A stretch of DNA of 64,000 bases from an uncultured Ferrovum sp. Its GTDB lineage: Bacteria > Pseudomonadota > Gammaproteobacteria > Burkholderiales > Ferrovaceae. The translations under genes and the position numbers were made by a program. The stretch covers positions 1 through 64,000 of the forward strand of contig CAITLJ010000002.1 of NCBI GenBank assembly GCA_903893215.1. The letters run 5' to 3'. This document shows positions 1-64,000 of this stretch, piece after piece; position 1 is the stretch's first letter; each line of letters begins with the position of its first letter. Below the pieces are notes generated by a model. That model was not told where the DNA came from, did no database searches, and saw only the letters and a list, made by a program, of their open reading frames with translations.

Positions 1-204
1 CGTTTCCACGTGCGCGATGCGCAGGGCAGACTGTATAGCGGAGGTGCCGCCTTCGCCCAGCTCTGGCTGCGCCTGCCCGGCTGGCGCTGGCTTGGCCGGA
101 TTGGTACCCAAGCGCCGCTGTCGTGGTTGCTTGAAGCGGCTTATCGAGGATTTCTGCCGATCCGCCCCTACATGCAGCGGGCCATCATGCGGTTCGGCCG
201 TTGA
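1..204 (+). CDS. DUF393 (DCC family) thiol-disulfide oxidoreductase-like protein, C-terminal part
   Basis: The reading frame is open from the first base, so only the last 67 residues of a longer gene are seen. They match the C-terminal half of DUF393/DCC proteins: a segment like 'RDAQGRLYSGGAAFA', a tryptophan-rich 'RLPGWRWLGRI' stretch and an 'AYRGFLPIRP' tail. The family is named for an N-terminal DxxCxxC motif, which lies outside the window. DUF393 members are thought to be thioredoxin-like, but their substrates are mostly unknown. The gene converges on the alkane hydroxylase gene with a 34-base gap. The GTG at base 10 is not taken as a start because the family match continues upstream of it. 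Confidence 0.75.
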   Translation, partial: RFHVRDAQGRLYSGGAAFAQLWLRLPGWRWLGRIGTQAPLSWLLEAAYRGFLPIRPYMQRAIMRFGR

Positions 205-238
205 CCGGACGCATGACAGCAGTAGGCGACCCTATGAC

Positions 239-2479
239 CTAAAGGGCTGAATCCATCTGCATTCCCCGCAGGCCGCTGCGCGCATTCGCCCGAAGGATCA
301 GTTCGCGCTCGCCGGGGCTGGCGTAATGACGATCCCAGGCCAGCACCTTCGGCGTCATCAATGCGTACCACAGGGGCGGCACCAGCGTGACCAGGATGGT
401 GGTCAGATACCCGCCAATCATCTGCGGGGCATCAGGAAAGGGCTGCAACGCGTGGTACGGCACTTCGCCCTGCGCATGATGATGGGAATGACGGGTGAGG
501 TTGAACATCGTCCAGGAGCTGATCTTGCGCGTGGTATTCCAGGAGTGACGCGGCTGCACCGGCGTGGCAGGATCGCGCACCATGCCATAGTGTTCCATGT
601 AGTTCACGATCTCGAGCAGAGCCTTGCCCCACAGCGCGCAACCCACAAAAAACAGCGCCGGCCCCGCTCCGCCCATGGCCCATGCCGCCAGCACCAGCAG
701 CCCGCTCATCAGGTGGCCGCGCAGGAATGCACTGCGCCACGACCACACCGACAGTCCATTGCGACGCAGCCGGCGCCGTTCAATCTGCCACGCACTCACA
801 TTGCCGCGCACCGTCGAGATCAGGATATGGGCATAAACATTGCGTCCACGCGGCGCGGTGGCTGGATCGTGTTCCGTCGACACATAACGATGGTGCCCGT
901 AGACGTGTTCGATGGAAAAGCTGGTGTCAAAGCTGAAGGCAAGCAGCCAGCGTCCGATCAGCATCGAGACCGGATCCCAAGTGCGATGGGTCAGTTCGTG
1001 AGCCGTGATTGTGCCGATCATGCCGATCATCAGCCCGGTCAGCACCAGCACCGACACCTGGTCACCCAGGCCCATGGCCTGCCGCGCAGCCAGCACGTCC
1101 ATGCCAGCCAGCGCCGACATGAACTGGCCAAAGCCCAGCGGGTCGCCCGGACTCACGCTCCAGACCCCTGCAAACACAATCGTCGCCAGCAAGGGCAGCG
1201 CCAGCCAGAGCTGCGCGGTCAGGATGCCGGGGTGTGCAAAGTTGGGTGTGGACAGGTCTTCGCCCGCCAGTGCGTCCCCGAGAACATAGAACGCCAGCAC
1301 CGACACCAGACCGATGGTCGGATAGTGGCCGCCAGCTAGGATCATGGCAAAGGCGGTGAGGCCAAGGCCGTGAAACAGGAAAAACTTCAGATAGTCGAGC
1401 AGCCCTGCCCGCTTCAGTTGCGACGGAACCAGATCGACCACCACAGACGCCGCCGGCGTGGTCTGGTCTGCCGCACTCAGGAAGCGATCCGCGTGAATCC
1501 GCGCTGCCGGCACCTTCTGCGTGCGCAGGGCGCGCTCTGCGGCATCCACCATGGCCGGCGGTCCGCACAGATAGACCTCGGCGCCTGGCTCCAGATGTTC
1601 CGCCAGGAAATCGGTCACCAGTCCGCGCGCGCCGCCCCAGTCCCCCGCATCTGGCTCTTGTGACAACACCGGCAGGAACCGGAACCGTCCGCTCCACGCA
1701 TGCTGCAGGTCAGAAATTTCATACAGGGCATAGAGGTCCTCCTGACTGCGCGCTCCAAACAACAGGGTGACTGACCGCGTGCACCCCGCCGCCAGCGCCT
1801 CGCGCAGCAGGGCCAGGATCGGCGCGAGGCCACTGCCACCGGCAACCAGCAACAAGGGGTGGCCGCCCGGGCGCAGCCAGAATTCGCCCGCCGGGCCAGA
1901 GACGGTCAGCGCTTGGCCGACCAGGTCCTGCTGATTGATGGCGGTCGAGAACGCACCATTGGGCACTTGGCGTACAAAAAAACTCAGCCGGCCGTCGCTG
2001 TTGCCCGCATCAGCAAACGAGTAATTACGACGCAGGCCAGGCAGGCTATCGAGCTCCAGTTCGGCAAACTGGCCACCCCGGTAGTCCATCGGACGCTCCA
2101 GTTGCACGTCGACGCGCGTAATATCGTGCGTCAACCGGGTTTGTCCGGTGATCTGACCGCGAATATCCTGGCGGACGGCAGACGTGGACAATTCGACGGC
2201 AACCTCCAGGTCGGACTGCGGGACCGACTGACAGGCCAGGATATAGCCGTCGTCGAGCTCCTGATCTGACAGCAGATAGGTGGTTTCGGTGAGCTCCTTG
2301 ACGCGCCCGCTGGCGAGCCGACACTTGCAACTGGCGCATCCCCCCACCCTGCAACTGTAGGGAAACGCTATGCCGGCCTCCAGTGCCGCCTGCAACAGGG
2401 TCTCCCCTGGCTTGACTGTAACCGCCTGCCCGTTGATGTTGGCAGTGTGCGCCTGCGCGGCGCTGTTCCTGGCAAACAT
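239..2479 (-). CDS. alkB: Ferredoxin-ferredoxin reductase-alkane 1-monooxygenase fusion
   Basis: A 746-residue protein joining a complete electron-transfer chain to a membrane hydroxylase. Residues 12-95 are a plant-type [2Fe-2S] ferredoxin with cysteines at 43, 48, 51 and 83. Residues 105-335 are a FAD/NAD(P)H reductase: 'RNYS' flavin motif at 151-154, nucleotide-binding 'AGGSGLAP' near 213-220 and 'CGPP' at 305-308. Residues 360-720 are an AlkB-type integral membrane di-iron domain with histidine boxes HELTH (494-498), HVYGHH (525-530), NYMEHYG (626-632) and HSHHHA (664-669). AlkB enzymes insert oxygen into the terminal carbon of alkanes and normally need separate rubredoxin and rubredoxin reductase; here electrons probably pass from NAD(P)H through FAD and the iron-sulfur cluster within one chain. 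The NYxEHYG box favours AlkB over general desaturases. Chain length of the substrate cannot be read from sequence. It is divergent from an AraC-type regulator, the usual arrangement for regulated alkane hydroxylases. Confidence 0.9.
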   Translation of the reverse strand: MFARNSAAQAHTANINGQAVTVKPGETLLQAALEAGIAFPYSCRVGGCASCKCRLASGRVKELTETTYLLSDQELDDGYILACQSVPQSDLEVAVELSTSAVRQDIRGQITGQTRLTHDITRVDVQLERPMDYRGGQFAELELDSLPGLRRNYSFADAGNSDGRLSFFVRQVPNGAFSTAINQQDLVGQALTVSGPAGEFWLRPGGHPLLLVAGGSGLAPILALLREALAAGCTRSVTLLFGARSQEDLYALYEISDLQHAWSGRFRFLPVLSQEPDAGDWGGARGLVTDFLAEHLEPGAEVYLCGPPAMVDAAERALRTQKVPAARIHADRFLSAADQTTPAASVVVDLVPSQLKRAGLLDYLKFFLFHGLGLTAFAMILAGGHYPTIGLVSVLAFYVLGDALAGEDLSTPNFAHPGILTAQLWLALPLLATIVFAGVWSVSPGDPLGFGQFMSALAGMDVLAARQAMGLGDQVSVLVLTGLMIGMIGTITAHELTHRTWDPVSMLIGRWLLAFSFDTSFSIEHVYGHHRYVSTEHDPATAPRGRNVYAHILISTVRGNVSAWQIERRRLRRNGLSVWSWRSAFLRGHLMSGLLVLAAWAMGGAGPALFFVGCALWGKALLEIVNYMEHYGMVRDPATPVQPRHSWNTTRKISSWTMFNLTRHSHHHAQGEVPYHALQPFPDAPQMIGGYLTTILVTLVPPLWYALMTPKVLAWDRHYASPGERELILRANARSGLRGMQMDSAL

Positions 2480-2566
2480 GATTGCTCCCTTTTGGTTATC
2501 CGGTGCGGGATCCGTGCTCCCTTGACTGCATCCTAGGTTCAGACCGTTTCCTTGGGGAGTGGGGCG

Positions 2567-2596
2567 TTTGACATTCAGGGGTCATTTTTTGACAAT
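2567..2596. promoter_or_regulatory. Direct repeat TTTGACA(T/A)T, candidate AraC-type operator
   Basis: TTTGACATT at 2567-2575 and TTTGACAAT at 2588-2596 are direct repeats exactly 21 bases apart, two helical turns. This is the spacing and orientation usual for sites bound by the paired helix-turn-helix motifs of AraC-family proteins. They lie 88-117 bases upstream of the alkane hydroxylase start and just before the proposed regulator start. TTGACA (2568-2573) with GACAAT (2591-2596) at 17 bases could alternatively be read as a -35/-10 pair for the regulator, which would make its transcript almost leaderless. Confidence 0.45.
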
Positions 2597-2602
2597 GATA
2601 GG

Positions 2603-3649
2603 ATGTACCCCGCCGCCATCTTCCTGTCCGGGTTTTACCTGCGCCAAATTGGCGAGCAATTGCGACTGGGCGGCGTCGATGTGGCGCAGTGGCTGGCCGG
2701 CAATGGCCTCGACACCGAGCAGTTGGCCAACCCGGAGCTGCAACTCGATCCTGCCTGCCTGCAAGGTCTGATTCGCGATGCCGTCCGGCTTAGCGGTGAG
2801 CCGGCTTTAGGCTTGTTGTTGGGCGCCCGTCTGGCCCCCAATGCGCATGGCATGCTGGGGTTTGCCGCCCTGCATAGCGCCAGCCTGCGGCAGGCAATTG
2901 CCGTACTGGAACGCTTCCTGCCCGTGCGTGCTTCCCTGCTCGGCGTTCATCAACGGATTGTCGGGGACGAATTGCGGCTGGTCTTCGAGCCGATCGCACC
3001 GCTCGGCGATGTGCGGCAGAGCGTGCTGGAAGCCATCATGCTGACAAGCGTCAAGCTGATCGACGCCATCAGCGGCGGACAACGCAAATTAAAGAGGGTA
3101 GCGTTCGAAGTGGCCGCCCTGCCCTATCAGGACTTGGCCGAGTCCCTGTTTGGCGTGCCGGTGCAGGTTGGCAGTGACTGGAGTGGCTTTGCCCTGTCCG
3201 CCGCCGATCTGGACCTGCCCCTCGACATGGCCGACGCTGCGGCCTTCAATGCAGCGTTGCAGGCATGCCAGCGCGAGCTCGAAACGCGTCAACCGGTTGC
3301 ACCGCATGGCGCGCGCGTGCGGAAGATACTGTTCGAGGCATCAGGCAATTTTCCGGATCTGCCGCTGACAGCAAGGCTGCTGTGCATGACCCCGCGCACG
3401 CTGCACCGGCGGCTGGTGGAAGAAGGGACGTCCTTCACGCAGTTGCTTGACGGCGTGCGGCACGCGCTGGCTTGCGAACAGTTACGCTCAGGGCACCTCA
3501 CGCTGCAGGACATTGCGGATCGACTGGGCTATGGCGATCAGGCCAATTTCCGGCGCGCCTTCAAGCGTTGGGAAGGCATCCCGCCTTCCGAGTTCCGGCG
3601 TCTGGCCATGCAATTGCAATCAGGGACAGGTAACCTAGGAGCGTTTTGA
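2603..3649 (+). CDS. AraC-family transcriptional regulator, probable regulator of the alkane hydroxylase
   Basis: About 348 residues. The N-terminal part (about 20-205) resembles the arabinose-binding-like effector domain found in OruR/AlkR-type regulators. The C-terminal 85 residues hold the two helix-turn-helix motifs of AraC proteins: 'LTARLLCMTPRTLHRRL' and 'LQDIADRLGYGDQANFRRAF' followed by 'WEGIPPSEFRR'. I chose the ATG at 2603 because a longer form from a TTG at 2552 would add 17 residues that overlap the candidate operator and do not look like the family. The Shine-Dalgarno sequence is poor for either start. Divergent placement next to the AlkB fusion suggests that it activates that gene in response to alkane or a product, as AlkR does in Acinetobacter. 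The effector is inferred, not shown. Confidence 0.85.
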   Translation: MYPAAIFLSGFYLRQIGEQLRLGGVDVAQWLAGNGLDTEQLANPELQLDPACLQGLIRDAVRLSGEPALGLLLGARLAPNAHGMLGFAALHSASLRQAIAVLERFLPVRASLLGVHQRIVGDELRLVFEPIAPLGDVRQSVLEAIMLTSVKLIDAISGGQRKLKRVAFEVAALPYQDLAESLFGVPVQVGSDWSGFALSAADLDLPLDMADAAAFNAALQACQRELETRQPVAPHGARVRKILFEASGNFPDLPLTARLLCMTPRTLHRRLVEEGTSFTQLLDGVRHALACEQLRSGHLTLQDIADRLGYGDQANFRRAFKRWEGIPPSEFRRLAMQLQSGTGNLGAF

Positions 3650-3695
3650 CGCTTTTCAGCCGCGCTCACGCGCCCTTAGCCCCCAAGGAATCACC

Positions 3696-4094
3696 ATGAG
3701 TCTGTTCGATAACATTACCAACCAACTCTCCGGAATCGGGGGGCTTGATCAGGCCACCCTGCTGCAACACGCCGCGCAATTGGTCGAAGGTCAAGGCGGC
3801 ATGCAGGGTCTGCTGGATCAATTCCATGCCGCCGGCCTGTCCGAGCACGTGCAGTCCTGGCTGGGGAGCGGCGCCAATCTGCCGATCACTGCAGAGCAGT
3901 TGGAAAGCGCGTTGGGTTCGGGTCCGATTGCATCGATCGCCGAAAAGCTGGGCCTGCCGGCCGACCAGATCAGCGCAAAACTGGCCGAGATCCTGCCAGG
4001 CCTGGTTGACCATGCATCCCCTGATGGCCAGCCCGCCAGCATGGGTGACCTCTCGCAAAACCTCGGCGCGCTGGCCAGCAAGCTGTTCGGGTAA
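3696..4094 (+). CDS. YidB-like DUF937 family protein
   Basis: A 132-residue soluble protein starting at an ATG preceded by AAGGAA. It has the 'MSLFDNI' opening, an 'LLDQFHAAGLSEHVQSWLG' helix pair and an 'ITAEQLESALG' segment characteristic of the YidB/DUF937 family. The family is widespread in proteobacteria and its molecular function is not established. There is no signal peptide or membrane segment. It follows the AraC regulator by 46 bases in the same direction but need not be functionally connected with it. It converges on the MHS transporter gene, with a GC-rich hairpin in the gap. Confidence 0.85.
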   Translation: MSLFDNITNQLSGIGGLDQATLLQHAAQLVEGQGGMQGLLDQFHAAGLSEHVQSWLGSGANLPITAEQLESALGSGPIASIAEKLGLPADQISAKLAEILPGLVDHASPDGQPASMGDLSQNLGALASKLFG

Positions 4095-4121
4095 GCGTCA
4101 GCAGCCACCCGAAAGCGGCAT

Positions 4122-4149
4122 CCGGTCCTTCGCGCGCGCGGAGGACCGG
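4122..4149. terminator. Hairpin between convergent genes
   Basis: CCGGTCCT (4122-4129) pairs perfectly with AGGACCGG (4142-4149) around a GC-rich 12-base loop. It sits in the 63-base gap between the YidB-like gene and the convergent MHS transporter gene, so it could stop transcription from both sides. No T-run follows in either direction, so an intrinsic terminator is possible but not certain. Confidence 0.45.
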
Positions 4150-4157
4150 TCAGACAT

Positions 4158-5522
4158 TCAGTCGCCGCCCTCGAGCGCCCGGTTGAGTGTCAGCGCGCCC
4201 AGCGTTGCCGCAGCGCCAGACAACAGGTACAGGCTGACATAGGCCAGACCGAAGTGCGCAGATAGTCCGAGGGCCACCAGCGGAGCGAACGCTGCGCCGA
4301 CCAGCCAGGCGAAATCTGCGGTGAGCGCGGCACCGGTATAGCGAAAGCGCGGTGCAAAGTTGGAGGTGACGGCGCCCGCCGCCTGGCCATACGACAGGCC
4401 CAGCAGAGCGAAGCCGAGCAGGATGAAGACGTCCTGACCGAGCTGGCCGCCCGACAGCAGCGTCGGGACAAAGCCACTAAAGACCGCAATCATGGCGGCA
4501 ATCGTGCCCAGCGTGCGGCGTCGACCGATCCTGTCGGCGACCAGGCCGGACACCACCATTCCTGCGGCTGCCAGACCGGCGCCACACATTTCGACCACCA
4601 GGAAGTCGCTCACCGGGCGGATCGAATACAGCGTGATCCAGGACAAGGCAAACACGGTCACCATGTGGAACAACGCATAGCTGGCCAGCGCTGCCAGCGC
4701 GCCGATCACGATGTTGGAACCCTGCGTACGCATCAGTTCCAGCGCGTCGGTGGGTTCCAGCTCCTGCATGTCCAGCAGCCGTGCATATTCCTCGGTGGCG
4801 ACCAGCCGCAGGCGGGCAAACAGCGCCACCACGTTGATCGCAAACGCCACATAAAAGGGATACCGCCAGCCCCACTCCAGGAACTCATCGGGGCTCAGGT
4901 TGCCGGTGAGGTAGGCGAACAGGCCACTGGCCACCAAAAATCCCAGTGGCGCACCCAACTGGCCCAGCATGGCATGCCAGCCGCGCTTGTTTGCCGGGGC
5001 ATTCAGCGCGAGTAACGAGGGTAGCCCGTCCCACGAGCCACCCAGGGCCACCCCCTGGCCCATGCGAAAGAGCACCAGCAGCACGATCGCCCATGGGCCG
5101 ATGCTGGCATAGGTAGGCAAAAATGCGATCCCGGCGGTGGAAATCCCCAAGGCGAACAGTGCCACCGTCAGCTTGGTTTCGCGCCCGAAATGGCGTTGCA
5201 GCGCCATGAAACCGATGGTGCCGAACGGCCTCGCCACGAAGGCCAGTGCAAAGACCAGGAAGGAATACAGTGTGGCTTCGAGCTTGGGTTCGAACGGAAA
5301 AAATACGCTCGGAAAGACCAGCACCGAGGCGATGCCGTAAACGAAAAAGTCAAAGTACTCCGAGGCGCGTCCGACAATCACCCCCACGGCAATTTCGCCG
5401 GGGGCAATGTGCGGTGCCGCCGTGCCACGGTGCTGACCTGCCGGCGTCGTGGCGTAGGCCGACAGCTCGGCGTCCATCGCCGGCAGTTGCGCAGGATTCA
5501 GGGAATCAGGTTGGGTCGTCAT
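4158..5522 (-). CDS. MHS-family (major facilitator) metabolite:proton symporter
   Basis: A 454-residue membrane protein with twelve predicted hydrophobic segments. The N-terminal half carries 'ASEYFDFFVYGIAS', the MHS-specific version of the first transmembrane helix, and 'ARPFGTIGFMALQRHFGRETKL', the MFS loop 2-3 motif region. The second half has the repeat 'VADRIGRRRTLG'. MHS carriers bring in organic acids such as citrate, alpha-ketoglutarate, proline/betaine or aromatic acids with protons. The substrate cannot be assigned here. It is divergent from cyoA, with a 155-base shared region containing a perfect palindrome. The hydrophilic first 40 residues are unusually long and rich in Pro, Ala and Thr; the start could lie further downstream. 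Confidence 0.85.
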   Translation of the reverse strand: MTTQPDSLNPAQLPAMDAELSAYATTPAGQHRGTAAPHIAPGEIAVGVIVGRASEYFDFFVYGIASVLVFPSVFFPFEPKLEATLYSFLVFALAFVARPFGTIGFMALQRHFGRETKLTVALFALGISTAGIAFLPTYASIGPWAIVLLVLFRMGQGVALGGSWDGLPSLLALNAPANKRGWHAMLGQLGAPLGFLVASGLFAYLTGNLSPDEFLEWGWRYPFYVAFAINVVALFARLRLVATEEYARLLDMQELEPTDALELMRTQGSNIVIGALAALASYALFHMVTVFALSWITLYSIRPVSDFLVVEMCGAGLAAAGMVVSGLVADRIGRRRTLGTIAAMIAVFSGFVPTLLSGGQLGQDVFILLGFALLGLSYGQAAGAVTSNFAPRFRYTGAALTADFAWLVGAAFAPLVALGLSAHFGLAYVSLYLLSGAAATLGALTLNRALEGGD

Positions 5523-5594
5523 ACGGCCTCACAAACTTGGTTTGAAACATTACCTATCGGGCTACAGTGTAACCAGAATCAGCCGAAGATCCCC

Positions 5595-5611
5595 TTGGAC
5601 AATTTGTCCAA
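5595..5611. promoter_or_regulatory. 17-base palindrome in the MHS/cyoA divergent region
   Basis: TTGGACAA-T-TTGTCCAA is a perfect inverted repeat with a one-base centre. It lies 66 bases upstream of cyoA and 72 bases upstream of the divergent MHS gene. Its size and symmetry fit an operator for a dimeric regulator. It does not resemble the reported GC-rich RegA consensus, so the regulator is unknown. Confidence 0.5.
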
Positions 5612-5677
5612 TGGTGTACCAGTAAGTGTGCCTCTACAGTACGCCATCGCCCAATCCATGATTACGGTAAATTCCCG

Positions 5678-6715
5678 ATGAAGTTTCACCAGAATGCATT
5701 GCGCACGCTGTTGATGGCGCTTCCGCTGGCACTGGCCGGCTGCAATACCATCGTGATGAACCCGGCTGGCGATATCGCGGCACAGCAGGGACACCTGATC
5801 GTGGTTTCCACCCTGCTGATGATGCTGATCATCGTGCCGGTGATCGGGCTCACCCTGTGGTTTGCGTGGCGCTATCGCGCCAGCAACACCGAGGCCACCT
5901 ACACGCCAGACTGGGACCACTCGACCCAGCTCGAGCTGCTGATCTGGGGGGCCCCGCTGCTGATCATCATTGCATTGGGTCTGGTCACCTGGATTAGCAC
6001 CCATACCCTGGACCCCTACCGTCCGCTGCGCCGACTGGATGCCCAGCGCCCACTGACGGCCGACGTCCAGCCGATCGACGTGGAGGTGGTAGCCCTCGAC
6101 TGGAAATGGCTGTTCATTTATCCGGAGCAGGGCATTGCAACGGTGAACGAACTGGCAGCACCAGTGGACCGGCCGATCCGCTTCCACATCACGGCCTCGA
6201 CGGTGATGAATTCCTTTTACATACCGGCGCTGGCCGGGCAGATTTATGCCATGCCCGGCATGCAGACCACGCTCAATGCTGTGATCAATCACACCGGGGA
6301 ATTCGAGGGCCTGTCCGCCAACTACAGTGGTGCCGGCTTTTCGAATATGCGCTTCAAGTTTCACGCGCTGAGCGATGCCGGCTTTACCCAGTGGGTGACT
6401 ACCGCCAAGGCCAGTCCGCTGGCGCTGGAACGGGCGAATTACCTCGAACTGGAAAAGCCTAGCGTGAAAGCGCCGCTGGTCCGATATGGCACCGTGGCGC
6501 ATGACCTGTTTGCCGCGGTGGTGGATCGTTGTGTGGACACCACCCACATGTGTGCCAGCCAGATGATGGCGATTGACGAGGCGGGCGGGTTGGGTCGCGG
6601 CGGTGTGAGAGGTGTCAGCACGCAGGACAGCTCCACCGAACAAAACCGCCTGCTGGCCCGACCTTACGTCAAGGCCGAAGTCTGCGCCCCGCGCCGTCAA
6701 CCGATTGCGAATTGA
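5678..6715 (+). CDS. cyoA: Cytochrome bo3-type ubiquinol oxidase subunit II
   Basis: A 345-residue lipoprotein: a signal peptide ends in the lipobox LALAGC, with Cys22 as the lipidation site. Two transmembrane helices follow (about 40-62 and 83-105), then a periplasmic cupredoxin-like domain containing '[19 protein letters not shown]' and '[18 protein letters not shown]'. The CuA-binding Cys/His set of cytochrome c oxidases is absent, as expected for a quinol oxidase. The last 40 residues form a longer tail than in Escherichia coli CyoA, with two Cys and basic residues. It is first in the cyoABCD operon, 10 bases ahead of cyoB. The ribosome-binding site is weak. A seven-codon frame (5658-5681) ends by overlapping the cyoA ATG, but nothing else supports it as a leader peptide. 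Confidence 0.95.
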
Positions 6716-6725
6716 AGGACATCCC

Positions 6726-8729
6726 ATGTTCGACCACGTTGATCTTACCAAGCTGATCTTTGGGCGCCTGACGCTCGAAGCCATTCCCTACCAGGAACCG
6801 ATCCTGCAAATCACCTTCGCCATGGTGGCCCTGGGTGGCTTGACGGTGTTTGCACTGATGACCTGGTTTCGCGCCTGGGGCCCGTTCTGGCGCGACTGGG
6901 TGACCAGCATCGACCACAAGAAGATCGGCATCATGTACATCGTGCTGGCACTGGTAATGTTGTTGCGCGGCTTTGCCGACGCGCTGATGATGCGCGCACA
7001 GCAGGCCATGTCGTTTGGCGATCAGGCCGGCTTCCTGCCGCCACATCATTACGACCAGATCTTCACGGCCCATGGCGTGATCATGATCTTTTTCGTGGCC
7101 ATGCCGCTGGTTACCGGCCTGATGAACTTTGTGGTGCCGCTGCAGATTGGCGCACGCGATGTGGCTTTTCCTTTCCTCAACAACTTCAGCTTCTGGATGA
7201 CCACGTGCGGTGCCATGCTCACCATGGCCTCACTGTTCGTTGGTGAATTTGCCCGGACCGGCTGGCTGGCCTACCCACCACTGTCCGGCATCGCTGCCAG
7301 TCCGGACGTGGGGGTGGATTACTACATCTGGTCACTACAGATTGCGGGTGTCGGCACCCTGCTGTCCGGCATCAACCTGATCGCCACCATCGTCAAGATG
7401 CGCGCCCCCGGGATGACCATGATGCGGATGCCGGTGTTTACCTGGACCGCCCTGTGTACCAACGTGCTGATCGTGGCGGCGTTTCCGGTGCTGACCGCCG
7501 TACTCGGCCTGCTTTCGCTAGACCGCTATTTTGGTACCGCCTTCTTCTCGAACGATCTGGGCGGCAACGCCATGATGTACGTCAACCTGATCTGGATCTG
7601 GGGCCATCCCGAGGTATACATCCTGGTGTTGCCGGTGTTCGGCATCTTTTCCGAAATCGTGTCCACCTTCTCCAGCAAACGCCTGTTCGGCTATTCGTCG
7701 ATGGTTTACGCCACGGTGGTAATCACACTGCTTTCGTACCTGGTCTGGCTGCACCATTTCTTCACGATGGGCTCTGGTGCCAGCGTGAACAGTTTCTTTG
7801 GCATCACCACCATGATCATCTCGATCCCGACCGGCGCCAAGATTTTCAACTGGCTGTTCACCATGTACCGCGGCCGCATCCGCTTTGAAGTCCCGATGCT
7901 GTGGACAATCGGTTTCATGATCACGTTTGTGATCGGCGGCATGACCGGGGTGCTGCTGGCCGTACCATCGGCAGACTTCGTGCTGCACAACAGCCTGTTC
8001 CTGATTGCCCACTTCCACAATGTGATCATTGGCGGCGTGGTGTTTGGCTGTTTTGCCGGCATCACCTACTGGTTTCCCAAGGCCTTTGGGTACAAGCTCG
8101 ACGCCTTCTGGGGCAAGTGCGCCTTCTGGTTCTGGTTTATCGGTTTCTACTTCGCCTTCATGCCGCTGTATGTGCTTGGCCTGATGGGCGTCACCCGTCG
8201 CCTCAGTCATTTCGAGGATCCCACCCTGCAGATCTGGTTTGTGATCGCAGCCATCGGCGCCGGCCTGATTGCGCTGGGTATCGGCAGCTTCCTGATCGGC
8301 ATGGTGGTGAGTTACCGCAACCGCGAAGCATTGCGTGATCTGACCGGCGACCCTTGGGGTGGCCGCACGCTGGAGTGGTCCACGTCCTCGCCACCGCCGG
8401 CTTACAACTTTGCGTTCACGCCGCGGGTGCATGACACCGATGCCTGGGCCGACATGAAGGCAGCCGGCTATGTGCGACCACTGACCGGATTCGTACCGAT
8501 CCACATGCCCAAAAATACGGCCGCCGGTTTTCTGATCTCGGTGCTGAGTGCGGTGTTCGGTTTTGCGGCCATCTGGCACATGTGGCTGATCGCCGGACTG
8601 AGCTTTGTCACCCTGCTCGCTGCGGCCATCATCCACACCTTCAACTACGCCCGCGACTACTACATCCCCGCCGATGAAGTGGTCAGCACTGAAAACGAAC
8701 GGACCCGCCTGCTGGGTACCCAAGGCTGA
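6726..8729 (+). CDS. cyoB: Cytochrome bo3-type ubiquinol oxidase subunit I
   Basis: A 667-residue heme-copper oxidase catalytic subunit with about 15 membrane helices. The ATG at 6726 follows GAAGGAC and gives the expected N-terminus '[15 protein letters not shown]'. Key motifs are present: '[10 protein letters not shown]' (low-spin heme ligand), '[14 protein letters not shown]' (CuB His and the cross-linked Tyr), 'WLHHFFTMG' (the CuB His pair) and '[11 protein letters not shown]' (high-spin and low-spin heme ligands). It oxidises ubiquinol, reduces oxygen to water and pumps protons. The length matches E. coli CyoB (663). The gene lies between cyoA and cyoC with gaps of 10 and 2 bases. Confidence 0.97.
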
Positions 8730-8731
8730 AC

Positions 8732-9403
8732 ATGAACGCACCCACGATGGAAATCCCCGCGGCCGCAATGGCGATCAGCGCGGGCGAACCCAAGGCCGCC
8801 GACACCGCCGCCGCCAGCAACCGTTTTCTGGTGCTCGAACACCATCCAGAAAACGGCACCTTGCTGGGCTTCTGGCTGTACCTGATGAGCGACTGCCTGA
8901 TCTTTGCCTGCCTGTTTGCCTGCTATGCCGTGCTGGGACGCAGCTACGCGGCCGGCCCCTCTGGCGCCGACCTGTTCGATCTGCCAGTGGTGGCAATCAA
9001 TACGTCGCTGCTGCTGCTGTCTTCGATCACCTACGGCTTTGCCATGCTGGCAATGCAGCGCAAGCGGATGCAATCCACGCTGGTGTGGCTGGCCATCACC
9101 GGCCTGTTCGGTGCCGGCTTTCTGTACCTGGAACTGTCGGAATTCACCCACCTGATCCAGGAAGGGGCCGGGCCGGGCCGCAGTGCCTTCCTGTCGGCAT
9201 TCTTCACCCTGGTCGGAACGCACGGGTTGCACGTCACCTTTGGCCTGATCTGGCTGGTCACGCTGATGGTGCAACTCGGTCAGACCGGGTTCACCCCTGC
9301 CAACCGCCGCCGCCTGCAGTGCCTGTCGCTGTTTTGGCACTTTCTGGACGTGGTGTGGATTGGGGTGTTCACCTTCGTTTATCTGATGGGAGTGCTGCCA
9401 TGA
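8732..9403 (+). CDS. cyoC: Cytochrome bo3-type ubiquinol oxidase subunit III
   Basis: A 223-residue membrane protein with five hydrophobic helices, typical of CyoC. Recognisable segments are '[24 protein letters not shown]', '[24 protein letters not shown]' and '[23 protein letters not shown]', the last being the conserved subunit III C-terminus. The first 40 residues are a soluble Ala-rich extension. The start lies two bases after the cyoB stop, and the stop overlaps the cyoD start (ATGA), which suggests translational coupling. It stabilises the oxidase and is not catalytic. Confidence 0.95.
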
Positions 9404-9825
9404 GCGCGCAACACCACGAATCTGCCAGTGCAGCCCTGCACGGCCGCAACGACGATCACGGTCACGACGACCACCCTGCGCATGAAGAGGGTCACGATCA
9501 CGGCAGCCTTGGCAGCTATGTGATCGGCTTCCTGTTGGCAGTGATGCTGACGGCCATCCCGTTCTGGCTGGTGATGGCCAAGGTGATTGCCAATCCGCAA
9601 ACCACCGCAGTGGTGCTGCTGGCGTTTGCTGCGGTTCAGGTGGTGGTGCACATGGTGTACTTTTTGCACATGAACCCCAAATCCGAGGGCGGCTGGAACA
9701 TGCTGGCGCTGATCTTCACCACCATGCTTGTCGTGATCATGATGAGTGGTTCGCTCTGGGTGATGTACCACCTGAACCACAACATGATGCCGGTGCCGAT
9801 GAGCAAGATGCGCGACATGCCCTGA
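9400..9825 (+). CDS. cyoD: Cytochrome bo3-type ubiquinol oxidase subunit IV
   Basis: A 141-residue small subunit with three membrane helices and the CyoD motifs '[22 protein letters not shown]' and '[20 protein letters not shown]'. Its ATG overlaps the cyoC stop. The soluble N-terminus (residues 4-36) is strikingly rich in histidine and acidic residues ([16 protein letters not shown]), longer than the short His-containing tail of E. coli CyoD, and might bind metal; that is inference only. No cyoE (heme O synthase) follows, and a SURF1 gene begins 22 bases later instead. Confidence 0.93.
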
Positions 9826-9847
9826 GCGCATGCCATAAAATCCGGGG

Positions 9848-10603
9848 ATGCGCCCCCTGCCCCCTGACAGAAGCCCCCGCCCGGTCGCCCTGCGACTGAC
9901 GCTGGGGCTTCTGTGCGTGCTGGTGATGTTCACGCTGCTGGCGCTGGGCACCTGGCAGGTGCGGCGGCTGGCCTGGAAGCAGGCCCTGATTGCCCGGGTT
10001 GACGCGCGCGTGCACGCGCCACCGGTGCCAGTGCCGCCGCCGGCGCAATGGCCAACGCTGGATGTACCGGCCGAGGCCTACCGACACGTGCAGCTGAGCG
10101 GTCATTTTCTGTGGAACCAGACGGAGCGCATCCAAGCCTCCACCGAGCTTGGTCCCGGCTACTGGCTAATCACACCGCTCGCTCTGGAAGATGGCCACGC
10201 GGTGCTGGTCAATCGCGGGTTCATGGCAGACCCGGGCGATGAACGTCCTCCCGCGGCTGCGGCCCTGGATCAGGTGACCGGCTTACTGCGGGCGTCCGAA
10301 CCTGGGGGGCGGCTGTTCCGACCCAACCAGCCGGGCGCGCATCTGTGGTACTCCCGTGACGTGACAGCACTGGCCACCGCAATGCAACTGTCCGGCGCGG
10401 CCCCGTTTTTTGTCGACGCTGACGCAGACCCCGGCACGGATCCGCTTGCAGCGCCTCCCCCCAACCGCGCTATCGCAGGTCTGACCGTGATTACCTTTCC
10501 GAACAATCATCTGGTCTATGCGCTCACGTGGTTCGCGCTGGCCGCCATGGCGGCTTGGGGGCTGCTGCTGCTGTGGCGTGAAGGAGACCATCAGGATGAA
10601 TGA
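9848..10603 (+). CDS. SURF1 family oxidase assembly protein
   Basis: A 251-residue protein with one membrane helix at each end (about 18-38 and 222-242) and a periplasmic domain between, the SURF1 topology. Family signatures include 'LGTWQVRRLAWKQALIARV' after the first helix, 'VLVNRGFM' in the middle and 'NNHLVYALTWFALA' at the second helix. SURF1/Shy1 proteins assist heme insertion into subunit I of heme-copper oxidases. Placement directly after cyoD fits a role in assembling this oxidase. The end overlaps the start of the sensor kinase by eight bases, which places the two in one transcript. Confidence 0.9.
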   Translation: MRPLPPDRSPRPVALRLTLGLLCVLVMFTLLALGTWQVRRLAWKQALIARVDARVHAPPVPVPPPAQWPTLDVPAEAYRHVQLSGHFLWNQTERIQASTELGPGYWLITPLALEDGHAVLVNRGFMADPGDERPPAAAALDQVTGLLRASEPGGRLFRPNQPGAHLWYSRDVTALATAMQLSGAAPFFVDADADPGTDPLAAPPPNRAIAGLTVITFPNNHLVYALTWFALAAMAAWGLLLLWREGDHQDE

Positions 10604-11957
10604 CCCGACGCCGGCACGCGTCCCGTTTGACGCGGCGCCGCCAACCCGGCTGCTCGATGCAGCATTGCGCCAAAACCTGACCCAGCTGGTCTACCTGCGC
10701 TGGATTGCCGCCATTGGCCAGTTGCTCACGATTGGAGTGGTGAGCGCCACGCTGCACATCCATCTGCCGGTGGACAACATGATGATGGTGCTCGGCTGCC
10801 TGGTCGCCTTCAACGGCATCACCATGATGCGCCTCACCATGGATCATCCGGTCAGCCGACGCGAGTTGCTGTTTGCGCTGCTGGTAGACGTGATCACCCT
10901 GACCGCCCAGCTCTACCTGAGCGGGGGGATCAGCAATCCGTTCGTGTTCCTGTTCCTGTTGCAGGTAATCATCGGCGCGGTGTTGCTCGAACCCCCGGCC
11001 ATCTGGACCGTGCTGGGAGTCACCCTGGCGTGCCTGCTATGCCTGACCGGCTTTGCCATTCCGCTCGACCTGCCGCTGCAACTGGAACGGGGACTGGATA
11101 GCCTGTACGTGCGTGGTCTGGTGATCTGCTTTGCGCTCAATGCCGTGCTGCTGGTCGTGTTCATCAGCCGGATCAGCCGCAACCTGATCGAACGTGATGC
11201 GCGATTGGCGGCACTGCGCCAGCGCGCTGCCGAAGAGGACCTGATTGTGCGGATGGGCTTGCTGGCCTCCGGGGCCGCCCACGAACTGGGTACGCCACTC
11301 GCCACCCTGTCAGTGATTCTTGGTGACTGGCAACGGATGGCCCTGTTTAGGGCGCACAGCGAACTGGTCGAAGACCTGAACGAAATGCAGGTACAGCTGA
11401 AGCGCTGCAAAAGTATTGTCAGCGGCATCCTGCTCTCTGCTGGTGAAGCGCGTGGAGAGTCATCTGCCAGCAGCACGCTGGTCGGTTTTCTCGATAGCCT
11501 GGTGGAAGACTGGCGCGCCACCCGCTCCGACGTTGTCCTGACCTACCAACGACAGATCCCGCAGGACCGCCGGGTGGTGGCTGACTCGGCGGTTGGCCAG
11601 ATGATCTGCAATGTGCTGGACAACGCGCGCGATGCCTCACCCGCAGGGGTCGACCTGCAGGTGCAACAACAGGACGACGCGCTGATCCTGATGGTGCGTG
11701 ACCGCGGCCCGGGTTTTCCGCCAGCCCTGCTCAGCCAGATCGGCAAGCCCTATCAATCCACCAAGGGCCGGCCAGGCGGTGGGCTCGGCCTGTTTCTGGT
11801 GGTGAATGTGGCGCGTACACTCGGTGGCAGCGTGCTCGCCGAAAACCGTCCCGGTGGCGGTGCGCAGGTCACCATCACCCTGCCCCTCGCGTCGATTGCG
11901 CTGGCGCAGGCGCCACGGCCCGATCCGATGGACCTGCCCGATACGGTACAAGAATGA
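10596..11957 (+). CDS. regB: RegB/PrrB/RoxS-type redox sensor histidine kinase
   Basis: A 453-residue kinase with six membrane helices in the first 195 residues. It carries the two hallmarks of the RegB family: the quinone-site motif GGISNPF at 110-116, and a redox-box cysteine in 'LKRCKSI' (Cys271) after the phosphorylated His229 in 'SGAAHELGTPL'. The ATPase part has 'NVLDNARDAS', 'DRGPGFP' and 'GGGLGLFL'. RegB kinases sense quinone redox state and aerobic electron flow and phosphorylate RegA. The ATG at 10596 follows AAGGAGA and overlaps the SURF1 end; the stop overlaps the regulator start (ATGA). Linkage to cyoABCD is consistent with RoxSR control of the cyo operon in Pseudomonas. Confidence 0.9.
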   Translation: MNDPTPARVPFDAAPPTRLLDAALRQNLTQLVYLRWIAAIGQLLTIGVVSATLHIHLPVDNMMMVLGCLVAFNGITMMRLTMDHPVSRRELLFALLVDVITLTAQLYLSGGISNPFVFLFLLQVIIGAVLLEPPAIWTVLGVTLACLLCLTGFAIPLDLPLQLERGLDSLYVRGLVICFALNAVLLVVFISRISRNLIERDARLAALRQRAAEEDLIVRMGLLASGAAHELGTPLATLSVILGDWQRMALFRAHSELVEDLNEMQVQLKRCKSIVSGILLSAGEARGESSASSTLVGFLDSLVEDWRATRSDVVLTYQRQIPQDRRVVADSAVGQMICNVLDNARDASPAGVDLQVQQQDDALILMVRDRGPGFPPALLSQIGKPYQSTKGRPGGGLGLFLVVNVARTLGGSVLAENRPGGGAQVTITLPLASIALAQAPRPDPMDLPDTVQE

Positions 11958-12511
11958 ACGATGAACTGAGTACGCCTTCGGCAGACCGCCTGCTGCTGGT
12001 GGTGGAAGACGATGCTGCCTTCGCACGCACGCTGACGCGCTCGTTCGAGCGCCGCGGCTACCGGGTGCTGCATGCCAGCGCCCTGGAGCAACTACCCGAC
12101 CTGCTGGCCAGCCATGACCCTGGCTATGCGGTGGTCGACCTCAAGCTGAACGGCGATGCCAATGGTCTTGCGTGCGTGCAGACCCTGCACGCCCACGACC
12201 CCGGCATGCTGATCGTGGTCTTGACCGGCTTTGCAAGCATCACCACTGCAGTTGAGGCAATCAAGCTGGGAGCCATTCAGTATCTGGCCAAGCCGTCCAA
12301 TACCGACGACATCGAGGCGGCCTTCAGCCAGGTCGAGGGCACCGCCGAGGTGGAACTGACCGGACGCACCACCTCGATCAAGAATCTCGAGTGGGAGCAT
12401 ATCCACGCGATGCTGGTGGAGACCGATTTCAATATTTCCGAGGCGGCGCGACGATTGGGCATGCACCGCCGCACGCTGGCACGCAAGCTGGACAAGCAGC
12501 GGGTAAAGTGA
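11954..12511 (+). CDS. regA: RegA/PrrA/RoxR-type response regulator
   Basis: A 185-residue response regulator. The receiver domain has the acidic pocket 'VVEDD' (17-20), phosphoacceptor Asp62 in 'VVDLKLNGDANG', 'VVLTGFAS' and the conserved Lys in 'LAKPSN'. A short linker leads to a Fis-type helix-turn-helix at the C-terminus, 'NISEAARRLGMHRRTLARKL', nearly the RegA recognition helix. There is no sigma-54 AAA+ domain, as expected for this family. It overlaps regB by four bases. RegA-type proteins control terminal oxidases and carbon or nitrogen metabolism according to redox state, so the operon probably controls its own expression. Confidence 0.92.
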   Translation: MNDELSTPSADRLLLVVEDDAAFARTLTRSFERRGYRVLHASALEQLPDLLASHDPGYAVVDLKLNGDANGLACVQTLHAHDPGMLIVVLTGFASITTAVEAIKLGAIQYLAKPSNTDDIEAAFSQVEGTAEVELTGRTTSIKNLEWEHIHAMLVETDFNISEAARRLGMHRRTLARKLDKQRVK

Positions 12512-12574
12512 AGCCCAGCTGCCAGCCGGTGAACTGGGCACCTCGCTGCCAGCGGGCCCCGAACCGGCAGGGAC

Positions 12575-13321
12575 CTAAATGTCGAGCCTGTACAACAAGC
12601 TGTACATGGCCAGCCCAAGGTCGACGTCGCTTTCCCGCACCAAGCCACCCTGCGTCGAGGTACGGATATGCGTTGTGAGCTTGAATGGCGAGGAGAAGGC
12701 AAACACCACCGAACTGTCCGACGTCACCGGGAATGCGGTACCCAGCACGTAGCCCCCGCCGCTGGTCGACTTCATGTCGACCCGGGTCTGGCCACCGCTG
12801 ACATTGTTACCGGCGTCGGTCATGCTGGTGCGCACGAACCGGGTATACCAGTAACCCAGGCCCACGTAGGGCCGGATCTGGCCCGGTTCACGGAAGTGGT
12901 ATTCCATAAAGCCGATGATCGGCACCGCGGTGCCCTTCAGCAGTGTTTGGCCATCATACAGGCGGCCATCGGGCAGAGTGCCCGGGTTGCGCACGCCCTT
13001 GGCAGAGAATTGCGGGGGAATGCCACCGATGCCTTCCAGCCTGAGATGGTCATTCAACTCCAGCGAATACGTCAGCAGGAAGGTATGCATGGGCTGCGTG
13101 TGATAGTTCAGCCCCGAGGGCGTCAGCGTGCTGCCGTTTCCCCCCGCGTTGTTGGGTGCGGGCGCCGTTTGCGCCAGATCGGTGTTGTGATCATGGGCAA
13201 TGATGTACGTCATCCCCAGACTGAGGGTGTCGGCGCAGCTGGCTATTGGTGCAGCAAGGACACAGGTGCCGAGTAAAGCAGCGGCCAGCCTGGCCGAACT
13301 GGAGGCAATGGGGCGATGCAT
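12575..13321 (-). CDS. OmpW-family outer-membrane protein
   Basis: A 248-residue secreted beta-barrel protein: a signal peptide of about 29 residues ('LLGTCVLAAPIASCA'), then alternating hydrophobic strands, 'YVGLGYWYTRF' in the middle, and a C-terminal strand 'GLAMYSLLYRLDI'. This is the OmpW-like fold, eight strands with a hydrophobic lateral exit. The family includes AlkL, which imports alkanes. It is longer than E. coli OmpW (212), mainly through an insertion after residue 40. It lies 41 bases behind the lipoprotein hydrolase in the same direction, so they are probably co-transcribed. A role in uptake of hydrophobic substrates is inferred from the family and from the alkane hydroxylase 10 kb away. 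Final-residue Ile instead of Phe is a mild deviation. Confidence 0.7.
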   Translation of the reverse strand: MHRPIASSSARLAAALLGTCVLAAPIASCADTLSLGMTYIIAHDHNTDLAQTAPAPNNAGGNGSTLTPSGLNYHTQPMHTFLLTYSLELNDHLRLEGIGGIPPQFSAKGVRNPGTLPDGRLYDGQTLLKGTAVPIIGFMEYHFREPGQIRPYVGLGYWYTRFVRTSMTDAGNNVSGGQTRVDMKSTSGGGYVLGTAFPVTSDSSVVFAFSSPFKLTTHIRTSTQGGLVRESDVDLGLAMYSLLYRLDI

Positions 13322-13362
13322 GATGGAAACGCTCCTCGAATCTTGTTTTTATAGTGTTCGGC

Positions 13363-15318
13363 TTACTGGGCTTTGAAGTACTTCAGCGTGGCAGCCGCAC
13401 ACCAGCCCGGAAGCAGCTTGTAGGTGTAATCCACGCCGTACGAAAGCAGGGTCTGGTCCTTTGGCGTGGTCGCACCGGGTGTTCCGCCATTGGCCGCTTC
13501 CTGCTGCGCGTAGTAAGCCTGCACCGCTGCGCTGAACCCGTTGATTTCGGCGCTGTAATCAATGGTCGAGTTGGCGTGCGCCACCGAATTGGCACCTGCG
13601 GAATAACTCCAGGCCCCCGAAGCCAGGGGGGCACCGGCCGACCCCGCAGCGGGGACCATGCCGGGCAGATTGGCGTTGTCCAGGTTGACCACGACAACAT
13701 GCCCAGCGGCCACGTTTTGCGCCCCCCAATAGTGCGCCTGGTATTGGGAATTGATGAACAAGGCAGACGCATCAAAGCTGCCCTCACACATCATCACCGG
13801 CGCTTTCGGCACATAGCTGCGCATGTCGTTTGCTGCCAGGTGGGCACGCAGGTTGGCTGGCCCCACGCTGCCCTTCGGGTAGCTGGTGGCCGGGAACGTG
13901 GTGGGCCCCAACCCCAGATCGAAGGGCACGTCCAGGTCCGGATTCCTGCAGAAATCGGCCAAATAGTTGGCACGGAACGTGTTGTTGATCAGGTAATCGC
14001 TGTTGCTCTCAAAGGCTTTGGCAAACAGGAAGCCGATGTCGTACGAGACGAATGGTTCGGCCCCGCCCACCTTGGGCGGACTCAGCTGGTCAACAAATCC
14101 CTGACAGTCAAGCGACGTGAGCGTACTCCCCAGGTTGACGTTGAGCGAACTCAACAGACCGTAGCTAAGACCGTTCACCGTCAGATCCTGCAATCCCGCG
14201 GACAGCGGCGAATTGCTTGGGACGGTCGGAACGGTGGTCGGAAAAAAATCGGTGAGCGAAATGAAGTTCTTGGCTATCTGCTGCAGCCAGGTATAGACAC
14301 CGGGGCGTCCGAGGGTGTCGCCGCCTGTCGCCCCCGTGCTGAACATGGGACCGTAAGCGTCGCTTGGCGCGCTGTAGATGTCGCCGTAGGTGGTTTGATA
14401 GCTGCTCAGCAACATCGGCGTGTACAGCGTGGCACCACCCGGGACATTGCCAAGGAATTGCGCGTCATAAACAGCAGCAATCGGGTAGAAGCCGGCCATA
14501 GGCGCAACGGCGGTGACCGCCACCCCATGCGCTTCGAGGGCTTTTTGGGTGGCCAGCGCCACATACCCGCCTTCGTTGTAACCGGTCAGGAAAAGACGCC
14601 CGGAATCCAGCGTGTTGCCGCCAACGGTGGCCAGCGCCGAACGCCCGGCCACCAGGGTGTCGATCATTTCCTTCGAGTTCTGCACCGCGTTCAGGAACGC
14701 GTGGTAGTTGAGGGTGTTGCTGCCAAGGCTGGCCTGGTCATAGCCGGCATAATTGCTGGCGATGGCAATGTAACCCTGCGCAGCAAAGGTGGCGGCCATC
14801 AGCCCGCTCTCCTGAAAGCCCTCGTTGTTGGCCTCCGGCAGGATGTCGGCAATGTTGAAGGTTTTGGTGGTGCGGGCGGCGTGGGCGTACATCACGATGT
14901 CTCGTGCGCCCTCGCACTGGGTTCCGCCAAAGGGCACCATCAGCACCCCCGACGCCTGCGTGGCTTCGCCCAGCGCGCCTACCGTGGAGTAGACCAACTG
15001 GTAAACCTTGACGTTGCAGGGCAGATTGCCCTTCAGTGATGCGTACAGTTGCTGGCCGGCCAGCCCACCAATATTGGGATCCTGCAGCTGGGCACCCAAT
15101 GCCGAGGGGGACACGCTGGCCACCATGTAGGGGGGGTTGAATGCAAGTACGCCCCCGGAATCATTTCCGCCCAGCGAGGTGGACTGCCCGACCACTGCAC
15201 CGGTGGCCTGCGCGGAACCGGATGCAGACGTCGCCGTGCTGTTGAAACCGCCACCGCCACAACCCGCCAGCATAAGCGACAGGCCTACTGCGGCCAGCGA
15301 AAGGCAATTTTTGAACAT
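13363..15318 (-). CDS. Lipoprotein alpha/beta hydrolase (secretory-lipase-like) with Asn at the nucleophile position
   Basis: A 651-residue lipoprotein starting at ATG 15318 after GAGGGGA; the lipobox LMLAGC puts the lipidated Cys at residue 20, followed by GGGG and a Ser/Thr/Ala linker. The body resembles large bacterial secretory-lipase/peptidase-like hydrolases: 'IAIASNYAGYDQ' (about 185-195) and 'LFLTGYNEGGYVALATQKALE' (243-263). The second is the nucleophile elbow GxSxG, but the serine is Asn248 (codon AAC; AGC would be Ser). The two lipases at 25-29 kb keep GYSQGG. So it is either catalytically dead, uses another residue, or binds rather than cuts. Candidate acid and His residues lie in 'CEGSFDAS' and 'AAGHVVVV'. 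It is probably outer-membrane anchored and co-transcribed with the OmpW-like gene. Substrate unknown. Confidence 0.75.
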   Translation of the reverse strand: MFKNCLSLAAVGLSLMLAGCGGGGFNSTATSASGSAQATGAVVGQSTSLGGNDSGGVLAFNPPYMVASVSPSALGAQLQDPNIGGLAGQQLYASLKGNLPCNVKVYQLVYSTVGALGEATQASGVLMVPFGGTQCEGARDIVMYAHAARTTKTFNIADILPEANNEGFQESGLMAATFAAQGYIAIASNYAGYDQASLGSNTLNYHAFLNAVQNSKEMIDTLVAGRSALATVGGNTLDSGRLFLTGYNEGGYVALATQKALEAHGVAVTAVAPMAGFYPIAAVYDAQFLGNVPGGATLYTPMLLSSYQTTYGDIYSAPSDAYGPMFSTGATGGDTLGRPGVYTWLQQIAKNFISLTDFFPTTVPTVPSNSPLSAGLQDLTVNGLSYGLLSSLNVNLGSTLTSLDCQGFVDQLSPPKVGGAEPFVSYDIGFLFAKAFESNSDYLINNTFRANYLADFCRNPDLDVPFDLGLGPTTFPATSYPKGSVGPANLRAHLAANDMRSYVPKAPVMMCEGSFDASALFINSQYQAHYWGAQNVAAGHVVVVNLDNANLPGMVPAAGSAGAPLASGAWSYSAGANSVAHANSTIDYSAEINGFSAAVQAYYAQQEAANGGTPGATTPKDQTLLSYGVDYTYKLLPGWCAAATLKYFKAQ

Positions 15319-15804
15319 GAGTCCCCTCTTTCCTGTTGTATTTATGTGCTGCGGGGCGGTCATCGGGCGGCTCTGAATGGCCACTCTGCCCCTTCATGTC
15401 CTGAAGCAACGGCTGCCTGCCTGGTGCACCGCGCCTGCGGCCGACCGGACCACCGCAGCCCTTGGTTCCGCTTGAAACCGCAGCGCGCCATCTGTTGTCG
15501 ATGCTTGTGTCGCTGCTTGTCTACGCTTGTAGCTTAGTCATCGAATTTACATTTGTCCAGCCGGCACACAATTTAACAACAAGGAAACAACAGATATTTT
15601 TCAATAGCTTAGGGATACCCACGACAAACGGCATTTGAAATTACGTTTGAATCAAGGTCCACTTTCGCAAACCGTTATATGAATGTGACTTTTTGATAAA
15701 ACTAATAATTTAATACATTTAAAATCAATGAAAACAATTCTGGCGAACGCGCTGAACAACCGCCGCTTCGCCTCAACGCCGGAAAAGCAGCGCAAGAATG
15801 CCCT
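15319..15804. other. Gene-free stretch between the hydrolase and the rhamnolipid operon end
   Basis: 486 bases without a supported gene. The first 200 are GC-rich and hold the upstream region of the lipoprotein hydrolase. From about 15530 to 15745 the sequence turns strongly AT-rich with many A and T runs, unlike flanking genes. GCTTGT occurs three times at 15503, 15515 and 15525. A weak six-base stem (GGCGAA with TTCGCC, about 15743-15776) just beyond the EmrA-like stop could help end the rhamnolipid operon. No RNA gene or coding frame is recognised. Confidence 0.5.
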
Positions 15805-17052
15805 TCACTGACGCGCATGATGTTTTTCCCGCCCGCCACTGGCCGCGTCATCGCCTTGCTCGGGTGCAGTTTCCGGGTCAATGGCCGCAGGAGTGCGCGC
15901 CTGTTCGATCACCTGCGCGACGAGGGCATCGGCCTGCTGTTCGATATCATTCCTGAGCAGACTGGCGCGACCGCCGGCATGCACCGCATCCGACCCCAGC
16001 GGGATTTTTACGGCTTGCAGGGTATCGACGCTGACCGACATCGAGACCCCTATCCGCAGGGGATGCGCCTGCAGGTCGGCGTCATCGATGGCCACCAGCA
16101 CCGGCACCCGCTGCACCACCTTGATCCAGTTGCCGCTGGCGTTCTGCGGCGGCAACATCGAGAATGCGCTGCCGGTGCCCGCCGACATGCCCTCGATGTG
16201 CCCGTGAAACACCACATTGGCATCGTAGAGGTCGGAGGTGAGCGTGACCGGTTGGCCAATGCCCAGGTGCCGCAACTGACTTTCCTTGAAATTGGCCTCT
16301 ACCCACAGATGGCCCAGGGAAATGATCGACAGCAGGGGCACACCCGGTGCCACACGCTGCCCGATCTGCACGGAACGTTGGGCCACCACGCCTTCCACAG
16401 GCGCGCTGACCGTGGCCCGTCGGTAGTTGATATAGGCCAGCTTGAGTTGGGATGCGGCGAGCAGCACGGACGGATTCTTGTCGGCAGGCTGGTTGCCGCT
16501 TGAGGCGCGTGCGGCAGTCAGTTGTCCCGTGGCAGCGTCCAGGCTGGCCTGAGCCACGTCGACAGCTTCCCTGGCATGGGCCAGTTCTTCGGCGGTCACC
16601 ACCTCGCTGGCCGCATCACTGCGCGCCTTGAGCGCCTGTCTGGCGAGGGCGAGTTCGGCACGCCGACCTTCGATCACCGCCTTCAGCTGCTTCTGGTTCA
16701 GCCGCGCCCCGCGCGCGGTTGTCACGGCCTGCGCCAACTGGGCCTTGGCTTGCTCAAGGCTGGCCGCCACTTCGGCATCATCCAGTCGCACCAATACCTC
16801 GCCCGCCCGAACGTGGCGGGTGTTGTCAGCCAGCACCTCGGTCACCGTGCCCGGAATCTGCGCATTCAGTTGCACCACATCACCGGCCACATACGCATCG
16901 TCGGTATCTTCGTGCACGCTGCTGTACTGCCACCAGTTGAACCCGGCGCCCGCGCCCGCCAGCAGGATCAGCGCAAAAAACACCGCAAGACGGAAGCGGC
17001 GGAGCGTCCGCTTGGGTTGTACGGGATCATCGATGTTCATGGTCTGGTTCAT
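15805..17052 (-). CDS. EmrA/HlyD-type membrane fusion protein of the rhamnolipid operon
   Basis: A 415-residue periplasmic adaptor: short cytoplasmic N-terminus, one membrane helix (about 22-42), then 'EDTDDAYVAGDVVQLNAQIPGTV', the EmrA lipoyl/barrel entry. A long alpha-helical hairpin rich in Ala, Gln and Arg covers about 95-205, and 'ATVSAPVEGVVAQRSVQIGQRV' marks the return lipoyl half. The last 60 residues are a hydrophilic tail. EmrA proteins link an EmrB-type inner-membrane pump to an outer-membrane channel. It is last in the operon; the start overlaps the end of the outer-membrane factor gene by 26 bases. With the EmrB-like and NodT-like proteins it forms a full tripartite exporter, probably for rhamnolipid. 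Confidence 0.9.
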   Translation of the reverse strand: MNQTMNIDDPVQPKRTLRRFRLAVFFALILLAGAGAGFNWWQYSSVHEDTDDAYVAGDVVQLNAQIPGTVTEVLADNTRHVRAGEVLVRLDDAEVAASLEQAKAQLAQAVTTARGARLNQKQLKAVIEGRRAELALARQALKARSDAASEVVTAEELAHAREAVDVAQASLDAATGQLTAARASSGNQPADKNPSVLLAASQLKLAYINYRRATVSAPVEGVVAQRSVQIGQRVAPGVPLLSIISLGHLWVEANFKESQLRHLGIGQPVTLTSDLYDANVVFHGHIEGMSAGTGSAFSMLPPQNASGNWIKVVQRVPVLVAIDDADLQAHPLRIGVSMSVSVDTLQAVKIPLGSDAVHAGGRASLLRNDIEQQADALVAQVIEQARTPAAIDPETAPEQGDDAASGGREKHHARQ

Positions 17053-18607
17053 GTGAGCTGCTGGTTAGCGCGGAAGGAGTCGGGACAACCGATGTCTGTG
17101 CAGAAGGCATTGTCCCGTCAATGTCATCGTAGGGTGAACGCACAAAACCGCCACCGAGGGCGCTGATCAGGGAGACCTGCAAGGCACGTCGATTGCAGTC
17201 AAATTCGAGCGCCACGCTGCGCTCCTGCAGCCAGGCGAGGTCGGCCTGCAAGACATCAAATGCAGAGCCGATGCCTCGGCGCTGGCGTTCCTCGGCGATC
17301 GCCCTGGTGTGGCGTTTTGCGTCCAGCACCAGCGCCTGCTGTTGCGCCAGATCGTCCGCCGAACGAATGGCAGCCACTTGCCGCGCCACTTCGCCAAACG
17401 CCTCGTTGATGGTCTTGTTGTAGAGAATGATCGCCGCCTCGCCGGATGCGTAGTCACCACGCAGTTGCGCCTGCAGGGAAGCTTCCTGAAAGACAGGCAG
17501 CGAAATGGCCGGTCCGACGGACCCAAGCAGCGCATCCCGATTGAGGAACACGCCCGGGCTGAGGGAATTCAGCCCGGCAAACGCGGTGATGTTGACGTTC
17601 GGATAAAACCGGGCCTTGGTGGCAGCAGTGCGTCCTGCCGCTGACTCGACCCGCATGCGCGCAGCGACGATGTCCGGGCGGCGCGCCAGCAGTTCCAGCG
17701 GCAGGTCGGCCGGCAAGCTGGTGGCGGGTAAGGCGGTCAGATGCGGGCGGACCAGCGCCAAGCCGCGCTCGGGACCGGCACCGGTCAGGACACCCAGTTG
17801 CAGGCGCGCCTGAAGGATGCGCTGATCGGCCTGCGCGGCATCCTGGGCCAGCCGGGCGCGCCTTACGTCCAGGTCGAGCACATCGTTGGCAGGATTCAGG
17901 CCACGCTCCACACGCTCGCGCACCACCCCGCGGATCGCCTCCAGATCGCGCTGCCGCTGTTCGGCCAGATCGCGCATTGCGAACGCCTGATCCAGCTCAA
18001 AATAAAGGCTGACCAGACTCAGGCGCAATCGCAGCCGCGCCTGGTCGGCATCCAGTCTGGCAGCATCACGCTCGGCAAGCAGGCTGCGTGTCACACCACC
18101 ATTGACCTGCCACAGATCGAGTTGATAGTTGAACGCGGCAATCAGTGACGAGGACGATTCCGGCAGCGACAGGTTGGATTGCACTGGAATGGGCGTGCCC
18201 AGGTAACTCGCCGTGCTCGTCACATTACCCGCTGGCACGTGCGCACGCTGGGCCGATGCACTCAGACTGCCATTCACCCCGGTGGTGGGCAAAAACTGGT
18301 CCAGCTGTGACTGTGCAAGCACAATGCGGGTGCGTGCAATCTGCAGATCGGGGTTGCCCTGCAGCACTTCGTCGGCGAGGGCGCTCAGCTGCGGGTCCTG
18401 CAAGGCGGCGATCCAGTCGGGTACCGGCCAGGGCCCCGCTGGAACAGAACCAAGGGTATAGCTCAGCCCCTGAAGACGCGGTGGATTCATCGTGACGGTC
18501 GGCGGAAGGACGCCACGGTGGCTCGCGCAGGCACTCAGCCAGAGCGTTCCGCTCAGGGCAAGCGCGCAAGCGCGCACAGACAAAGGAATCATTCGGCCAC
18601 TCATCAT
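17027..18607 (-). CDS. NodT-family outer-membrane efflux lipoprotein of the rhamnolipid operon
   Basis: About 526 residues. The start is taken as the ATG at 18607, giving signal peptide and lipobox 'GTLWLSACAS'; a GTG at 18616 overlapping the rhlC stop as GTGA is a close alternative adding three residues. The mature protein has two outer-membrane-factor repeats, with typical 'DPQLSALADEVLQGNPDLQIARTRI', 'LLARRPDIVAARMRVESAAGR' and 'FYPNVNITAFAGLN'. NodT/OprM-type proteins form trimeric channels across the outer membrane and periplasm. It lies between rhlC and the EmrA-like adaptor in the same order as in Burkholderia rhl clusters, so it is probably the outer channel for rhamnolipid export. 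Confidence 0.9.
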   Translation of the reverse strand: MMSGRMIPLSVRACALALSGTLWLSACASHRGVLPPTVTMNPPRLQGLSYTLGSVPAGPWPVPDWIAALQDPQLSALADEVLQGNPDLQIARTRIVLAQSQLDQFLPTTGVNGSLSASAQRAHVPAGNVTSTASYLGTPIPVQSNLSLPESSSSLIAAFNYQLDLWQVNGGVTRSLLAERDAARLDADQARLRLRLSLVSLYFELDQAFAMRDLAEQRQRDLEAIRGVVRERVERGLNPANDVLDLDVRRARLAQDAAQADQRILQARLQLGVLTGAGPERGLALVRPHLTALPATSLPADLPLELLARRPDIVAARMRVESAAGRTAATKARFYPNVNITAFAGLNSLSPGVFLNRDALLGSVGPAISLPVFQEASLQAQLRGDYASGEAAIILYNKTINEAFGEVARQVAAIRSADDLAQQQALVLDAKRHTRAIAEERQRRGIGSAFDVLQADLAWLQERSVALEFDCNRRALQVSLISALGGGFVRSPYDDIDGTMPSAQTSVVPTPSALTSSSHEPDHEHR

Positions 18608-18612
18608 GATTG

Positions 18613-19557
18613 TCACGCGCGTCCCTGCAGGCGTATTGCCAGGTCCGGGCGGTTGTGATCGAGCGTCCCCAAGCGGCCCGCCAGCCCATCCAACAAGCCC
18701 AGGCGCATGCAGTTCAGTTTTTTTCGTTTGTCTGCTTCGAACAGGCACACCGCAAGCAGTTGGGTAAACACAACAAACATCAGCAGCATGGAGACGATCG
18801 GATAATGCCACGCCCGCCGCAGGACGAGGTGCACCGCGTTGCGGACAAAATAATACCGACGGCTGGGCGAATGGTTCATTGCGGTCAACGCAACAGGACC
18901 AACCTGGTGCCGGGCTTTTACCCCGATCTGATGCCGCATGACCAGACGGGGAACCACGAACACCGGCACGTTCAGCTGACGGGCGCGCAGGCAATACTCG
19001 GTATCCACATGATCAATCAACAAGGCCTCGTCAAAACGGCCCAGACGCAAGTAAGCCTGCCGCGACACCACGCTGCCCGACGTAATCAGAAAAGAGCAGG
19101 GCTCGGTTGGCGAGTCCTTGTTCAAGGCCAGGACTTGAAACAGAAGCCTTCGCACCCGCAACACCGGCAGGCAGGCACCAACGGCCGGCTCATAAATCAC
19201 AGGGCCGAGCATGAAAGCATCACCCTGGCGGCCGTCACATTCGGCCTGCATCACTGAAAAATAATCGTCTGGCAATTCGGAATCCTGATCCAGCAAGACC
19301 ACCGCATCAAAGGACTGGGCAAACAGGTGCGACAAGCCGCGATTCAGCGCTCCGGCGATACCGCCAAGATTGCCGTGATGCAGATACTGCACCCCGGCGC
19401 CCTGCAACAATGTGGCGCGCTGGAGGTCTGCATCCGGCGTGTTGTCGACCACCAGCACACAGGCACAACGCTGCGCGAGCGACACCACCCGGTGCAATTG
19501 TGGATCGGTCGGATGGTAAAGCACGGTCAGGGCCGCCAGTGGCTTGAAGGACTGCAT
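18613..19557 (-). CDS. rhlC: Rhamnosyltransferase 2 (dirhamnolipid synthase), GT2 family
   Basis: A 314-residue family 2 glycosyltransferase. The ATG at 19557 follows GAGG at good spacing and is preferred to a GTG at 19596 inside the upstream gene. Features: 'LTVLYHPTD' opening, 'VLVVDNTPD' sugar-nucleotide strand, 'NLGGIAGALNRGL', the DxD-like 'LLDQDSEL' and 'LLIDHVDTEYCLRAR', then 'RRYYFVRNAVHLV', typical of the rhamnosyltransferase branch that includes RhlC and RfbF-like enzymes. RhlC adds a second dTDP-L-rhamnose to mono-rhamnolipid. The C-terminal part has two hydrophobic helices (about 240-275), so it is likely membrane-associated. Its place after an EmrB-like gene and before NodT matches Burkholderia clusters. 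The assignment to rhlC rests mainly on rhlA and rhlB in the same operon. Confidence 0.85.
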   Translation of the reverse strand: MQSFKPLAALTVLYHPTDPQLHRVVSLAQRCACVLVVDNTPDADLQRATLLQGAGVQYLHHGNLGGIAGALNRGLSHLFAQSFDAVVLLDQDSELPDDYFSVMQAECDGRQGDAFMLGPVIYEPAVGACLPVLRVRRLLFQVLALNKDSPTEPCSFLITSGSVVSRQAYLRLGRFDEALLIDHVDTEYCLRARQLNVPVFVVPRLVMRHQIGVKARHQVGPVALTAMNHSPSRRYYFVRNAVHLVLRRAWHYPIVSMLLMFVVFTQLLAVCLFEADKRKKLNCMRLGLLDGLAGRLGTLDHNRPDLAIRLQGRA

Positions 19558-19564
19558 CCCGGCC

Positions 19565-21130
19565 TCAGTGTCCAAAGCCGTCAGTGGCTGCGCCACCCTG
19601 ACGGGGGCGCGTCAGCCAGACCAGCGCGGCCAGCAGCAGGAAGGTCCAGGACGTGAAATAAAATGCATCGTCGGTGGCCAGCATGTAGGCCTGCTGCTGG
19701 ACCAGATTGTCGAGCAGGCCCAATTGCCGCTGACCAACCATTCCCATCTGTTCCATGCTTCTGGTGAATGCATCCGTGCCCAATGACCCAGGCCGCACGC
19801 TGGCCGCAAGCGTGTTGTAGTGATGCGCGGCACGGTTGTCCCAGAACGAGACGCTCATCGCGGTGCCGAAGGCCGCGAACAAGGTGCGCAGGAAATTGGA
19901 CAGGCCGGATGCGGCAGCCAGCTTGTCCAGCGGCACCCGTGACAGGATGGCCGCCGACAAGGGAATGAAGAAGCAGGGCAAACCGATCCCCTTGACCAAC
20001 CCAGGGGTGAGCACCTGCAGCAGGGTCATGTTGAGAGCGAAGTGCGAACTCCACCAGAGGGCAAAAGCAAAGGTCAGGAAACCGAAGGACACCAGGACGC
20101 GCGGATCAAAGCGTTGGCCAAATATGGCGATCAGCACCGAGCACACCAGTGCTGTCGCCGCAATCGGGGCATTGGTCAATCCCGCCATCATGGCGCTGTA
20201 ATCCATCACGGTCTGCAACCAGAGCGGAACCAGCACGGCGATGATCGAGTAGGCCGCCACCGCCACACAGATGATCAGCACGCTGACCGAAAAATTGCTG
20301 TCGCGAAACACGCTCAGGTCGACGATCGGATGTTCCTCTGCAGGTTCCCAGATCAACAGGGCCGTGATCGACAGCACTGCGATGATCAGCAGACCGACAA
20401 TGGTGGTCGAGCCGAACCAGCCAAGGTCATGTCCAAGATCGAGCATGACCTGCAAGGCCGCCACACCCGCCACCAGCAGAAACAGTCCGGTCAGGTCGAC
20501 CGGTTCGCCTCGGACCACCTTGGTTTCACTGCCAATCAAGGCGACACACACCGCAAAGGAAAATATGCCGATCGGCAGGTTGATCAGAAAGATCCATGGC
20601 CAGGAGTAGTGGTCGACCAGCCATCCCCCAAGGATCGGCCCCACCACCGGGGCCACCATCACGGTCATCCCCCAGATCGCCAGGGCAATCACCCGCTTTG
20701 CGGGCGGAAATGTGCGCATCAGCATGGTTTGCGACAAGGGCACCATCGGGCCGGAAAACAGGCCCTGCGCCGCGCGACAGGCCACCAGCACATAAAAATT
20801 CCGGGTCAGTCCGCACAGCAATGAAAACAGCGTGAACAGCACCAATGACGAGACGAACAGGCGCTTTTCGCCAATGCGGCGGGACAACCAACCGGTCAGC
20901 GGCACGGCGATCGCCGAAGCCACCGAATAGGAGCTGATGATCCAGGTGCCCTGGCGGTTGGGCATACCCAATGCCCCGGACATGGCTGGAATGGCCACAT
21001 TGGTCACGGTGGCATCCAGCACCTCGATAAATGTTGCCAGCGACAGGCCAAGGGTCAGCAGGGCCAGAGGCAATCCGCTCAGATACGGCTGGCTGCCCTC
21101 TGCCGTATGGCCTGCGATCGCGGTGGTCAA
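19565..21130 (-). CDS. EmrB/DHA2-family MFS exporter of the rhamnolipid operon
   Basis: A 521-residue membrane protein with about 14 helices, the DHA2 (EmrB/QacA) layout. Motifs: 'FIEVLDATVTNVAIPAMSG' in helix 1 (the D1 motif), 'GWLSRRIGEKRLF' in loop 2-3 and 'GPILGGWLVDHYSWPWIFLINLPIG' (antiporter motif C). It overlaps the rhlB stop by four bases (ATGA) and ends a few bases before the preferred rhlC start. With the EmrA-like and NodT-like proteins it can form a proton-driven tripartite pump. The position between rhlB and rhlC strongly suggests that the cargo is rhamnolipid or its precursor, although broad drug efflux is also possible. Confidence 0.9.
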   Translation of the reverse strand: MTTAIAGHTAEGSQPYLSGLPLALLTLGLSLATFIEVLDATVTNVAIPAMSGALGMPNRQGTWIISSYSVASAIAVPLTGWLSRRIGEKRLFVSSLVLFTLFSLLCGLTRNFYVLVACRAAQGLFSGPMVPLSQTMLMRTFPPAKRVIALAIWGMTVMVAPVVGPILGGWLVDHYSWPWIFLINLPIGIFSFAVCVALIGSETKVVRGEPVDLTGLFLLVAGVAALQVMLDLGHDLGWFGSTTIVGLLIIAVLSITALLIWEPAEEHPIVDLSVFRDSNFSVSVLIICVAVAAYSIIAVLVPLWLQTVMDYSAMMAGLTNAPIAATALVCSVLIAIFGQRFDPRVLVSFGFLTFAFALWWSSHFALNMTLLQVLTPGLVKGIGLPCFFIPLSAAILSRVPLDKLAAASGLSNFLRTLFAAFGTAMSVSFWDNRAAHHYNTLAASVRPGSLGTDAFTRSMEQMGMVGQRQLGLLDNLVQQQAYMLATDDAFYFTSWTFLLLAALVWLTRPRQGGAATDGFGH

Positions 21131-22449
21131 ACCGCTCCCCCGGATATCTGCGCGGCAGGGTTCTGACCCGCCGTTGCAAAGTCCTTCACGCCTGCCCTGC
21201 CCTGCAAAATCCTGCGGCGCAGTACCTGTTCGATGAAATCTGCCGCAGCGGCACCACCCGGCGGTTCGGCCAGCAAGCGGTCACGATAACGCGCGCTCTG
21301 CACCCGATAGCTGGGGTCAGCAAGCATGCGTTGCAGCGCCCGGGCCAAGGTATCTTGCGCCAGGGGCGCATCCAGACGCACGCCACAACCGCTTTGCGCA
21401 ACACGTTGTGCGTTGTCGAACTGGTCATGGGCGAAGGGCGTGACCAACTGAGGCACACCAGCGGCATAGGCAAGCGCTGCCGTGCCAACGCCGCCATGGT
21501 GGACGAGGATACGGCAATGCGGCAACAAGGCATCCAGCGGGACAAAGGAGCGAACTGCGAGATGACTGCCGGCATACCGGGCACAGGCGGGGTCGGGGGT
21601 CAGCCAGATGCCACGTTGTCCGGTCAGCGCCAGTGCGTGCCGGATGCACGCAAAAAAATGGGCGTCGTCAGCAAGCGTGGAGCCTGCGGTGAAAATCACT
21701 GGCGGCGGTCCTTCCGCCAGATAGGCCAGCAAATCGGAATCGAGCGCCGATCCTTCGCTGAACATGGGGAATCCGCTCAGGAAGGCCTGCGCCGGCCAGT
21801 CGGGCTGCGGCGCAGCGAACCAGGCGGGAAAGAGGCACAGCACGCCATCGGGCGAATGCATCCAGCGGGTGAAGATGCGTTTGACCGGGGGCAGGTTGAG
21901 TTGCCTGCGCAGGTCGTTGGTGGCTGGACCAAACAGACGATCCAGCAGCAGGCGATCAATGCCGTGAATCAGCAGCCGACGCAAGGGTAGCGGCAGCCAG
22001 CGCGGCAGGCCAATCCGCTTGTGGGTGGGGGGCGCATGGGCCGACAGCAAGGTGGAGGGGGAGATCTGCACAGAGACAAAGGGTACCTGATCGCACTCCT
22101 GAACCATACGGGCCGACCAGGCCCAGAGCGTTCCCACGATCACGGTGTCCTGATCCACAGCCCGTCGCAGGTCGTGAAAGAGTTCGGGCAAGGTTGGTGC
22201 AATCAGACCCCAAAGGGTACGCAGGGAGGTGCGCGGGTTCCATAGCGCAGGGTCGCGCATACCGGCCTCGTAGTGCTCGGCCGAACCGATCGCCAGAAAC
22301 TCGAACCCCTGCCGGCGCACCAGCAGTTCGAACGGGGCATGGGTAGCGAACACCACCCGGTGGCCCCGTTGCTGCAGAACGCGCGCAATCCCGATCAACG
22401 GAAAGACGTCGCCGGCTGAGCCGATAGCTACAACGAGAATTCTGGACAT
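21127..22449 (-). CDS. rhlB: Rhamnosyltransferase 1 catalytic subunit
   Basis: A 440-residue GT-B glycosyltransferase closely resembling Pseudomonas aeruginosa RhlB as I recall it: 'AIGSAGDVFPLIGIARVL' opening, 'WNPRTSLRTLWGLIAP', 'QISPSTLLSAHAPP', 'KRIFTRWMHSP' and 'GVLCLFPAWFAAPQPDWP', then the donor-site region 'HHGGVGTAALAYAAGVPQLV' and 'AHDQFDNAQRV'. RhlB joins dTDP-L-rhamnose to 3-(3-hydroxyalkanoyloxy)alkanoic acid (HAA) to give mono-rhamnolipid. The ATG at 22449 gives the expected first beta strand. The C-terminus is about 15 residues longer than in P. aeruginosa. In P. aeruginosa rhlB directly follows rhlA; here a methyltransferase-like gene separates them. Confidence 0.95.
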   Translation of the reverse strand: MSRILVVAIGSAGDVFPLIGIARVLQQRGHRVVFATHAPFELLVRRQGFEFLAIGSAEHYEAGMRDPALWNPRTSLRTLWGLIAPTLPELFHDLRRAVDQDTVIVGTLWAWSARMVQECDQVPFVSVQISPSTLLSAHAPPTHKRIGLPRWLPLPLRRLLIHGIDRLLLDRLFGPATNDLRRQLNLPPVKRIFTRWMHSPDGVLCLFPAWFAAPQPDWPAQAFLSGFPMFSEGSALDSDLLAYLAEGPPPVIFTAGSTLADDAHFFACIRHALALTGQRGIWLTPDPACARYAGSHLAVRSFVPLDALLPHCRILVHHGGVGTAALAYAAGVPQLVTPFAHDQFDNAQRVAQSGCGVRLDAPLAQDTLARALQRMLADPSYRVQSARYRDRLLAEPPGGAAAADFIEQVLRRRILQGRAGVKDFATAGQNPAAQISGGAV

Positions 22450-22502
22450 GCATTGTTACCGGCAGCAGCAAGATGGACGGCGGTCGCGGGGCGGGTGCTG
22501 AT

Positions 22503-23072
22503 TCACAGCACGCCGGGAATCAGCGCAGCCACTTCCTTGCTGTAGCGTTGATAGCTGCCCCCGAAATACTCGGTCAGCCAATGCTCTTCCTTGCGCACCT
22601 TGTAGAACAGAGAGGCGAAAATCAGAAGTAAGCCCACCACGCCGCGCCATTCGCCGCCGATCAGCACATCGCCCGCCAGGGCCAGCAGGCAACCGGTATA
22701 GATCGGATGGCGGACCACACGATAGGGACCTGTGCGCACCAGTTCATGGTTTTCCTTTAGCGTCACCGACACGCTCCAGTTGGTACCCAGATGGATGCGC
22801 CCCCAGGCAGAAAACAGCAAACCGACCACGGCCACCGCAAACCCAACCCATTGCAGGGAATGCACCACACTCCAGTCCGGGTTGAACGCGGCCAGGCTGG
22901 GGGCAGGACAACTGATCAGCATGCCACCGGCAATCAGCGGCAGGGCCTGGTAGGTACGCGAGCGGCTTTCTTCCATCCGCGCGGTGGCCTTGGTGGCCCC
23001 CGCACTCAGTACCCAATACGCCAGCCAGAGCGTCCACGGAAACAGGATCAACAAAAACTGCACAATATTCAT
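22503..23072 (-). CDS. Isoprenylcysteine carboxyl methyltransferase (ICMT)-family membrane protein inside the rhamnolipid operon
   Basis: A 189-residue membrane protein with about five helices. The start is taken at ATG 23072 ('MNIVQFLLILFPWTLWLAYW'), because a longer form adds a hydrophilic stretch unlike the family. It carries the ICMT/PEMT C-terminal signature: 'LVRTGPYRVVRHPIYTGCLLA' (the RHPxYxG cofactor loop) and 'KEEHWLTEYFGGSYQRYSKEV' (E-E...FG..Y..Y). Eukaryotic ICMT transfers methyl from S-adenosylmethionine to the carboxylate of a lipidated C-terminus; bacterial members are mostly uncharacterised. It lies 75 bases after rhlA and 53 before rhlB, same direction, so it is probably co-transcribed. 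HAA and rhamnolipids are lipids with a free carboxylate, which makes O-methylation a reasonable but untested guess. Confidence 0.85.
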   Translation of the reverse strand: MNIVQFLLILFPWTLWLAYWVLSAGATKATARMEESRSRTYQALPLIAGGMLISCPAPSLAAFNPDWSVVHSLQWVGFAVAVVGLLFSAWGRIHLGTNWSVSVTLKENHELVRTGPYRVVRHPIYTGCLLALAGDVLIGGEWRGVVGLLLIFASLFYKVRKEEHWLTEYFGGSYQRYSKEVAALIPGVL

Positions 23073-23147
23073 GATGGAAGACCGCAAAAATTGGGGTACG
23101 CCGCGCTCGGGCGAGCACGGCATGAAGATGGATTCAGACCGGGTGGC

Positions 23148-24107
23148 TCAACCCTGATTCGGGACGAAGCCGTCAGCCTGCAGCAGGGACCGGATGTTAC
23201 CCAGCAAGGACGTCTGGTGCGCACGCAGGGTGCTGCCTGCCATACCTTCCCTGGCAACGGTCTCGCGCCCGAAGCTCTCCTCGGCGAAGAACTGCAGTGT
23301 CTCGCCCCTCAGCAACTCGCGCTGCTCCTTGCCTTCGAGGTCGATGAAGTGGCCGCAGCCGGGCAACACCGAAAACCGGGCCTGACGGATGTAGTTGCCC
23401 AGCTCAAGCACATCGGCAGGTGTGGTGTACTCGTCCTGATCGCCATTGACGAACAGGACCGGGCATTCGATGTGCCGGAACACGTCGATATATTTCTCGC
23501 GATCCAGGCCAAGCACCTGATCAATATGGAACACAATCTGTGCACCGAAGGGCCCTTTGGGCAACCTGGCCAGATAGCGATAGTTCTGCAGCCAGATCAG
23601 GCGGGGCAGATACTTGCCGACCGTGTCGTTCAGCAGCTTTGCGGCTTCACCGTACTGGTTGGCAATCACCAGTTGGCGCGCGCCCAGGGCGTAGTCGCGC
23701 ATGGCGTCGTTGACGACCGGCGAAAACGAACAGATGGCTGCCCGGCGGATACGGGTCTGCCCGCTTCCCAGTGCCAGCAGGGCCGACACCCCTCCCCAGG
23801 ACACAGAAGCCAACAGCGTGGCCTGAAAACGGTCGATCACTTCGACCAGGATGTCGGCCTCGTCCTGCACTGTCAGAAGACCTTCGTGACCGGCGTTGAG
23901 CGCCCGCGACTGACCGGCGTGCGGGAGGTCATAACAGATCGCGTTGTAGCGTTCAGTCACGTACCTCAGGGTCACCCCGAACGACGCGGTGGTTGCCAGC
24001 GCCCCGTTCACCAGAACAATCGTTTCAAAGTCCGGATTGACCAGATGGCGCTCAACATGAATGCGCAAGCCACTGGACAACTGCACCACAAGATTTTCTG
24101 TCTTCAT
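23148..24107 (-). CDS. rhlA: 3-(3-hydroxyalkanoyloxy)alkanoic acid synthase RhlA
   Basis: A 319-residue alpha/beta-hydrolase-fold enzyme. The ATG at 24107 follows GGGAGGT with eight-base spacing and gives 'MKTENLVVQLSSGLRIHVER', matching the RhlA N-terminus. Diagnostic segments: 'LVNGALATTASF', 'YDLPHAGQSRALN', the nucleophile elbow 'SVSWGG' (Ser in SxSWGG), 'LLNDTVGKYLPRL', 'FHIDQVLGL', 'FVNGDQDEYTT' with the likely Asp, and 'GHFIDLE' with the likely His. RhlA condenses two 3-hydroxyacyl-ACP or -CoA units into HAA, the lipid half of rhamnolipid and itself a surfactant. It is the first gene of the seven-gene operon. No clear lux/rhl box was found upstream. Confidence 0.95.
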   Translation of the reverse strand: MKTENLVVQLSSGLRIHVERHLVNPDFETIVLVNGALATTASFGVTLRYVTERYNAICYDLPHAGQSRALNAGHEGLLTVQDEADILVEVIDRFQATLLASVSWGGVSALLALGSGQTRIRRAAICSFSPVVNDAMRDYALGARQLVIANQYGEAAKLLNDTVGKYLPRLIWLQNYRYLARLPKGPFGAQIVFHIDQVLGLDREKYIDVFRHIECPVLFVNGDQDEYTTPADVLELGNYIRQARFSVLPGCGHFIDLEGKEQRELLRGETLQFFAEESFGRETVAREGMAGSTLRAHQTSLLGNIRSLLQADGFVPNQG

Positions 24108-25002
24108 TTTGCCTACCTCCCCGCGCCCAGCAATCAAATGATTGAATCGATCTTCCGAGATGGATCCATACAGACTGACGACTGTGTTTTCTGGTCAATT
24201 ATTTTATTTTTTCAAAACCAAACAGTGCGACAAAACACAAATATATTAACGCTTTAAATGAAAATTGATTTACTGAAAGCCCGCCGATTCATGCCTGCAA
24301 GATCACTATCACTCGTGCCAGTCATTCCTTCAGGGAAAGCATCTTTTGTTTCTCAGGACGCTTGCGACAAGATCACGCGTCATTGCCCCTTCATTCGGCC
24401 TGAGCACGCGGACATGCACCGGACATTCGAAACATTGAGTAGATCTTAATTACGAACCAGTCGTTTGTCGAGAACCCTGTATCAACTAATTTTATTTAAA
24501 CAGCGTTTGGTTTCAGAGGCTTGCAATCCAAATCAACCCGATTGCGAAGCCGGCTAACTTAAGAAACAGGCGCAATGCTGCCTTTCAATTGAAGCTTAGG
24601 TCAGGAATAAAAAATCGCGAGATAAGGTCTGTAGCTTTTTGTAAACAGGCAATGCACGGAAAGGCCGTGGATTTGCAAAAAAAATGAATTAAGCAAAGTC
24701 ACGGCCTGAACTGCAATGACAAGCGCTGACGCAGGTTGATACCGCGGCCTTGTTCACTGAATGGATCGGCGCGTCGACTTCGACAAACAGGCCAGGCTAA
24801 CGGATACCACCTGCGATCCGGGCGACAAAACAGAGTGAATGATCTGTTAAAACGCTCCCAACCACCTTTCAGCTTGAACCGCCACGTCATCCATCGGGAC
24901 GCCTTGATCTGCCCTATGGACGCACCACCCCCTCAGCCCTCCCCTAACCAGCCGTAAGCCCCCCTTTGCGGCGATCTCACCAGGCGTGCGCTGTGGACTT
25001 CC
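24108..25002. other. Long AT-rich gap upstream of rhlA
   Basis: 895 bases without a supported gene. The right part follows the stop of the first lipase gene; the left part must hold the rhl operon promoter. From about 24160 to 24700 the base composition is clearly more AT-rich than the genes. A 63-codon open frame at 24258-24449 shows no family features and is not called. A 46-base imperfect hairpin lies at 24662-24707. No classic two-fold lux box and no confident -35/-10 pair were identified. Confidence 0.5.
24662..24707. other. Stem-loop in the rhlA-lipase gap
   Basis: AGGCCGTG (24662-24669) pairs perfectly with CACGGCCT (24700-24707). After one G-T wobble and one mismatch, TTTGC (24672-24676 region) pairs with GCAAA. 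The 16-base loop is almost all A and T. It lies about 295 bases beyond the first lipase stop, too far for an ordinary terminator. It might mark a small RNA or processing site. Confidence 0.35.
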
Positions 25003-26817
25003 TCACCAAGCCACTGACGCAGGCGGCGTGACGCTAAAGGTGAAGGTCTGGCCCGCTCCGGCTATCAGCGAACTGAACAGCGAGCAGCCTGCGCCGGTGA
25101 GCGGCGGGATGGTGGTCGTGCCGGGGAAAGTCAGCGCACCGCTTCCAAGCGCTGACACCGGACCGTCAAAATTCAGCGGGAATTGCACCGGATTTGCAGT
25201 CGTGCACTTGGTGCCGTAACCGGCCAAGGTGATATTGGCGCTTGTGGTGCCATGGATATGCAACTGACCGCTGTTATCCAGGCTGACCGTTCCGACGATC
25301 GGATTCGACTGTTGGATCATCAGGTCGAAAGTGAACGGGAAGAACACCCAAACGGTTGCAGAAAATGGCGGGATGACCAGGTTGCCTTGCAATTTTTGAT
25401 TGGTCAGGTCGGTCGCTGCAGTCATGGTGCTGCCTGCTGGCAGGTTCACCGTTTGACCAAGGCTCTTGAGGGTCAGCGAACCACCGAGGGTCCAGTCATT
25501 CAGCGACACCACGTAGGCGCCCCCGCCTTTGTTGGCAGTGGACTGGGGCGCTGGCGCTTTTTCCGTGCAATTCCCAGTGACTGTCGCCCCGGCAAAACGC
25601 TGGCCCAGCCACGCCACGGTCTTGGCTGCTGCCTGGAACTGGGTGACGATATGCTCGCTCGGGTATAGGTCAAATGTCACATTTGGGTTGTTCTGACAGT
25701 AAGTTTGCTTGAGCAGCTCGGCCTGACCGAGCGGTATGAACTCATCGGCCTGGCCGTGGTACAGGTACAACGGCACCTTGATGCTGCTTCCCCACTGCCC
25801 GAGGTTCTGCGCCTCCAGCGCAAAGAAGAGGCCTGGCAAGGCAAAGGCATCCCCCAGCAGGTTGGGCAATGACGCACCCGCCACCGTATAATTCAGGACA
25901 TCCGCGTTCATCAGGGTGAACAACGACTGGAACACGCACTGCGACTCGGCCGTCTTTGCAGCGGCCTGCCCAGCCGTGTTCAGCAAGGTATTCAATGGGA
26001 CTTCGGCAGGGTACTGGGTACCCAGACCGATCAGACCACCAAACAGGAACGAGGCACCGGTGCTGCCTTCCAGATTCAGGCCACTGGCCAGAAAATCACC
26101 GGGCACGCCACCGGCCGCCACACCGACCAGCTTGAGGTTCGGCACATAATCCGCTTGCTGCTGGCCGGCCCATGCAGCGGCTTGGCCGCCCTGTGAGTAC
26201 CCCCAGACCGCCACCGGTGAGTCTGCACTGAACCCCACCGGCACGGGGATCTGGTGTGCCGCCTGCACGATATCCAGCACCGCATGGCCCTCCGACACAC
26301 CGGCCAGGTAGGTCGGCGTTTGACCGGTCGTATAGCCCGCGTAATCCGGAACGAGCACCGAGTAACCCGCCTTCAGGGCGGCTACAATATTGGCGTTCTC
26401 GTAATCCGTGCCCTGCGCAAACTGCATCGACGGCGCGCAACCCTGGGCGAGACCGTGGGTGCCCACCGCATAGGCCACAATCGGACGCGGACCGCTGCCG
26501 GCCCAGGAGGCCACCGGCTGAAAGACCGTGCCGGTCACGGCGTTGGCGACGCCGTTTGCATCGGTGGACTGATAAAGCACGTTCCAGGCATTGGCTGCAG
26601 GTGCACCCGCCCCAAGACTGACCGGTGCGCTGCGATACCAGATCAGGTCGCCGTGATGTCCCGATTGCACCAGGGCGGGGGGCGCATAAAAAGCCGCGCC
26701 TGACGGGCCTGCGACTGGCACGGCAAGCGCCCCGGTTGGTGCAAACAGCGAACCGAAAGCCAAGCTGAGCGAAACGCCGAGCACGCAACGCGCACGCTGT
26801 CCATAGGACTGGAACAT
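25003..26817 (-). CDS. Secreted lipase (LIP family), paralogue 1
   Basis: A 604-residue secreted protein. The ATG at 26817 follows GGGAGAG; a Sec signal peptide ends near 'GALAVP' (about residue 32). Residues 45-400 are a secretory-lipase alpha/beta hydrolase: 'WNVLYQSTDANG', 'PIVAYAVGTHGLAQGCAPS', 'VLVPDYAGYTTG', the nucleophile elbow GYSQGG with Ser208, the acid in 'HGQADEFIPL' and the His in 'PSEHIVTQF'. The last 180 residues form a separate beta-rich, Thr/Ser/Gly-rich domain ending 'PPASVAW', of unknown role, perhaps attachment or substrate binding. The family includes triacylglycerol lipases, but activity on esters or polyesters cannot be told apart here. It is a near-copy of the next gene. 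Confidence 0.85.
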   Translation of the reverse strand: MFQSYGQRARCVLGVSLSLAFGSLFAPTGALAVPVAGPSGAAFYAPPALVQSGHHGDLIWYRSAPVSLGAGAPAANAWNVLYQSTDANGVANAVTGTVFQPVASWAGSGPRPIVAYAVGTHGLAQGCAPSMQFAQGTDYENANIVAALKAGYSVLVPDYAGYTTGQTPTYLAGVSEGHAVLDIVQAAHQIPVPVGFSADSPVAVWGYSQGGQAAAWAGQQQADYVPNLKLVGVAAGGVPGDFLASGLNLEGSTGASFLFGGLIGLGTQYPAEVPLNTLLNTAGQAAAKTAESQCVFQSLFTLMNADVLNYTVAGASLPNLLGDAFALPGLFFALEAQNLGQWGSSIKVPLYLYHGQADEFIPLGQAELLKQTYCQNNPNVTFDLYPSEHIVTQFQAAAKTVAWLGQRFAGATVTGNCTEKAPAPQSTANKGGGAYVVSLNDWTLGGSLTLKSLGQTVNLPAGSTMTAATDLTNQKLQGNLVIPPFSATVWVFFPFTFDLMIQQSNPIVGTVSLDNSGQLHIHGTTSANITLAGYGTKCTTANPVQFPLNFDGPVSALGSGALTFPGTTTIPPLTGAGCSLFSSLIAGAGQTFTFSVTPPASVAW

Positions 26818-27007
26818 GAAAAAACTCTCCCTGATTTGTTTCGGTTTGAACCGGCCAGACAGCTCAACAAAGACCAATCGGTTTTTTTGAAAATAAATTC
26901 ATTTGCGCCCTGTCTTTTAATGAAGGCTAAAAATAACCGTTTGTTTTTATTAGAAATTAACACTACGCTTGACCAAGTCTGGCGCATTCTGAACAGACCA
27001 AATTCCA

Positions 27008-27036
27008 GATATGATTTCCGGATTCGCTCTTGTCAA
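27008..27036 (-). promoter_or_regulatory. Candidate sigma-70 promoter of lipase paralogue 1
   Basis: On the minus strand TTGACA (27036-27031) is followed after 17 bases by CATATC (27013-27008). It sits in an 18-base block, TGATTGACAAGAGCGAAT, that recurs upstream of the second lipase at exactly the same distance from the start codon. The -35 is consensus and the -10 is weak. It predicts a leader of roughly 180 bases. Confidence 0.5.
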
Positions 27037-27137
27037 TCAACACCATGGATTAGAAACGCATATCCAGACCGATCAAGCATTGGTCTCATCGGCAAGCCTG
27101 AATCCAGCCCACGCCGGAATCCGTCCAATTCAATTTC

Positions 27138-27170
27138 CGCTGGTTGCCTGCCCTCTGCAGGCAACCAGCG
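27138..27170 (-). terminator. Strong hairpin terminator behind lipase paralogue 2
   Basis: CGCTGGTTGCCTGC (27138-27151) pairs without mismatch with GCAGGCAACCAGCG (27157-27170) around a five-base loop, beginning 13 bases beyond the lipase 2 stop codon. On the minus strand it is followed by GAAATTGAATT, A/T-rich but without a full T-run. It separates lipase 2 transcription from the lipase 1 promoter region. Confidence 0.75.
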
Positions 27171-27183
27171 ACGCATCGGTGCC

Positions 27184-29028
27184 TTACCAGGCGACCGGCG
27201 CAGGCGGCTTGACGGTAAAGGTGAAGGTCTGGCCGGGCCCGGACATCAATGCGCTGAACAGCCCGCTCCAGATACTGCAACCGGTCAACTGGGGAATGGT
27301 GGTGGTGCCCGAAAAACTGAGCGCACCGCTACCCAGCGCAGAGACCGGCCCGTCGAAGTTGAGCGGAAACTGCACAGGCGCCGAGGTCTGACAACCAAAA
27401 CCGATCTGCAAGCTGCCTTCGCCGGCCGAGGTCAGGGTGATATTGGCACTTGCGGTACCGTGAATGTGCAGTTGCCCGCCATTGTCCAGGCTCACCGTAC
27501 CGGCAATCGGACTGGCCTGCTGGATGGACAGATCGACTGTGGTCGGGATGCCGAGCACCGCGATACTGGCGGCAAACGGCGGGATCGCCAGATTGCCCCC
27601 CAGTGTCTGACTCGTCAGATTCGTGGTGGCCGTCATGGTGCCTCCGGCCGGCAGCGGGACCGTCTGGCCAAGGTTCTTGATGGTGACCGAACCACCCAGA
27701 GTCCAACCGTTCAACGAAACCACGTAATCACCGCCACCCTTGTTGGCCGTGGTGGTGGGTGCCGCCGCAGATTCGGAGCAATTGCCGGAGGCAGGGACAC
27801 CTGCAAAGCGCTGACCGAGCCATGTCAGGGCTTTGTTTGCCGCCTGAAACTGGGTGACGATATGTTCGCTCGGGTACAGGTCGAACGTTACATTGGGGTT
27901 GTTCTGGCAGTAGGTTTCTTTCAGGACTTCTGCCTGGCTAAGCGGAATGAACTCGTCGGCCTGACCGTGATAGAGGTAGAGGGGCGCCTTGATGCTGCTA
28001 CCCCACTGGCCGAGGTTCTGCGCCTCCAGAGCAAAAAACAGGCCCGGCAGTGCAAAGGCATCCCCCAGCAGGTTGGGCAATGACGCCCCTGCCACCGTGT
28101 ACGTCAGGACGTCGGCATTCATCAGGGTGAACAGCGACTGGAACACGCACTGCGACTCGGCCGTTTTCGCAGCCGCCTGCCCGGCAGTATTCAACAGGGT
28201 ATTCAGGGGCACTTCGGCAGGATATTGGGTGCCGAGACCGATCAGACCGCCAAACAGGAATGAAGCCCCCGTGCTGCCCTCCAGATTCAGGCCGCTGGCC
28301 AGAAAATCACCGGGCACCCCCCCCGCAGCCACACCGGCCAGCTTGAGGGTTGGCACATATGCAGCTTGCAGCTGGCCGGCCCAGGCCGCTGCCTGACCAC
28401 CTTGCGAATAGCCCCACAGGGCAACCGGCGCTGCGCTGCTGAAGCCCTGCGCACCGGGAATCTGCTGTGCGGCCTGCACGATGTCCAGCACCGCGTGACC
28501 TTCGGACACGCCCGCCAGATAGGTCGGGATTTGTCCGGTGGTATAGCCCGCATAGTCAGACACCAGTACCGAGTAGCCCGCCTTGAGGGCGGCCGCGATG
28601 TTGGCGTTCTCGTAGTCCGTGCCTTGCGAAAATTGCAGGGACGGTGCACAGCCCTGGGCCAGACCATGGGTGCCGACGGCATAAGCAATCACAGGGCGTG
28701 CGCCGCTGCCGTTCCAGGCGGCGGACGGAGTAAACACCGTACCGGTGACGGCATTCGCCACCCCGTTCGCATCGGTGGACTGGTAGAGCACATTCCAGGC
28801 ATTGGCGGCAGGTGCCCCCGTACCCAGATTCACCGTCGCACTCCGGTACCAGATCAGGTCGCCATGATTTCCGGTGGGCACCGCAGCAGGCGGGACGTAA
28901 AAAGCTGCGCCAGCGGGCGCCATGCTTGGCGCGGCAAGCGCCGGGAGGGGCGCCGCGAGCGCCCCGACAGCCAAGCCAATCAAAACACCCATCGTGCGAA
29001 GCGCACGCATACCGCAATGCTGACCCAT
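27184..29028 (-). CDS. Secreted lipase (LIP family), paralogue 2
   Basis: A 614-residue secreted protein with an ATG preceded by GGAGGAG. The signal peptide runs to about residue 32 ('LPALAAPSM'). The catalytic domain is almost co-linear with paralogue 1: 'AYAVGTHGLAQGCAPS', 'VLVSDYAGYTTG', GYSQGG with Ser208, 'HGQADEFIPL' and 'PSEHIVTQF'. The C-terminal beta-rich domain is about 10 residues longer and has diverged more ('GWTLGGSVTIKNLGQTV', ending 'KPPAPVAW'). It has its own promoter and a strong terminator, so the two copies are separate transcription units. Divergence mainly in the tail suggests different targets or binding partners. Confidence 0.85.
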   Translation of the reverse strand: MGQHCGMRALRTMGVLIGLAVGALAAPLPALAAPSMAPAGAAFYVPPAAVPTGNHGDLIWYRSATVNLGTGAPAANAWNVLYQSTDANGVANAVTGTVFTPSAAWNGSGARPVIAYAVGTHGLAQGCAPSLQFSQGTDYENANIAAALKAGYSVLVSDYAGYTTGQIPTYLAGVSEGHAVLDIVQAAQQIPGAQGFSSAAPVALWGYSQGGQAAAWAGQLQAAYVPTLKLAGVAAGGVPGDFLASGLNLEGSTGASFLFGGLIGLGTQYPAEVPLNTLLNTAGQAAAKTAESQCVFQSLFTLMNADVLTYTVAGASLPNLLGDAFALPGLFFALEAQNLGQWGSSIKAPLYLYHGQADEFIPLSQAEVLKETYCQNNPNVTFDLYPSEHIVTQFQAANKALTWLGQRFAGVPASGNCSESAAAPTTTANKGGGDYVVSLNGWTLGGSVTIKNLGQTVPLPAGGTMTATTNLTSQTLGGNLAIPPFAASIAVLGIPTTVDLSIQQASPIAGTVSLDNGGQLHIHGTASANITLTSAGEGSLQIGFGCQTSAPVQFPLNFDGPVSALGSGALSFSGTTTIPQLTGCSIWSGLFSALMSGPGQTFTFTVKPPAPVAW

Positions 29029-29218
29029 GGTAGTACTCCTCCCTGTCCTGATTTGAATGGCTGAAAGAACCCTTCAACGATCAATCGGTTTTTTATTTAA
29101 GACACATCTTTTAATGCGAATTCAGTTAACGATTTAATCAAATTAAATCATTGTTTAAACTGACAATTTAAACTGCGTTTGATGAAACTGCGCGCCAATC
29201 TCTATTGGTACATTTAAA

Positions 29219-29247
29219 CATATAGTTTCAGAATTCGCTCTTGTCAA
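29219..29247 (-). promoter_or_regulatory. Candidate sigma-70 promoter of lipase paralogue 2
   Basis: On the minus strand TTGACA (29247-29242), a 17-base spacer, and TATATG (29224-29219). It is embedded in the 18-base block conserved with lipase 1 at the same position relative to the start codon. The surrounding 130 bases are very AT-rich. The -10 is better than in paralogue 1, so this copy may be more strongly expressed. Confidence 0.55.
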
Positions 29248-29326
29248 TCAGCGTAGACCATTCCAATGAGGATTCAGGCAGCAAGCCTGGCGATCGCCGA
29301 AGGTGGACGTCATGGCGCAGCATTCA

Positions 29327-29352
29327 GGCACTGACCCGGACGGGTCAGTGCC
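29327..29352. terminator. Hairpin downstream of the diguanylate cyclase gene
   Basis: GGCACTGACCC (29327-29337) and GGGTCAGTGCC (29342-29352) form a perfect 11-base stem with a four-base loop, eight bases beyond the stop of the diguanylate cyclase gene. The minus-strand side lacks a T-run; the plus-strand side continues GTTTCT. It is probably a terminator for the cyclase transcript. Confidence 0.6.
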
Positions 29353-29360
29353 GTTTCTGA

Positions 29361-30380
29361 TCAGAGCATTGGCACGATGGCATTGCGGCCGCGATCCTTG
29401 GCCTGATACATGGCCTGGTCAGCACGGGCAATCAATGAGTCGAGGGTGTCAGAGGGCCGCCGAAGCGTAACACCGCCCGAGATGGTGACTTTGGCGGTGC
29501 GCCCAGCCTTGACATTGCACCGGTGCTCGTCGCGCTCGATCAGTGTCCGGATTGCCTCGGCCACAGAGGCCGCCTGGCTAAGCTTCATGCCAGGCAGCAA
29601 AACCAGAAATTCCTCGCCACCGAGGCGCGCCACCAGATCACTTTCCCGGGTGCGCTCCCGGATGGACGATGCGACTGACCGCAATACCTGATCACCAAAC
29701 AGGTGACCGTACATATCATTGACTTTCTTGAAATGATCTACATCGAACAGCACGGCCGCCCAAAGCGCCTTAGTGTCGCGTTCCCGAGCCATCAGGTCGG
29801 ACCAGGTATCGAGCAGCCCGCGCCGATTGAGCAAACCAGTCAGGGGATCGGTGAGCGCCTGGGTTTTGAGCTCGTTCATCTCCAGTTTCAGTCGACGTGA
29901 ATCCTCCGCACTGCGCTCAACCTGCTGCTTTAGTTCAGTGATCGTGTCCTGCATGGCCGCCCCAGAGGCCAGGATTCGGGCGCGCAGGTTATCGTGCACG
30001 CTGTCGGGTTCGGCCACCAGCGCTTGCCGCAGCGCCTGCCAGTGTTGGCCGAAGTCGTTAGCACCGGTCGTGACGCGGATCGAGTTGTCTTCAAAGGTGT
30101 CGAGCAGCTTTTCGATCTGCGTATTGAGCGTGAGCGTGCGGCGACTCCACGCGTCCAGCACGTGCTGCTGATAGAGCGTCGCCGTCTGCGCGTCATCGAT
30201 ACGCGCCCCGCCTGCGGTGAGCTGGTTGATGGCGTTCGACAACTCAGGGTTGATTTTGGCCACATGCTCGTACCACAGGGTGTAGGTCACCGGCGTGTAG
30301 GCCGCCGGATGCTGTGCCATCTGGGGAATCACCATCCGCAGGATTTCCCCGCTCTGGGCAACGGTGTGGGTGTATCGCAT
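29361..30380 (-). CDS. Diguanylate cyclase (GGDEF domain)
   Basis: A 339-residue soluble protein. The C-terminal GGDEF domain (about 172-339) has 'DPLTGLLNRRGL', 'LFDVDHFKKVNDMYGHLFGD' with the metal-binding Asp, the active-site GGEEF at 254-258, and an intact inhibitory-site RxxD (RESD, 245-248), so it should make c-di-GMP with product inhibition. The N-terminal 150 residues are a helical domain with no PAS or membrane features, followed by a coiled-coil linker ('KQQVERSAEDSRRLKLEMNELK'). The domain resembles N-termini of soluble cyclases of unknown input. No EAL domain is present. The adjacent lipases and oxidase give no direct hint of its target. Confidence 0.9.
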   Translation of the reverse strand: MRYTHTVAQSGEILRMVIPQMAQHPAAYTPVTYTLWYEHVAKINPELSNAINQLTAGGARIDDAQTATLYQQHVLDAWSRRTLTLNTQIEKLLDTFEDNSIRVTTGANDFGQHWQALRQALVAEPDSVHDNLRARILASGAAMQDTITELKQQVERSAEDSRRLKLEMNELKTQALTDPLTGLLNRRGLLDTWSDLMARERDTKALWAAVLFDVDHFKKVNDMYGHLFGDQVLRSVASSIRERTRESDLVARLGGEEFLVLLPGMKLSQAASVAEAIRTLIERDEHRCNVKAGRTAKVTISGGVTLRRPSDTLDSLIARADQAMYQAKDRGRNAIVPML

Positions 30381-31112
30381 GCATCAAATCCTGACGATGT
30401 AAAAACGAAAGCCTGCCGGCTGGGTGGGCTTGAGATTAAGCCAATTGATTCGCTCAAGTCTCAGGTTTAACACTCGCAAATTGTAGAGATTTGTATTTCG
30501 ATATGCGCTTATCAAGCGGTTTAAGCTTTTATGTATCCATAAATACAATACTAAAGCTTAAAAATTTTTTCTTATGAAAAACCATTGGAACTGCACTCAG
30601 TCATGCCCAAAGAGAAAGTCCCCGCTCCCGCACAGGGAAACCCGCATGTTCGACACAAGCCAGCTTCAATGGTTGTTTGTTATAGACAAAACACTTGGCC
30701 GTGCATCCCGGATCAGACTTAAGTGCAATATTTCTGACGCTTCCTGAGGGAAATAGGCCGATTTAGCCCTTTTGCGGGTGATTTTCCCACAAAACATGTA
30801 GTTAATCCCTACATGACCGCAACCGTAAATACATACCTTAATGGCATCAAATTACCTGATTTCACGGGGAATTTTTGGTTCGAAAGCGCACTCGGAGCTG
30901 GGTATTCCAGTTTGGATGTGGACGCCGGCTTGTGACACTGCCGTTTGTCCAGCATCAACAATCACCGCCTGCAGCAAATGATCACGGCGCATTGATCGCT
31001 ACAGAGGCTTAAACGATGCCTTGTTCCAGTGCCGACGCTGTCAGGATGACGCGCGACCCAAAGACCAGTGTTTTGACCCGACACCCCTTACAGACTACCC
31101 AAGGACATCCAG
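30381..31112. other. Divergent intergenic region with an inverted repeat
   Basis: 732 bases between the diguanylate cyclase gene and the multicopper oxidase gene. No coding frame or RNA gene is recognised. The part from about 30470 to 30590 is AT-rich and probably holds the cyclase promoter. A perfect inverted repeat, CATGTAG (30795-30801) and CTACATG (30809-30815) with a seven-base spacer, lies about 300 bases before the oxidase start and could be an operator. Confidence 0.5.
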
Positions 31113-33104
31113 ATGAATACGACCTACCCCCCGAGTGAACCGATGTCACTGAACGAGAACCTTCGTTCGATGCGCCGCCGCCGCGGTGGACGGGGCACCC
31201 GCCTGGTCATCGCCGTGCTGTCATTGCTGGTCATGGCCGGCGCGCCACTAGGTTCGCTTCAGGCCGCCACCAGTCCGGCCACCGTGGCAGCACCAAGCCC
31301 CAGCGTGCCAGCCAGCCTACCCGGTCTGCCCGGCATCTCCGGTCAGACCGCGCTGATTGGCGCCAGGGCGCCGCGCTCGGGCAGCCCGTGCGCCCGTCCG
31401 GCCGCTGGCAGCGTCATCCCGCAACCGGTGCACCTCTACAGCAGCGCCGGCGTGCTTAGCGTGCATCTGGATTATTACGAAGATTTTGATGCCAACGGCA
31501 ACGCCACGTTCTGTTTTCTGGACGTGAACGGCAACCAGGCACCAATCCTGCACGGCAAGCCGGGCGACACATTTAACATCGAGGTCACCAACCGCGTGCC
31601 ACCGCTGTTTCCTGGCACACCATCGGATACCCTGCTGCAGGCTGGCATCCCTACCGTCCCTGCCACCGCCACCAAACCCGCCGTTGCCGGCAACCAGTGC
31701 GGCGAGCAGTATCAGTTCGCCATGGACCCTTCCTCGGTTAACCTGCATTTTCACGGCTTTCTGGTCACGCCGCGCTGCCAGTCGGACAACGTCGCGCACA
31801 CGGTGATCGCGGCTGGAGACACCTTTGAATATTCCTTCCCGATTCCTGCCAACGAGCCCCCAGGCCTGTATTGGTTCCATCCGCACGTGCATGGGGGTGG
31901 CGAACAGTCGGTGCAGGGTGGTGCCTCCGGTGAACTGATCATCGACGGCATCGAAAACTTCCACCCCGAGGTGTCTGGCCTGCCCGAACGCGTGCTGGTG
32001 TTTCGCGACGCGCTGATCGGCCCGAATGCCCCTGCGCCAGTGCCCTACGGCACGGTACCGACCTGGGACGTGTCGCTCAATTACGTGCCGGTCAACTACA
32101 CCAGCGCCACCACCACTCCGGCCTACACGGCGCCGGGGGTGATTGAGATGCAAGCCGGACACCCCGAGTTCTGGCGGGTGGCCAACGCCGCGGCGGATGC
32201 CATCCTCGACTTTCAGGTGCTATACGACGGTGTGGCGCAGCCTGTGGCGATCGTCGCTATGGATGGCGTTCCCGTCAACGTGGAAAACGGTGTCGTCACC
32301 GGTGCGCCGATTGTCAAGACCACGATCTCGTTGCCTCCGGCACAGCGTGTCGAGTTCATCGTGGCGCCGCCGGGTCCCAATGTGAAGGTTGCAGTCATCC
32401 AGTTGCTCAACGTAGACACCGGACTGTTTGGTGATACCAACCCAAGCCGCACCCTGGCCACCATTGCGACCCAGCGCACGGCAACAGGCCTGCCCACCAT
32501 GCCGATTGTCAACGTGCTGAACCTGCTGAAGACCTGGCCGCAGCGCTTCGCTGGCCTCGCCAACGCGCCGGTGACGGCCACCCGTACCTTGTATTTCAAG
32601 GAGGTGTTGCAGGATCCGACCAATCCCAACACCAGCCCCACAAATTTCTACATGAGCGTGGAAGGCACGCCTGATGCACTCTACGTACCCAATATTGCGC
32701 CCGTGATCACCACCAAGGTAGGGGCCGTAGAAGTATGGACGGTGCAGAACCGTGCGCTTGAAGCCCACGTGTTTCACATCCATCAGATCCACTACCTGAT
32801 GCAGGCGGTGAATGGTGTGACGCTGCCGCCCGCGGACCAGCAACTGCACGACGACTACACCATTCCTGGCTGGAAGCCGCCGGTCGACGGCGGTGGCTCA
32901 CCTTGGGACCCCGCCACTGGCCTGCTGTTTGCCAACATGAGCGCCGCCCAGCAGACGGCTTACCTGAAGAAGTATCCCTACCCCAGCATCACAGCCAAGT
33001 TTGATTTTCGGGACCCGTCGATCGTCGGAGACTTCGTGTTCCATTGCCACATCCTGGCACACGAGGACCAGGGCATGATGGCGGTGATGCGCGTCACACC
33101 CTGA
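31113..33104 (+). CDS. Secreted multicopper oxidase (laccase-like)
   Basis: A 663-residue exported protein; AAGGAC precedes the ATG. Residues 20-52 are an Arg-rich start and hydrophobic core ending 'SLQAATS'; the run of arginines is Tat-like but not a classic twin-arginine motif. All four copper-binding motifs are visible: HFHG (212-215), WFHPHVHGG (254-262), 'HVFHIHQIHYL' and HCH at 644-646 with His650 and axial Met655 in the C-terminal 'HCHILAHEDQGMM'. The set supports type 1, 2 and 3 copper sites. Likely role: oxidation of phenolics, metal ions or other small substrates with oxygen outside the cytoplasm. A Pro/Ala-rich linker (53-75) precedes the first domain. No copper-resistance partner gene is adjacent, so CopA is less likely. 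Confidence 0.9.
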   Translation: MNTTYPPSEPMSLNENLRSMRRRRGGRGTRLVIAVLSLLVMAGAPLGSLQAATSPATVAAPSPSVPASLPGLPGISGQTALIGARAPRSGSPCARPAAGSVIPQPVHLYSSAGVLSVHLDYYEDFDANGNATFCFLDVNGNQAPILHGKPGDTFNIEVTNRVPPLFPGTPSDTLLQAGIPTVPATATKPAVAGNQCGEQYQFAMDPSSVNLHFHGFLVTPRCQSDNVAHTVIAAGDTFEYSFPIPANEPPGLYWFHPHVHGGGEQSVQGGASGELIIDGIENFHPEVSGLPERVLVFRDALIGPNAPAPVPYGTVPTWDVSLNYVPVNYTSATTTPAYTAPGVIEMQAGHPEFWRVANAAADAILDFQVLYDGVAQPVAIVAMDGVPVNVENGVVTGAPIVKTTISLPPAQRVEFIVAPPGPNVKVAVIQLLNVDTGLFGDTNPSRTLATIATQRTATGLPTMPIVNVLNLLKTWPQRFAGLANAPVTATRTLYFKEVLQDPTNPNTSPTNFYMSVEGTPDALYVPNIAPVITTKVGAVEVWTVQNRALEAHVFHIHQIHYLMQAVNGVTLPPADQQLHDDYTIPGWKPPVDGGGSPWDPATGLLFANMSAAQQTAYLKKYPYPSITAKFDFRDPSIVGDFVFHCHILAHEDQGMMAVMRVTP

Positions 33105-33142
33105 ACGTGATGGGCCCGAGCGCTGGCGGGCTGGCAGATACA

Positions 33143-33174
33143 AAGGCCGTACCGGAGGAAGCCGGTGCGGCCTT
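33143..33174. terminator. Bidirectional terminator hairpin
   Basis: AAGGCCGTACCGG (33143-33155) pairs over 13 positions (one G-U wobble) with CCGGTGCGGCCTT (33162-33174), six-base loop. It lies between the stops of the convergent multicopper oxidase gene and the small secreted protein gene. A/T-rich bases on both sides give short U-containing tails. Confidence 0.75.
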
Positions 33175-33192
33175 ATCCTGTTGCGGCCTGGC

Positions 33193-33423
33193 TTAGGGCG
33201 CGGGATTGGCCGGTACTGGTGACGGACTGCTGGTACTGGTAGCCACATGCCCCTTGGAGCGGCGGACCGCAATCTTCAGTGCCGAAATTTCCTCGTGTGT
33301 CTTGCCGGCGACCACCGGAATGTTCGGGTTGGCAGAGGGCGACGCCGGAACCGGCGTCGGCAGCGTCTGCGCCGACGCCACACCGCCTGCAGCCAGTGCC
33401 ATAACAAGGATTGCATGTTTCAT
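33193..33423 (-). CDS. Small secreted protein of unknown function
   Basis: A 76-residue protein. The ATG at 33423 follows AGGAGAG at good spacing. A signal peptide ('MKHAILVMALAAGGVASAQ') predicts cleavage after about residue 18. The mature 58 residues are rich in Pro, Ser and Ala, with one more ordered basic stretch 'HEEISALKIAVRRSKG' and a C-terminal Ser/Pro/Ala tail. No family is recognised. It lies 40 bases behind the EXORDIUM-like Ig-repeat gene in the same direction and is probably co-transcribed with it. Confidence 0.65.
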   Translation of the reverse strand: MKHAILVMALAAGGVASAQTLPTPVPASPSANPNIPVVAGKTHEEISALKIAVRRSKGHVATSTSSPSPVPANPAP

Positions 33424-33463
33424 GTAGGTCTCTCCTGCAAGTGTCCCTGCGGACACCGGTTGA

Positions 33464-35509
33464 TCAGTTCGACAGCACGCAGTTGCCGCCATTGGCATCA
33501 ATCCACAAGCCCTGCAGCAGCCAGTAACTGCTGCCCAGCTTCACGTTGTAAACCACCGGAGCCCCGTTCACGGTGACCTGACTTTGTGCCACCCAGTTCC
33601 AGGCACACAGATCCCCCACCTCCTGACCGTCGGACGGCGACGACGTGTTGGTCACCAGCCAGGCATTCAGGTCCGGATCGGTCGCGGCCTCGGCAAGTTC
33701 ATGCGCCACCACATCCGCCACCGCGTCAGACACCCCCTTGTCACCATGGGGTGGCGTCGGGTTGGAATTGGCACCACACGCATTGCGGCAAACCTCGGGA
33801 TCGCCAATGAAACCGAACTTGATGCTACTGCTGGCCTTGAACGACATTGAGGAATGCCAGCCGCAATACTTGGTACAGAGGCCGCTGGTCTCGTTGATGT
33901 CCTTGCCCGCCATCACCAGATAGACACCGTTCGGATCCACCGGCAGCGTGCCGGCATTCAACGCGCTCTGCACGATGGCGGCCACATGACTGTCATCCAG
34001 CGACTTACCCTGCGAATAGTTATCGGTGACCTGGCCGGAGAATGTCACGGCATCGGTCACGTTGCCATGCAGCGCATCGGCATAGGTGGTGAGGATGTGC
34101 CAGTACGAAGATCCACCAAGCGCCTGCGCGAAGGCCGGCAGGTTGGTCTTGACTGCTGTGGTGCTCCAGTCGCCATACCAGATGTAATACACATTGACGC
34201 CCTGGTACATCACGTTGCCGCCCTGATACTGGATGCCGTTGCCGGTCTGCGGACCTTTTGCAGAACTGGCGGTGGCGGTCACCGTCAGCCCGTTGGCGTT
34301 GGCCGGTCCGGCGTTGGCGTCACCCGAGTAGGCAGCAGCGACCGCATACGTACCGGCCTTGCTGGCGATGAAGCTTGCCGTGGCGGTGCCCGCGGAGGTT
34401 GCCCGCCCGGTGATGGAAATCGCACTGCCGTTAATTGCAAAAGTGATGGTACCGGTGGGCGTCGGACTGCTCACCTTCGCAGTCACCGTCACGGTGGCGG
34501 CGGTGCTGGCCGTGATCGACAACGAGCTGGCCGTCAGCGCGACGACCGCCGGTTTGGGGGCCACGGTCAGGTTGAAGGGACCGGCTGTGGCCGCCTTGTT
34601 GTTGGTGTCACCGGAATACGACACCGAGAGGGCATGTACACCCGGAGTCGAAAACACGGCTGCCAGTGAGGCCTTGCCAGCCGCGATCATCACCGCGCCC
34701 AGGGTGGCACTACCATCCCTGAAGGTCAGCACACCGGTGGGTTGCGCGCCATTGATGATGGCAGACAGGATGACCTGCGAGCCAGTCTGCAGCACAGTGC
34801 TCCCGGTAGCAGACAGCCCCATGTTCGGCGTGACCTGCCCCACGGTAACGGCATAAGCGGCCGAACTGGCGGCGGCCACCATGCTGCTTCCGGCATAGCT
34901 GGCCTTCAGGCTGTGCACGCCAGCGCTGGCGGGCGCATACGCCAGCGTGGCACTGTTACCCGACACGGTTGCCGCACCAAGCAGGGTGGCTCCGTCATAA
35001 AAGCTCACGCTGCCCGTCACTGCGGCACTGGCGGTGATCACGGCCCTGACCGGCAAGGAAACGCCCAATGTGATGCTGGCGGGTACCGTCACCACCACAG
35101 TTGCTGGCAGCAACTGCACCGTCACCGTGCTTGCGCTGGAGGAGCTGGTTGCGACGGTGGCACTGCCGGCATAGGTAGCCGTCAGATGATGCGCCCCCGC
35201 GGTGGTCGGGGTGTAGCGCAGCGTGGCCTTGCCAGCCGTCAAGGCCGCCGTGCCCACGCTGGCCGTACCGTCGTAGACGGTGACGCTGCCAGCAGCACTT
35301 GCGGCGGCCGAGCTGGCGGCGACGCTGACAGCCAAGGTGACCGGCGTGCCGATCATCGCAGTGGCCGGGGCGCCCAGTGTTACCGAAGAGGCCACGGGCG
35401 TTGGCTTGACAGCGGCCTGGACTGGGCCCGCGCCAAGCAGGCCGAAGGCCAGGCTCAGGCCCAGCAAGGCGAGCCCGAAGCCCTCGAATCGTGTCTTGGC
35501 ATGCGCCAT
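33464..35509 (-). CDS. Secreted Ig-like repeat protein with C-terminal EXORDIUM/PHI-1-like domain
   Basis: A 681-residue exported protein: signal peptide to about residue 33 ('GAGPVQAAV'), then four bacterial Ig-like repeats of about 90 residues (roughly 38-130, 131-222, 226-316, 318-410) with the recurrent pattern 'G(T/S)VTFYDG..LG.A.....A......AG.H.L.A.Y.G'. Residues 425-681 resemble the plant phosphate-induced/EXORDIUM domain: 'VNVYYIWYGDW', 'YSQGKSLDDSHV', 'NGVYLVMAGKDI', 'CTKYCGWHSS', 'VVAHELAEAATDPDLNAWL' (HELAE at 603-607) and 'EVGDLCAW'. The HELAE plus downstream Glu hints at a metal site but HExxH is absent, so protease activity is not claimed. The repeats suggest a cell-surface stalk. 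A shorter homologue lies at 51.3-52.3 kb. Confidence 0.75.
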   Translation of the reverse strand: MAHAKTRFEGFGLALLGLSLAFGLLGAGPVQAAVKPTPVASSVTLGAPATAMIGTPVTLAVSVAASSAAASAAGSVTVYDGTASVGTAALTAGKATLRYTPTTAGAHHLTATYAGSATVATSSSSASTVTVQLLPATVVVTVPASITLGVSLPVRAVITASAAVTGSVSFYDGATLLGAATVSGNSATLAYAPASAGVHSLKASYAGSSMVAAASSAAYAVTVGQVTPNMGLSATGSTVLQTGSQVILSAIINGAQPTGVLTFRDGSATLGAVMIAAGKASLAAVFSTPGVHALSVSYSGDTNNKAATAGPFNLTVAPKPAVVALTASSLSITASTAATVTVTAKVSSPTPTGTITFAINGSAISITGRATSAGTATASFIASKAGTYAVAAAYSGDANAGPANANGLTVTATASSAKGPQTGNGIQYQGGNVMYQGVNVYYIWYGDWSTTAVKTNLPAFAQALGGSSYWHILTTYADALHGNVTDAVTFSGQVTDNYSQGKSLDDSHVAAIVQSALNAGTLPVDPNGVYLVMAGKDINETSGLCTKYCGWHSSMSFKASSSIKFGFIGDPEVCRNACGANSNPTPPHGDKGVSDAVADVVAHELAEAATDPDLNAWLVTNTSSPSDGQEVGDLCAWNWVAQSQVTVNGAPVVYNVKLGSSYWLLQGLWIDANGGNCVLSN

Positions 35510-35752
35510 TGCAGCACTCCCGGTGGTCGCAAAACATCTGCTGGTTTGAGAAAATTTGACTTAAAATCCTTATCTATCAGGCGCTCACAACATCAATCTC
35601 ACGCTTTGATAGAGGACGAGTCATTTTCGCGCGCATTTCCCGTTCAAGGTGAATTTCCAGGTCGAAATTGCACACTCAAATGCAAACAACTGTGGATTTC
35701 CCGCCTTTGCTGCACGATTTCTCAATTGGGAGCGCACTGCGAACAGCGCACC

Positions 35753-36325
35753 TCAATCCGAAAAAAGCCAGTCACCGAGGAGTTCGAAAGTGCAATTGGC
35801 ACTGACCAGCATGGCCGCCTGCTCGGTCGCCGACTGGTTGGCTTGCAATGGCATTGCGGCGCAAAAGGCTTTCCACTGTGCAGCGGTGTGGCGACCGTAT
35901 CCGTCAAAAAACGAAGCCCCCGACTGCACCGTCAGGCCGAGATGTGCATGCAGTTGGCGAAGGATGATCTGGCCGCCCAGTGAGGCGCCCTCGATCACAT
36001 ACAGGCAACCCCAGAGTTGTGCTGCTGTCGTGAGAGGCGGCAGCGCCGTGCAGCGCGGTAAGCGCGCAATGCCCTCCAGGCTGTCCCCCAACACCTGCAA
36101 GTCTTGCAAAAGGCGCGGTGTCTTTTGCCGGCTTGCATAATCCAGAGCGACTTCGCTCCGCCCGGGTGCATGCGCCAGCTGGTGCTCCAGGGGCTGATAA
36201 AAACCGAACAGGCGCTGCACATAATGCTGGTAGGTGGCAAGCGACAGATCTGCCCGCAGTAATGGCAGGCGCGCCTCCAGCGCGGCATGGCGCGCGCTGG
36301 TGGCCGCTTTCAAGGCTTTCATCAT
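35753..36325 (-). CDS. bphO: Heme oxygenase (biliverdin-producing), bacteriophytochrome partner
   Basis: A 190-residue soluble protein beginning at a double ATG (36325/36322) with a weak ribosome-binding site. Motifs: proximal heme ligand His13 in 'ATSARHAALE', and the distal-helix 'YVIEGASLGGQII' with the Gly-rich kink typical of heme oxygenases. The enzyme opens heme to biliverdin, the chromophore of bacteriophytochromes. It is divergent from the bacteriophytochrome gene across a 252-base region that carries a perfect 20-base palindrome, rather than being in the same operon as in many bphOP pairs. Confidence 0.9.
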   Translation of the reverse strand: MMKALKAATSARHAALEARLPLLRADLSLATYQHYVQRLFGFYQPLEHQLAHAPGRSEVALDYASRQKTPRLLQDLQVLGDSLEGIARLPRCTALPPLTTAAQLWGCLYVIEGASLGGQIILRQLHAHLGLTVQSGASFFDGYGRHTAAQWKAFCAAMPLQANQSATEQAAMLVSANCTFELLGDWLFSD

Positions 36326-36463
36326 GATGGGGTTCCGGTCGGTGAGCGCTTTGCATACCGCGCGGCGCGGCGCTGCGGGCCAGCGCGGTCGGGCTGGCCA
36401 TGCGCCCAGGCTGTGTGCGTTTCCGCACACAATCGCAAAGCGTACCCCCTAACGGCGCCGCTC

Positions 36464-36483
36464 TATGTTCGTTAACGAACATA
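36464..36483. promoter_or_regulatory. Perfect 20-base palindrome between bphO and bphP
   Basis: TATGTTCGTTAACGAACATA reads the same on both strands. It lies 138 bases upstream of bphO and 94 upstream of the chosen bphP start. Such perfect symmetry in a divergent promoter region is typical of an operator for a dimeric repressor or activator that controls both genes. It could instead sit over either core promoter; no clear -35/-10 was assigned. Confidence 0.6.
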
Positions 36484-36577
36484 CACGCGTGTTGCAAGCG
36501 TTCAGGCTGGCATGCTGGGCCTGTATGTGCACACGCATCCCGACCCGGTCCGATCCATCAAGAGGTCGCAGCACTCC

Positions 36578-38941
36578 ATGCGTCAATCTGCCAGCCAAAA
36601 GCCTTCCCTGCCTTGGGGGGATGGCCCTTATAGCATCAAGCGACACGGCACCACGCTCGCCTCGTGCGACAGCGAACCGGTGCGGACACCTGGCTGCATT
36701 CAGGCGCACGGGGCACTGCTCGTGTTGCGGATGACCGACCTGCATGTTGTCCAGGCCAGCGAGAACACCTGCCTGCATCTGGGTAAGGACGCCGGCGCAC
36801 TGCTTGGCCAATCGGTACAGGTGGTGATCGGTGACAACCACACGCAACATTTGCGCTGCATGCTGGCCAACGAGGCGCTGGACCGCGGCGCAGTGTTTGC
36901 CTTCACCCTGCCCGCGCGGGAGGGCGTCGCAGCGCTGGACGTAAGCCTGCACACCAGTGCGGGGGTAGCCATCCTGGAGTTCGAGAATACCGGACGCGCA
37001 GAGTATCGCGGCGCAGACGATTTTTTCATGCTGGTGAAAACTGCGGTTGGCCGTCTGCAGACGCCGCTCAGTGTCCGTACTTTCTGTCAGCAGGTCACAG
37101 AGGAAGTGCGCGCCATCACCGGGCTCGACCGGGTGATGGTGTACCGTTTCCACGCTGACCAGCATGGCGAGGTGATCGGCGAAAGCCGGCGCGAGGACCT
37201 CGACCCATGGCTGGGCCTGCATTATCCCGCCACCGACATTCCGCAACCAACGCGTGAAATATTTAAGCGCATCTGGATCCGCCCTCTGCCGGATGCAGCC
37301 GGACCGCTGGTGGAACTGGTGCCGCTCGCCAATCCCGAGACCGGCCTCGGGCTCGACATGACCCACTGCGCATTGCGCGGGGCGTCAGTCATGTACTCGG
37401 AATACCTGGCCAACATGGGGGTGGCCGCCTCGCTCACCATGCCGATCATGCGCGATGGTGAATTGTGGGGGCTGATCGCCTGCCACCACTACACCGTCAC
37501 CCACTTTTGCTACGAAACACGCGCAGCCTGTGAGCTGCTGGCGCAGGTGGCGTCTCTCAAGCTCAAATCCGCCGAACAGGCTGAGCAACTGGCCTATCGC
37601 CTGAAACTCGAAGAGGTGCATCAGCAACTGGTGGTGCGCTCCGCACGCGAAGGCGACCTGCTGGCGCTGACCGCCTACGAACCCTCCCTGCTGGACGCCA
37701 TCGACGCCAGTGGTGCAGCGCTGTTCCATCTCAACCGCTGGTGGCGCGTAGGCAACGTGCCCGATGTGGCGCAGCTTGATCAACTGGCGGCCTGGCTCTA
37801 CGAGCGTCCGGAATTGTCCTCTGCCACCCATCCGGTGTTCGTGACCGATGCGTTGGCCAGCCTGTGCCCGGCAGCCGTTGGACTTGAGGACGTGGCCAGC
37901 GGCCTGCTCGCGACCGTATTTTCGCGCCAGCGCCACGGCTTGCTGCTGTGGTTTCGGGCCCAGACCATGCATAACATCAGCTGGGCCGGCGATCCGCACG
38001 ACAAGCCGCAAAAATCGGGGCCGCAAGGTGTGCGGCTGAGCCCCCGCCAGTCCTTCCAGATCTTCATCGAATCCGTACGAGGGCGCTCGCTGCCGTGGAT
38101 GGATGTGGAGATCGAGGCCGCCTTGCGCCTGCGCATGCTGGTGCTCGAGCTGATCATCACCCGCAATGAACGGCTCGCGGAACTCAATGTGGACCTGACC
38201 CGAAGTAACGAAGAACTGGATTCCTTCGCCTACGTGGCGTCGCACGACCTGAAAGAACCCCTGCGCGGCATCCATCGCTATGCCCACCAGTTGCTGGAAA
38301 GTGCCAAGGCACGGCACCGTGACGATGAAGCGACCAGTCACCGCCTGGACAGCCTGATGCGCCTGACGATGCGCATGGACGCCCTGCTCGACTCGCTGCT
38401 GCATTTTTCCCGGGTTGGCCGGATGGATCTCGAATTCGAGGCAGCCGACCTGAACAGGGTGGTGGCCGACGCCATCGAGATGACGGGTGCCAGGCGCAGC
38501 GAGCACCTGCATCGCATTGAAATTTCCCGTGCATTGCCCACCGTGTCCTGCGACCCGGTCCGCGTGTGCGAAATTTACTGCAACCTGATCGCCAATGCGC
38601 TCAAGTATCGTCGACAGGATTACGCCGAGATTGAACTGGGTCATATCGCGCCCGACGAAACGGCTGACCGCCCCAACGCGCCGCCGATGACTGCCGGACA
38701 CACCATCCTTTTCGTACGTGACCGCGGCATCGGCATCGACCGGCGGCATTACGATCAGGTCTTCCGCCTGTTCAAGCGCATGCACGGGAGCGACGATTAC
38801 GGCGGTGGCGTGGGTGCAGGTCTGACCATCGTGCAAAAACTGGTGCACCGCCACCAGGGCCAGGTCTGGATTGATTCCAGCCTGGGCGTCGGCACCACCT
38901 TTTATTTCACGCTGGGTGCAGCCCGCAGGGAGCCCGCCTGA
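36578..38941 (+). CDS. bphP: Bacteriophytochrome histidine kinase
   Basis: A 787-residue red/far-red photoreceptor from the ATG at 36578 (an ATG at 36512 adds 22 unlike residues). Domains: PAS 20-135 with bilin-binding Cys30 in 'ASCDSEP' and 'TPGCIQAHGALLVL'; GAF about 155-325 with 'VMVYRFHAD', 'YPATDIPQ' (Asp220) and 'LWGLIACHH'; PHY about 340-520 with the tongue 'AGDPHDKP' and 'SPRQSF'; a histidine-kinase module with His556 in 'VASHDLKEPLR', 'NLIANALKYR' and 'DRGIGID'. The conserved His of 'SPMHxxYLxNMGV' (His260 in Deinococcus BphP) is Tyr273 here ('SVMYSEYLANMGV', codon TAC). That His sits beside the bilin, so spectral or protonation behaviour may differ. It overlaps the response regulator start by one base. 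Confidence 0.93.
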   Translation: MRQSASQKPSLPWGDGPYSIKRHGTTLASCDSEPVRTPGCIQAHGALLVLRMTDLHVVQASENTCLHLGKDAGALLGQSVQVVIGDNHTQHLRCMLANEALDRGAVFAFTLPAREGVAALDVSLHTSAGVAILEFENTGRAEYRGADDFFMLVKTAVGRLQTPLSVRTFCQQVTEEVRAITGLDRVMVYRFHADQHGEVIGESRREDLDPWLGLHYPATDIPQPTREIFKRIWIRPLPDAAGPLVELVPLANPETGLGLDMTHCALRGASVMYSEYLANMGVAASLTMPIMRDGELWGLIACHHYTVTHFCYETRAACELLAQVASLKLKSAEQAEQLAYRLKLEEVHQQLVVRSAREGDLLALTAYEPSLLDAIDASGAALFHLNRWWRVGNVPDVAQLDQLAAWLYERPELSSATHPVFVTDALASLCPAAVGLEDVASGLLATVFSRQRHGLLLWFRAQTMHNISWAGDPHDKPQKSGPQGVRLSPRQSFQIFIESVRGRSLPWMDVEIEAALRLRMLVLELIITRNERLAELNVDLTRSNEELDSFAYVASHDLKEPLRGIHRYAHQLLESAKARHRDDEATSHRLDSLMRLTMRMDALLDSLLHFSRVGRMDLEFEAADLNRVVADAIEMTGARRSEHLHRIEISRALPTVSCDPVRVCEIYCNLIANALKYRRQDYAEIELGHIAPDETADRPNAPPMTAGHTILFVRDRGIGIDRRHYDQVFRLFKRMHGSDDYGGGVGAGLTIVQKLVHRHQGQVWIDSSLGVGTTFYFTLGAARREPA

Positions 38942-39363
38942 TGCGATCCCAATTCATTGCGGTGGCAGAAGATTCCGACGAAGACTTCGATACGGCCATG
39001 GATGCTGCACGCTTTGGCGAAATGCAGTTTCCGATTGTGCGTGCACGCTCGGGCGCGGAATGTCTGCAGTTGTTGCGCGACAGTCTGGACCGTCGCGAGG
39101 CGCAGCCCGTGCTGTTGTTGCTCGACCTGAACATGCCGGGCCTGGATGGCCGCGATGTGCTGCGCGAAATGCGCAGCGATGCAGCCCCGCGCAATGTGCC
39201 CGTGGTGGTGCTCAGTGCCTCCGCCAACCCGCGCGATCTGGAGTTCTGTTACACGCACGGCGTCAATGCCTACCACGTCAAACCGGTCAACCACGCGCTG
39301 CATCTGCGCGTGCTGCAAGACATCTTCACCTACTGGCTGGGCAGCGTGGTGCTGCCAACATGA
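38941..39363 (+). CDS. Single-domain response regulator of the bacteriophytochrome
   Basis: A 140-residue stand-alone receiver, the Rcp1/BphR type usually encoded beside phytochrome kinases. It has the acidic pair in 'VAEDSDED', phosphoacceptor Asp in 'LLLLDLNMPGLDGRDVL', 'VVVLSASANPRD' and the conserved Lys in 'YHVKPVNH'. There is no output domain. The start overlaps the bphP stop (TGATG), so translation is coupled. It presumably receives phosphate from BphP and passes the signal by protein interaction, perhaps to the next kinase in the operon. Confidence 0.92.
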   Translation: MRSQFIAVAEDSDEDFDTAMDAARFGEMQFPIVRARSGAECLQLLRDSLDRREAQPVLLLLDLNMPGLDGRDVLREMRSDAAPRNVPVVVLSASANPRDLEFCYTHGVNAYHVKPVNHALHLRVLQDIFTYWLGSVVLPT

Positions 39364-39391
39364 CCGACAAGCGCCAACCGGAAGCGTGCGC

Positions 39392-40654
39392 ATGATCAAG
39401 GCGCCCTGGCACATCCTGTTGATTGAAGACAATGCCGACGACCTCGCCGACATGCGCCAGATGCTGTTGCGCGGCGGAACGCGGCGCTATCGCTTCAGTG
39501 AAGCCCGGCTGGGGGTGGAAGGCGTGCACAAGGTGCTGGCCTTGCAGGACGGGCCGCTGGACTGCGTGCTGCTCGATTACGGACTGCCTGACATGAATGC
39601 GCTGGAGGTACTGGCGGAATTGTGCCAGGGCGGCGACATGCCGCCCTGTCCGGTGGTGGTGATCACCGGCGCAGCGATTGAGGAGGGACAAAACCTGTTG
39701 AGTGCCGGCGCACAGGACTTCATCGGCAAGCGGTGGACCTGTACCGACAGCCTGACCCGCGCGGTGGAAAACGCAGTGGACCGGTACGCCTTGCAACAGG
39801 AACGGCGCCGGTCGGAGGACGCGTTGCGCATCGCAAAAAACGAAGCCGAGACCGCCAACACGGCAAAATCCCAATTCCTGTTGCAGATGAGCCATGAACT
39901 GCGTTCACCGCTGAGTTCAATCCTGGGCTTCGCGCAATTGATCGAGGGAGGCAACCCGGCGCCCACACCGACGCAACAGGACAGCGTGAATCAGATCCTG
40001 CATGCGGGATGGTACCTGCTGCGCCTGATCAATGAAATGCTCGACCTTACCGCAGTCGAGTCCGGCCAGATGGTGCTGGCGACGCGGCCCATGTCGATCG
40101 CCGAGGTGCTCAGCGATTGCGAGGCAATGATCGAACCCCAGGCGCAGCGTACCGGCATTGCGGTCCACTTTCCTGCGCTCGAGCCTTCCTGCCATGTGCA
40201 CGCCGATCCGCTCCGGATCAAGCAGGTGCTGGTCAACCTGCTGACCAATGCCATCAAATATAACCGTTCTGCCGGTCGGGTCGACGTGCGGTGTGATGCG
40301 GTACCCGGGCAGTCAGTGCGCATCAGCGTGACGGACACCGGCTCCGGGTTGACACCGGAGCAGCTTGGCCAACTGTTCGTACCCTTCGACCGCCTTGGTC
40401 AGGAACTGGGCGGGTTGCCCGGCACCGGCATCGGTCTGGTGATCTGCAAGCGCCTGATGGAAATGATGGGGGGCCGCATCGGGGTGGAGAGCATCCCCGG
40501 CCAGGGCAGTTGTTTCTGGTTTGAACTTGAAGAGACCCATCCGGCACCGGAAGGACAGCAAAACCAAGCTGAGCAAGTCGCCCCTGCCGTTGACGATCAT
40601 TATGGTGAAGTTGTTTCCATCGCCCGCAGTGCGCATCGTTCCCATGCGCATTGA
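39392..40654 (+). CDS. Receiver-histidine kinase hybrid
   Basis: A 420-residue cytoplasmic protein: N-terminal receiver (about 1-125; '[13 protein letters not shown]', phospho-Asp in '[13 protein letters not shown]', Lys in 'IGKRWT'), a coiled-coil linker and a histidine kinase with '[20 protein letters not shown]', '[14 protein letters not shown]', 'VTDTGSGLT' and '[12 protein letters not shown]'. There is no membrane segment or sensory PAS. The ATG at 39392 is chosen; a GTG six bases earlier is possible. The receiver lacks an obvious DNA-binding output, so it probably gates the kinase after phosphotransfer from BphP or another kinase. It lies 28 bases after the single-domain regulator in the same operon. 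Confidence 0.88.
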
Positions 40655-40719
40655 ACCCGCTTTTTTTTCAACCCCTGCCGCGCGGTGACCGCAATGTCAT
40701 CGCCATAGGATCTCCCGCC

Positions 40720-41565
40720 ATGCCGCCAGTCACCCAGCCCCCTCAGCGTGCAGACCACGCACTGCAGCAAGTACCTGCCATCCTGCAGTCCACGATCCTG
40801 GTCGTCGACGATCAGGAGGCGCATGTGCATCTGCTCGAGCGATTGCTGCAGGATGCTGGCTACCACAACGTCTCTACCACCACCGACCCGCAGCAGGTAC
40901 GCGCGTTGCACCGCGCGCACCACTACGACCTGATCCTGCTCGACCTGCAGATGCCGGAACTGGACGGCTTTGGCGTGATGGCGCAATTGCTGGAAGACCT
41001 CGGCAGCACGCCCCTCCCGGTGATCGCACTGACCGCCCAGCCCGCGCACAAGCTGCGCGCCCTGCAGGCGGGTGCGCGCGACTTCATCAACAAGCCCTTT
41101 GAGTTCGTGGAAGTGGAGTTGCGCATTCACCATGTGCTGGAAATGCACCTGCTGCACAAGCAACTGGAGGCGCAAAACCGCGATCTGGAAAGACTGGTAC
41201 AGGAGCGGACAGCCGCCCTGGAGGAAAGCGAGGCGCGCTATCGCAGCCTGACCGAACTGGCTGCCGACTGGTATTGGGAGCAGAACGAAGCGGGGACCCT
41301 CACCCGGATGTCCGGCCCGATCCAGGAACTCTTCTCGCTTCCGGGACTGGCAGAGACTGGCAGCAACCGCTGGAATGCAGAAGAACGCCAGATCCTGCAG
41401 GACAACATCGAAGCCAGGCGCACTTTTCTGGACTTGCTGGTGCATTGCCACAGGCCGGATGGCTCGCAACAGCAATTCCGCGTGAGCGGCGAACCGATCT
41501 TTGACCGGACCTGCCGTTTTGTTGGTTACCGGGGTCTGGGCGTCGAGGATCGCGCCTACCGCTGA
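40720..41565 (+). CDS. Receiver-PAS protein without output domain
   Basis: A 281-residue protein from ATG 40720 (AGGATCT upstream; a TTG start at 40651 would overlap the previous stop). The N-terminal receiver (about 24-150) has 'ILVVDDQEAHVHLL', phospho-Asp in 'LILLDLQMPELDGFG' and Lys in 'FINKPFEF'. A coiled coil ('LEAQNRDLERLVQERTAALEE') leads into one PAS domain ('SLTELAADWYWEQNEAG'). The protein ends just where a kinase or GGDEF domain would normally follow ('YRGLGVEDRAYR'). It may be a natural adaptor or a shortened version. It belongs to the phytochrome signalling operon by position and direction. Confidence 0.82.
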   Translation: MPPVTQPPQRADHALQQVPAILQSTILVVDDQEAHVHLLERLLQDAGYHNVSTTTDPQQVRALHRAHHYDLILLDLQMPELDGFGVMAQLLEDLGSTPLPVIALTAQPAHKLRALQAGARDFINKPFEFVEVELRIHHVLEMHLLHKQLEAQNRDLERLVQERTAALEESEARYRSLTELAADWYWEQNEAGTLTRMSGPIQELFSLPGLAETGSNRWNAEERQILQDNIEARRTFLDLLVHCHRPDGSQQQFRVSGEPIFDRTCRFVGYRGLGVEDRAYR

Positions 41566-41640
41566 GCCTGCGCCACCCATCCCTGCAGGCCGAACTGCCG
41601 GTCAGCGCCAAGCCGCCTTCCCTTTTGCGGAAATCCGACC

Positions 41641-42354
41641 ATGACGGCCACGGCCAATCAACTGATCGCAGCCTTCCCCCAAGACATCTGTCGCCGCTGG
41701 GCCGCCCGACTCGAGCGCGTGGAGGTGCGTCGCGGCGATGTGTTGCATGACCCGGAGCGCGCAGTGGCGCACGTGTATTTTCCAGCCACCTGCATCCTGT
41801 CCCTGCTGTACAACCTGCAGAATGGCGCGTCTGCCGAGATCGCCGTAGTGGGACACGAAGGCATGGTCGGCATCCAGGCCTTCATGGGTGGCAAGTCGAC
41901 CCTCACCGAAACAGTGGTCCGCAGCACCGGCGAGGCCTTCCGGCTGCCGGTGAACGCGCTCATGCAGGATTTTGAAGCCGGTGGCGCAGTGACGCGGGTG
42001 CTGTTGCGCTACACGCAGGCGCTGATGACGCAGATGGCGCAAACCGCCGCCTGCAACCGGCACCATACGCTGGATCAGCAGATGTGCCGGCTGTTGCTGC
42101 TGAGCCTGGACCGCCTGCACAGCCTGGAACTTTGGATGACCCATGAGCTGATCGCCAATATGCTGGGCGTGCGGCGTGAAGGCGTGACCGAGGTGGCGCT
42201 GGAACTGCAGAGAGCCGGCGTGATGCGTTACGCCCGCGGTCACATCACGGTGCTCGACCGGGCCGGACTGGAAGCGCGCAGTTGCGAATGTTACCGGGTG
42301 GTCAAGACCGAATATGATCGCCTGCTACCCGGACGGAGTCTGCTAACCGCCTGA
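41641..42354 (+). CDS. Crp/Fnr-family transcriptional regulator
   Basis: A 237-residue regulator. The N-terminal cyclic-nucleotide-binding-like barrel (about 15-135) contains 'VYFPATCILSLLYNLQNG' and 'VGHEGMVGIQAFMGG', the form common in Crp/Fnr proteins lying beside two-component clusters. The helix-turn-helix is 'MTHELIANMLGVRREGVTEVALELQRAG' (about 173-200). There is no N-terminal cysteine cluster, so it is not an iron-sulfur Fnr. It follows the receiver-PAS gene by 75 bases in the same direction and may be the transcriptional end of the light-signalling operon, although no phosphorylation domain links them. Confidence 0.87.
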   Translation: MTATANQLIAAFPQDICRRWAARLERVEVRRGDVLHDPERAVAHVYFPATCILSLLYNLQNGASAEIAVVGHEGMVGIQAFMGGKSTLTETVVRSTGEAFRLPVNALMQDFEAGGAVTRVLLRYTQALMTQMAQTAACNRHHTLDQQMCRLLLLSLDRLHSLELWMTHELIANMLGVRREGVTEVALELQRAGVMRYARGHITVLDRAGLEARSCECYRVVKTEYDRLLPGRSLLTA

Positions 42355-42367
42355 GGGTGACACGCAA

Positions 42368-42396
42368 GGCACCCGGGCGCGTGTGCCACGGGTGCC
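42368..42396. terminator. Hairpin between convergent Crp/Fnr and beta-propeller genes
   Basis: GGCACCCG (42368-42375) pairs with CGGGTGCC (42389-42396) around a 13-base loop, in the 55-base gap between convergent stops. No T-run follows. It is a likely but unproven bidirectional terminator. Confidence 0.5.
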
Positions 42397-42409
42397 GCTG
42401 CCGGAGGGC

Positions 42410-43603
42410 TTACTGCACGGCAATGCCTTGCGCACCCGGCGGCACACCAGCCACGGTGTTCACTCGGGTCAGGCTGCCATCGGGCTCGACATGGAAGCCG
42501 GTGATGTCGCCTGGCGCAGTGGGGTTGGAACCCACCGCCTCGCGCACGTAGAGGAACTCGCCGTCGCGCGTGATGCCCAGGTCGAGTGCCGAGGCGCTGA
42601 GCGCTGCCGCCACCCCGTTGATCAGGCTGAGCGTGCCGTTTGCGCCGACAGAGAAACTTCCGATCGTGCCCGTTCCCGCGTTGCCGGTGTACGCATAGGC
42701 ACCGTCCGGCGTCGTGATCAGCCAGCACGGGGCAGTCTGACCGTTCAACGACACCGATTGGCTGATGGGCTTGAGGGTTGCGGCATGGCCGATGTCGTAA
42801 GAGGACGCGCTACCGGATCCGGCTTCGGCGACCAGCAGGTAGCCGCGATGGGAAATTGCAAAACCGAACGGCACCTTGCCGGGGGCGGCGACAGCAAGGG
42901 TCTTGCCATGGGACGCGTAGCCGGCCGCATCCAGCGCGAAGCTGTCGATGGTGTTGGTACCTTTTTCCGTCACGATCAATGATTCGCTGTCCGGACCAAT
43001 CGCCACTTCACCCGGTGCAGCGTTAGTGCCACCCGGCAAGGCCACGGTCGAATTCGGCAGCGCGCGCAGGCGGCCCTGCGCAGCATCCAGCCGAAAACCG
43101 CTGACGTTGGGAGTTCCCGCGGCATTCACCGCATAAACCAGATTGCCACGCACCGCAAGGCCTGTCGGCTTGACGCCGCCAGACGGCACCTTGTCGAGCA
43201 GCTCCAGGCGGTCGCCTTCGGCACGAAACAGAGAAATGTCGTTGCTGCCCGCGTTGACCGCCAGCAGCAGCCCATCCTTGTAGATGACCGAGTTTTGTGA
43301 GGCAAGCGGATCGATGCCAGCGGCGCCAGCGGGGGGCGGTGGCGTGATGGTGCCCAGACCACCGGTCGGTACGCTCTGCGCGAACGTCAGCGTGCCATCG
43401 GCAGCACGATGGTAGACCTCGACAGAATTGCCGGCGGCCTGATTGGACAGCACATAGACGGCGCCGCCCTGAGCGGCCTGTGCCAGTTGCGTGCCACCGA
43501 GCAGTGCCAGGGCGGCGGCGACCATGACGGCCATACGTTTGGCGGGGGACCGCGTGCTGGCGATACGGTGCGAAATGCTGCGGGCGTGGTTGTGCTTGAT
43601 CAT
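42410..43603 (-). CDS. Exported lactonase-like beta-propeller protein
   Basis: A 397-residue protein; the ATG at 43603 follows AGGAGAAAGGA. A long N-terminus with Arg and His precedes a hydrophobic core ending 'GGTQLAQAAQGG', a signal peptide of about 45 residues. The rest is a seven-bladed propeller of the 6-phosphogluconolactonase/carboxymuconate-cyclase type: repeated 'G.VYVLSNQA.GNSVEVY', 'NLVYAVNAAGTPNVSGFRLD', 'ESLIVTEKGTNTIDSFALD' and 'AYAYTGNAGTGTIGSFSV'. Secreted members usually have no proven enzyme activity and may bind ligands or cell-surface partners. Its neighbours are signalling genes, which does not clarify its role. Confidence 0.82.
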   Translation of the reverse strand: MIKHNHARSISHRIASTRSPAKRMAVMVAAALALLGGTQLAQAAQGGAVYVLSNQAAGNSVEVYHRAADGTLTFAQSVPTGGLGTITPPPPAGAAGIDPLASQNSVIYKDGLLLAVNAGSNDISLFRAEGDRLELLDKVPSGGVKPTGLAVRGNLVYAVNAAGTPNVSGFRLDAAQGRLRALPNSTVALPGGTNAAPGEVAIGPDSESLIVTEKGTNTIDSFALDAAGYASHGKTLAVAAPGKVPFGFAISHRGYLLVAEAGSGSASSYDIGHAATLKPISQSVSLNGQTAPCWLITTPDGAYAYTGNAGTGTIGSFSVGANGTLSLINGVAAALSASALDLGITRDGEFLYVREAVGSNPTAPGDITGFHVEPDGSLTRVNTVAGVPPGAQGIAVQ

Positions 43604-43738
43604 GATTTTTCCTTTCTCCTGGTGGGGGATGGGCATGCCGCTGTCACCTGCCCGTGCGGGTCGACTGCACAGCTGCGCGACATGTGAGTCAGTCGCGCCA
43701 GGCGGCCCGTCCTTACAGAGATATTCAGAAAAATTTAG

Positions 43739-45877
43739 TCAGCCACACGCTGCAGCACCCACCAAGGCCGGAACATCCAGCGGCGCGGGATCCGGTTCCT
43801 CCGGGAAAAACTGGGTGATCGGCACGGGTTTACCAAACAGATAGCCCTGAAAGATGCAGCACCCCTCCTTCAGCAGGACATCCCGCTGCGTTTCAGTTTC
43901 GATCCCCTCAGCGACGACGACCATCTTCAAACGATTCGCCAGAAAGAACATGAACCGCACCAAATCGCCATCTCTCCCGCCTTCGGTCAGCTCTGCCACG
44001 AAGCTGCGGTCGATCTTGAGCTCATCCAGGGGCAGCCGCTTGAGATAGTTGAGCGAGGAATACCCGGTGCCGAAATCATCGATGCAGAACCGTATGCCGC
44101 GATGCCGCAGACTGCTGATGGTTGCGACGATCGGCTCAAAATCGCCGAGTAACAGACTTTCGGTGATTTCCAGCTTCAGGCGATCAGCGCGCGCCCCGGT
44201 CGCGTCGAGGATGCGCAACACCTGCGCCATAAAGTCGGGCTGGCGGAATTGCACCGCACTCACGTTCACGGACATGGTCAGGTCGCGCGTGGCCGGGTCA
44301 GCCTGCCACGCAGTCAACTGGGCGCAAGCGGTGTGAAGCACCCAATTGCCAATTGGCACGATCAATCCATTTTTTTCGGCGACTGGTATGAATTTGTCAG
44401 GCGGCACCGGGGGCCCGCCGGTCGGATACCATCGCAGCAGAGCCTCAGCACCAAGGATCACGCCCTGGGCATTGACTTGAGGCTGGTAGTGCAGTTGCAG
44501 CTCCCTGTTCTCAAGTGCACAGCGCAGGCTTGATTCCATATTGACCCGCTCAAGAAACTCAGTCCGGATAGCAACATTAAAGGCGCAAACCATGTTGCGG
44601 CCAGATGATTTGGCCTGATAAAGCGCCATATCGACCTCCTTCAGCAACTCGCTGACGGAAGTCGTTGCTGCAGAGAAGATTGCCGTGCCAATACTGGGGG
44701 TCAACAGATAGGTGGACTCACCAACCTCAAATGGCTCACGCAGCCGGGCCAGCAGATGCCGGGCGACCGCGTCGACGCGCTCTGCGGCTTCGCCGACAGA
44801 GGTAGCCATATTGCCCAGAGACGCCAAAAACTCATCGCCACCAATACGCGCGAGCGTGTCGCACTCGCGCAGGCAATGTTTCAGGCGCTGGCCAAATTCA
44901 ATCAGGAGCTGATCGCCAAAAGTGTGCCCACGCGTATCGTTGATGATCTTGAAGTGGTCTATATCAATCAGCATGACGCCAGCCAGATCGCCGCCAGCGC
45001 GAATCTCTGCCGATATTTGATCGAGCCGCCGCATGATCTGGCGACGGTTAGCCAGGTTGGTCAGTGAATCCGTCAATGCCAAGCGTTCTGCCAGCTCTTG
45101 CGCCTGTTTCAGTTCGGTGATGTCCGTGCGCACGCCAACAATCCCGCCGTTTTTGGTCGGTCGCTCGGACACTTGCAACCACTTTCCGTCCGCAAACCGA
45201 ATCTGGCGCAGGTCGCCGCCTGGTCGGCGGTGGCGGCGCGTGCGCTCGGCCACCCAGGCCTCAAGATCACCACCGAACTCAGGCTCAATCATCTCGCCGC
45301 GAGTCAGGACCGAGCTCCGGACCAGATCAGCAAACGTCCAGCCCTGGATGTCGGAAAACCTGTTGAACGGCGTAAAGGTGCCCGCATACGCCTGATTGCA
45401 AAGGATGAGCCGGTCATCCTGGTCAAACAATCCAAATGCATCGCGGATACTTTCGATTGCGTCCTGCATGGATTCCTTCCACGCATTTGCAGCATCCAAC
45501 TCGAGCGATTTATGGGTCTCGGTAAGGTCGACCTGAATCCCGAGGAAATTTGTGATCAGCCCCGCCTGGTTGCGCAGCGGCGTCAGGCTGAGTCGGTTCC
45601 AGAATGTGCTGCCATCCTTACGATAGTTGAGCAGTTCAACCGTGATGGCCTGCTCAAGCACAATCGCCTGGCGCAGCCGCATCCGGGTATCGGCTGCGGT
45701 TTCCGGTCCGGAGAGAAAGCGACAGTCATGACCAATGATCTCGGCGCGAGAGTAACCGGTCATCCGCAGGAACGCCTCATTGCAGAAGCTGATCGGCTGT
45801 TTGCCACCCACGGCATCCGTGATCACGATGCCGTGTGGCGACAATTCGACGGCTGCAGTCAGCAAACTGATATCCAA
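43739..45877 (-). CDS. LOV-PAS-GGDEF-EAL c-di-GMP signalling protein
   Basis: A 712-residue cytoplasmic protein. Residues 1-125 are a LOV-type PAS: 'NEAFLRMTGYSRAEIIGHDCRFL' with photoactive Cys52, flavin-binding Asn84 (in 'NYRKDG') and Asn94 (in 'FWN'), and Gln115 in 'GIQVDLTE'. The core motif is DCRFLS instead of NCRFLQ. A second PAS covers about 140-255. GGDEF domain: intact GGDEF at 346-350 and inhibitory RxxD at 337-340. EAL domain: EAL at 478-480, 'NVSAVQF', 'KLEITESLL', 'DDFGTGYSSLNYL', 'KIDRSFV' and 'VVAEGIETE', all catalytic residues kept. It can therefore both make and degrade c-di-GMP, with blue light as likely input. It stands alone, divergent from nothing, with an imperfect palindrome upstream. 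Confidence 0.9.
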   Translation of the reverse strand: MDISLLTAAVELSPHGIVITDAVGGKQPISFCNEAFLRMTGYSRAEIIGHDCRFLSGPETAADTRMRLRQAIVLEQAITVELLNYRKDGSTFWNRLSLTPLRNQAGLITNFLGIQVDLTETHKSLELDAANAWKESMQDAIESIRDAFGLFDQDDRLILCNQAYAGTFTPFNRFSDIQGWTFADLVRSSVLTRGEMIEPEFGGDLEAWVAERTRRHRRPGGDLRQIRFADGKWLQVSERPTKNGGIVGVRTDITELKQAQELAERLALTDSLTNLANRRQIMRRLDQISAEIRAGGDLAGVMLIDIDHFKIINDTRGHTFGDQLLIEFGQRLKHCLRECDTLARIGGDEFLASLGNMATSVGEAAERVDAVARHLLARLREPFEVGESTYLLTPSIGTAIFSAATTSVSELLKEVDMALYQAKSSGRNMVCAFNVAIRTEFLERVNMESSLRCALENRELQLHYQPQVNAQGVILGAEALLRWYPTGGPPVPPDKFIPVAEKNGLIVPIGNWVLHTACAQLTAWQADPATRDLTMSVNVSAVQFRQPDFMAQVLRILDATGARADRLKLEITESLLLGDFEPIVATISSLRHRGIRFCIDDFGTGYSSLNYLKRLPLDELKIDRSFVAELTEGGRDGDLVRFMFFLANRLKMVVVAEGIETETQRDVLLKEGCCIFQGYLFGKPVPITQFFPEEPDPAPLDVPALVGAAACG

Positions 45878-45951
45878 GGCGCCCCCCTCTGATGCCGGCT
45901 ACTGCCGCTTACCCATCGGCCAGGGCCGCAGGTCACGCCAAAACGTGCGCA

Positions 45952-45974
45952 ATACCGTACTCCAGTATGGGTAT
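45952..45974. promoter_or_regulatory. Imperfect inverted repeat upstream of the LOV-GGDEF-EAL gene
   Basis: ATACCGTACT and AGTATGGGTAT, separated by CC, are complementary except for one mismatch and one extra base. The element lies 75 bases upstream of the start codon in the otherwise gene-free 229 bases before the LysR gene end. It may be an operator or part of a promoter; no regulator is suggested by sequence. Confidence 0.35.
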
Positions 45975-46106
45975 AGACAGGCAAAAGAAAAAGTGTTTTT
46001 CTGCCGACTTTGATGCGCGCAAGCACAGTGCGTGTTCAGGCCGGGCGGCAGTTGCGGCCAATCCGTCCGCTGCTGTCAGCCGGCGCAATGCCGCTTTGCC
46101 ACCAGC

Positions 46107-46997
46107 TCAGGTGTCTGGCGCACCCGCCAGCAGACGCTCAAGCACTTCGATGCGATGGCGCCGCGGCGTGGTGATCGCATAGAAACGCTCCTGCAGCGCC
46201 GCTGACTGGCCAACCGCCACCAGCAGTCCCGCACGCAACTCATCCTGCACTACCACTTCCGGTAGCAGGGTAAGCCAGCCACTGTCGCGCGCAATCAGGC
46301 GCAGCATCGCCATGTCGTCTACCTCGGCGCGCAGCCTGGGACTGACACCTGCCGTGACGCAGAGCGCATCAAACTGCGTGCGCAAGGCATGGCGTGGTCC
46401 CGGCAGAGCAACATCCAGGCCATCCAGGTCTTCCGGAATGCGCAGTCGTTGTGCCGCCCACTGGCTGGCAGGACCAACCAGCGAGATGTGCTGGCTGCCC
46501 AAAAACCGGCAGTGCAAAGGTCGTTCGGGATCCGCGGGCACCGTCTCGTTGGCCAACACCACATCCAGCTGGTGCTGCACCAGCCGCGCCAGCAGTCCCT
46601 CGAGCAGACCGGACTCCAGCGTCAAGACCACGGCGGGGTCGGTGAGCGCCGGGCGAATCCAGTTTTCCTGATAATTGCGCGACAGCGTGGCCACGCTGCC
46701 CACCCGCAGGCGGGCAATCCCGGCGGAACGGCCTTGCAGACGCCCCAACATTTCGTGGCCTAGGCCAAAGATATTGTCGGCATACGCCTGCACCAGCTGT
46801 CCCGCATCGGTCAGCACCAGCCGGCGGCCCTCCCGTCTGAACAAATCCTCGCCAATCCGCTCCTCCAACTGTCGGATCTGGGCAGAAAGTGCGGATTGGG
46901 AGGTGTTCAACTCCCCTGCGGCGCGCGTCAGATGCCCGAGTTTGGCAACCCGCCAGAAATAGAACAGATGATGAAAGTTGAGTTGACTGAGGTTCAA
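46107..46997 (-). CDS. LysR-family regulator of the dab inorganic-carbon operon
   Basis: A 296-residue LysR-type protein. Helix-turn-helix at residues 18-60: 'GHLTRAAGELNTSQSALSAQIRQLEERIGEDLFRREGRRLVLT'-type sequence. The opening 'NLSQLNFHHLFYFWRVAKLG' resembles the NhaR-like branch rather than CbbR. The effector domain (about 92-290) begins 'ARLRVGSVATLSRNYQ'. It is divergent from dabB with only 98 bases between the starts, the classical LysR arrangement, so it probably controls dabBA in response to carbon dioxide, bicarbonate or a metabolite. The effector is not readable from sequence. Confidence 0.88.
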   Translation of the reverse strand: MNLSQLNFHHLFYFWRVAKLGHLTRAAGELNTSQSALSAQIRQLEERIGEDLFRREGRRLVLTDAGQLVQAYADNIFGLGHEMLGRLQGRSAGIARLRVGSVATLSRNYQENWIRPALTDPAVVLTLESGLLEGLLARLVQHQLDVVLANETVPADPERPLHCRFLGSQHISLVGPASQWAAQRLRIPEDLDGLDVALPGPRHALRTQFDALCVTAGVSPRLRAEVDDMAMLRLIARDSGWLTLLPEVVVQDELRAGLLVAVGQSAALQERFYAITTPRRHRIEVLERLLAGAPDT

Positions 46998-47095
46998 TGT
47001 TCTGTTTTTAATATCAAATTGTTCTTTATATTCTATTTTACGGAATCTTCAATCACAAGCATTATCGTCCTCACCAACTTGATCAGGAATCGGCG
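46998..47095. promoter_or_regulatory. LysR-dabB divergent promoter region
   Basis: A 98-base, very AT-rich stretch between the two start codons, unlike the surrounding GC-rich genes. TGTTCT occurs twice (46998-47003 and 47020-47025), 22 bases apart, about two helical turns, a possible LysR binding arrangement. AGGAATC before the dabB ATG is its ribosome-binding site. Confidence 0.5.
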
Positions 47096-48685
47096 ATGGA
47101 TACTTTCGGGCTGGCCGGATCTGTGTGTGCCTTGGCACCAGTCACCTTGATGGCAATCCTTGCAGGATTGACGCAACTGCGTCGGGTCACATTGCCCGGA
47201 CTATGGGTCCTGTTCCAGGCGCTTTCATTTGCCATACTGGCAGGCACCGGCATTTGCCTCTGGTTGGGCAGAGAGGGCGCGCATTGGCCAGGCGGAGCAA
47301 CAGCAGGCACGCTCAGTCTGGTGGTGGCCTTGCTGGTGCAGTCGCTCGGTGCAGTGATTGGCGCCTTTTCTGCGCGTTATCTGCAGGGAGAACCCGGCCA
47401 GCGCCGTTATGTCGCGGCACTGGCCATGGTGCTTGCGGGCGTGCACTTGCTGCTGATGGCAGATCACTGGCTGCTGCTGATTGCCGCCTGGGCATTCGTG
47501 GGGATTGCACTGCAGGACCTGCTGTGCTTCTACCCGGATCGCCCTTTCGCACGTCTTGCTGCCCACAAGAAGCAGATCGCCGACCGGGTGGCCGACGGGC
47601 TGCTGCTGGGTGCCGCCGCGCTGGCATGGCTGGAAGTCGGCAGCGGCTCGCTCTCCGCCTTGTGGAACCATATTGCGCTGCATGGCCTGTCTGCGTCCCT
47701 GCAGATGAGTGCAGTCCTGCTTGCCCTGGCCGTGATCCTTCGCACGGCTTTACTGCCCGTGCACGGGTGGCTGATCCAGGTGATGGAAGCGCCGACCCCC
47801 GTCTCGGCCCTGTTGCATGCGGGAGTGGTCAATCTGGGCGGTTTTGTGCTGATCCGCTTCGCGCCCTTGCTTGCACAGTCCGTTCCGGCGCGTTGCCTGC
47901 TTCTGGCATTCGGGCTTGCGACTGCCGCGATGGCTGGCATGGTGACGCTCACCCGGGTCAGCATCAAGGTCCGGTTGGCGTGGTCCACCGTCGCCCAGAT
48001 GGGCTTCATGCTGCTTGAGTGTGCCGTCGGCCTATACACCCTGGCCGCCCTGCACCTGTTGGGTCATTCGCTGTACAAGGCCCACGCCTTCCTGTCGGCA
48101 TCGGGCGCAGTGCGTCAGACCCGCCTGCAGGCCTTACGTGGTGCGTCATCACCGCTTGCCGTCAGCCTCTGGCTGGCGCCAGTCCTGACGATTTGCAGCG
48201 TGTTCTCGGTAAGCTTGCTGGCTGGCCATACGACTTGGCCTTGGTGGTGGTGTGTGGTGCTTGGCGTCGCGTGGGCGCCGCTCTTGTGGCTACCGGCCAC
48301 GCCAATGGACTGGCAGGCATTCAGTCTCAAGGTCTTGTCTGGGGTGCTGATGGCGGTCGGTCTGACCATGGCCGCACTAACGGCACACGCACTGCCGCTT
48401 GGCCTCCGCGACGCCCCGCAAGAGGGGCCAGGTCGGATCGCAATGATCAGCATGGCGGCCCTGTATGCCTTTCAGATACTGCTGCAAACGCGGCCGCAAA
48501 GTCTTGCGCAATGGCGACGTTGGACCTATGCCGGGTTTTATCTGGACGAGGCCTACACGCGCCTGGCGCTGACCCTCTGGCCAACGCAATGGACGCCCGC
48601 GTCTTCCGCCCAGGCGCCCCCCCAAGCCGTGACACCGCCTCTGGCGGGAGCGTCCACTGAACTGGCCAACAGGAGTGCCGCATGA
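47096..48685 (+). CDS. dabB: DabB, proton-conducting membrane subunit of the inorganic-carbon transporter
   Basis: A 529-residue membrane protein with about 14 helices, related to NuoL/MrpA antiporter-like subunits of complex I. Recognisable features: 'SLVVALLVQSLGAVIGAFSARYLQGEPGQRRY', 'HWLLLIAAWAFVGIALQDLLCFY', 'LPVHGWLIQVMEAPTPVSALLHAGVVNLGGFVL' with the conserved His/Lys-rich core, and 'HLLGHSLYKAHAFLSASGAV'. No other complex I genes are near; the next gene encodes DabA, which defines this as DabB. The pair couples proton (or cation) flow to hydration of carbon dioxide to bicarbonate. The stop overlaps the dabA start by four bases. Confidence 0.92.
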   Translation: MDTFGLAGSVCALAPVTLMAILAGLTQLRRVTLPGLWVLFQALSFAILAGTGICLWLGREGAHWPGGATAGTLSLVVALLVQSLGAVIGAFSARYLQGEPGQRRYVAALAMVLAGVHLLLMADHWLLLIAAWAFVGIALQDLLCFYPDRPFARLAAHKKQIADRVADGLLLGAAALAWLEVGSGSLSALWNHIALHGLSASLQMSAVLLALAVILRTALLPVHGWLIQVMEAPTPVSALLHAGVVNLGGFVLIRFAPLLAQSVPARCLLLAFGLATAAMAGMVTLTRVSIKVRLAWSTVAQMGFMLLECAVGLYTLAALHLLGHSLYKAHAFLSASGAVRQTRLQALRGASSPLAVSLWLAPVLTICSVFSVSLLAGHTTWPWWWCVVLGVAWAPLLWLPATPMDWQAFSLKVLSGVLMAVGLTMAALTAHALPLGLRDAPQEGPGRIAMISMAALYAFQILLQTRPQSLAQWRRWTYAGFYLDEAYTRLALTLWPTQWTPASSAQAPPQAVTPPLAGASTELANRSAA

Positions 48686-51234
48686 TCGAACTGGCAAGCG
48701 GGAACACACCCATGGCCAAAGCGGACCAGATACAGGCCGCTCCAGACCTTGCAGCATTGCATGCTGCGATCGGAGAAGCCTGCAGCCAGGCCTGCCGGGC
48801 GATTGCGCCCGCCTGGCCGCTGGACCGGGCGATTGCTGTCAATCCGCATTGGTCACGGATCCATCTGCCGGTGCGTCGGGTGGCCGCACGGATGGCGGTG
48901 CTCGGCGGTATCCAGGTTTTTCCCCCGCGAGATCAGCAACTGCGGGCTTGGCGCGAGGGACGGATTTGCGCCGCCGACCTGGCACTCGCCGTGCGACAGT
49001 CACCGGAGGCGCATGCCGCCAGCCTGACCGCTGACCAGTGCCTGGATGCCCTTCATGCAAGCGCTCCAGCGGCCCGCTTGCCGCTTTTGATCGATGTGCT
49101 CGACAACGACCCCGATCGCCATACGCGGCTATCGTGGCGGGACGCCATCACACACCAGGTCAGCCAGACCTGTGCCGCTTACTTCGATCAACATCAGGCC
49201 ATCTGGCAACCAGAACGCACCCAGGGCTTGTATGGCTTCTGGCGCGACACCCTGCAGCACGATCACGGCATTGGCCTGCTGATGGGCTTGCCACGCATGG
49301 CACACGCCGTCGCGGCCCTGCCGGTCAATGCCGTCGAGGCAGAGCGCTGGGTGATGCAGCGTCTGGGGCTATCACAGGCCATCTGGGCGGACTACCTTGA
49401 GTCGGTGCTGCTAACGGTCAACGGTTGGGCCTCCTGGTGCGCTTATCTGGCCTGGCAGACAGGCCTGGACGGACAAAAAAATGACGCTGACCTGCGCGAG
49501 TTGCTGGCGATCCGGCTAGCCTGGGGTGCCTTGCTGCTGGAGTGCAAGGACGATGGCGCGGGCCAGCAGGCATTTGTCGCGCTTCAGCAGGCCTGGGGCC
49601 GTGCCACTGTGCTGTTGCAGGAGACGGAACAGGCGCTGCTGGTTGACGAGGTCTGGCAACTTGCGCTGGAAGTTGCTTATCAGCGAGGCCTGGCGCAACG
49701 GTTGACCGCCACCCGCAGTCGCGCTGGTTTGCAACAAACCATCGAAGTCCAGGCCGCCTTTTGCATCGACGTGCGCAGCGAGCCTATGCGCCGCGCCCTC
49801 GAGGCGACAGGGCCCGGCGTGCAGACACTCGGTTTTGCAGGCTTCTTTGGCCTGCCGGTCGCGTATACACCCTTGGCGACGGACGCCCGGCGGCCACAGT
49901 TGCCAGGTTTGCTGGCCCCTTCGATGACGGTGGGGGACTGCATCGTGAGTGCCGAATCCACCGCACGCAGCGCCGATACTGCACGGCAACGTGCCGCGAT
50001 GCGCGCCCGTCAGACGCGCTTTGCCATCACGAATCAGTGGGCGGCTGCCAGCCGCTGGCCGGGCGCAGCCTTTCCTTTTGTAGAGGCCACCGGATTGGGC
50101 TATCTGGCCAAGCTCGGAAATTGGCTGCGCCCAAGCCGGCACGCGCGGATCAAGGACGACCTGAACGGGCTACCTGCCCGTTACCGTGCAATCTGTCGGC
50201 CCCGGCTGTCAGGACTGGACCTGCAGGCGAAGGTGGTGCTTGCAGAGCGGACGCTCCACGCCATGGGACTGACGGACGGTCTCGCGCCGCTGGTGCTCCT
50301 GGTCGGACACGGCAGTCAGTCCGAAAACAATGCCCATGCGGCCGCCCTGGACTGTGGTGCCTGTTGTGGACAGACCGGCGAGGTCAATGCGCGCAGTCTG
50401 GCGCACCTGCTTAACGAACCAGAGGTGCGCCGCGGGCTGCAAGCGCGCGGGCTGCCGATCCCGGAATCCACCGTGTTTGTGGCCGCCTTGCACAACACCA
50501 CCACCGATGAGATCGAAGGCTTTGATCTCGACCTTCTGCCGTCAGAGGGTCTGGCGCGCTGGGAGCGCATGCGACCGATATTTCGCAAGGCCGGCGACCT
50601 GGTACGCCGTGAACGGGCGCCAAGGCTGCAACTTGACCCGCTGGCGTCAGCGGATGCGCTGTTGGGCAGGCTGTGCCGCCGTGCCAACGATGGTGCACAG
50701 ACGCGACCGGAATGGGGGCTGACAGGCAACGCAACATTCCTGATCGCGCCCAGGCACAGAAGCCTGGGCCTTGTTCTCGACGGGCGCAGTTTTCTGCACG
50801 ACTATGATGCCAGCCGGGATCAAAGTGGCAGCCTGCTGGAATTGCTGATGACCGCGCCGATGGTGGTCGCACACTGGATCAACTGGCAGTACCACGCATC
50901 CACCTGCGACCCGCTACGACTGGGGAGTGGCAACAAGTTGCTGCACAACGTGGTGGGCGGCTGTCTGGGCGTATTCGAAGGCAACGGTGGCGATCTGCGT
51001 ATCGGGCTGCCCCGCCAATCGCTGCATGACGGCGAGCGCTGGGTCCATGAACCCCTGCGGCTGACCGTGGTGATCGATGCGCCGCAGGCGTCGATCACCA
51101 CGGTGATCGGCAAGCATGCGGCCGTAAAGCACCTTGTGGAGAATGGCTGGCTGCACCTCTGGCGCTTCGGAAGCACCGGTTTGGAGCGTTACGCACGCGG
51201 CGCCTGGTTGCCGGTGCGCCTGGCGCTCGAATGA
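48682..51234 (+). CDS. dabA: DabA, DUF2309 carbonic-anhydrase-like subunit of the inorganic-carbon transporter
   Basis: An 850-residue soluble or peripheral protein of the DUF2309 family. The zinc site expected from Halothiobacillus DabA (Cys351, Asp353, His524, Cys539) is conserved: Cys361 and Asp363 in 'FCIDVRSEPMRRALE', His543 in 'LVGHGSQSENN' and Cys558 in 'LDCGACCGQTGE', with the same 15-residue spacing between the last two. DabA resembles beta-carbonic anhydrases and, bound to DabB, turns carbon dioxide into trapped bicarbonate one way. It starts by ATGA overlap with dabB. No RuBisCO or carboxysome gene is in the window, so the carbon may serve anaplerotic carboxylation or autotrophy encoded elsewhere. 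Confidence 0.95.
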   Translation: MIELASGNTPMAKADQIQAAPDLAALHAAIGEACSQACRAIAPAWPLDRAIAVNPHWSRIHLPVRRVAARMAVLGGIQVFPPRDQQLRAWREGRICAADLALAVRQSPEAHAASLTADQCLDALHASAPAARLPLLIDVLDNDPDRHTRLSWRDAITHQVSQTCAAYFDQHQAIWQPERTQGLYGFWRDTLQHDHGIGLLMGLPRMAHAVAALPVNAVEAERWVMQRLGLSQAIWADYLESVLLTVNGWASWCAYLAWQTGLDGQKNDADLRELLAIRLAWGALLLECKDDGAGQQAFVALQQAWGRATVLLQETEQALLVDEVWQLALEVAYQRGLAQRLTATRSRAGLQQTIEVQAAFCIDVRSEPMRRALEATGPGVQTLGFAGFFGLPVAYTPLATDARRPQLPGLLAPSMTVGDCIVSAESTARSADTARQRAAMRARQTRFAITNQWAAASRWPGAAFPFVEATGLGYLAKLGNWLRPSRHARIKDDLNGLPARYRAICRPRLSGLDLQAKVVLAERTLHAMGLTDGLAPLVLLVGHGSQSENNAHAAALDCGACCGQTGEVNARSLAHLLNEPEVRRGLQARGLPIPESTVFVAALHNTTTDEIEGFDLDLLPSEGLARWERMRPIFRKAGDLVRRERAPRLQLDPLASADALLGRLCRRANDGAQTRPEWGLTGNATFLIAPRHRSLGLVLDGRSFLHDYDASRDQSGSLLELLMTAPMVVAHWINWQYHASTCDPLRLGSGNKLLHNVVGGCLGVFEGNGGDLRIGLPRQSLHDGERWVHEPLRLTVVIDAPQASITTVIGKHAAVKHLVENGWLHLWRFGSTGLERYARGAWLPVRLALE

Positions 51235-51270
51235 GCTTCAGGCGGTTGTTGCCAAGGCACGGATCTGCGC

Positions 51271-52278
51271 TTATTTCACGGCGCAAGCCACGGCCTTGTT
51301 CGACCACTCCTTCTGCACGGTGTAGGTCACGCCGCTGGCCGCGGTGAAGGTACCCTGCTGGGCGTTGCAGATGTCGCCAATTTCGCCATACGTCATGTTG
51401 TACCAGCCAAGTGGTGCAGCATAGGCGGTAGCAATACCGACGGCCGGGTCGGTGATCGACTCCGCCAGTTCATGCGAGGCCACGGCGGTCTGATTGCTGA
51501 ATGGCGTGCCCGCACCGCATCCGATATCGCAACCGGACCCCGCACTCATGTCGGGATGCACGCCGTAAACCACATTCACGCCATTCAACACGAAGGTGCC
51601 GTGGTAAGCGCAGAAGCCACCGGTGATGCAAGACCCTGCACCGCCCTGGGTGATCGCTGTGCCTTTGGGGAAAAACAGGGCGTAATACGTGTTGACGCCC
51701 GGTGCTGGCAGCGCGCCCGCCTTGATTTGGGCAGTCAGCTCGGCCTGGATCGCCACGTCGTCAATCTTCACGGCACTGGCTGCTGCGCTCGAAGGCGCGA
51801 TGGTGCGACTGCCCTGAAACGTGCCGTGGCCAACGTTGGCGGCGGCGGAAGGATACTGCGCCAGCATGTCCATATAGGTGCTGGTCAGCACGTCCTGATA
51901 AAACGTGCCCAGATTTGGCGAAACGGTATTGTTCACCGTCGCGTTATATGCACCAGCCCCCCAAAGCACTTGCGTGACCGCCACGTTGGGAATCACAGGT
52001 CCGCCAAAGTAGGTCAGGCTTTTCGCTGGTACCAGCGGCTTGGTCCTGACGGTCTTGTTGAGCAGCAATGCCGGGTTGGCGGCACGTGCCTCGTCATCAC
52101 CGGGGGCCTGACGTGGCAGGAAGTGCACTTTGCTGCCCGGCTGGAATTCCGGTGTTTCGCCGTTGGGCGCGGCCATGCTGCGGGGGCTGGCGACCGACAG
52201 TACCAGGGCCAACCCGGTCATGGCCAGCTCGATGGCGGTGTTCTGGCGGGACGAATGAGGGCGATGACGAAGATTCAT
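51271..52278 (-). CDS. Secreted EXORDIUM/PHI-1-like protein, short form
   Basis: A 335-residue exported protein taken from ATG 52278 (a longer frame to 52422 adds residues that are not signal-like). Signal peptide about 1-37 ('LALVLSVASPRSMAAP'). The body carries 'SLTYFGGPVIPNVAVTQVLWG', 'TYYALFFPKG', 'CAYHGTFVLNGVNVVYGVHPD', 'GCDIGCGAG', 'TAVASHELAESITDP' (HELAE at 269-273) and 'YGEIGDICNAQQG'. The HELAE...E(I/V)GD(I/L)C frame is shared with the Ig-repeat protein at 33.5-35.5 kb and with plant EXORDIUM proteins. No Ig repeats are present. Function unknown; extracellular localisation is the only firm prediction. It converges on dabA and is unrelated to it by operon. Confidence 0.75.
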   Translation of the reverse strand: MNLRHRPHSSRQNTAIELAMTGLALVLSVASPRSMAAPNGETPEFQPGSKVHFLPRQAPGDDEARAANPALLLNKTVRTKPLVPAKSLTYFGGPVIPNVAVTQVLWGAGAYNATVNNTVSPNLGTFYQDVLTSTYMDMLAQYPSAAANVGHGTFQGSRTIAPSSAAASAVKIDDVAIQAELTAQIKAGALPAPGVNTYYALFFPKGTAITQGGAGSCITGGFCAYHGTFVLNGVNVVYGVHPDMSAGSGCDIGCGAGTPFSNQTAVASHELAESITDPAVGIATAYAAPLGWYNMTYGEIGDICNAQQGTFTAASGVTYTVQKEWSNKAVACAVK

Positions 52279-52520
52279 GACGGTGTTCCCGTAAAAGTCA
52301 GGGCGGTGGGGATGCGAGCGTGATCGGTCGACAACCCAGTGTACGTGGTAAATTTTTCCACGCCACAAATGTTCACACAAATTAAAAATATAATCTTCTT
52401 TTTTCAGAACTTTATGATGCAAACCTTACATCAGGTCTAAGCGACCTGAGGACGGCTTAACAAAAGTTCAAATAGGGGTCCAAAAATGAACGCATCCCTG
52501 AGTTGAATCGTCAGGCGAAG

Positions 52521-53813
52521 TCAGCCCACGTCGTCCGGCCGGGTCAACCAGCGCAATGCCCCCAGACCGGCCTGTCGCCCACTGGCAAGACACGCCGTCA
52601 GCAGGTAACCACCGGTGGGCGCCTCCCAGTCCAGCATCTCCCCTGCCACAAACACCCCCGGCTTGGCCTGCAGCATCAGATGCGCATCCAGCCCGGCAAA
52701 CGCCACGCCGCCGGCCGTGCTGATCGCCTCTGCCACCGGACGGATGCCGGTGAGCGTGAGCGGAAGTGCCTTGATCCGCCTGGCCAGCAGGTTGGCATCC
52801 GACAATTCGGCCTTGGACAGCACCTCATGCAGAAGCGCAGCCTTCACCCCGGTCAGCCCCAGCCGACTGCGCAGGTGACTCGACAAGGAACGTGAACCGC
52901 GCGGATGCGCCGCTTCCTGAAACACGCGCGCCGCAGTGTGCGCAGGCAACAAGTCCACCAGCAGGGTGGCCTTGCCCTGCGCCTTGATCTCCTCGCGCAC
53001 TTGACGCGACAGGGCATAAATCAGACTGCCTTCCACACCATGTGCTGTCAGCAGAAATTCGCCCAGCCGCGGTATCAGTCCCGGCACGGGTGCCGGATCG
53101 TCGACGCGGACCACCGACACTGCGACCGGCTTGACCGGCGATCCGGCAAAGCGCTCACGCAGCATTGGTGACCAGGCGGCCTCAAACCCGCAGTTGGCGC
53201 TTTCCAGTGGCCTGATCGCCACACCCAGCGCCTGCAGCCAAGGCACCCAGGCGGCGTCGGACCCCAGTTGCGGCCAACTTGCCCCGCCGAGCGCCAGGAT
53301 CGTGCAGTCTGAAAGCACCTGATGTTCGATACCTCCGGCCTCCAGCCGCAAAGCGCCATCAGCGGTCCAGCCCTGCCAGCGATGACGCACATGCAAGCGC
53401 ACGCCCTGCTTGCGCAGACGATGCAACCAGGCGCGCAGCAGCGGTGCGGCCTTCATTTCCATTGGAAACACCCGTCCGGAGGAACCCACAAACGTGTCTA
53501 CCCCGAGGCCATGCACCCAGGCGCGCAGATGCTCCGGCGTAAAGCCATCCAGCATGGCCTGCAGTCGACCGGCATCCGGCTGATAGCGCGCGCAGAAATC
53601 AGCAAACGGCTCGGCATGGGTGATGTTGAGCCCGCCAATGCCCGCCAGCAAAAATTTGCGCCCCACCGACGGCATGGCGTCGTAAAGATCCACCCCAATG
53701 CCCTGCGCGCTGAGCACTTCAGCCGCCATCAGCCCGGCCGGCCCGCCGCCGATCACCACCACTCGCGTGCCGGGCAGGCTCGCGCCGCCACAAGGAAAAA
53801 GTTGATTGTCCAC
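52521..53813 (-). CDS. BaiN/HI0933-family (TIGR03862-like) FAD flavoprotein
   Basis: A 430-residue soluble flavoprotein. Features: FAD-binding 'VVVIGGGPAGLMAAEVLSAQG' split over residues 18-38, 'GRKFLLAGIGGLNITH' (the family signature near 53-66), 'YGSSGRVFPMEMKAAPLL'-type segment around 115, 'LALGGASWPQLGSDGAW'-like motif, and C-terminal 'AGEMLDWEAPTGGYLLTACLASGRQAG' that closes over the flavin. The family (YhiN, BaiN) comprises poorly characterised NAD(P)/FAD-dependent oxidoreductases. It stands alone between an exported-protein gene and the divergent RND efflux operon. Confidence 0.88.
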   Translation of the reverse strand: MDNQLFPCGGASLPGTRVVVIGGGPAGLMAAEVLSAQGIGVDLYDAMPSVGRKFLLAGIGGLNITHAEPFADFCARYQPDAGRLQAMLDGFTPEHLRAWVHGLGVDTFVGSSGRVFPMEMKAAPLLRAWLHRLRKQGVRLHVRHRWQGWTADGALRLEAGGIEHQVLSDCTILALGGASWPQLGSDAAWVPWLQALGVAIRPLESANCGFEAAWSPMLRERFAGSPVKPVAVSVVRVDDPAPVPGLIPRLGEFLLTAHGVEGSLIYALSRQVREEIKAQGKATLLVDLLPAHTAARVFQEAAHPRGSRSLSSHLRSRLGLTGVKAALLHEVLSKAELSDANLLARRIKALPLTLTGIRPVAEAISTAGGVAFAGLDAHLMLQAKPGVFVAGEMLDWEAPTGGYLLTACLASGRQAGLGALRWLTRPDDVG

Positions 53814-53924
53814 AGCCGAAGTGTAAAGCCTGGCGAAGCGGAACCGTGGCGCAGTCGCTAATCCTATGCTTTGACAATGTGCTGGTAAGATCTACGATCC
53901 GTAAAGCCTGCAGGATTGCGCACT

Positions 53925-55397
53925 GTGCCTGACCGAAGTCGTCGACGCTGGACCCCGGCCACTGCCGTTGCCTGCCTGATTCCCTTGTTGCTGGTCGCGT
54001 GTTCCACCACTACGCCCAGCCCGGTGGTGCTGCCTGCCACGCCTGCGAGCTTCGCGCATGCGCAGGCATCGGCATCGGCATCAGCGTCCACATCACCATC
54101 AGCGTCAGGTATTCAAACGGTCCTCGACGCGCTGGCCGACCCCGCCCTGCCCGGGCTGCTGAAAGCTGTCGAACAGAGCGCCCCCACCCTGGTACAGGCG
54201 CTGGCCCGCATCACTCAGGCAAGGGCCAGACTCGGCACAGCGCAGGCAGGCAGTCAGCCACAGGCAAGCGCCTTTGCGCAGGGCACGCGCAGCAACAACA
54301 GTGCATCGACGGGGGGAGGCACCTCCGCGGGCGGCAATCCGGGCGCCACCACTGGAAATACCCCTGCCTATGATCTGGCCACGGCCGGACTCAGCCTGTC
54401 CTGGGAAATCGACCTGTTCGGTCGGCTGGCCGCCGGACGCAGCGCCGCGCAGGCGCGTCTGGATGCCGCTGACGCGGATGCGCAGATGACCCGGCTGGCG
54501 CTGCGCAGTCAGGTCGCTGACACGTTAGTGGTGTATCGCGCCTGCATGTTGGCGGCCTCCAGCCAACGCGACAGTCTTGCCGCAAGCCTGGTCACGCTGC
54601 ACCTCACCGAAGTGCGTCAGGGCGCAGGGCTCGCGCCCATGATCGACGTGTCGCGCGCCCAGACCAGCACGGGCGAAGTCCGCACCAGCCTGGTCGCCAC
54701 CGAGGGGCAGTGCGAGCAAGCGCTTCAGTCGCTGGCCTATCTGAGCGATCAATCCGTCGGCACCCTGCGCGCGCAATTGCAGGTGAGCGCCAACGCACCC
54801 GCCAGTCAATTGCTGGAATTGCCAGCGCTGCACCCTGCCCAGCCCGCCAGTGTGATTGCCCGCCACCCGCAAGTCCTCCGCGCCCAACGCAATGCCGATG
54901 CCGCCTGGCAGGATCTGGGGGCATTGCGTGCCAGCCGTTATCCCAGTCTGAATCTGGCGGCCACCCTGGCAACTACCCTGATCCAGCTCGGCCCGTTCCA
55001 GCAGAGCTTCAACAGCTGGTCATTCGGCCCGTCACTGTCGGTGGCCTTGTTCGATGGCGGCCGGATCCGCGCCAGCATCGAGGAAGGCCAGGGTCGTTAC
55101 GAGGAGTCGGTGGCCGTATTGGCGGGCGCCGTGCGCGACACCGTGCGCGACGTGGAGCTTGCGCTCATTCAGGGTCAGACCGCCGAAGCCGCCGCCGCCC
55201 AGGCCAGCGCTACCCTGCAGGCCAGCCGCCAACTGTACAACGCCTCCGAGGCCGCCCAGCGCGCCGGACGCCTGAGCCTGTTTGAACTCGAAAGCGCACG
55301 CCTGAGCCTGCTTGGGGCGCAAACCAATCTGATCAACGCGCATCGTGACCAGGCGCGCGCCTGGGTCGCCTTGCAGAAAGCTGCCGGAGTGCCCTGA
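53925..55397 (+). CDS. Outer-membrane efflux lipoprotein of an RND operon
   Basis: About 490 residues, taken from GTG 53925 (AGGA nine bases upstream; TTG 53916 is an alternative). Lipobox 'LLLVACSTT' gives a lipidated N-terminus. Next comes a low-complexity Ala/Ser stretch encoded by short hexamer repeats (about 54057-54095), then two outer-membrane-factor repeats: 'APTLVQALARITQARARLGTAQAGSQPQ', 'GLSLSWEIDLFGRLAAGRSAAQARLDAADAD', 'ARHPQVLRAQRNADAAWQDLGALRASRYPSLNL' (in pieces) and 'FGPSLSVALFDGGRIRASIEEGQ'. It is first of three genes (channel, adaptor, pump), with no gap before the adaptor gene. The channel-first gene order is less common than adaptor-first. Cargo unknown. Confidence 0.88.
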   Translation: MPDRSRRRWTPATAVACLIPLLLVACSTTTPSPVVLPATPASFAHAQASASASASTSPSASGIQTVLDALADPALPGLLKAVEQSAPTLVQALARITQARARLGTAQAGSQPQASAFAQGTRSNNSASTGGGTSAGGNPGATTGNTPAYDLATAGLSLSWEIDLFGRLAAGRSAAQARLDAADADAQMTRLALRSQVADTLVVYRACMLAASSQRDSLAASLVTLHLTEVRQGAGLAPMIDVSRAQTSTGEVRTSLVATEGQCEQALQSLAYLSDQSVGTLRAQLQVSANAPASQLLELPALHPAQPASVIARHPQVLRAQRNADAAWQDLGALRASRYPSLNLAATLATTLIQLGPFQQSFNSWSFGPSLSVALFDGGRIRASIEEGQGRYEESVAVLAGAVRDTVRDVELALIQGQTAEAAAAQASATLQASRQLYNASEAAQRAGRLSLFELESARLSLLGAQTNLINAHRDQARAWVALQKAAGVP

Positions 55398-56543
55398 ATG
55401 ACGTTCCACCTGCTGCATCGCCATTCCGCGATGGCCACCGTAATCGCCCGTTTTCTGCTGGTACGCCGCACCTGCAGCAACGCCGCGGTGGCCCTGGCCC
55501 TGTGTTCCGGTGCCGCACTGCCCTGCACTGCAGCCGACGGGACGCCGGTTGCGGCCAAACCCAGCCTGACCGTCACGCTCACCACCGCGCGTGCGCAGTC
55601 CTGGCCCGTGCCGCTGGCCTGTTCTGGCGCGGTGGCGGCCTGGATGGAAGCCACCATCGGCGCGCGCATCACTGGCCTGCCTCTGGTGGAGGTGCGTGTG
55701 AATGTGGGCGACCGCGTGCGTAAGGGCGACGTGCTGGCGCGCTTTGATGATCGCACGGTGCTGGCCGAACTCGACCTACAGCAAGCCGGACTGGCACTAG
55801 CTGAAGCCGCATTCGCGCAGGCCGATGCCAACCGCGCGCGGATCGAGTCGATCCGTGATTCGGGGGCAGTGAGCGCACAGGATGTGTTGCAGGCCGTTAC
55901 CACGGCCGCCACGGCCAAGGCGCAGGTGGCGCAGGCCCAGGCGCAGGTGGCTACAACCCGTCTGCGCCTGGGCTTCACCGAGGTGGTGGCGCCGGATGAC
56001 GGCATCATCTCGGCACGCGGTGCCACCATCGGCAGCGTGTCGCAAGCCGCCGGCAGCGGCGCAGAGCTGTTCCGTCTGATCCGTGGTGGCCGCCTGGAGT
56101 GGCGCGCCGAATTGCCCGCCGCGCAACTGGCTTCCCTGCCCATCGGCACCATGGCGCACGTCACCTTGCCGGACGGCACGGTCACACGCGGCCGGGTGCG
56201 CCAGCGGGCGCCAACGCTGGACAGCAACACCCGGCTGGGTCTGGCCTATGTGGACCTCGAGCCAGGCAGCCATGCCCTGCCGGCCATGTATCTGAACGGC
56301 ACTTTCGACCTGACCGCGCGCAAGGCGATCACGGTACCCGCAGAGAGCGTGGTGATTCGCGACGGCCGCAGCTACGTGGTGGCGGTGGACGGCAGTGCAC
56401 GCAGCCATCTGCGCGCGGTAAGCACCGGTCGCCGCCAACAGGACGAGATTGAAGTGACCGAAGGCGTGCAGGCGGGCGACCGCGTGGTGGTCAAAGGCGC
56501 CGGCTTCCTAAACGACAACGATCTGGTGCGCATCGCCCAATGA
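55398..56543 (+). CDS. RND efflux membrane fusion protein
   Basis: A 381-residue adaptor starting directly after the channel stop codon. The signal region is long; a second ATG at residue 12 would give a shorter leader before 'VALALCSGAALPCTAADG'. Mature features: 'GAVAAWMEATIGARITGLPLVEVRVNVGDRVRKGDVLARFDD' (lipoyl half, in pieces), a short helical hairpin (about 115-190), 'TRLRLGFTEVVAPDDGIISARGATIGSV' and a C-terminal membrane-proximal domain 'TVPAESVVIRDGRSYVVAVDG'. It links the pump and the channel in the periplasm. The stop overlaps the pump start by four bases. Confidence 0.9.
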   Translation: MTFHLLHRHSAMATVIARFLLVRRTCSNAAVALALCSGAALPCTAADGTPVAAKPSLTVTLTTARAQSWPVPLACSGAVAAWMEATIGARITGLPLVEVRVNVGDRVRKGDVLARFDDRTVLAELDLQQAGLALAEAAFAQADANRARIESIRDSGAVSAQDVLQAVTTAATAKAQVAQAQAQVATTRLRLGFTEVVAPDDGIISARGATIGSVSQAAGSGAELFRLIRGGRLEWRAELPAAQLASLPIGTMAHVTLPDGTVTRGRVRQRAPTLDSNTRLGLAYVDLEPGSHALPAMYLNGTFDLTARKAITVPAESVVIRDGRSYVVAVDGSARSHLRAVSTGRRQQDEIEVTEGVQAGDRVVVKGAGFLNDNDLVRIAQ

Positions 56544-59500
56544 ATTTCGCGACCTGGTCGATCCGCAATCCCATTCCGGCCATCGTGCTGTTCGTGCTGT
56601 TGACGATTGCTGGCATCCATGGCTTCCGCGCGCTTGGCGTGCAGGATTTTCCTGATCTCGACCTGCCCACGGTGAAGGTGTCGCTGCGTCTTCCCGGCGC
56701 AGCCCCTGCCCAGCTGGAGACCGACGTGGCGCGCAAGGTGGAGGACTCGATGGCCACCCTGCAGGGCCTGAAGCACCTGTACACGACGATCAAGGACGGC
56801 CAGGTGGATATCGTGGCCGAATTCGTGCTGGAGCGACCGTTGACCGAGGCCGTCAACGATGTGAAGGATGCACTGGATCGCGTGCGCACCGACTTGCCGA
56901 CTGACCTTGAGCAACCCCAGGTCACCAAGGTGAGTATCGGTCCGGGCGGCCCGTTTGCCACGTACGCGGTGACCAGCGACCGGCTGGACGAGGAAGGCAT
57001 CAGCTGGTTTGTCGACGATACCGTTGCGCGCACCCTGCTGGCGGTACCCGGTGTGGGCGAGTTTGACCGCACCGGTGGCGGGCAGCGCGAAGTGCAAGTG
57101 GTGGTCGACCCGCACCGTCTGGACGCGCGCGGCGTGAGCGTGGCCGACGTGTCACGTGCACTGCGGCGGGTGCAGCAGGAAAACTCCGGTGGCCGCGGCC
57201 AGCTCGGCGGCGCCGAACAGGGCGTACGCACCATTGCGACCCTCAGGCAGGCCGGCGAACTGGCCGCATTGCCGGTCACCATCAGTGCTGACCATTGGGT
57301 GCGGCTGGGCGATGTGGCCACCATCCAGGACACCCTGGCCGACCGCACCACGGCGGCGCGACTGGATGGCGCGCCCGCAGTGGGATTTCAGGTGCTGCGC
57401 AGCAAAGGTTACGACGTGGTCAAGGTGGCGCGTGGCGTGGATGCGGCGCTCGCACGCCTGGAGCAGGAACATCCAGGCATCAAGGTGCAGAAGGTGACCA
57501 ACACGGTGACCCACACCGAGGAGAACTATCAGGGTTCGATGCGCATGCTGTACGAGGGCGCCTTGCTCGCGGTGGTGGTGGTCTGGCTGTTCCTGCGCGA
57601 CTGGCGCGCCACCGTGGTGGGGGCTGCCGCCCTGCCGCTCTCGATCATTCCCACTTTTGCGGTGATGCAGCTGGTCGGCTTTGCGCTGAACGGCATCAGC
57701 CTGCTTGCCCTGTCGGTGGTGGTAGGCATCTTGGTCGATGATGCCATCGTGGAAGTGGAGAACATCGAGCGGCACCTGCGCATGGGCAAGAGCGTGCGCG
57801 ATGCCACCGTGGAAGCGGTGACCGAAATCGCCCTGCCAGTGATGGCGACCACCATGGCACTCGTGGTGGTGTTCCTGCCAACGGCTTTCATGAGCGGCAT
57901 CCCGGGCCTGATCTTCCGCCAGTTTGGCTGGACCGCGGTGACAGCCATCCTGGCGTCGTTGCTGGTGGCACGCGTCGTCACGCCCATGATGGCCGACGCA
58001 CTGATGCGCCACACCGGCACCAGCGAACGCGCCGATGGCGCGGTGATGCGCACCTATCTCCGCATGGCCCAATGGTGCCTGCGCCACCGCTGGGTGACCG
58101 CGCTGGGCGCGGGGGCCTTCTTCCTGGCTTCGCTGGCGCTGATCCCCTACATTCCAAAGGGTTTCATCCCGCCGGAGGACCGCGGCTACACAGCAGTCAC
58201 AGTGGAAACCCCACCCGGCTCCAGCCTGGAAACCACGCTGCAGGCCACCGAAGCAGCGCGCCGGGCCATCGCCGAAGGTCCGCGCAAACTGCCCGGGATT
58301 GCCAACATCCTGTCCACGGTGGGGAGCGCCAATGCACCGAGCGCCGGCGAAGTGCGTAAAGGGTCGCTCACCATCACCCTCACGCCGGAGGGCACCCGCC
58401 CGGGCCAGACCGAGCTGGAAAACATGATCCGCGCGCGGCTGGCCGAAGTGCCGGGAGCGCGTTTCAGCATGGGCAGCGGAGGCCCGGGTGAAAAACTGGA
58501 AGTGGTGCTGACCGGGCGCGACACCACCACGCTCAAGGCCAGTGCTGCGGCCATCGAACGTGACCTGCACACAATCGTGTACCTGAGCGGCATCGTGTCG
58601 AGTGCCAGCATCGAGCGCCCCGAACTGATCATCACGCCGCACGCCACCCAGGCGGCGGAAATGGGCATCAATACCCAGACGATCGGCGACACCGTGCGGA
58701 TTGCCACCAATGGTGATTTCAATGCCGCGCTGGCCAAACTCAATCTGGACAACCGCCAGCTGGCGATCCGCGTGCGCATCCCGGAGGCCGCGCGACAGGA
58801 CGCTGCCACCCTCGGAAATCTGCGCATAGCCAGTCGCATGGGCTTGATCCCGTTGGCCAGTGTGGCCGACATCAGCCTGCGCAGCGGTCCGTCGCAGATC
58901 GATCGTTACGACCGTAACCGCTACGTAAAGGTGACCGCCGACCTGGGGGGGTATCCCTTGGGTAACGCCGTGGCAACCGCCATGAAGCTGCCCTCGGTCA
59001 TCCACCTGCCGGCCAGCGTGCACCTGGTCAATTCGGGCGACGCCGAGGTGATGGCCGAACTGTTCACCAGCTTTGGCCTGGCCATGGTGATCGGGGTGGC
59101 CTGCGTGTACGGCGTGCTGATCCTGCTGTTCAAGGACTTTTTCCAGCCGGTCACCATCCTGTCCGCGGTGCCGCTCTCCCTGGGAGGCGCATTCATCGGC
59201 CTGCTGGCCGCGCACGCGCAGCTTGGCCTGCCCGCCCTGATTGGTCTGGTGATGCTGCTGGGGATCGTGACCAAGAATTCGATCCTGCTGGTCGAGTACG
59301 CCATCATGAGCATGCACACTCAGGGTTTCAGCATTCGCGAAGCACTGCTGGACGCCTGCCACAAGCGGGCCAGGCCGATCGTGATGACCACGGTCGCCAT
59401 GGTGGCCGGCATGCTGCCACTGGCACTCGGTCTGGACGGAGGCAACGCGTTTCGTCAGACGATGGCCACTGCCGTGATTGGCGGCCTCGTCACCTCAACG

Positions 59501-59593
59501 GCGCTGAGCCTGTTCGTGGTGCCGGTGGTATTCACGTTCATCTCGGACTTCGAAAACCTGCTCGGCCGTCTCAGGGTGAAACTGACCGGCTAG
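56540..59593 (+). CDS. RND-family efflux pump inner-membrane subunit
   Basis: A 1017-residue RND transporter: first helix at about 10-30 ('NPIPAIVLFVLLTIAGIHGF'), large periplasmic loop, helices 2-6 from about 335, 'GILVDDAIVEVENIERHL' with the paired Asp of transmembrane helix 4, a second large loop from about 560, and the last helices to 1005 with 'GIVTKNSILLVEYA'. Motif positions fit the hydrophobe/amphiphile efflux subfamily (AcrB/MdtB-like) rather than the heavy-metal type, since the CusA methionine set is not evident. Proton-driven export of lipophilic compounds is expected. With solvents, alkanes or lipids as growth substrates, solvent tolerance is a plausible role but is inference. 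Confidence 0.92.
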   Translation: MNFATWSIRNPIPAIVLFVLLTIAGIHGFRALGVQDFPDLDLPTVKVSLRLPGAAPAQLETDVARKVEDSMATLQGLKHLYTTIKDGQVDIVAEFVLERPLTEAVNDVKDALDRVRTDLPTDLEQPQVTKVSIGPGGPFATYAVTSDRLDEEGISWFVDDTVARTLLAVPGVGEFDRTGGGQREVQVVVDPHRLDARGVSVADVSRALRRVQQENSGGRGQLGGAEQGVRTIATLRQAGELAALPVTISADHWVRLGDVATIQDTLADRTTAARLDGAPAVGFQVLRSKGYDVVKVARGVDAALARLEQEHPGIKVQKVTNTVTHTEENYQGSMRMLYEGALLAVVVVWLFLRDWRATVVGAAALPLSIIPTFAVMQLVGFALNGISLLALSVVVGILVDDAIVEVENIERHLRMGKSVRDATVEAVTEIALPVMATTMALVVVFLPTAFMSGIPGLIFRQFGWTAVTAILASLLVARVVTPMMADALMRHTGTSERADGAVMRTYLRMAQWCLRHRWVTALGAGAFFLASLALIPYIPKGFIPPEDRGYTAVTVETPPGSSLETTLQATEAARRAIAEGPRKLPGIANILSTVGSANAPSAGEVRKGSLTITLTPEGTRPGQTELENMIRARLAEVPGARFSMGSGGPGEKLEVVLTGRDTTTLKASAAAIERDLHTIVYLSGIVSSASIERPELIITPHATQAAEMGINTQTIGDTVRIATNGDFNAALAKLNLDNRQLAIRVRIPEAARQDAATLGNLRIASRMGLIPLASVADISLRSGPSQIDRYDRNRYVKVTADLGGYPLGNAVATAMKLPSVIHLPASVHLVNSGDAEVMAELFTSFGLAMVIGVACVYGVLILLFKDFFQPVTILSAVPLSLGGAFIGLLAAHAQLGLPALIGLVMLLGIVTKNSILLVEYAIMSMHTQGFSIREALLDACHKRARPIVMTTVAMVAGMLPLALGLDGGNAFRQTMATAVIGGLVTSTALSLFVVPVVFTFISDFENLLGRLRVKLTG

Positions 59594-60297
59594 TTCAGCG
59601 CGGCACCAAACACCTTGGTGAGCAGTTTGGTGCCCTGCCCCACCGGATCCTGCCGGATCGCCTGTTCCTGCTCACCGATCACGGTATACAGGCTGTCGAG
59701 CGCCTTGCTCGCCACATACTGTTCCAGGTTGACGTCCTCGGCCTTGACCAGACCAAAGCTGGCGGCCTTGCCTGCCAGCTGGTTATAGCTCTGCGCCACC
59801 CCTAGCTTGGCTGTGGCCTGCCTGACGATCGGCAGGAATTTCTCCATCAGGGGCGCTTGGGTGGTGCGCTTGAAATACTGGGTGGCTGCATCGTTGCCAC
59901 CGGTCAGGATGCCCTTGGCATCTTCCAGGCTCATCTTTTTCACCGAATCGAGCAAGAGGGTCTTCGCTTCGGGCACCGCCGCCTCGGCAGCCCGGTTCAT
60001 GGCTGTAATCAGCTCGTCTGCCTGGGCACCCATCCCAAACATGCGCAGGCCACTCTCCAGCTTGGCCACGGTGGGCGGCAGCGGAATCCTGAAGCGCGGA
60101 TTGCCGAGAAAACCATCCGTGGCGCCCAGTTGGGCCACGGCCACGCCGGTTCCCTTGCTGAGCGCTTCCTTCAGTCCTGCCGAAACGTCGGCATTGCTTA
60201 ACAGGTCGAGTGCACCAGCGCAGGCCGGACTGACCAGCGTCAGCGGCAGCGTGAAAGCCAGCAAGGAGGCCGCCAGCAGGCCAACACGGATGCGCAT
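59590..60297 (-). CDS. DUF4197 domain-containing exported protein
   Basis: A 235-residue protein with a signal peptide ('LLAASLLAFTLPLTLVSPACAG', cleavage about residue 27) followed by a helical DUF4197 domain. Typical segments are 'DVSAGLKEALSKGTGVAVAQLG', 'GFLGNPRFRIPLPPTVAKLE', 'AEAAVPEAKTLLLDSVKKMSLEDAKGILTGGNDAATQYF' (in pieces) and 'YVASKALDSLYTVIGEQEQAIRQDP'. The family is common in Gram-negative bacteria with no assigned function. Its stop codon overlaps the stop of the convergent RND pump gene within a shared CTAG. Confidence 0.88.
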   Translation of the reverse strand: MRIRVGLLAASLLAFTLPLTLVSPACAGALDLLSNADVSAGLKEALSKGTGVAVAQLGATDGFLGNPRFRIPLPPTVAKLESGLRMFGMGAQADELITAMNRAAEAAVPEAKTLLLDSVKKMSLEDAKGILTGGNDAATQYFKRTTQAPLMEKFLPIVRQATAKLGVAQSYNQLAGKAASFGLVKAEDVNLEQYVASKALDSLYTVIGEQEQAIRQDPVGQGTKLLTKVFGAALN

Positions 60298-60433
60298 GAT
60301 TGGAGCTCTCGATCATTACCGAAAGCGCTCATTCTGGCACAGCTGCCAGACCACAGGGCGCCAGCTCGTCCCTGGCAGCCGGTCGAATGTGAGGCTGATC
60401 TGCGGGATGGGATCACGCAAGCCCGGCAGGCGC

Positions 60434-61405
60434 TTAGTGCGCCGTGAAGCCGATCGGATGGCGCACCTTGCTGCCACGCAGCCGGAAATGCGCTGCAGTC
60501 AGGCGATCAGCCTTGGCCAGACGCGCGGTGCCAAGCGCATCCAGCAGTGCCTTGCGCATTTCGCGCGGTGCGATTCCGGCCACCAGCGTCAGCACATCTG
60601 CATCGAGCGCATCGGCAAACGGCAATTGATGCTCGTGCACCAGCCCATGATAGATGTTACGGCCTATCACCCGTCCCTCTTCCACGCTGGGGCTGCGCAC
60701 CTCGTAGACCTGCATGCGCGACAGGATGTGGTCAGGAATGATGCTGAGATCATTGGCTGTGGCGATCCAGAACACAGCCGAAGCATTCAGCTCCACGCCC
60801 AGATACTCATCATTGAAGTGGCTTGAGGTTTCGGGCTCCATCAGCTGCAGCAGCGCACCAAAGGGATCATGGCGGGCATCACCGCCGCACTTGTCGAGCT
60901 CATCGAGCAGGAATACCGAATTGGCGAAGGGGTCATCAATCAGGGCCTCGGCGATCCGGCCATGGCGCGCCCCGCTCCAGGTGGGTGAGGCCCCCGACAG
61001 CACCCAGCCGGCGGTGGTGGTGCCCATCGACAGGAAATGGAATGGCACCTGCATGGCTTGCGCCAGACATTTTGAGAAGTAGGTCTTGCCCACCCCGGGA
61101 TCGCCCGCGAGCAATATCGGGATCAGGTTGGGCAGGGAACGGCCGCAGGCGGCCAACTCCACAAAGCGCGCCATGTCATCGACCACCTCGGCAAAATTGG
61201 GGCACTGATCGCGCAGGGGGTCGAGCGCCTCTGCATGAGCCGGCTTGGCCACAAAGCGTTCTTCGCCGCGCTCCAGCATCTTGGCGTACACCTTGCGGAG
61301 GTGCGCGGCATTTGGTGATTCGGCACAGTCGTCCAGCGCCTTTTCGACCTGACGGTTCTGATACACCCTGACAGTGCTTCCCAGCATCACAGCTTCGTCG
61401 GTCAT
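60434..61405 (-). CDS. AAA+ ATPase, Lon-like ATPase module without protease
   Basis: A 323-residue protein from ATG 61405 (GGGAGATCGAG upstream). After an N-terminal helical part (1-100) comes one AAA+ module: Walker A 'LLAGDPGVGKTYFSK' (about 108-121), Walker B 'SVFLLDELDKC', sensor 1 'WIATAND', 'IPDHILSRMQVYEV' with the arginine finger and a C-terminal lid. The ATPase core is most like that of Lon, but the Lon substrate domain and the Ser-Lys protease are missing. It might act as a chaperone, remodeller or regulator. No partner gene is evident; neighbours are DUF4197 and a dipeptidyl-peptidase gene, the latter divergent 87 bases away. Confidence 0.8.
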   Translation of the reverse strand: MTDEAVMLGSTVRVYQNRQVEKALDDCAESPNAAHLRKVYAKMLERGEERFVAKPAHAEALDPLRDQCPNFAEVVDDMARFVELAACGRSLPNLIPILLAGDPGVGKTYFSKCLAQAMQVPFHFLSMGTTTAGWVLSGASPTWSGARHGRIAEALIDDPFANSVFLLDELDKCGGDARHDPFGALLQLMEPETSSHFNDEYLGVELNASAVFWIATANDLSIIPDHILSRMQVYEVRSPSVEEGRVIGRNIYHGLVHEHQLPFADALDADVLTLVAGIAPREMRKALLDALGTARLAKADRLTAAHFRLRGSKVRHPIGFTAH

Positions 61406-61492
61406 CTCGATCTCCCGGTTCGCCTCATCTCGCCGCAAGCCTGGGCGCCTGCTAGCATCCCAGCACGATCACCGTTGGAACCCGCGCCCCAA

Positions 61493-63622
61493 ATGAGCCA
61501 CCCGAACCCAGCCGGAAATGTTTCGCCTGCAATCTGTACTACGACCACACCACGCCAACCCTTGAGGATTTTTGCTGCACTTGCACTGAGCCTGACACTG
61601 CCCTTGCAAACGGCATTTGGCGAAGAGGGCATGTGGACACTCGATCACCTGCCCCTGGCAGCCATGCAGCGTGATATCGGCTTCACGCCACCCGCCGGCT
61701 GGGCGGAGCACCTGCAACGTTCGGCAGTGCGCCTGGCGGGCGGCTGCTCGGGTTCCTTCGTGAGCCCGGACGGGCTGGTGCTGACCAATCATCACTGTGC
61801 GGTCGCCTGTGTGGAGCAACTGTCCAGCAAGACGCAGGATCTGGTGCAGCAGGGCTTTCAGGCGCACCGCCGCGAGGAGGAGCAGCGCTGCCCGGACATG
61901 GAGCTAAACCAGCTGCAGGACATCACTGACGTGACTGGCACCGTGCAGGCAGCGCTGGGCAGCCTGCGCGGTGCAGAATACGCGGCGGCCAAACGCAAGA
62001 TCGAAGCGCAGCTGACTGCCGAATGCGCCGGTGAAGACACCGCCCGCAAACGCTGCGACATGGTGGAGCTTTATCAGGGGGCGCGTTTCAATCTTTATCG
62101 CTACCGACGCTATCAGGACGTGCGCCTGGTCTTTGCGCCCGAGGTGACGGTGGCCTTCTTTGGCGGCGACCCCGACAATTTCAGCTTTCCTCGTTTCAAC
62201 CTCGATTGCGCGTTCCTACGCGCCTATGAGAATGGCCAACCGGTACACAGCACCGATTACCTGCCCTTTCATGCGGCCGGGGCCGCCGAAGGTGAGCCGG
62301 TGTTCGTGCTCGGGCATCCGGGCCGCACCCTGCGTGGTCTCACCGACGCCCAGTTGGCAGCCCGCCGCGAAGTGGAGCTGATCCCCGAATTGCTACGCCT
62401 GTCACAGTTGCGCGGCTACCTCACCCGCGATGCCGAGACCAACGCCGAGGAAGCCCGGATCGGCCATACCGACCTGTTTCGGGTGGAAAACGCGCGCAAG
62501 GCCCTGCTTGGCACGCTGGGTACCCTGCAGGACCCGACTTTTCTGCAATCACACGCCAGTGCCGAACATGCGCTGCAGGCATGGGTAAAAACGCGCAGTG
62601 ATCTTCCTGCGGAAACGGCACAGGCCTGGGATCAGGTGGCCGAGGCGATGGCGCGCTATCGCCAGTTTGCCGCTGATTATTCGCTGCTGGAAACCCGCCT
62701 GCTGGGCAGCCCGCTCCTGCGCCAGGCGCGCACCCTGGTTCGGGCCGCACGGGAGCGTACCCTGCCAGACGCCGAGCGACTGCCGGAATACAGTCAGGCG
62801 GCGCTGCCGCGCACGGAACAGCTGGTACTCAATACCAGCCCGGTCTATCCGGAGTATGAGCAACGCCTTCTGGCCCGGGGGCTGGTGGAGTTGCGCGAGG
62901 TGCTCGGCAGCGACCATCCGCTGGTCCGTCAGGTGCTGGGCAAGGAAAGTCCTGAAGCGATGGCCGAGCGCGTGATCCGACAAAGTGCGCTGGCCTCGCT
63001 GGAAGCCCGGCGCGCGCTGTGGCAAGGCGGCGCAGCAGCGGTGCAGGCCAGCCACGACCCACTGCTGGCGCTGGCCAGCGCGCTCGACGGCACGGCCCGC
63101 GCACTGCGCAAGCGCAAGGAAGAGGACGTCGACAGTGTGGTACGCCGCAATGCCGACCTGATCAACCGGGCGCGCTTTGCACGGGACGGCGATGGCGTCT
63201 ATCCGGACGCCACCTTCACGCTCCGTCTGACCTATGGTCGGGTGGGCGGTTGGCAGGAAGGGGATCACAGCATTGCGCCCTTCACTGACTTTGCCGGGGC
63301 GTTTGTCCGCAATACCGGCGCCGACCCGTTCCGACTTCCGGCCAGCTGGCTGGCGGCGCAGTCGCAGCTGCCGGCCGCACAGCCGTTCAACTTCACCACC
63401 ACCAATGACATCATTGGTGGCAATTCGGGCAGCCCGACGGTCAACCGCGCTGGCGAACTGGTCGGACTGATTTTCGACGGCAACCAGCACAGCGCCGGCG
63501 GTGCTTTTTACTACGATCCGGCGCAGAACCGCGCGATTGCCGTGCATGCCGGCGCCATCCTCAGTGCGCTGGAGCTGGTCTATGCCAATCCGACCCTGGC
63601 GCGTGAACTGCGCCAGCATTGA
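61493..63622 (+). CDS. S46-family dipeptidyl-peptidase, DPP7-like
   Basis: A 709-residue exported serine peptidase from ATG 61493 (the upstream TTG at 61475 is less likely). Signal peptide to about residue 43 ('LSLTLPLQTAFGEEG'). Mature enzyme: 'MWTLDHLP', catalytic His in 'LVLTNHHCAVACVEQL' (His100/101), the Asp region 'GGDPDNFSFPRFNLDCAFLR', and catalytic Ser645 in 'GGNSGSPTVN'. The residue 18 after the Ser, which decides P1 preference in the family (Arg673 in DPP11, Gly in DPP7), is Gly663, in 'GLIFDGN'. Preference for hydrophobic penultimate residues, as in DPP7, is therefore expected rather than Asp/Glu. It removes dipeptides from peptides in the periplasm. Confidence 0.9.
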   Translation: MSHPNPAGNVSPAICTTTTPRQPLRIFAALALSLTLPLQTAFGEEGMWTLDHLPLAAMQRDIGFTPPAGWAEHLQRSAVRLAGGCSGSFVSPDGLVLTNHHCAVACVEQLSSKTQDLVQQGFQAHRREEEQRCPDMELNQLQDITDVTGTVQAALGSLRGAEYAAAKRKIEAQLTAECAGEDTARKRCDMVELYQGARFNLYRYRRYQDVRLVFAPEVTVAFFGGDPDNFSFPRFNLDCAFLRAYENGQPVHSTDYLPFHAAGAAEGEPVFVLGHPGRTLRGLTDAQLAARREVELIPELLRLSQLRGYLTRDAETNAEEARIGHTDLFRVENARKALLGTLGTLQDPTFLQSHASAEHALQAWVKTRSDLPAETAQAWDQVAEAMARYRQFAADYSLLETRLLGSPLLRQARTLVRAARERTLPDAERLPEYSQAALPRTEQLVLNTSPVYPEYEQRLLARGLVELREVLGSDHPLVRQVLGKESPEAMAERVIRQSALASLEARRALWQGGAAAVQASHDPLLALASALDGTARALRKRKEEDVDSVVRRNADLINRARFARDGDGVYPDATFTLRLTYGRVGGWQEGDHSIAPFTDFAGAFVRNTGADPFRLPASWLAAQSQLPAAQPFNFTTTNDIIGGNSGSPTVNRAGELVGLIFDGNQHSAGGAFYYDPAQNRAIAVHAGAILSALELVYANPTLARELRQH

Positions 63623-63624
63623 TC

Positions 63625-64000
63625 TCAAGGCATGAACAGGTCCTTCACCGGGGCCAGCCAGTCGAACTCCATCACGGCCAGAGGCACGAAGGCCACGATG
63701 GCGAGGCCCACGGTCATCACCGCCACCGGCAGGATCCAGCGCTCAAAGCGATGGTAGAAGTCCAGGTGGCGCACCTCCTCGTCGGCCGCATCAATCTCGG
63801 CCTCACCGATGGTCTGCCGGGTGAGCAGCTGGTTGAGCGCGACGGGGGGCAGCAGATAGCCAAGCTCGAAAGCCACCAGCACCATCATCCAGAAATGCAC
63901 CGGGTCGATACGATTGGCGTAGGCGATCGGCGCCAGCGTGCCGGACACCAGGATCACCGCCCCGAATGGATCCATGATCATTCCCAGCACCACTTTGGTG
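63625..64000 (-). CDS. TRAP transporter large permease (DctM family), C-terminal part
   Basis: Only the last 125 residues are in the window; the frame stays open to base 64000. The sequence 'VVLGMIMDPFGAVILVSGTLAPIAYANRIDPVHFWMMVLVAFELGYLLPPVALN' (read in parts) is the conserved end of DctM-type TRAP permeases, followed by a short linker ('EAEIDAADEEVRHLDFYHRFERWILP') and a last helix. TRAP systems import organic acids or sugars with sodium, using a binding protein that would be encoded further to the right. It converges on the S46 peptidase gene with a two-base gap. Confidence 0.88.
   Translation of the reverse strand, partial: TKVVLGMIMDPFGAVILVSGTLAPIAYANRIDPVHFWMMVLVAFELGYLLPPVALNQLLTRQTIGEAEIDAADEEVRHLDFYHRFERWILPVAVMTVGLAIVAFVPLAVMEFDWLAPVKDLFMP

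Follow-up and report, generated by a model that had tools for sequence, protein, structure and literature searches.

A very probable rhlM methyltransferase gene in the rhl operon of an uncultured Ferrovum sp.

Described RhlM and rhl systems

The methyl-ester rhamnolipid chemistry of RhlM is already published: in the sections of Liu et al. 2024 (PMC11069360) drawn on here, the name rhlM was given to the ICMT-family gene that Paraburkholderia kirstenboschensis F3 carries downstream of rhlA (locus tag RW095_02150). Its deletion abolished the rhamnolipid methyl esters, with unmethylated rhamnolipids and HAA still being produced; complementation brought the methyl esters back, and D3-methionine labelled them (PMC11069360). 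According to the same sections, the F3 delta-rhlB strain yielded HAA, with neither rhamnosylated products nor methylated HAA detected; di-rhamnolipid was proposed as the likely main substrate of RhlM, and its residues H122 and E162 were named as SAM-contacting. RhlM is described there as widespread in Burkholderia, Paraburkholderia and Caballeronia, with close homologues in Rhodanobacter, Flavobacteriia and Chitinophagia; the early-branching Robbsia is listed with rhl genes and without RhlM (PMC11069360).

The present analysis concerns a gene on contig CAITLJ010000002.1 of an uncultured Ferrovum sp. (the window, i.e. the whole stretch of DNA that was analysed, comprises 64,000 nucleotides). 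The encoded protein resembles F3 RhlM, as characterized in the cited sections of PMC11069360, in its affiliation to the ICMT family, the gene position downstream of rhlA, the numbering of H122 and E162 and the product to be expected, a rhamnolipid methyl ester; it differs in that the window genome and the Burkholderia-type genome G309 belong to different families and that the protein is diverged (54-66% identity to 20 aligned relatives). The rhl operons of Burkholderia arboris, B. stagnalis and B. cenocepacia contain the same seven genes as the window in identical order and orientation, at protein identities of approximately 43-66%. The operon on plasmid p932p of Burkholderia glumae (rhlA-rhlB-MFS-rhlC-OMF-adaptor) agrees with that of the window in these six genes but is devoid of rhlM. 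More distant in sequence are the ICMT of Methanosarcina acetivorans (4a2n) and the eukaryotic ICMT (5vg9), which share the family by profile search and the SAM-site motif with the window protein, whereas their methyl acceptor is another one or unknown.

Gene and operon structure

The gene order on the minus strand of the window is rhlA-rhlM-rhlB-MFS-rhlC-OMF-adaptor. The individual features are as follows (identities refer to the 60 RhlM loci of named bacterial genomes described below):

23148 to 24110 (open frame extends to 24137), minus strand: rhlA, HAA synthase; identity to RhlA of the 60 named loci 45-59% over the best-matching stretches
22503 to 23072, minus strand: very probable rhlM, ICMT-family integral membrane methyltransferase of 189 aa; assigned by profile search, homologue alignment and tree
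21127 to 22449, minus strand: rhlB, rhamnosyltransferase 1; identity 51-62% over the best-matching stretches across the 60 named loci
19565 to 21130, minus strand: DHA2/EmrB-type MFS exporter; profile matches, gene order as in Burkholderia
18613 to 19596, minus strand: rhlC, rhamnosyltransferase 2; TIGR01556 passed with 206.7 bits versus a cut-off of 200.55
17027 to approximately 18634 (frame open to 18994, exact start uncertain), minus strand: outer membrane efflux protein (OEP); profile match, Burkholderia gene order
15805 to 17052, minus strand: HlyD/EmrA-type periplasmic adaptor; last gene common to the window and the Burkholderia operon

The open frame around rhlM extends from 22503 to 23123 on the minus strand (206 aa), and the 189-aa protein starts from the ATG at 23072; this position is the likely start codon because three Burkholderia homologues begin with the same MNIVQ. 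The protein matched the Pfam family ICMT (PF04140) with an E-value of 6.6e-14 (52.5 bits, cut-off 24) and Pfam PEMT with 49.5 bits (cut-off 25); the NCBIfam equivalog model for protein-S-isoprenylcysteine O-methyltransferase (NF040696) was not reached (91.7 bits versus a cut-off of 160). A first-pass annotation, made from the letters of the window, had placed an ICMT-family membrane protein with RHPxYxG and EE...FG..Y..Y motifs between rhlA and rhlB, and this description was borne out by the PF04140 match, the length of 189 aa, the minus-strand position and the motifs themselves (RHPIYTG at 121-127; EE at 162-163 and FG at 170-171, followed by ..Y..Y); its coordinates and neighbouring genes were likewise correct. 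Its account of the surroundings as an rhlA-rhlB-exporter-rhlC operon holds for the genes named but is incomplete, as the outer membrane efflux protein and the HlyD/EmrA-type adaptor follow. A chance open frame was ruled out by the conservation of the gene in 64 operon-borne homologues.

The intergenic gaps of 75 bases (rhlA to rhlM) and 53 bases (rhlM to rhlB) would suit a single transcript. Scanning for promoters and terminators yielded six promoter-like sites versus 2.5 expected and seven terminator-like sites versus 9.9 expected. A composition foreign to the window was rejected, with a G+C content of 60-64% in the operon genes and of 62% in the window; the agreement speaks against very recent acquisition from a compositionally different donor.

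Further genes flank the operon. Upstream, two tandem secretory-lipase genes (PF03583 LIP) are located at 25003-26877 and 27184-29028 on the minus strand, with a mutual identity of 79% across 616 columns; the 60 named RhlM loci contained no homologue of the first lipase (25003-26877). Downstream, a 673-aa protein encoded at 13363-15384 (minus strand) appears by eye to be secreted and serine hydrolase-like; it had no Pfam match at an E-value of 0.001 or better. A second copy of the multicopper oxidase gene at 31113-33104 (plus strand), with 88% identity to it, is located on contig C6 of the window genome, and the product of 33464-35509 (minus strand) combines four stretches of bacterial Ig-like repeats with a Phi_1 (phosphate-induced protein 1) domain. 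The latter domain is known mostly from plants.

Assignment to RhlM and proposed reaction

The window protein was 64-66% identical over 99% of its length to the homologues of B. arboris, B. stagnalis and B. cenocepacia (the three best matches, on plasmid and chromid records), and 54-66% identical to 20 aligned relatives. In a tree of 91 rows (loci L004-L016 included, L017-L022 left out; L001, L003 and L107 are duplicates of other rows), it formed one group with 64 operon-borne RhlM proteins (support 99/95), and the 26 other ICMT proteins were placed outside. H122 and E162 of the SAM site, numbered as in the cited sections of PMC11069360, were invariant in 64/64 RhlM, but they occur also in 25/26 (H122) and 26/26 (E162) of the other ICMT proteins and thus mark the wider family and do not single out RhlM. 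In contrast, Q42 and C128 were common to the window protein and 64/64 RhlM and absent from all 26 other ICMT proteins in the alignment, in which some of the 26 are short. A profile built from 21 RhlM sequences found ICMT 4a2n (E-value 3.2e-17) and 5vg9 as the best relatives of solved structure; the AlphaFold model of the window protein, moderate in quality (pLDDT 79, residues 100-120 below 50) and composed mostly of long helices, gave 4a2n as the first-ranked Foldseek match (TM 0.56, E-value 0.014). On these comparisons, the gene is very probably rhlM, i.e. encodes a known enzyme.

The scan of named bacterial genomes retrieved 60 RhlM loci, labelled Burkholderia, Paraburkholderia or Caballeronia; as a hit needs one of two short exact peptide patterns, the scan favours close relatives. 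The search for ICMT genes in the neighbourhood of rhlA that had been suggested for this locus therein gave a uniform picture: rhlA precedes and rhlB follows rhlM on the same strand in 60/60 loci. All seven genes were present in 56 of the 60; three loci are truncated by the contig end (L048, L058, L074), and L104 departs after rhlB, with rhlC directly next. The initial notion that the gene is missing from known rhl operons of Burkholderia is therefore wrong as a generality and holds for B. glumae.

According to the proposed mechanism, RhlA would join two 3-hydroxyacyl chains to HAA, which RhlB and RhlC would glycosylate with dTDP-L-rhamnose as the rhamnose donor. Located in the inner membrane, RhlM would then use SAM to methylate the free carboxylate of the resulting (di-)rhamnolipid; the product, a rhamnolipid methyl ester of non-ionic character, would, judging from the operon, be exported by the MFS protein, the adaptor and the outer membrane protein. 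The supply of dTDP-rhamnose is plausible because an RmlC-family dTDP-sugar isomerase gene is present in the window genome. That the gene is rhlM and that its product methylates the carboxylate of (di-)rhamnolipid in this host, the ester then being exported, is considered highly likely. Methyl ester production by the window host would follow by orthology, the reaction itself having been shown in Paraburkholderia (cited sections of PMC11069360). ICMT-type methylation of either HAA or rhamnolipid had been envisaged beforehand: the rhamnolipid alternative has been demonstrated for RhlM, with which the window gene groups, but HAA is a less likely acceptor, given that the cited sections of PMC11069360 record no methyl-HAA in the delta-rhlB strain.

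Two other readings have to be weighed against this assignment. The window enzyme might be an RhlM orthologue that acts mainly on HAA or mono-rhamnolipid, not on di-rhamnolipid. Such a preference would be in line with its terminal branch, the longest among the grouped RhlM proteins (0.59), and with the strong divergence of the operon proteins; indeed, because the window copy is located on long branches in the RhlM tree and in the RhlA/RhlB/RhlC tree (1.63), its substrate preference may have shifted. The location of rhlM directly after rhlA and ahead of rhlB and rhlC could be read in the same sense, but the Burkholderia relatives show the same gene order, rhlC is present and intact in the window, and the F3 delta-rhlB strain made HAA without detectable methyl-HAA (PMC11069360, as cited); the reading is accordingly judged improbable. 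Still less credible, to the point of being hardly tenable, is a generic ICMT/PEMT-like membrane methyltransferase that would act on another substrate (protein or membrane lipid) and reside in the operon by chance. The nearly equal Pfam scores for ICMT and PEMT would fit this idea, as would a second, distant ICMT-family gene elsewhere in the same genome (contig C7; 6799-7068 of the 14-kb locus L127, minus strand), which shares approximately 30% identity with RhlM across 91 columns. Against it stand the constant operon position in the 60 named loci and the placement of the window protein with RhlM in the tree. Furthermore, the 14-kb locus of the C7 gene contained no other rhl genes, and no further gene of the operon was present in the 14-15 kb loci (L122-L126, L129) of six more distant ICMT relatives, which show 35-51% identity in the aligned part, nor in the 3.5-kb loci of distant ICMT genes (L108-L118). 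RhlM acting on (di-)rhamnolipid is thus retained as the preferred assignment.

Host, distribution and history of the operon

The window genome (3.27 Mb) belongs to family f1, and the Burkholderia-type genome G309 to family f32 of the same order, probably the Burkholderiales. Among 60 relatives of the window genome, 31 of them of the same family, there was no RhlM-like match better than an E-value of 1.1e-14 (29% identity) and no RhlA match better than 2.6e-9 (29% identity). At an E-value of 1e-30 or better, the RhlM profile matched 3/399 genomes of the order, 4/369 of the class and 9/398 of the phylum (overlapping samples, each count including the window's genome, with scoring confined to the top 8 or 9 candidates of each genome); among the matching genomes besides the window's, other operon genes were located beside the match in G309 only, the RhlM of which is positioned on a zero-length branch among Burkholderia. 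What is new here is, in modest terms, the host: a member of another family whose examined relatives lack the cluster.

Synteny with the congeners G001 and G002 comprised approximately 4.2 to 12.5 kb of the window and did not extend into the rhl region (14.9 kb marks the end of the G001 contig); with G038, a member of another family, it likewise reached 12.5 kb and no further. The breakpoint lies at approximately 12500-12600 of the window, and the OmpW-like gene, the hydrolase gene and the rhl operon are all located beyond it, in a variable segment. Since synteny ends before the rhl region, the latter would represent a variable segment that was either gained here or lost elsewhere. A contaminant contig as the source of the operon was rejected: the left flank is syntenic with G001 and G002, and the multicopper oxidase of the right flank is 74-75% identical in G001 (a multi-copy gene).

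The history of the operon was addressed by two sets of trees. In the free RhlM tree, the window copy was nested among the Burkholderia rows (89/90); the tree in which the 64 Burkholderia-type rows were held together was 4.13 log units better and not rejected (p-AU 0.645). The RhlA/RhlB/RhlC trees covered the window, B. glumae, 22 loci out of the 63 named or plasmid ones with RhlM and, represented by RhlA alone, Halomonas and P. mandelii; in the careful version (26 rows), the window branched off outside the Burkholderia rows at a support of only 51/22, window and outgroup both being long branches. The trees therefore do not show that all Burkholderia copies group to the exclusion of the window operon. 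B. glumae grouped with RhlM-bearing rows (90/94) in the RhlA/RhlB/RhlC tree and, for this reason, a loss of rhlM would fit in this species; the presence of rhl genes without RhlM in Robbsia, as given in the cited sections of PMC11069360, rather favours a later gain. That the complete rhlM-bearing operon crossed, or long predates, the family boundary of Burkholderia, with a diverged enzyme that may prefer HAA or mono-rhamnolipid, is regarded as unlikely.

If the window operon should branch outside all Burkholderia copies, rhlM would be ancestral to the operon, and the plain anionic rhamnolipids (e.g. those of B. glumae) would result from rhlM loss. With better sampling, the window sequence could help to establish in which order rhl operons gained and lost rhlM, and its divergence could help to define the substrate-binding residues of RhlM. 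The chemistry being already known, the locus adds a probable methyl-ester rhamnolipid producer lineage outside the Burkholderia group.
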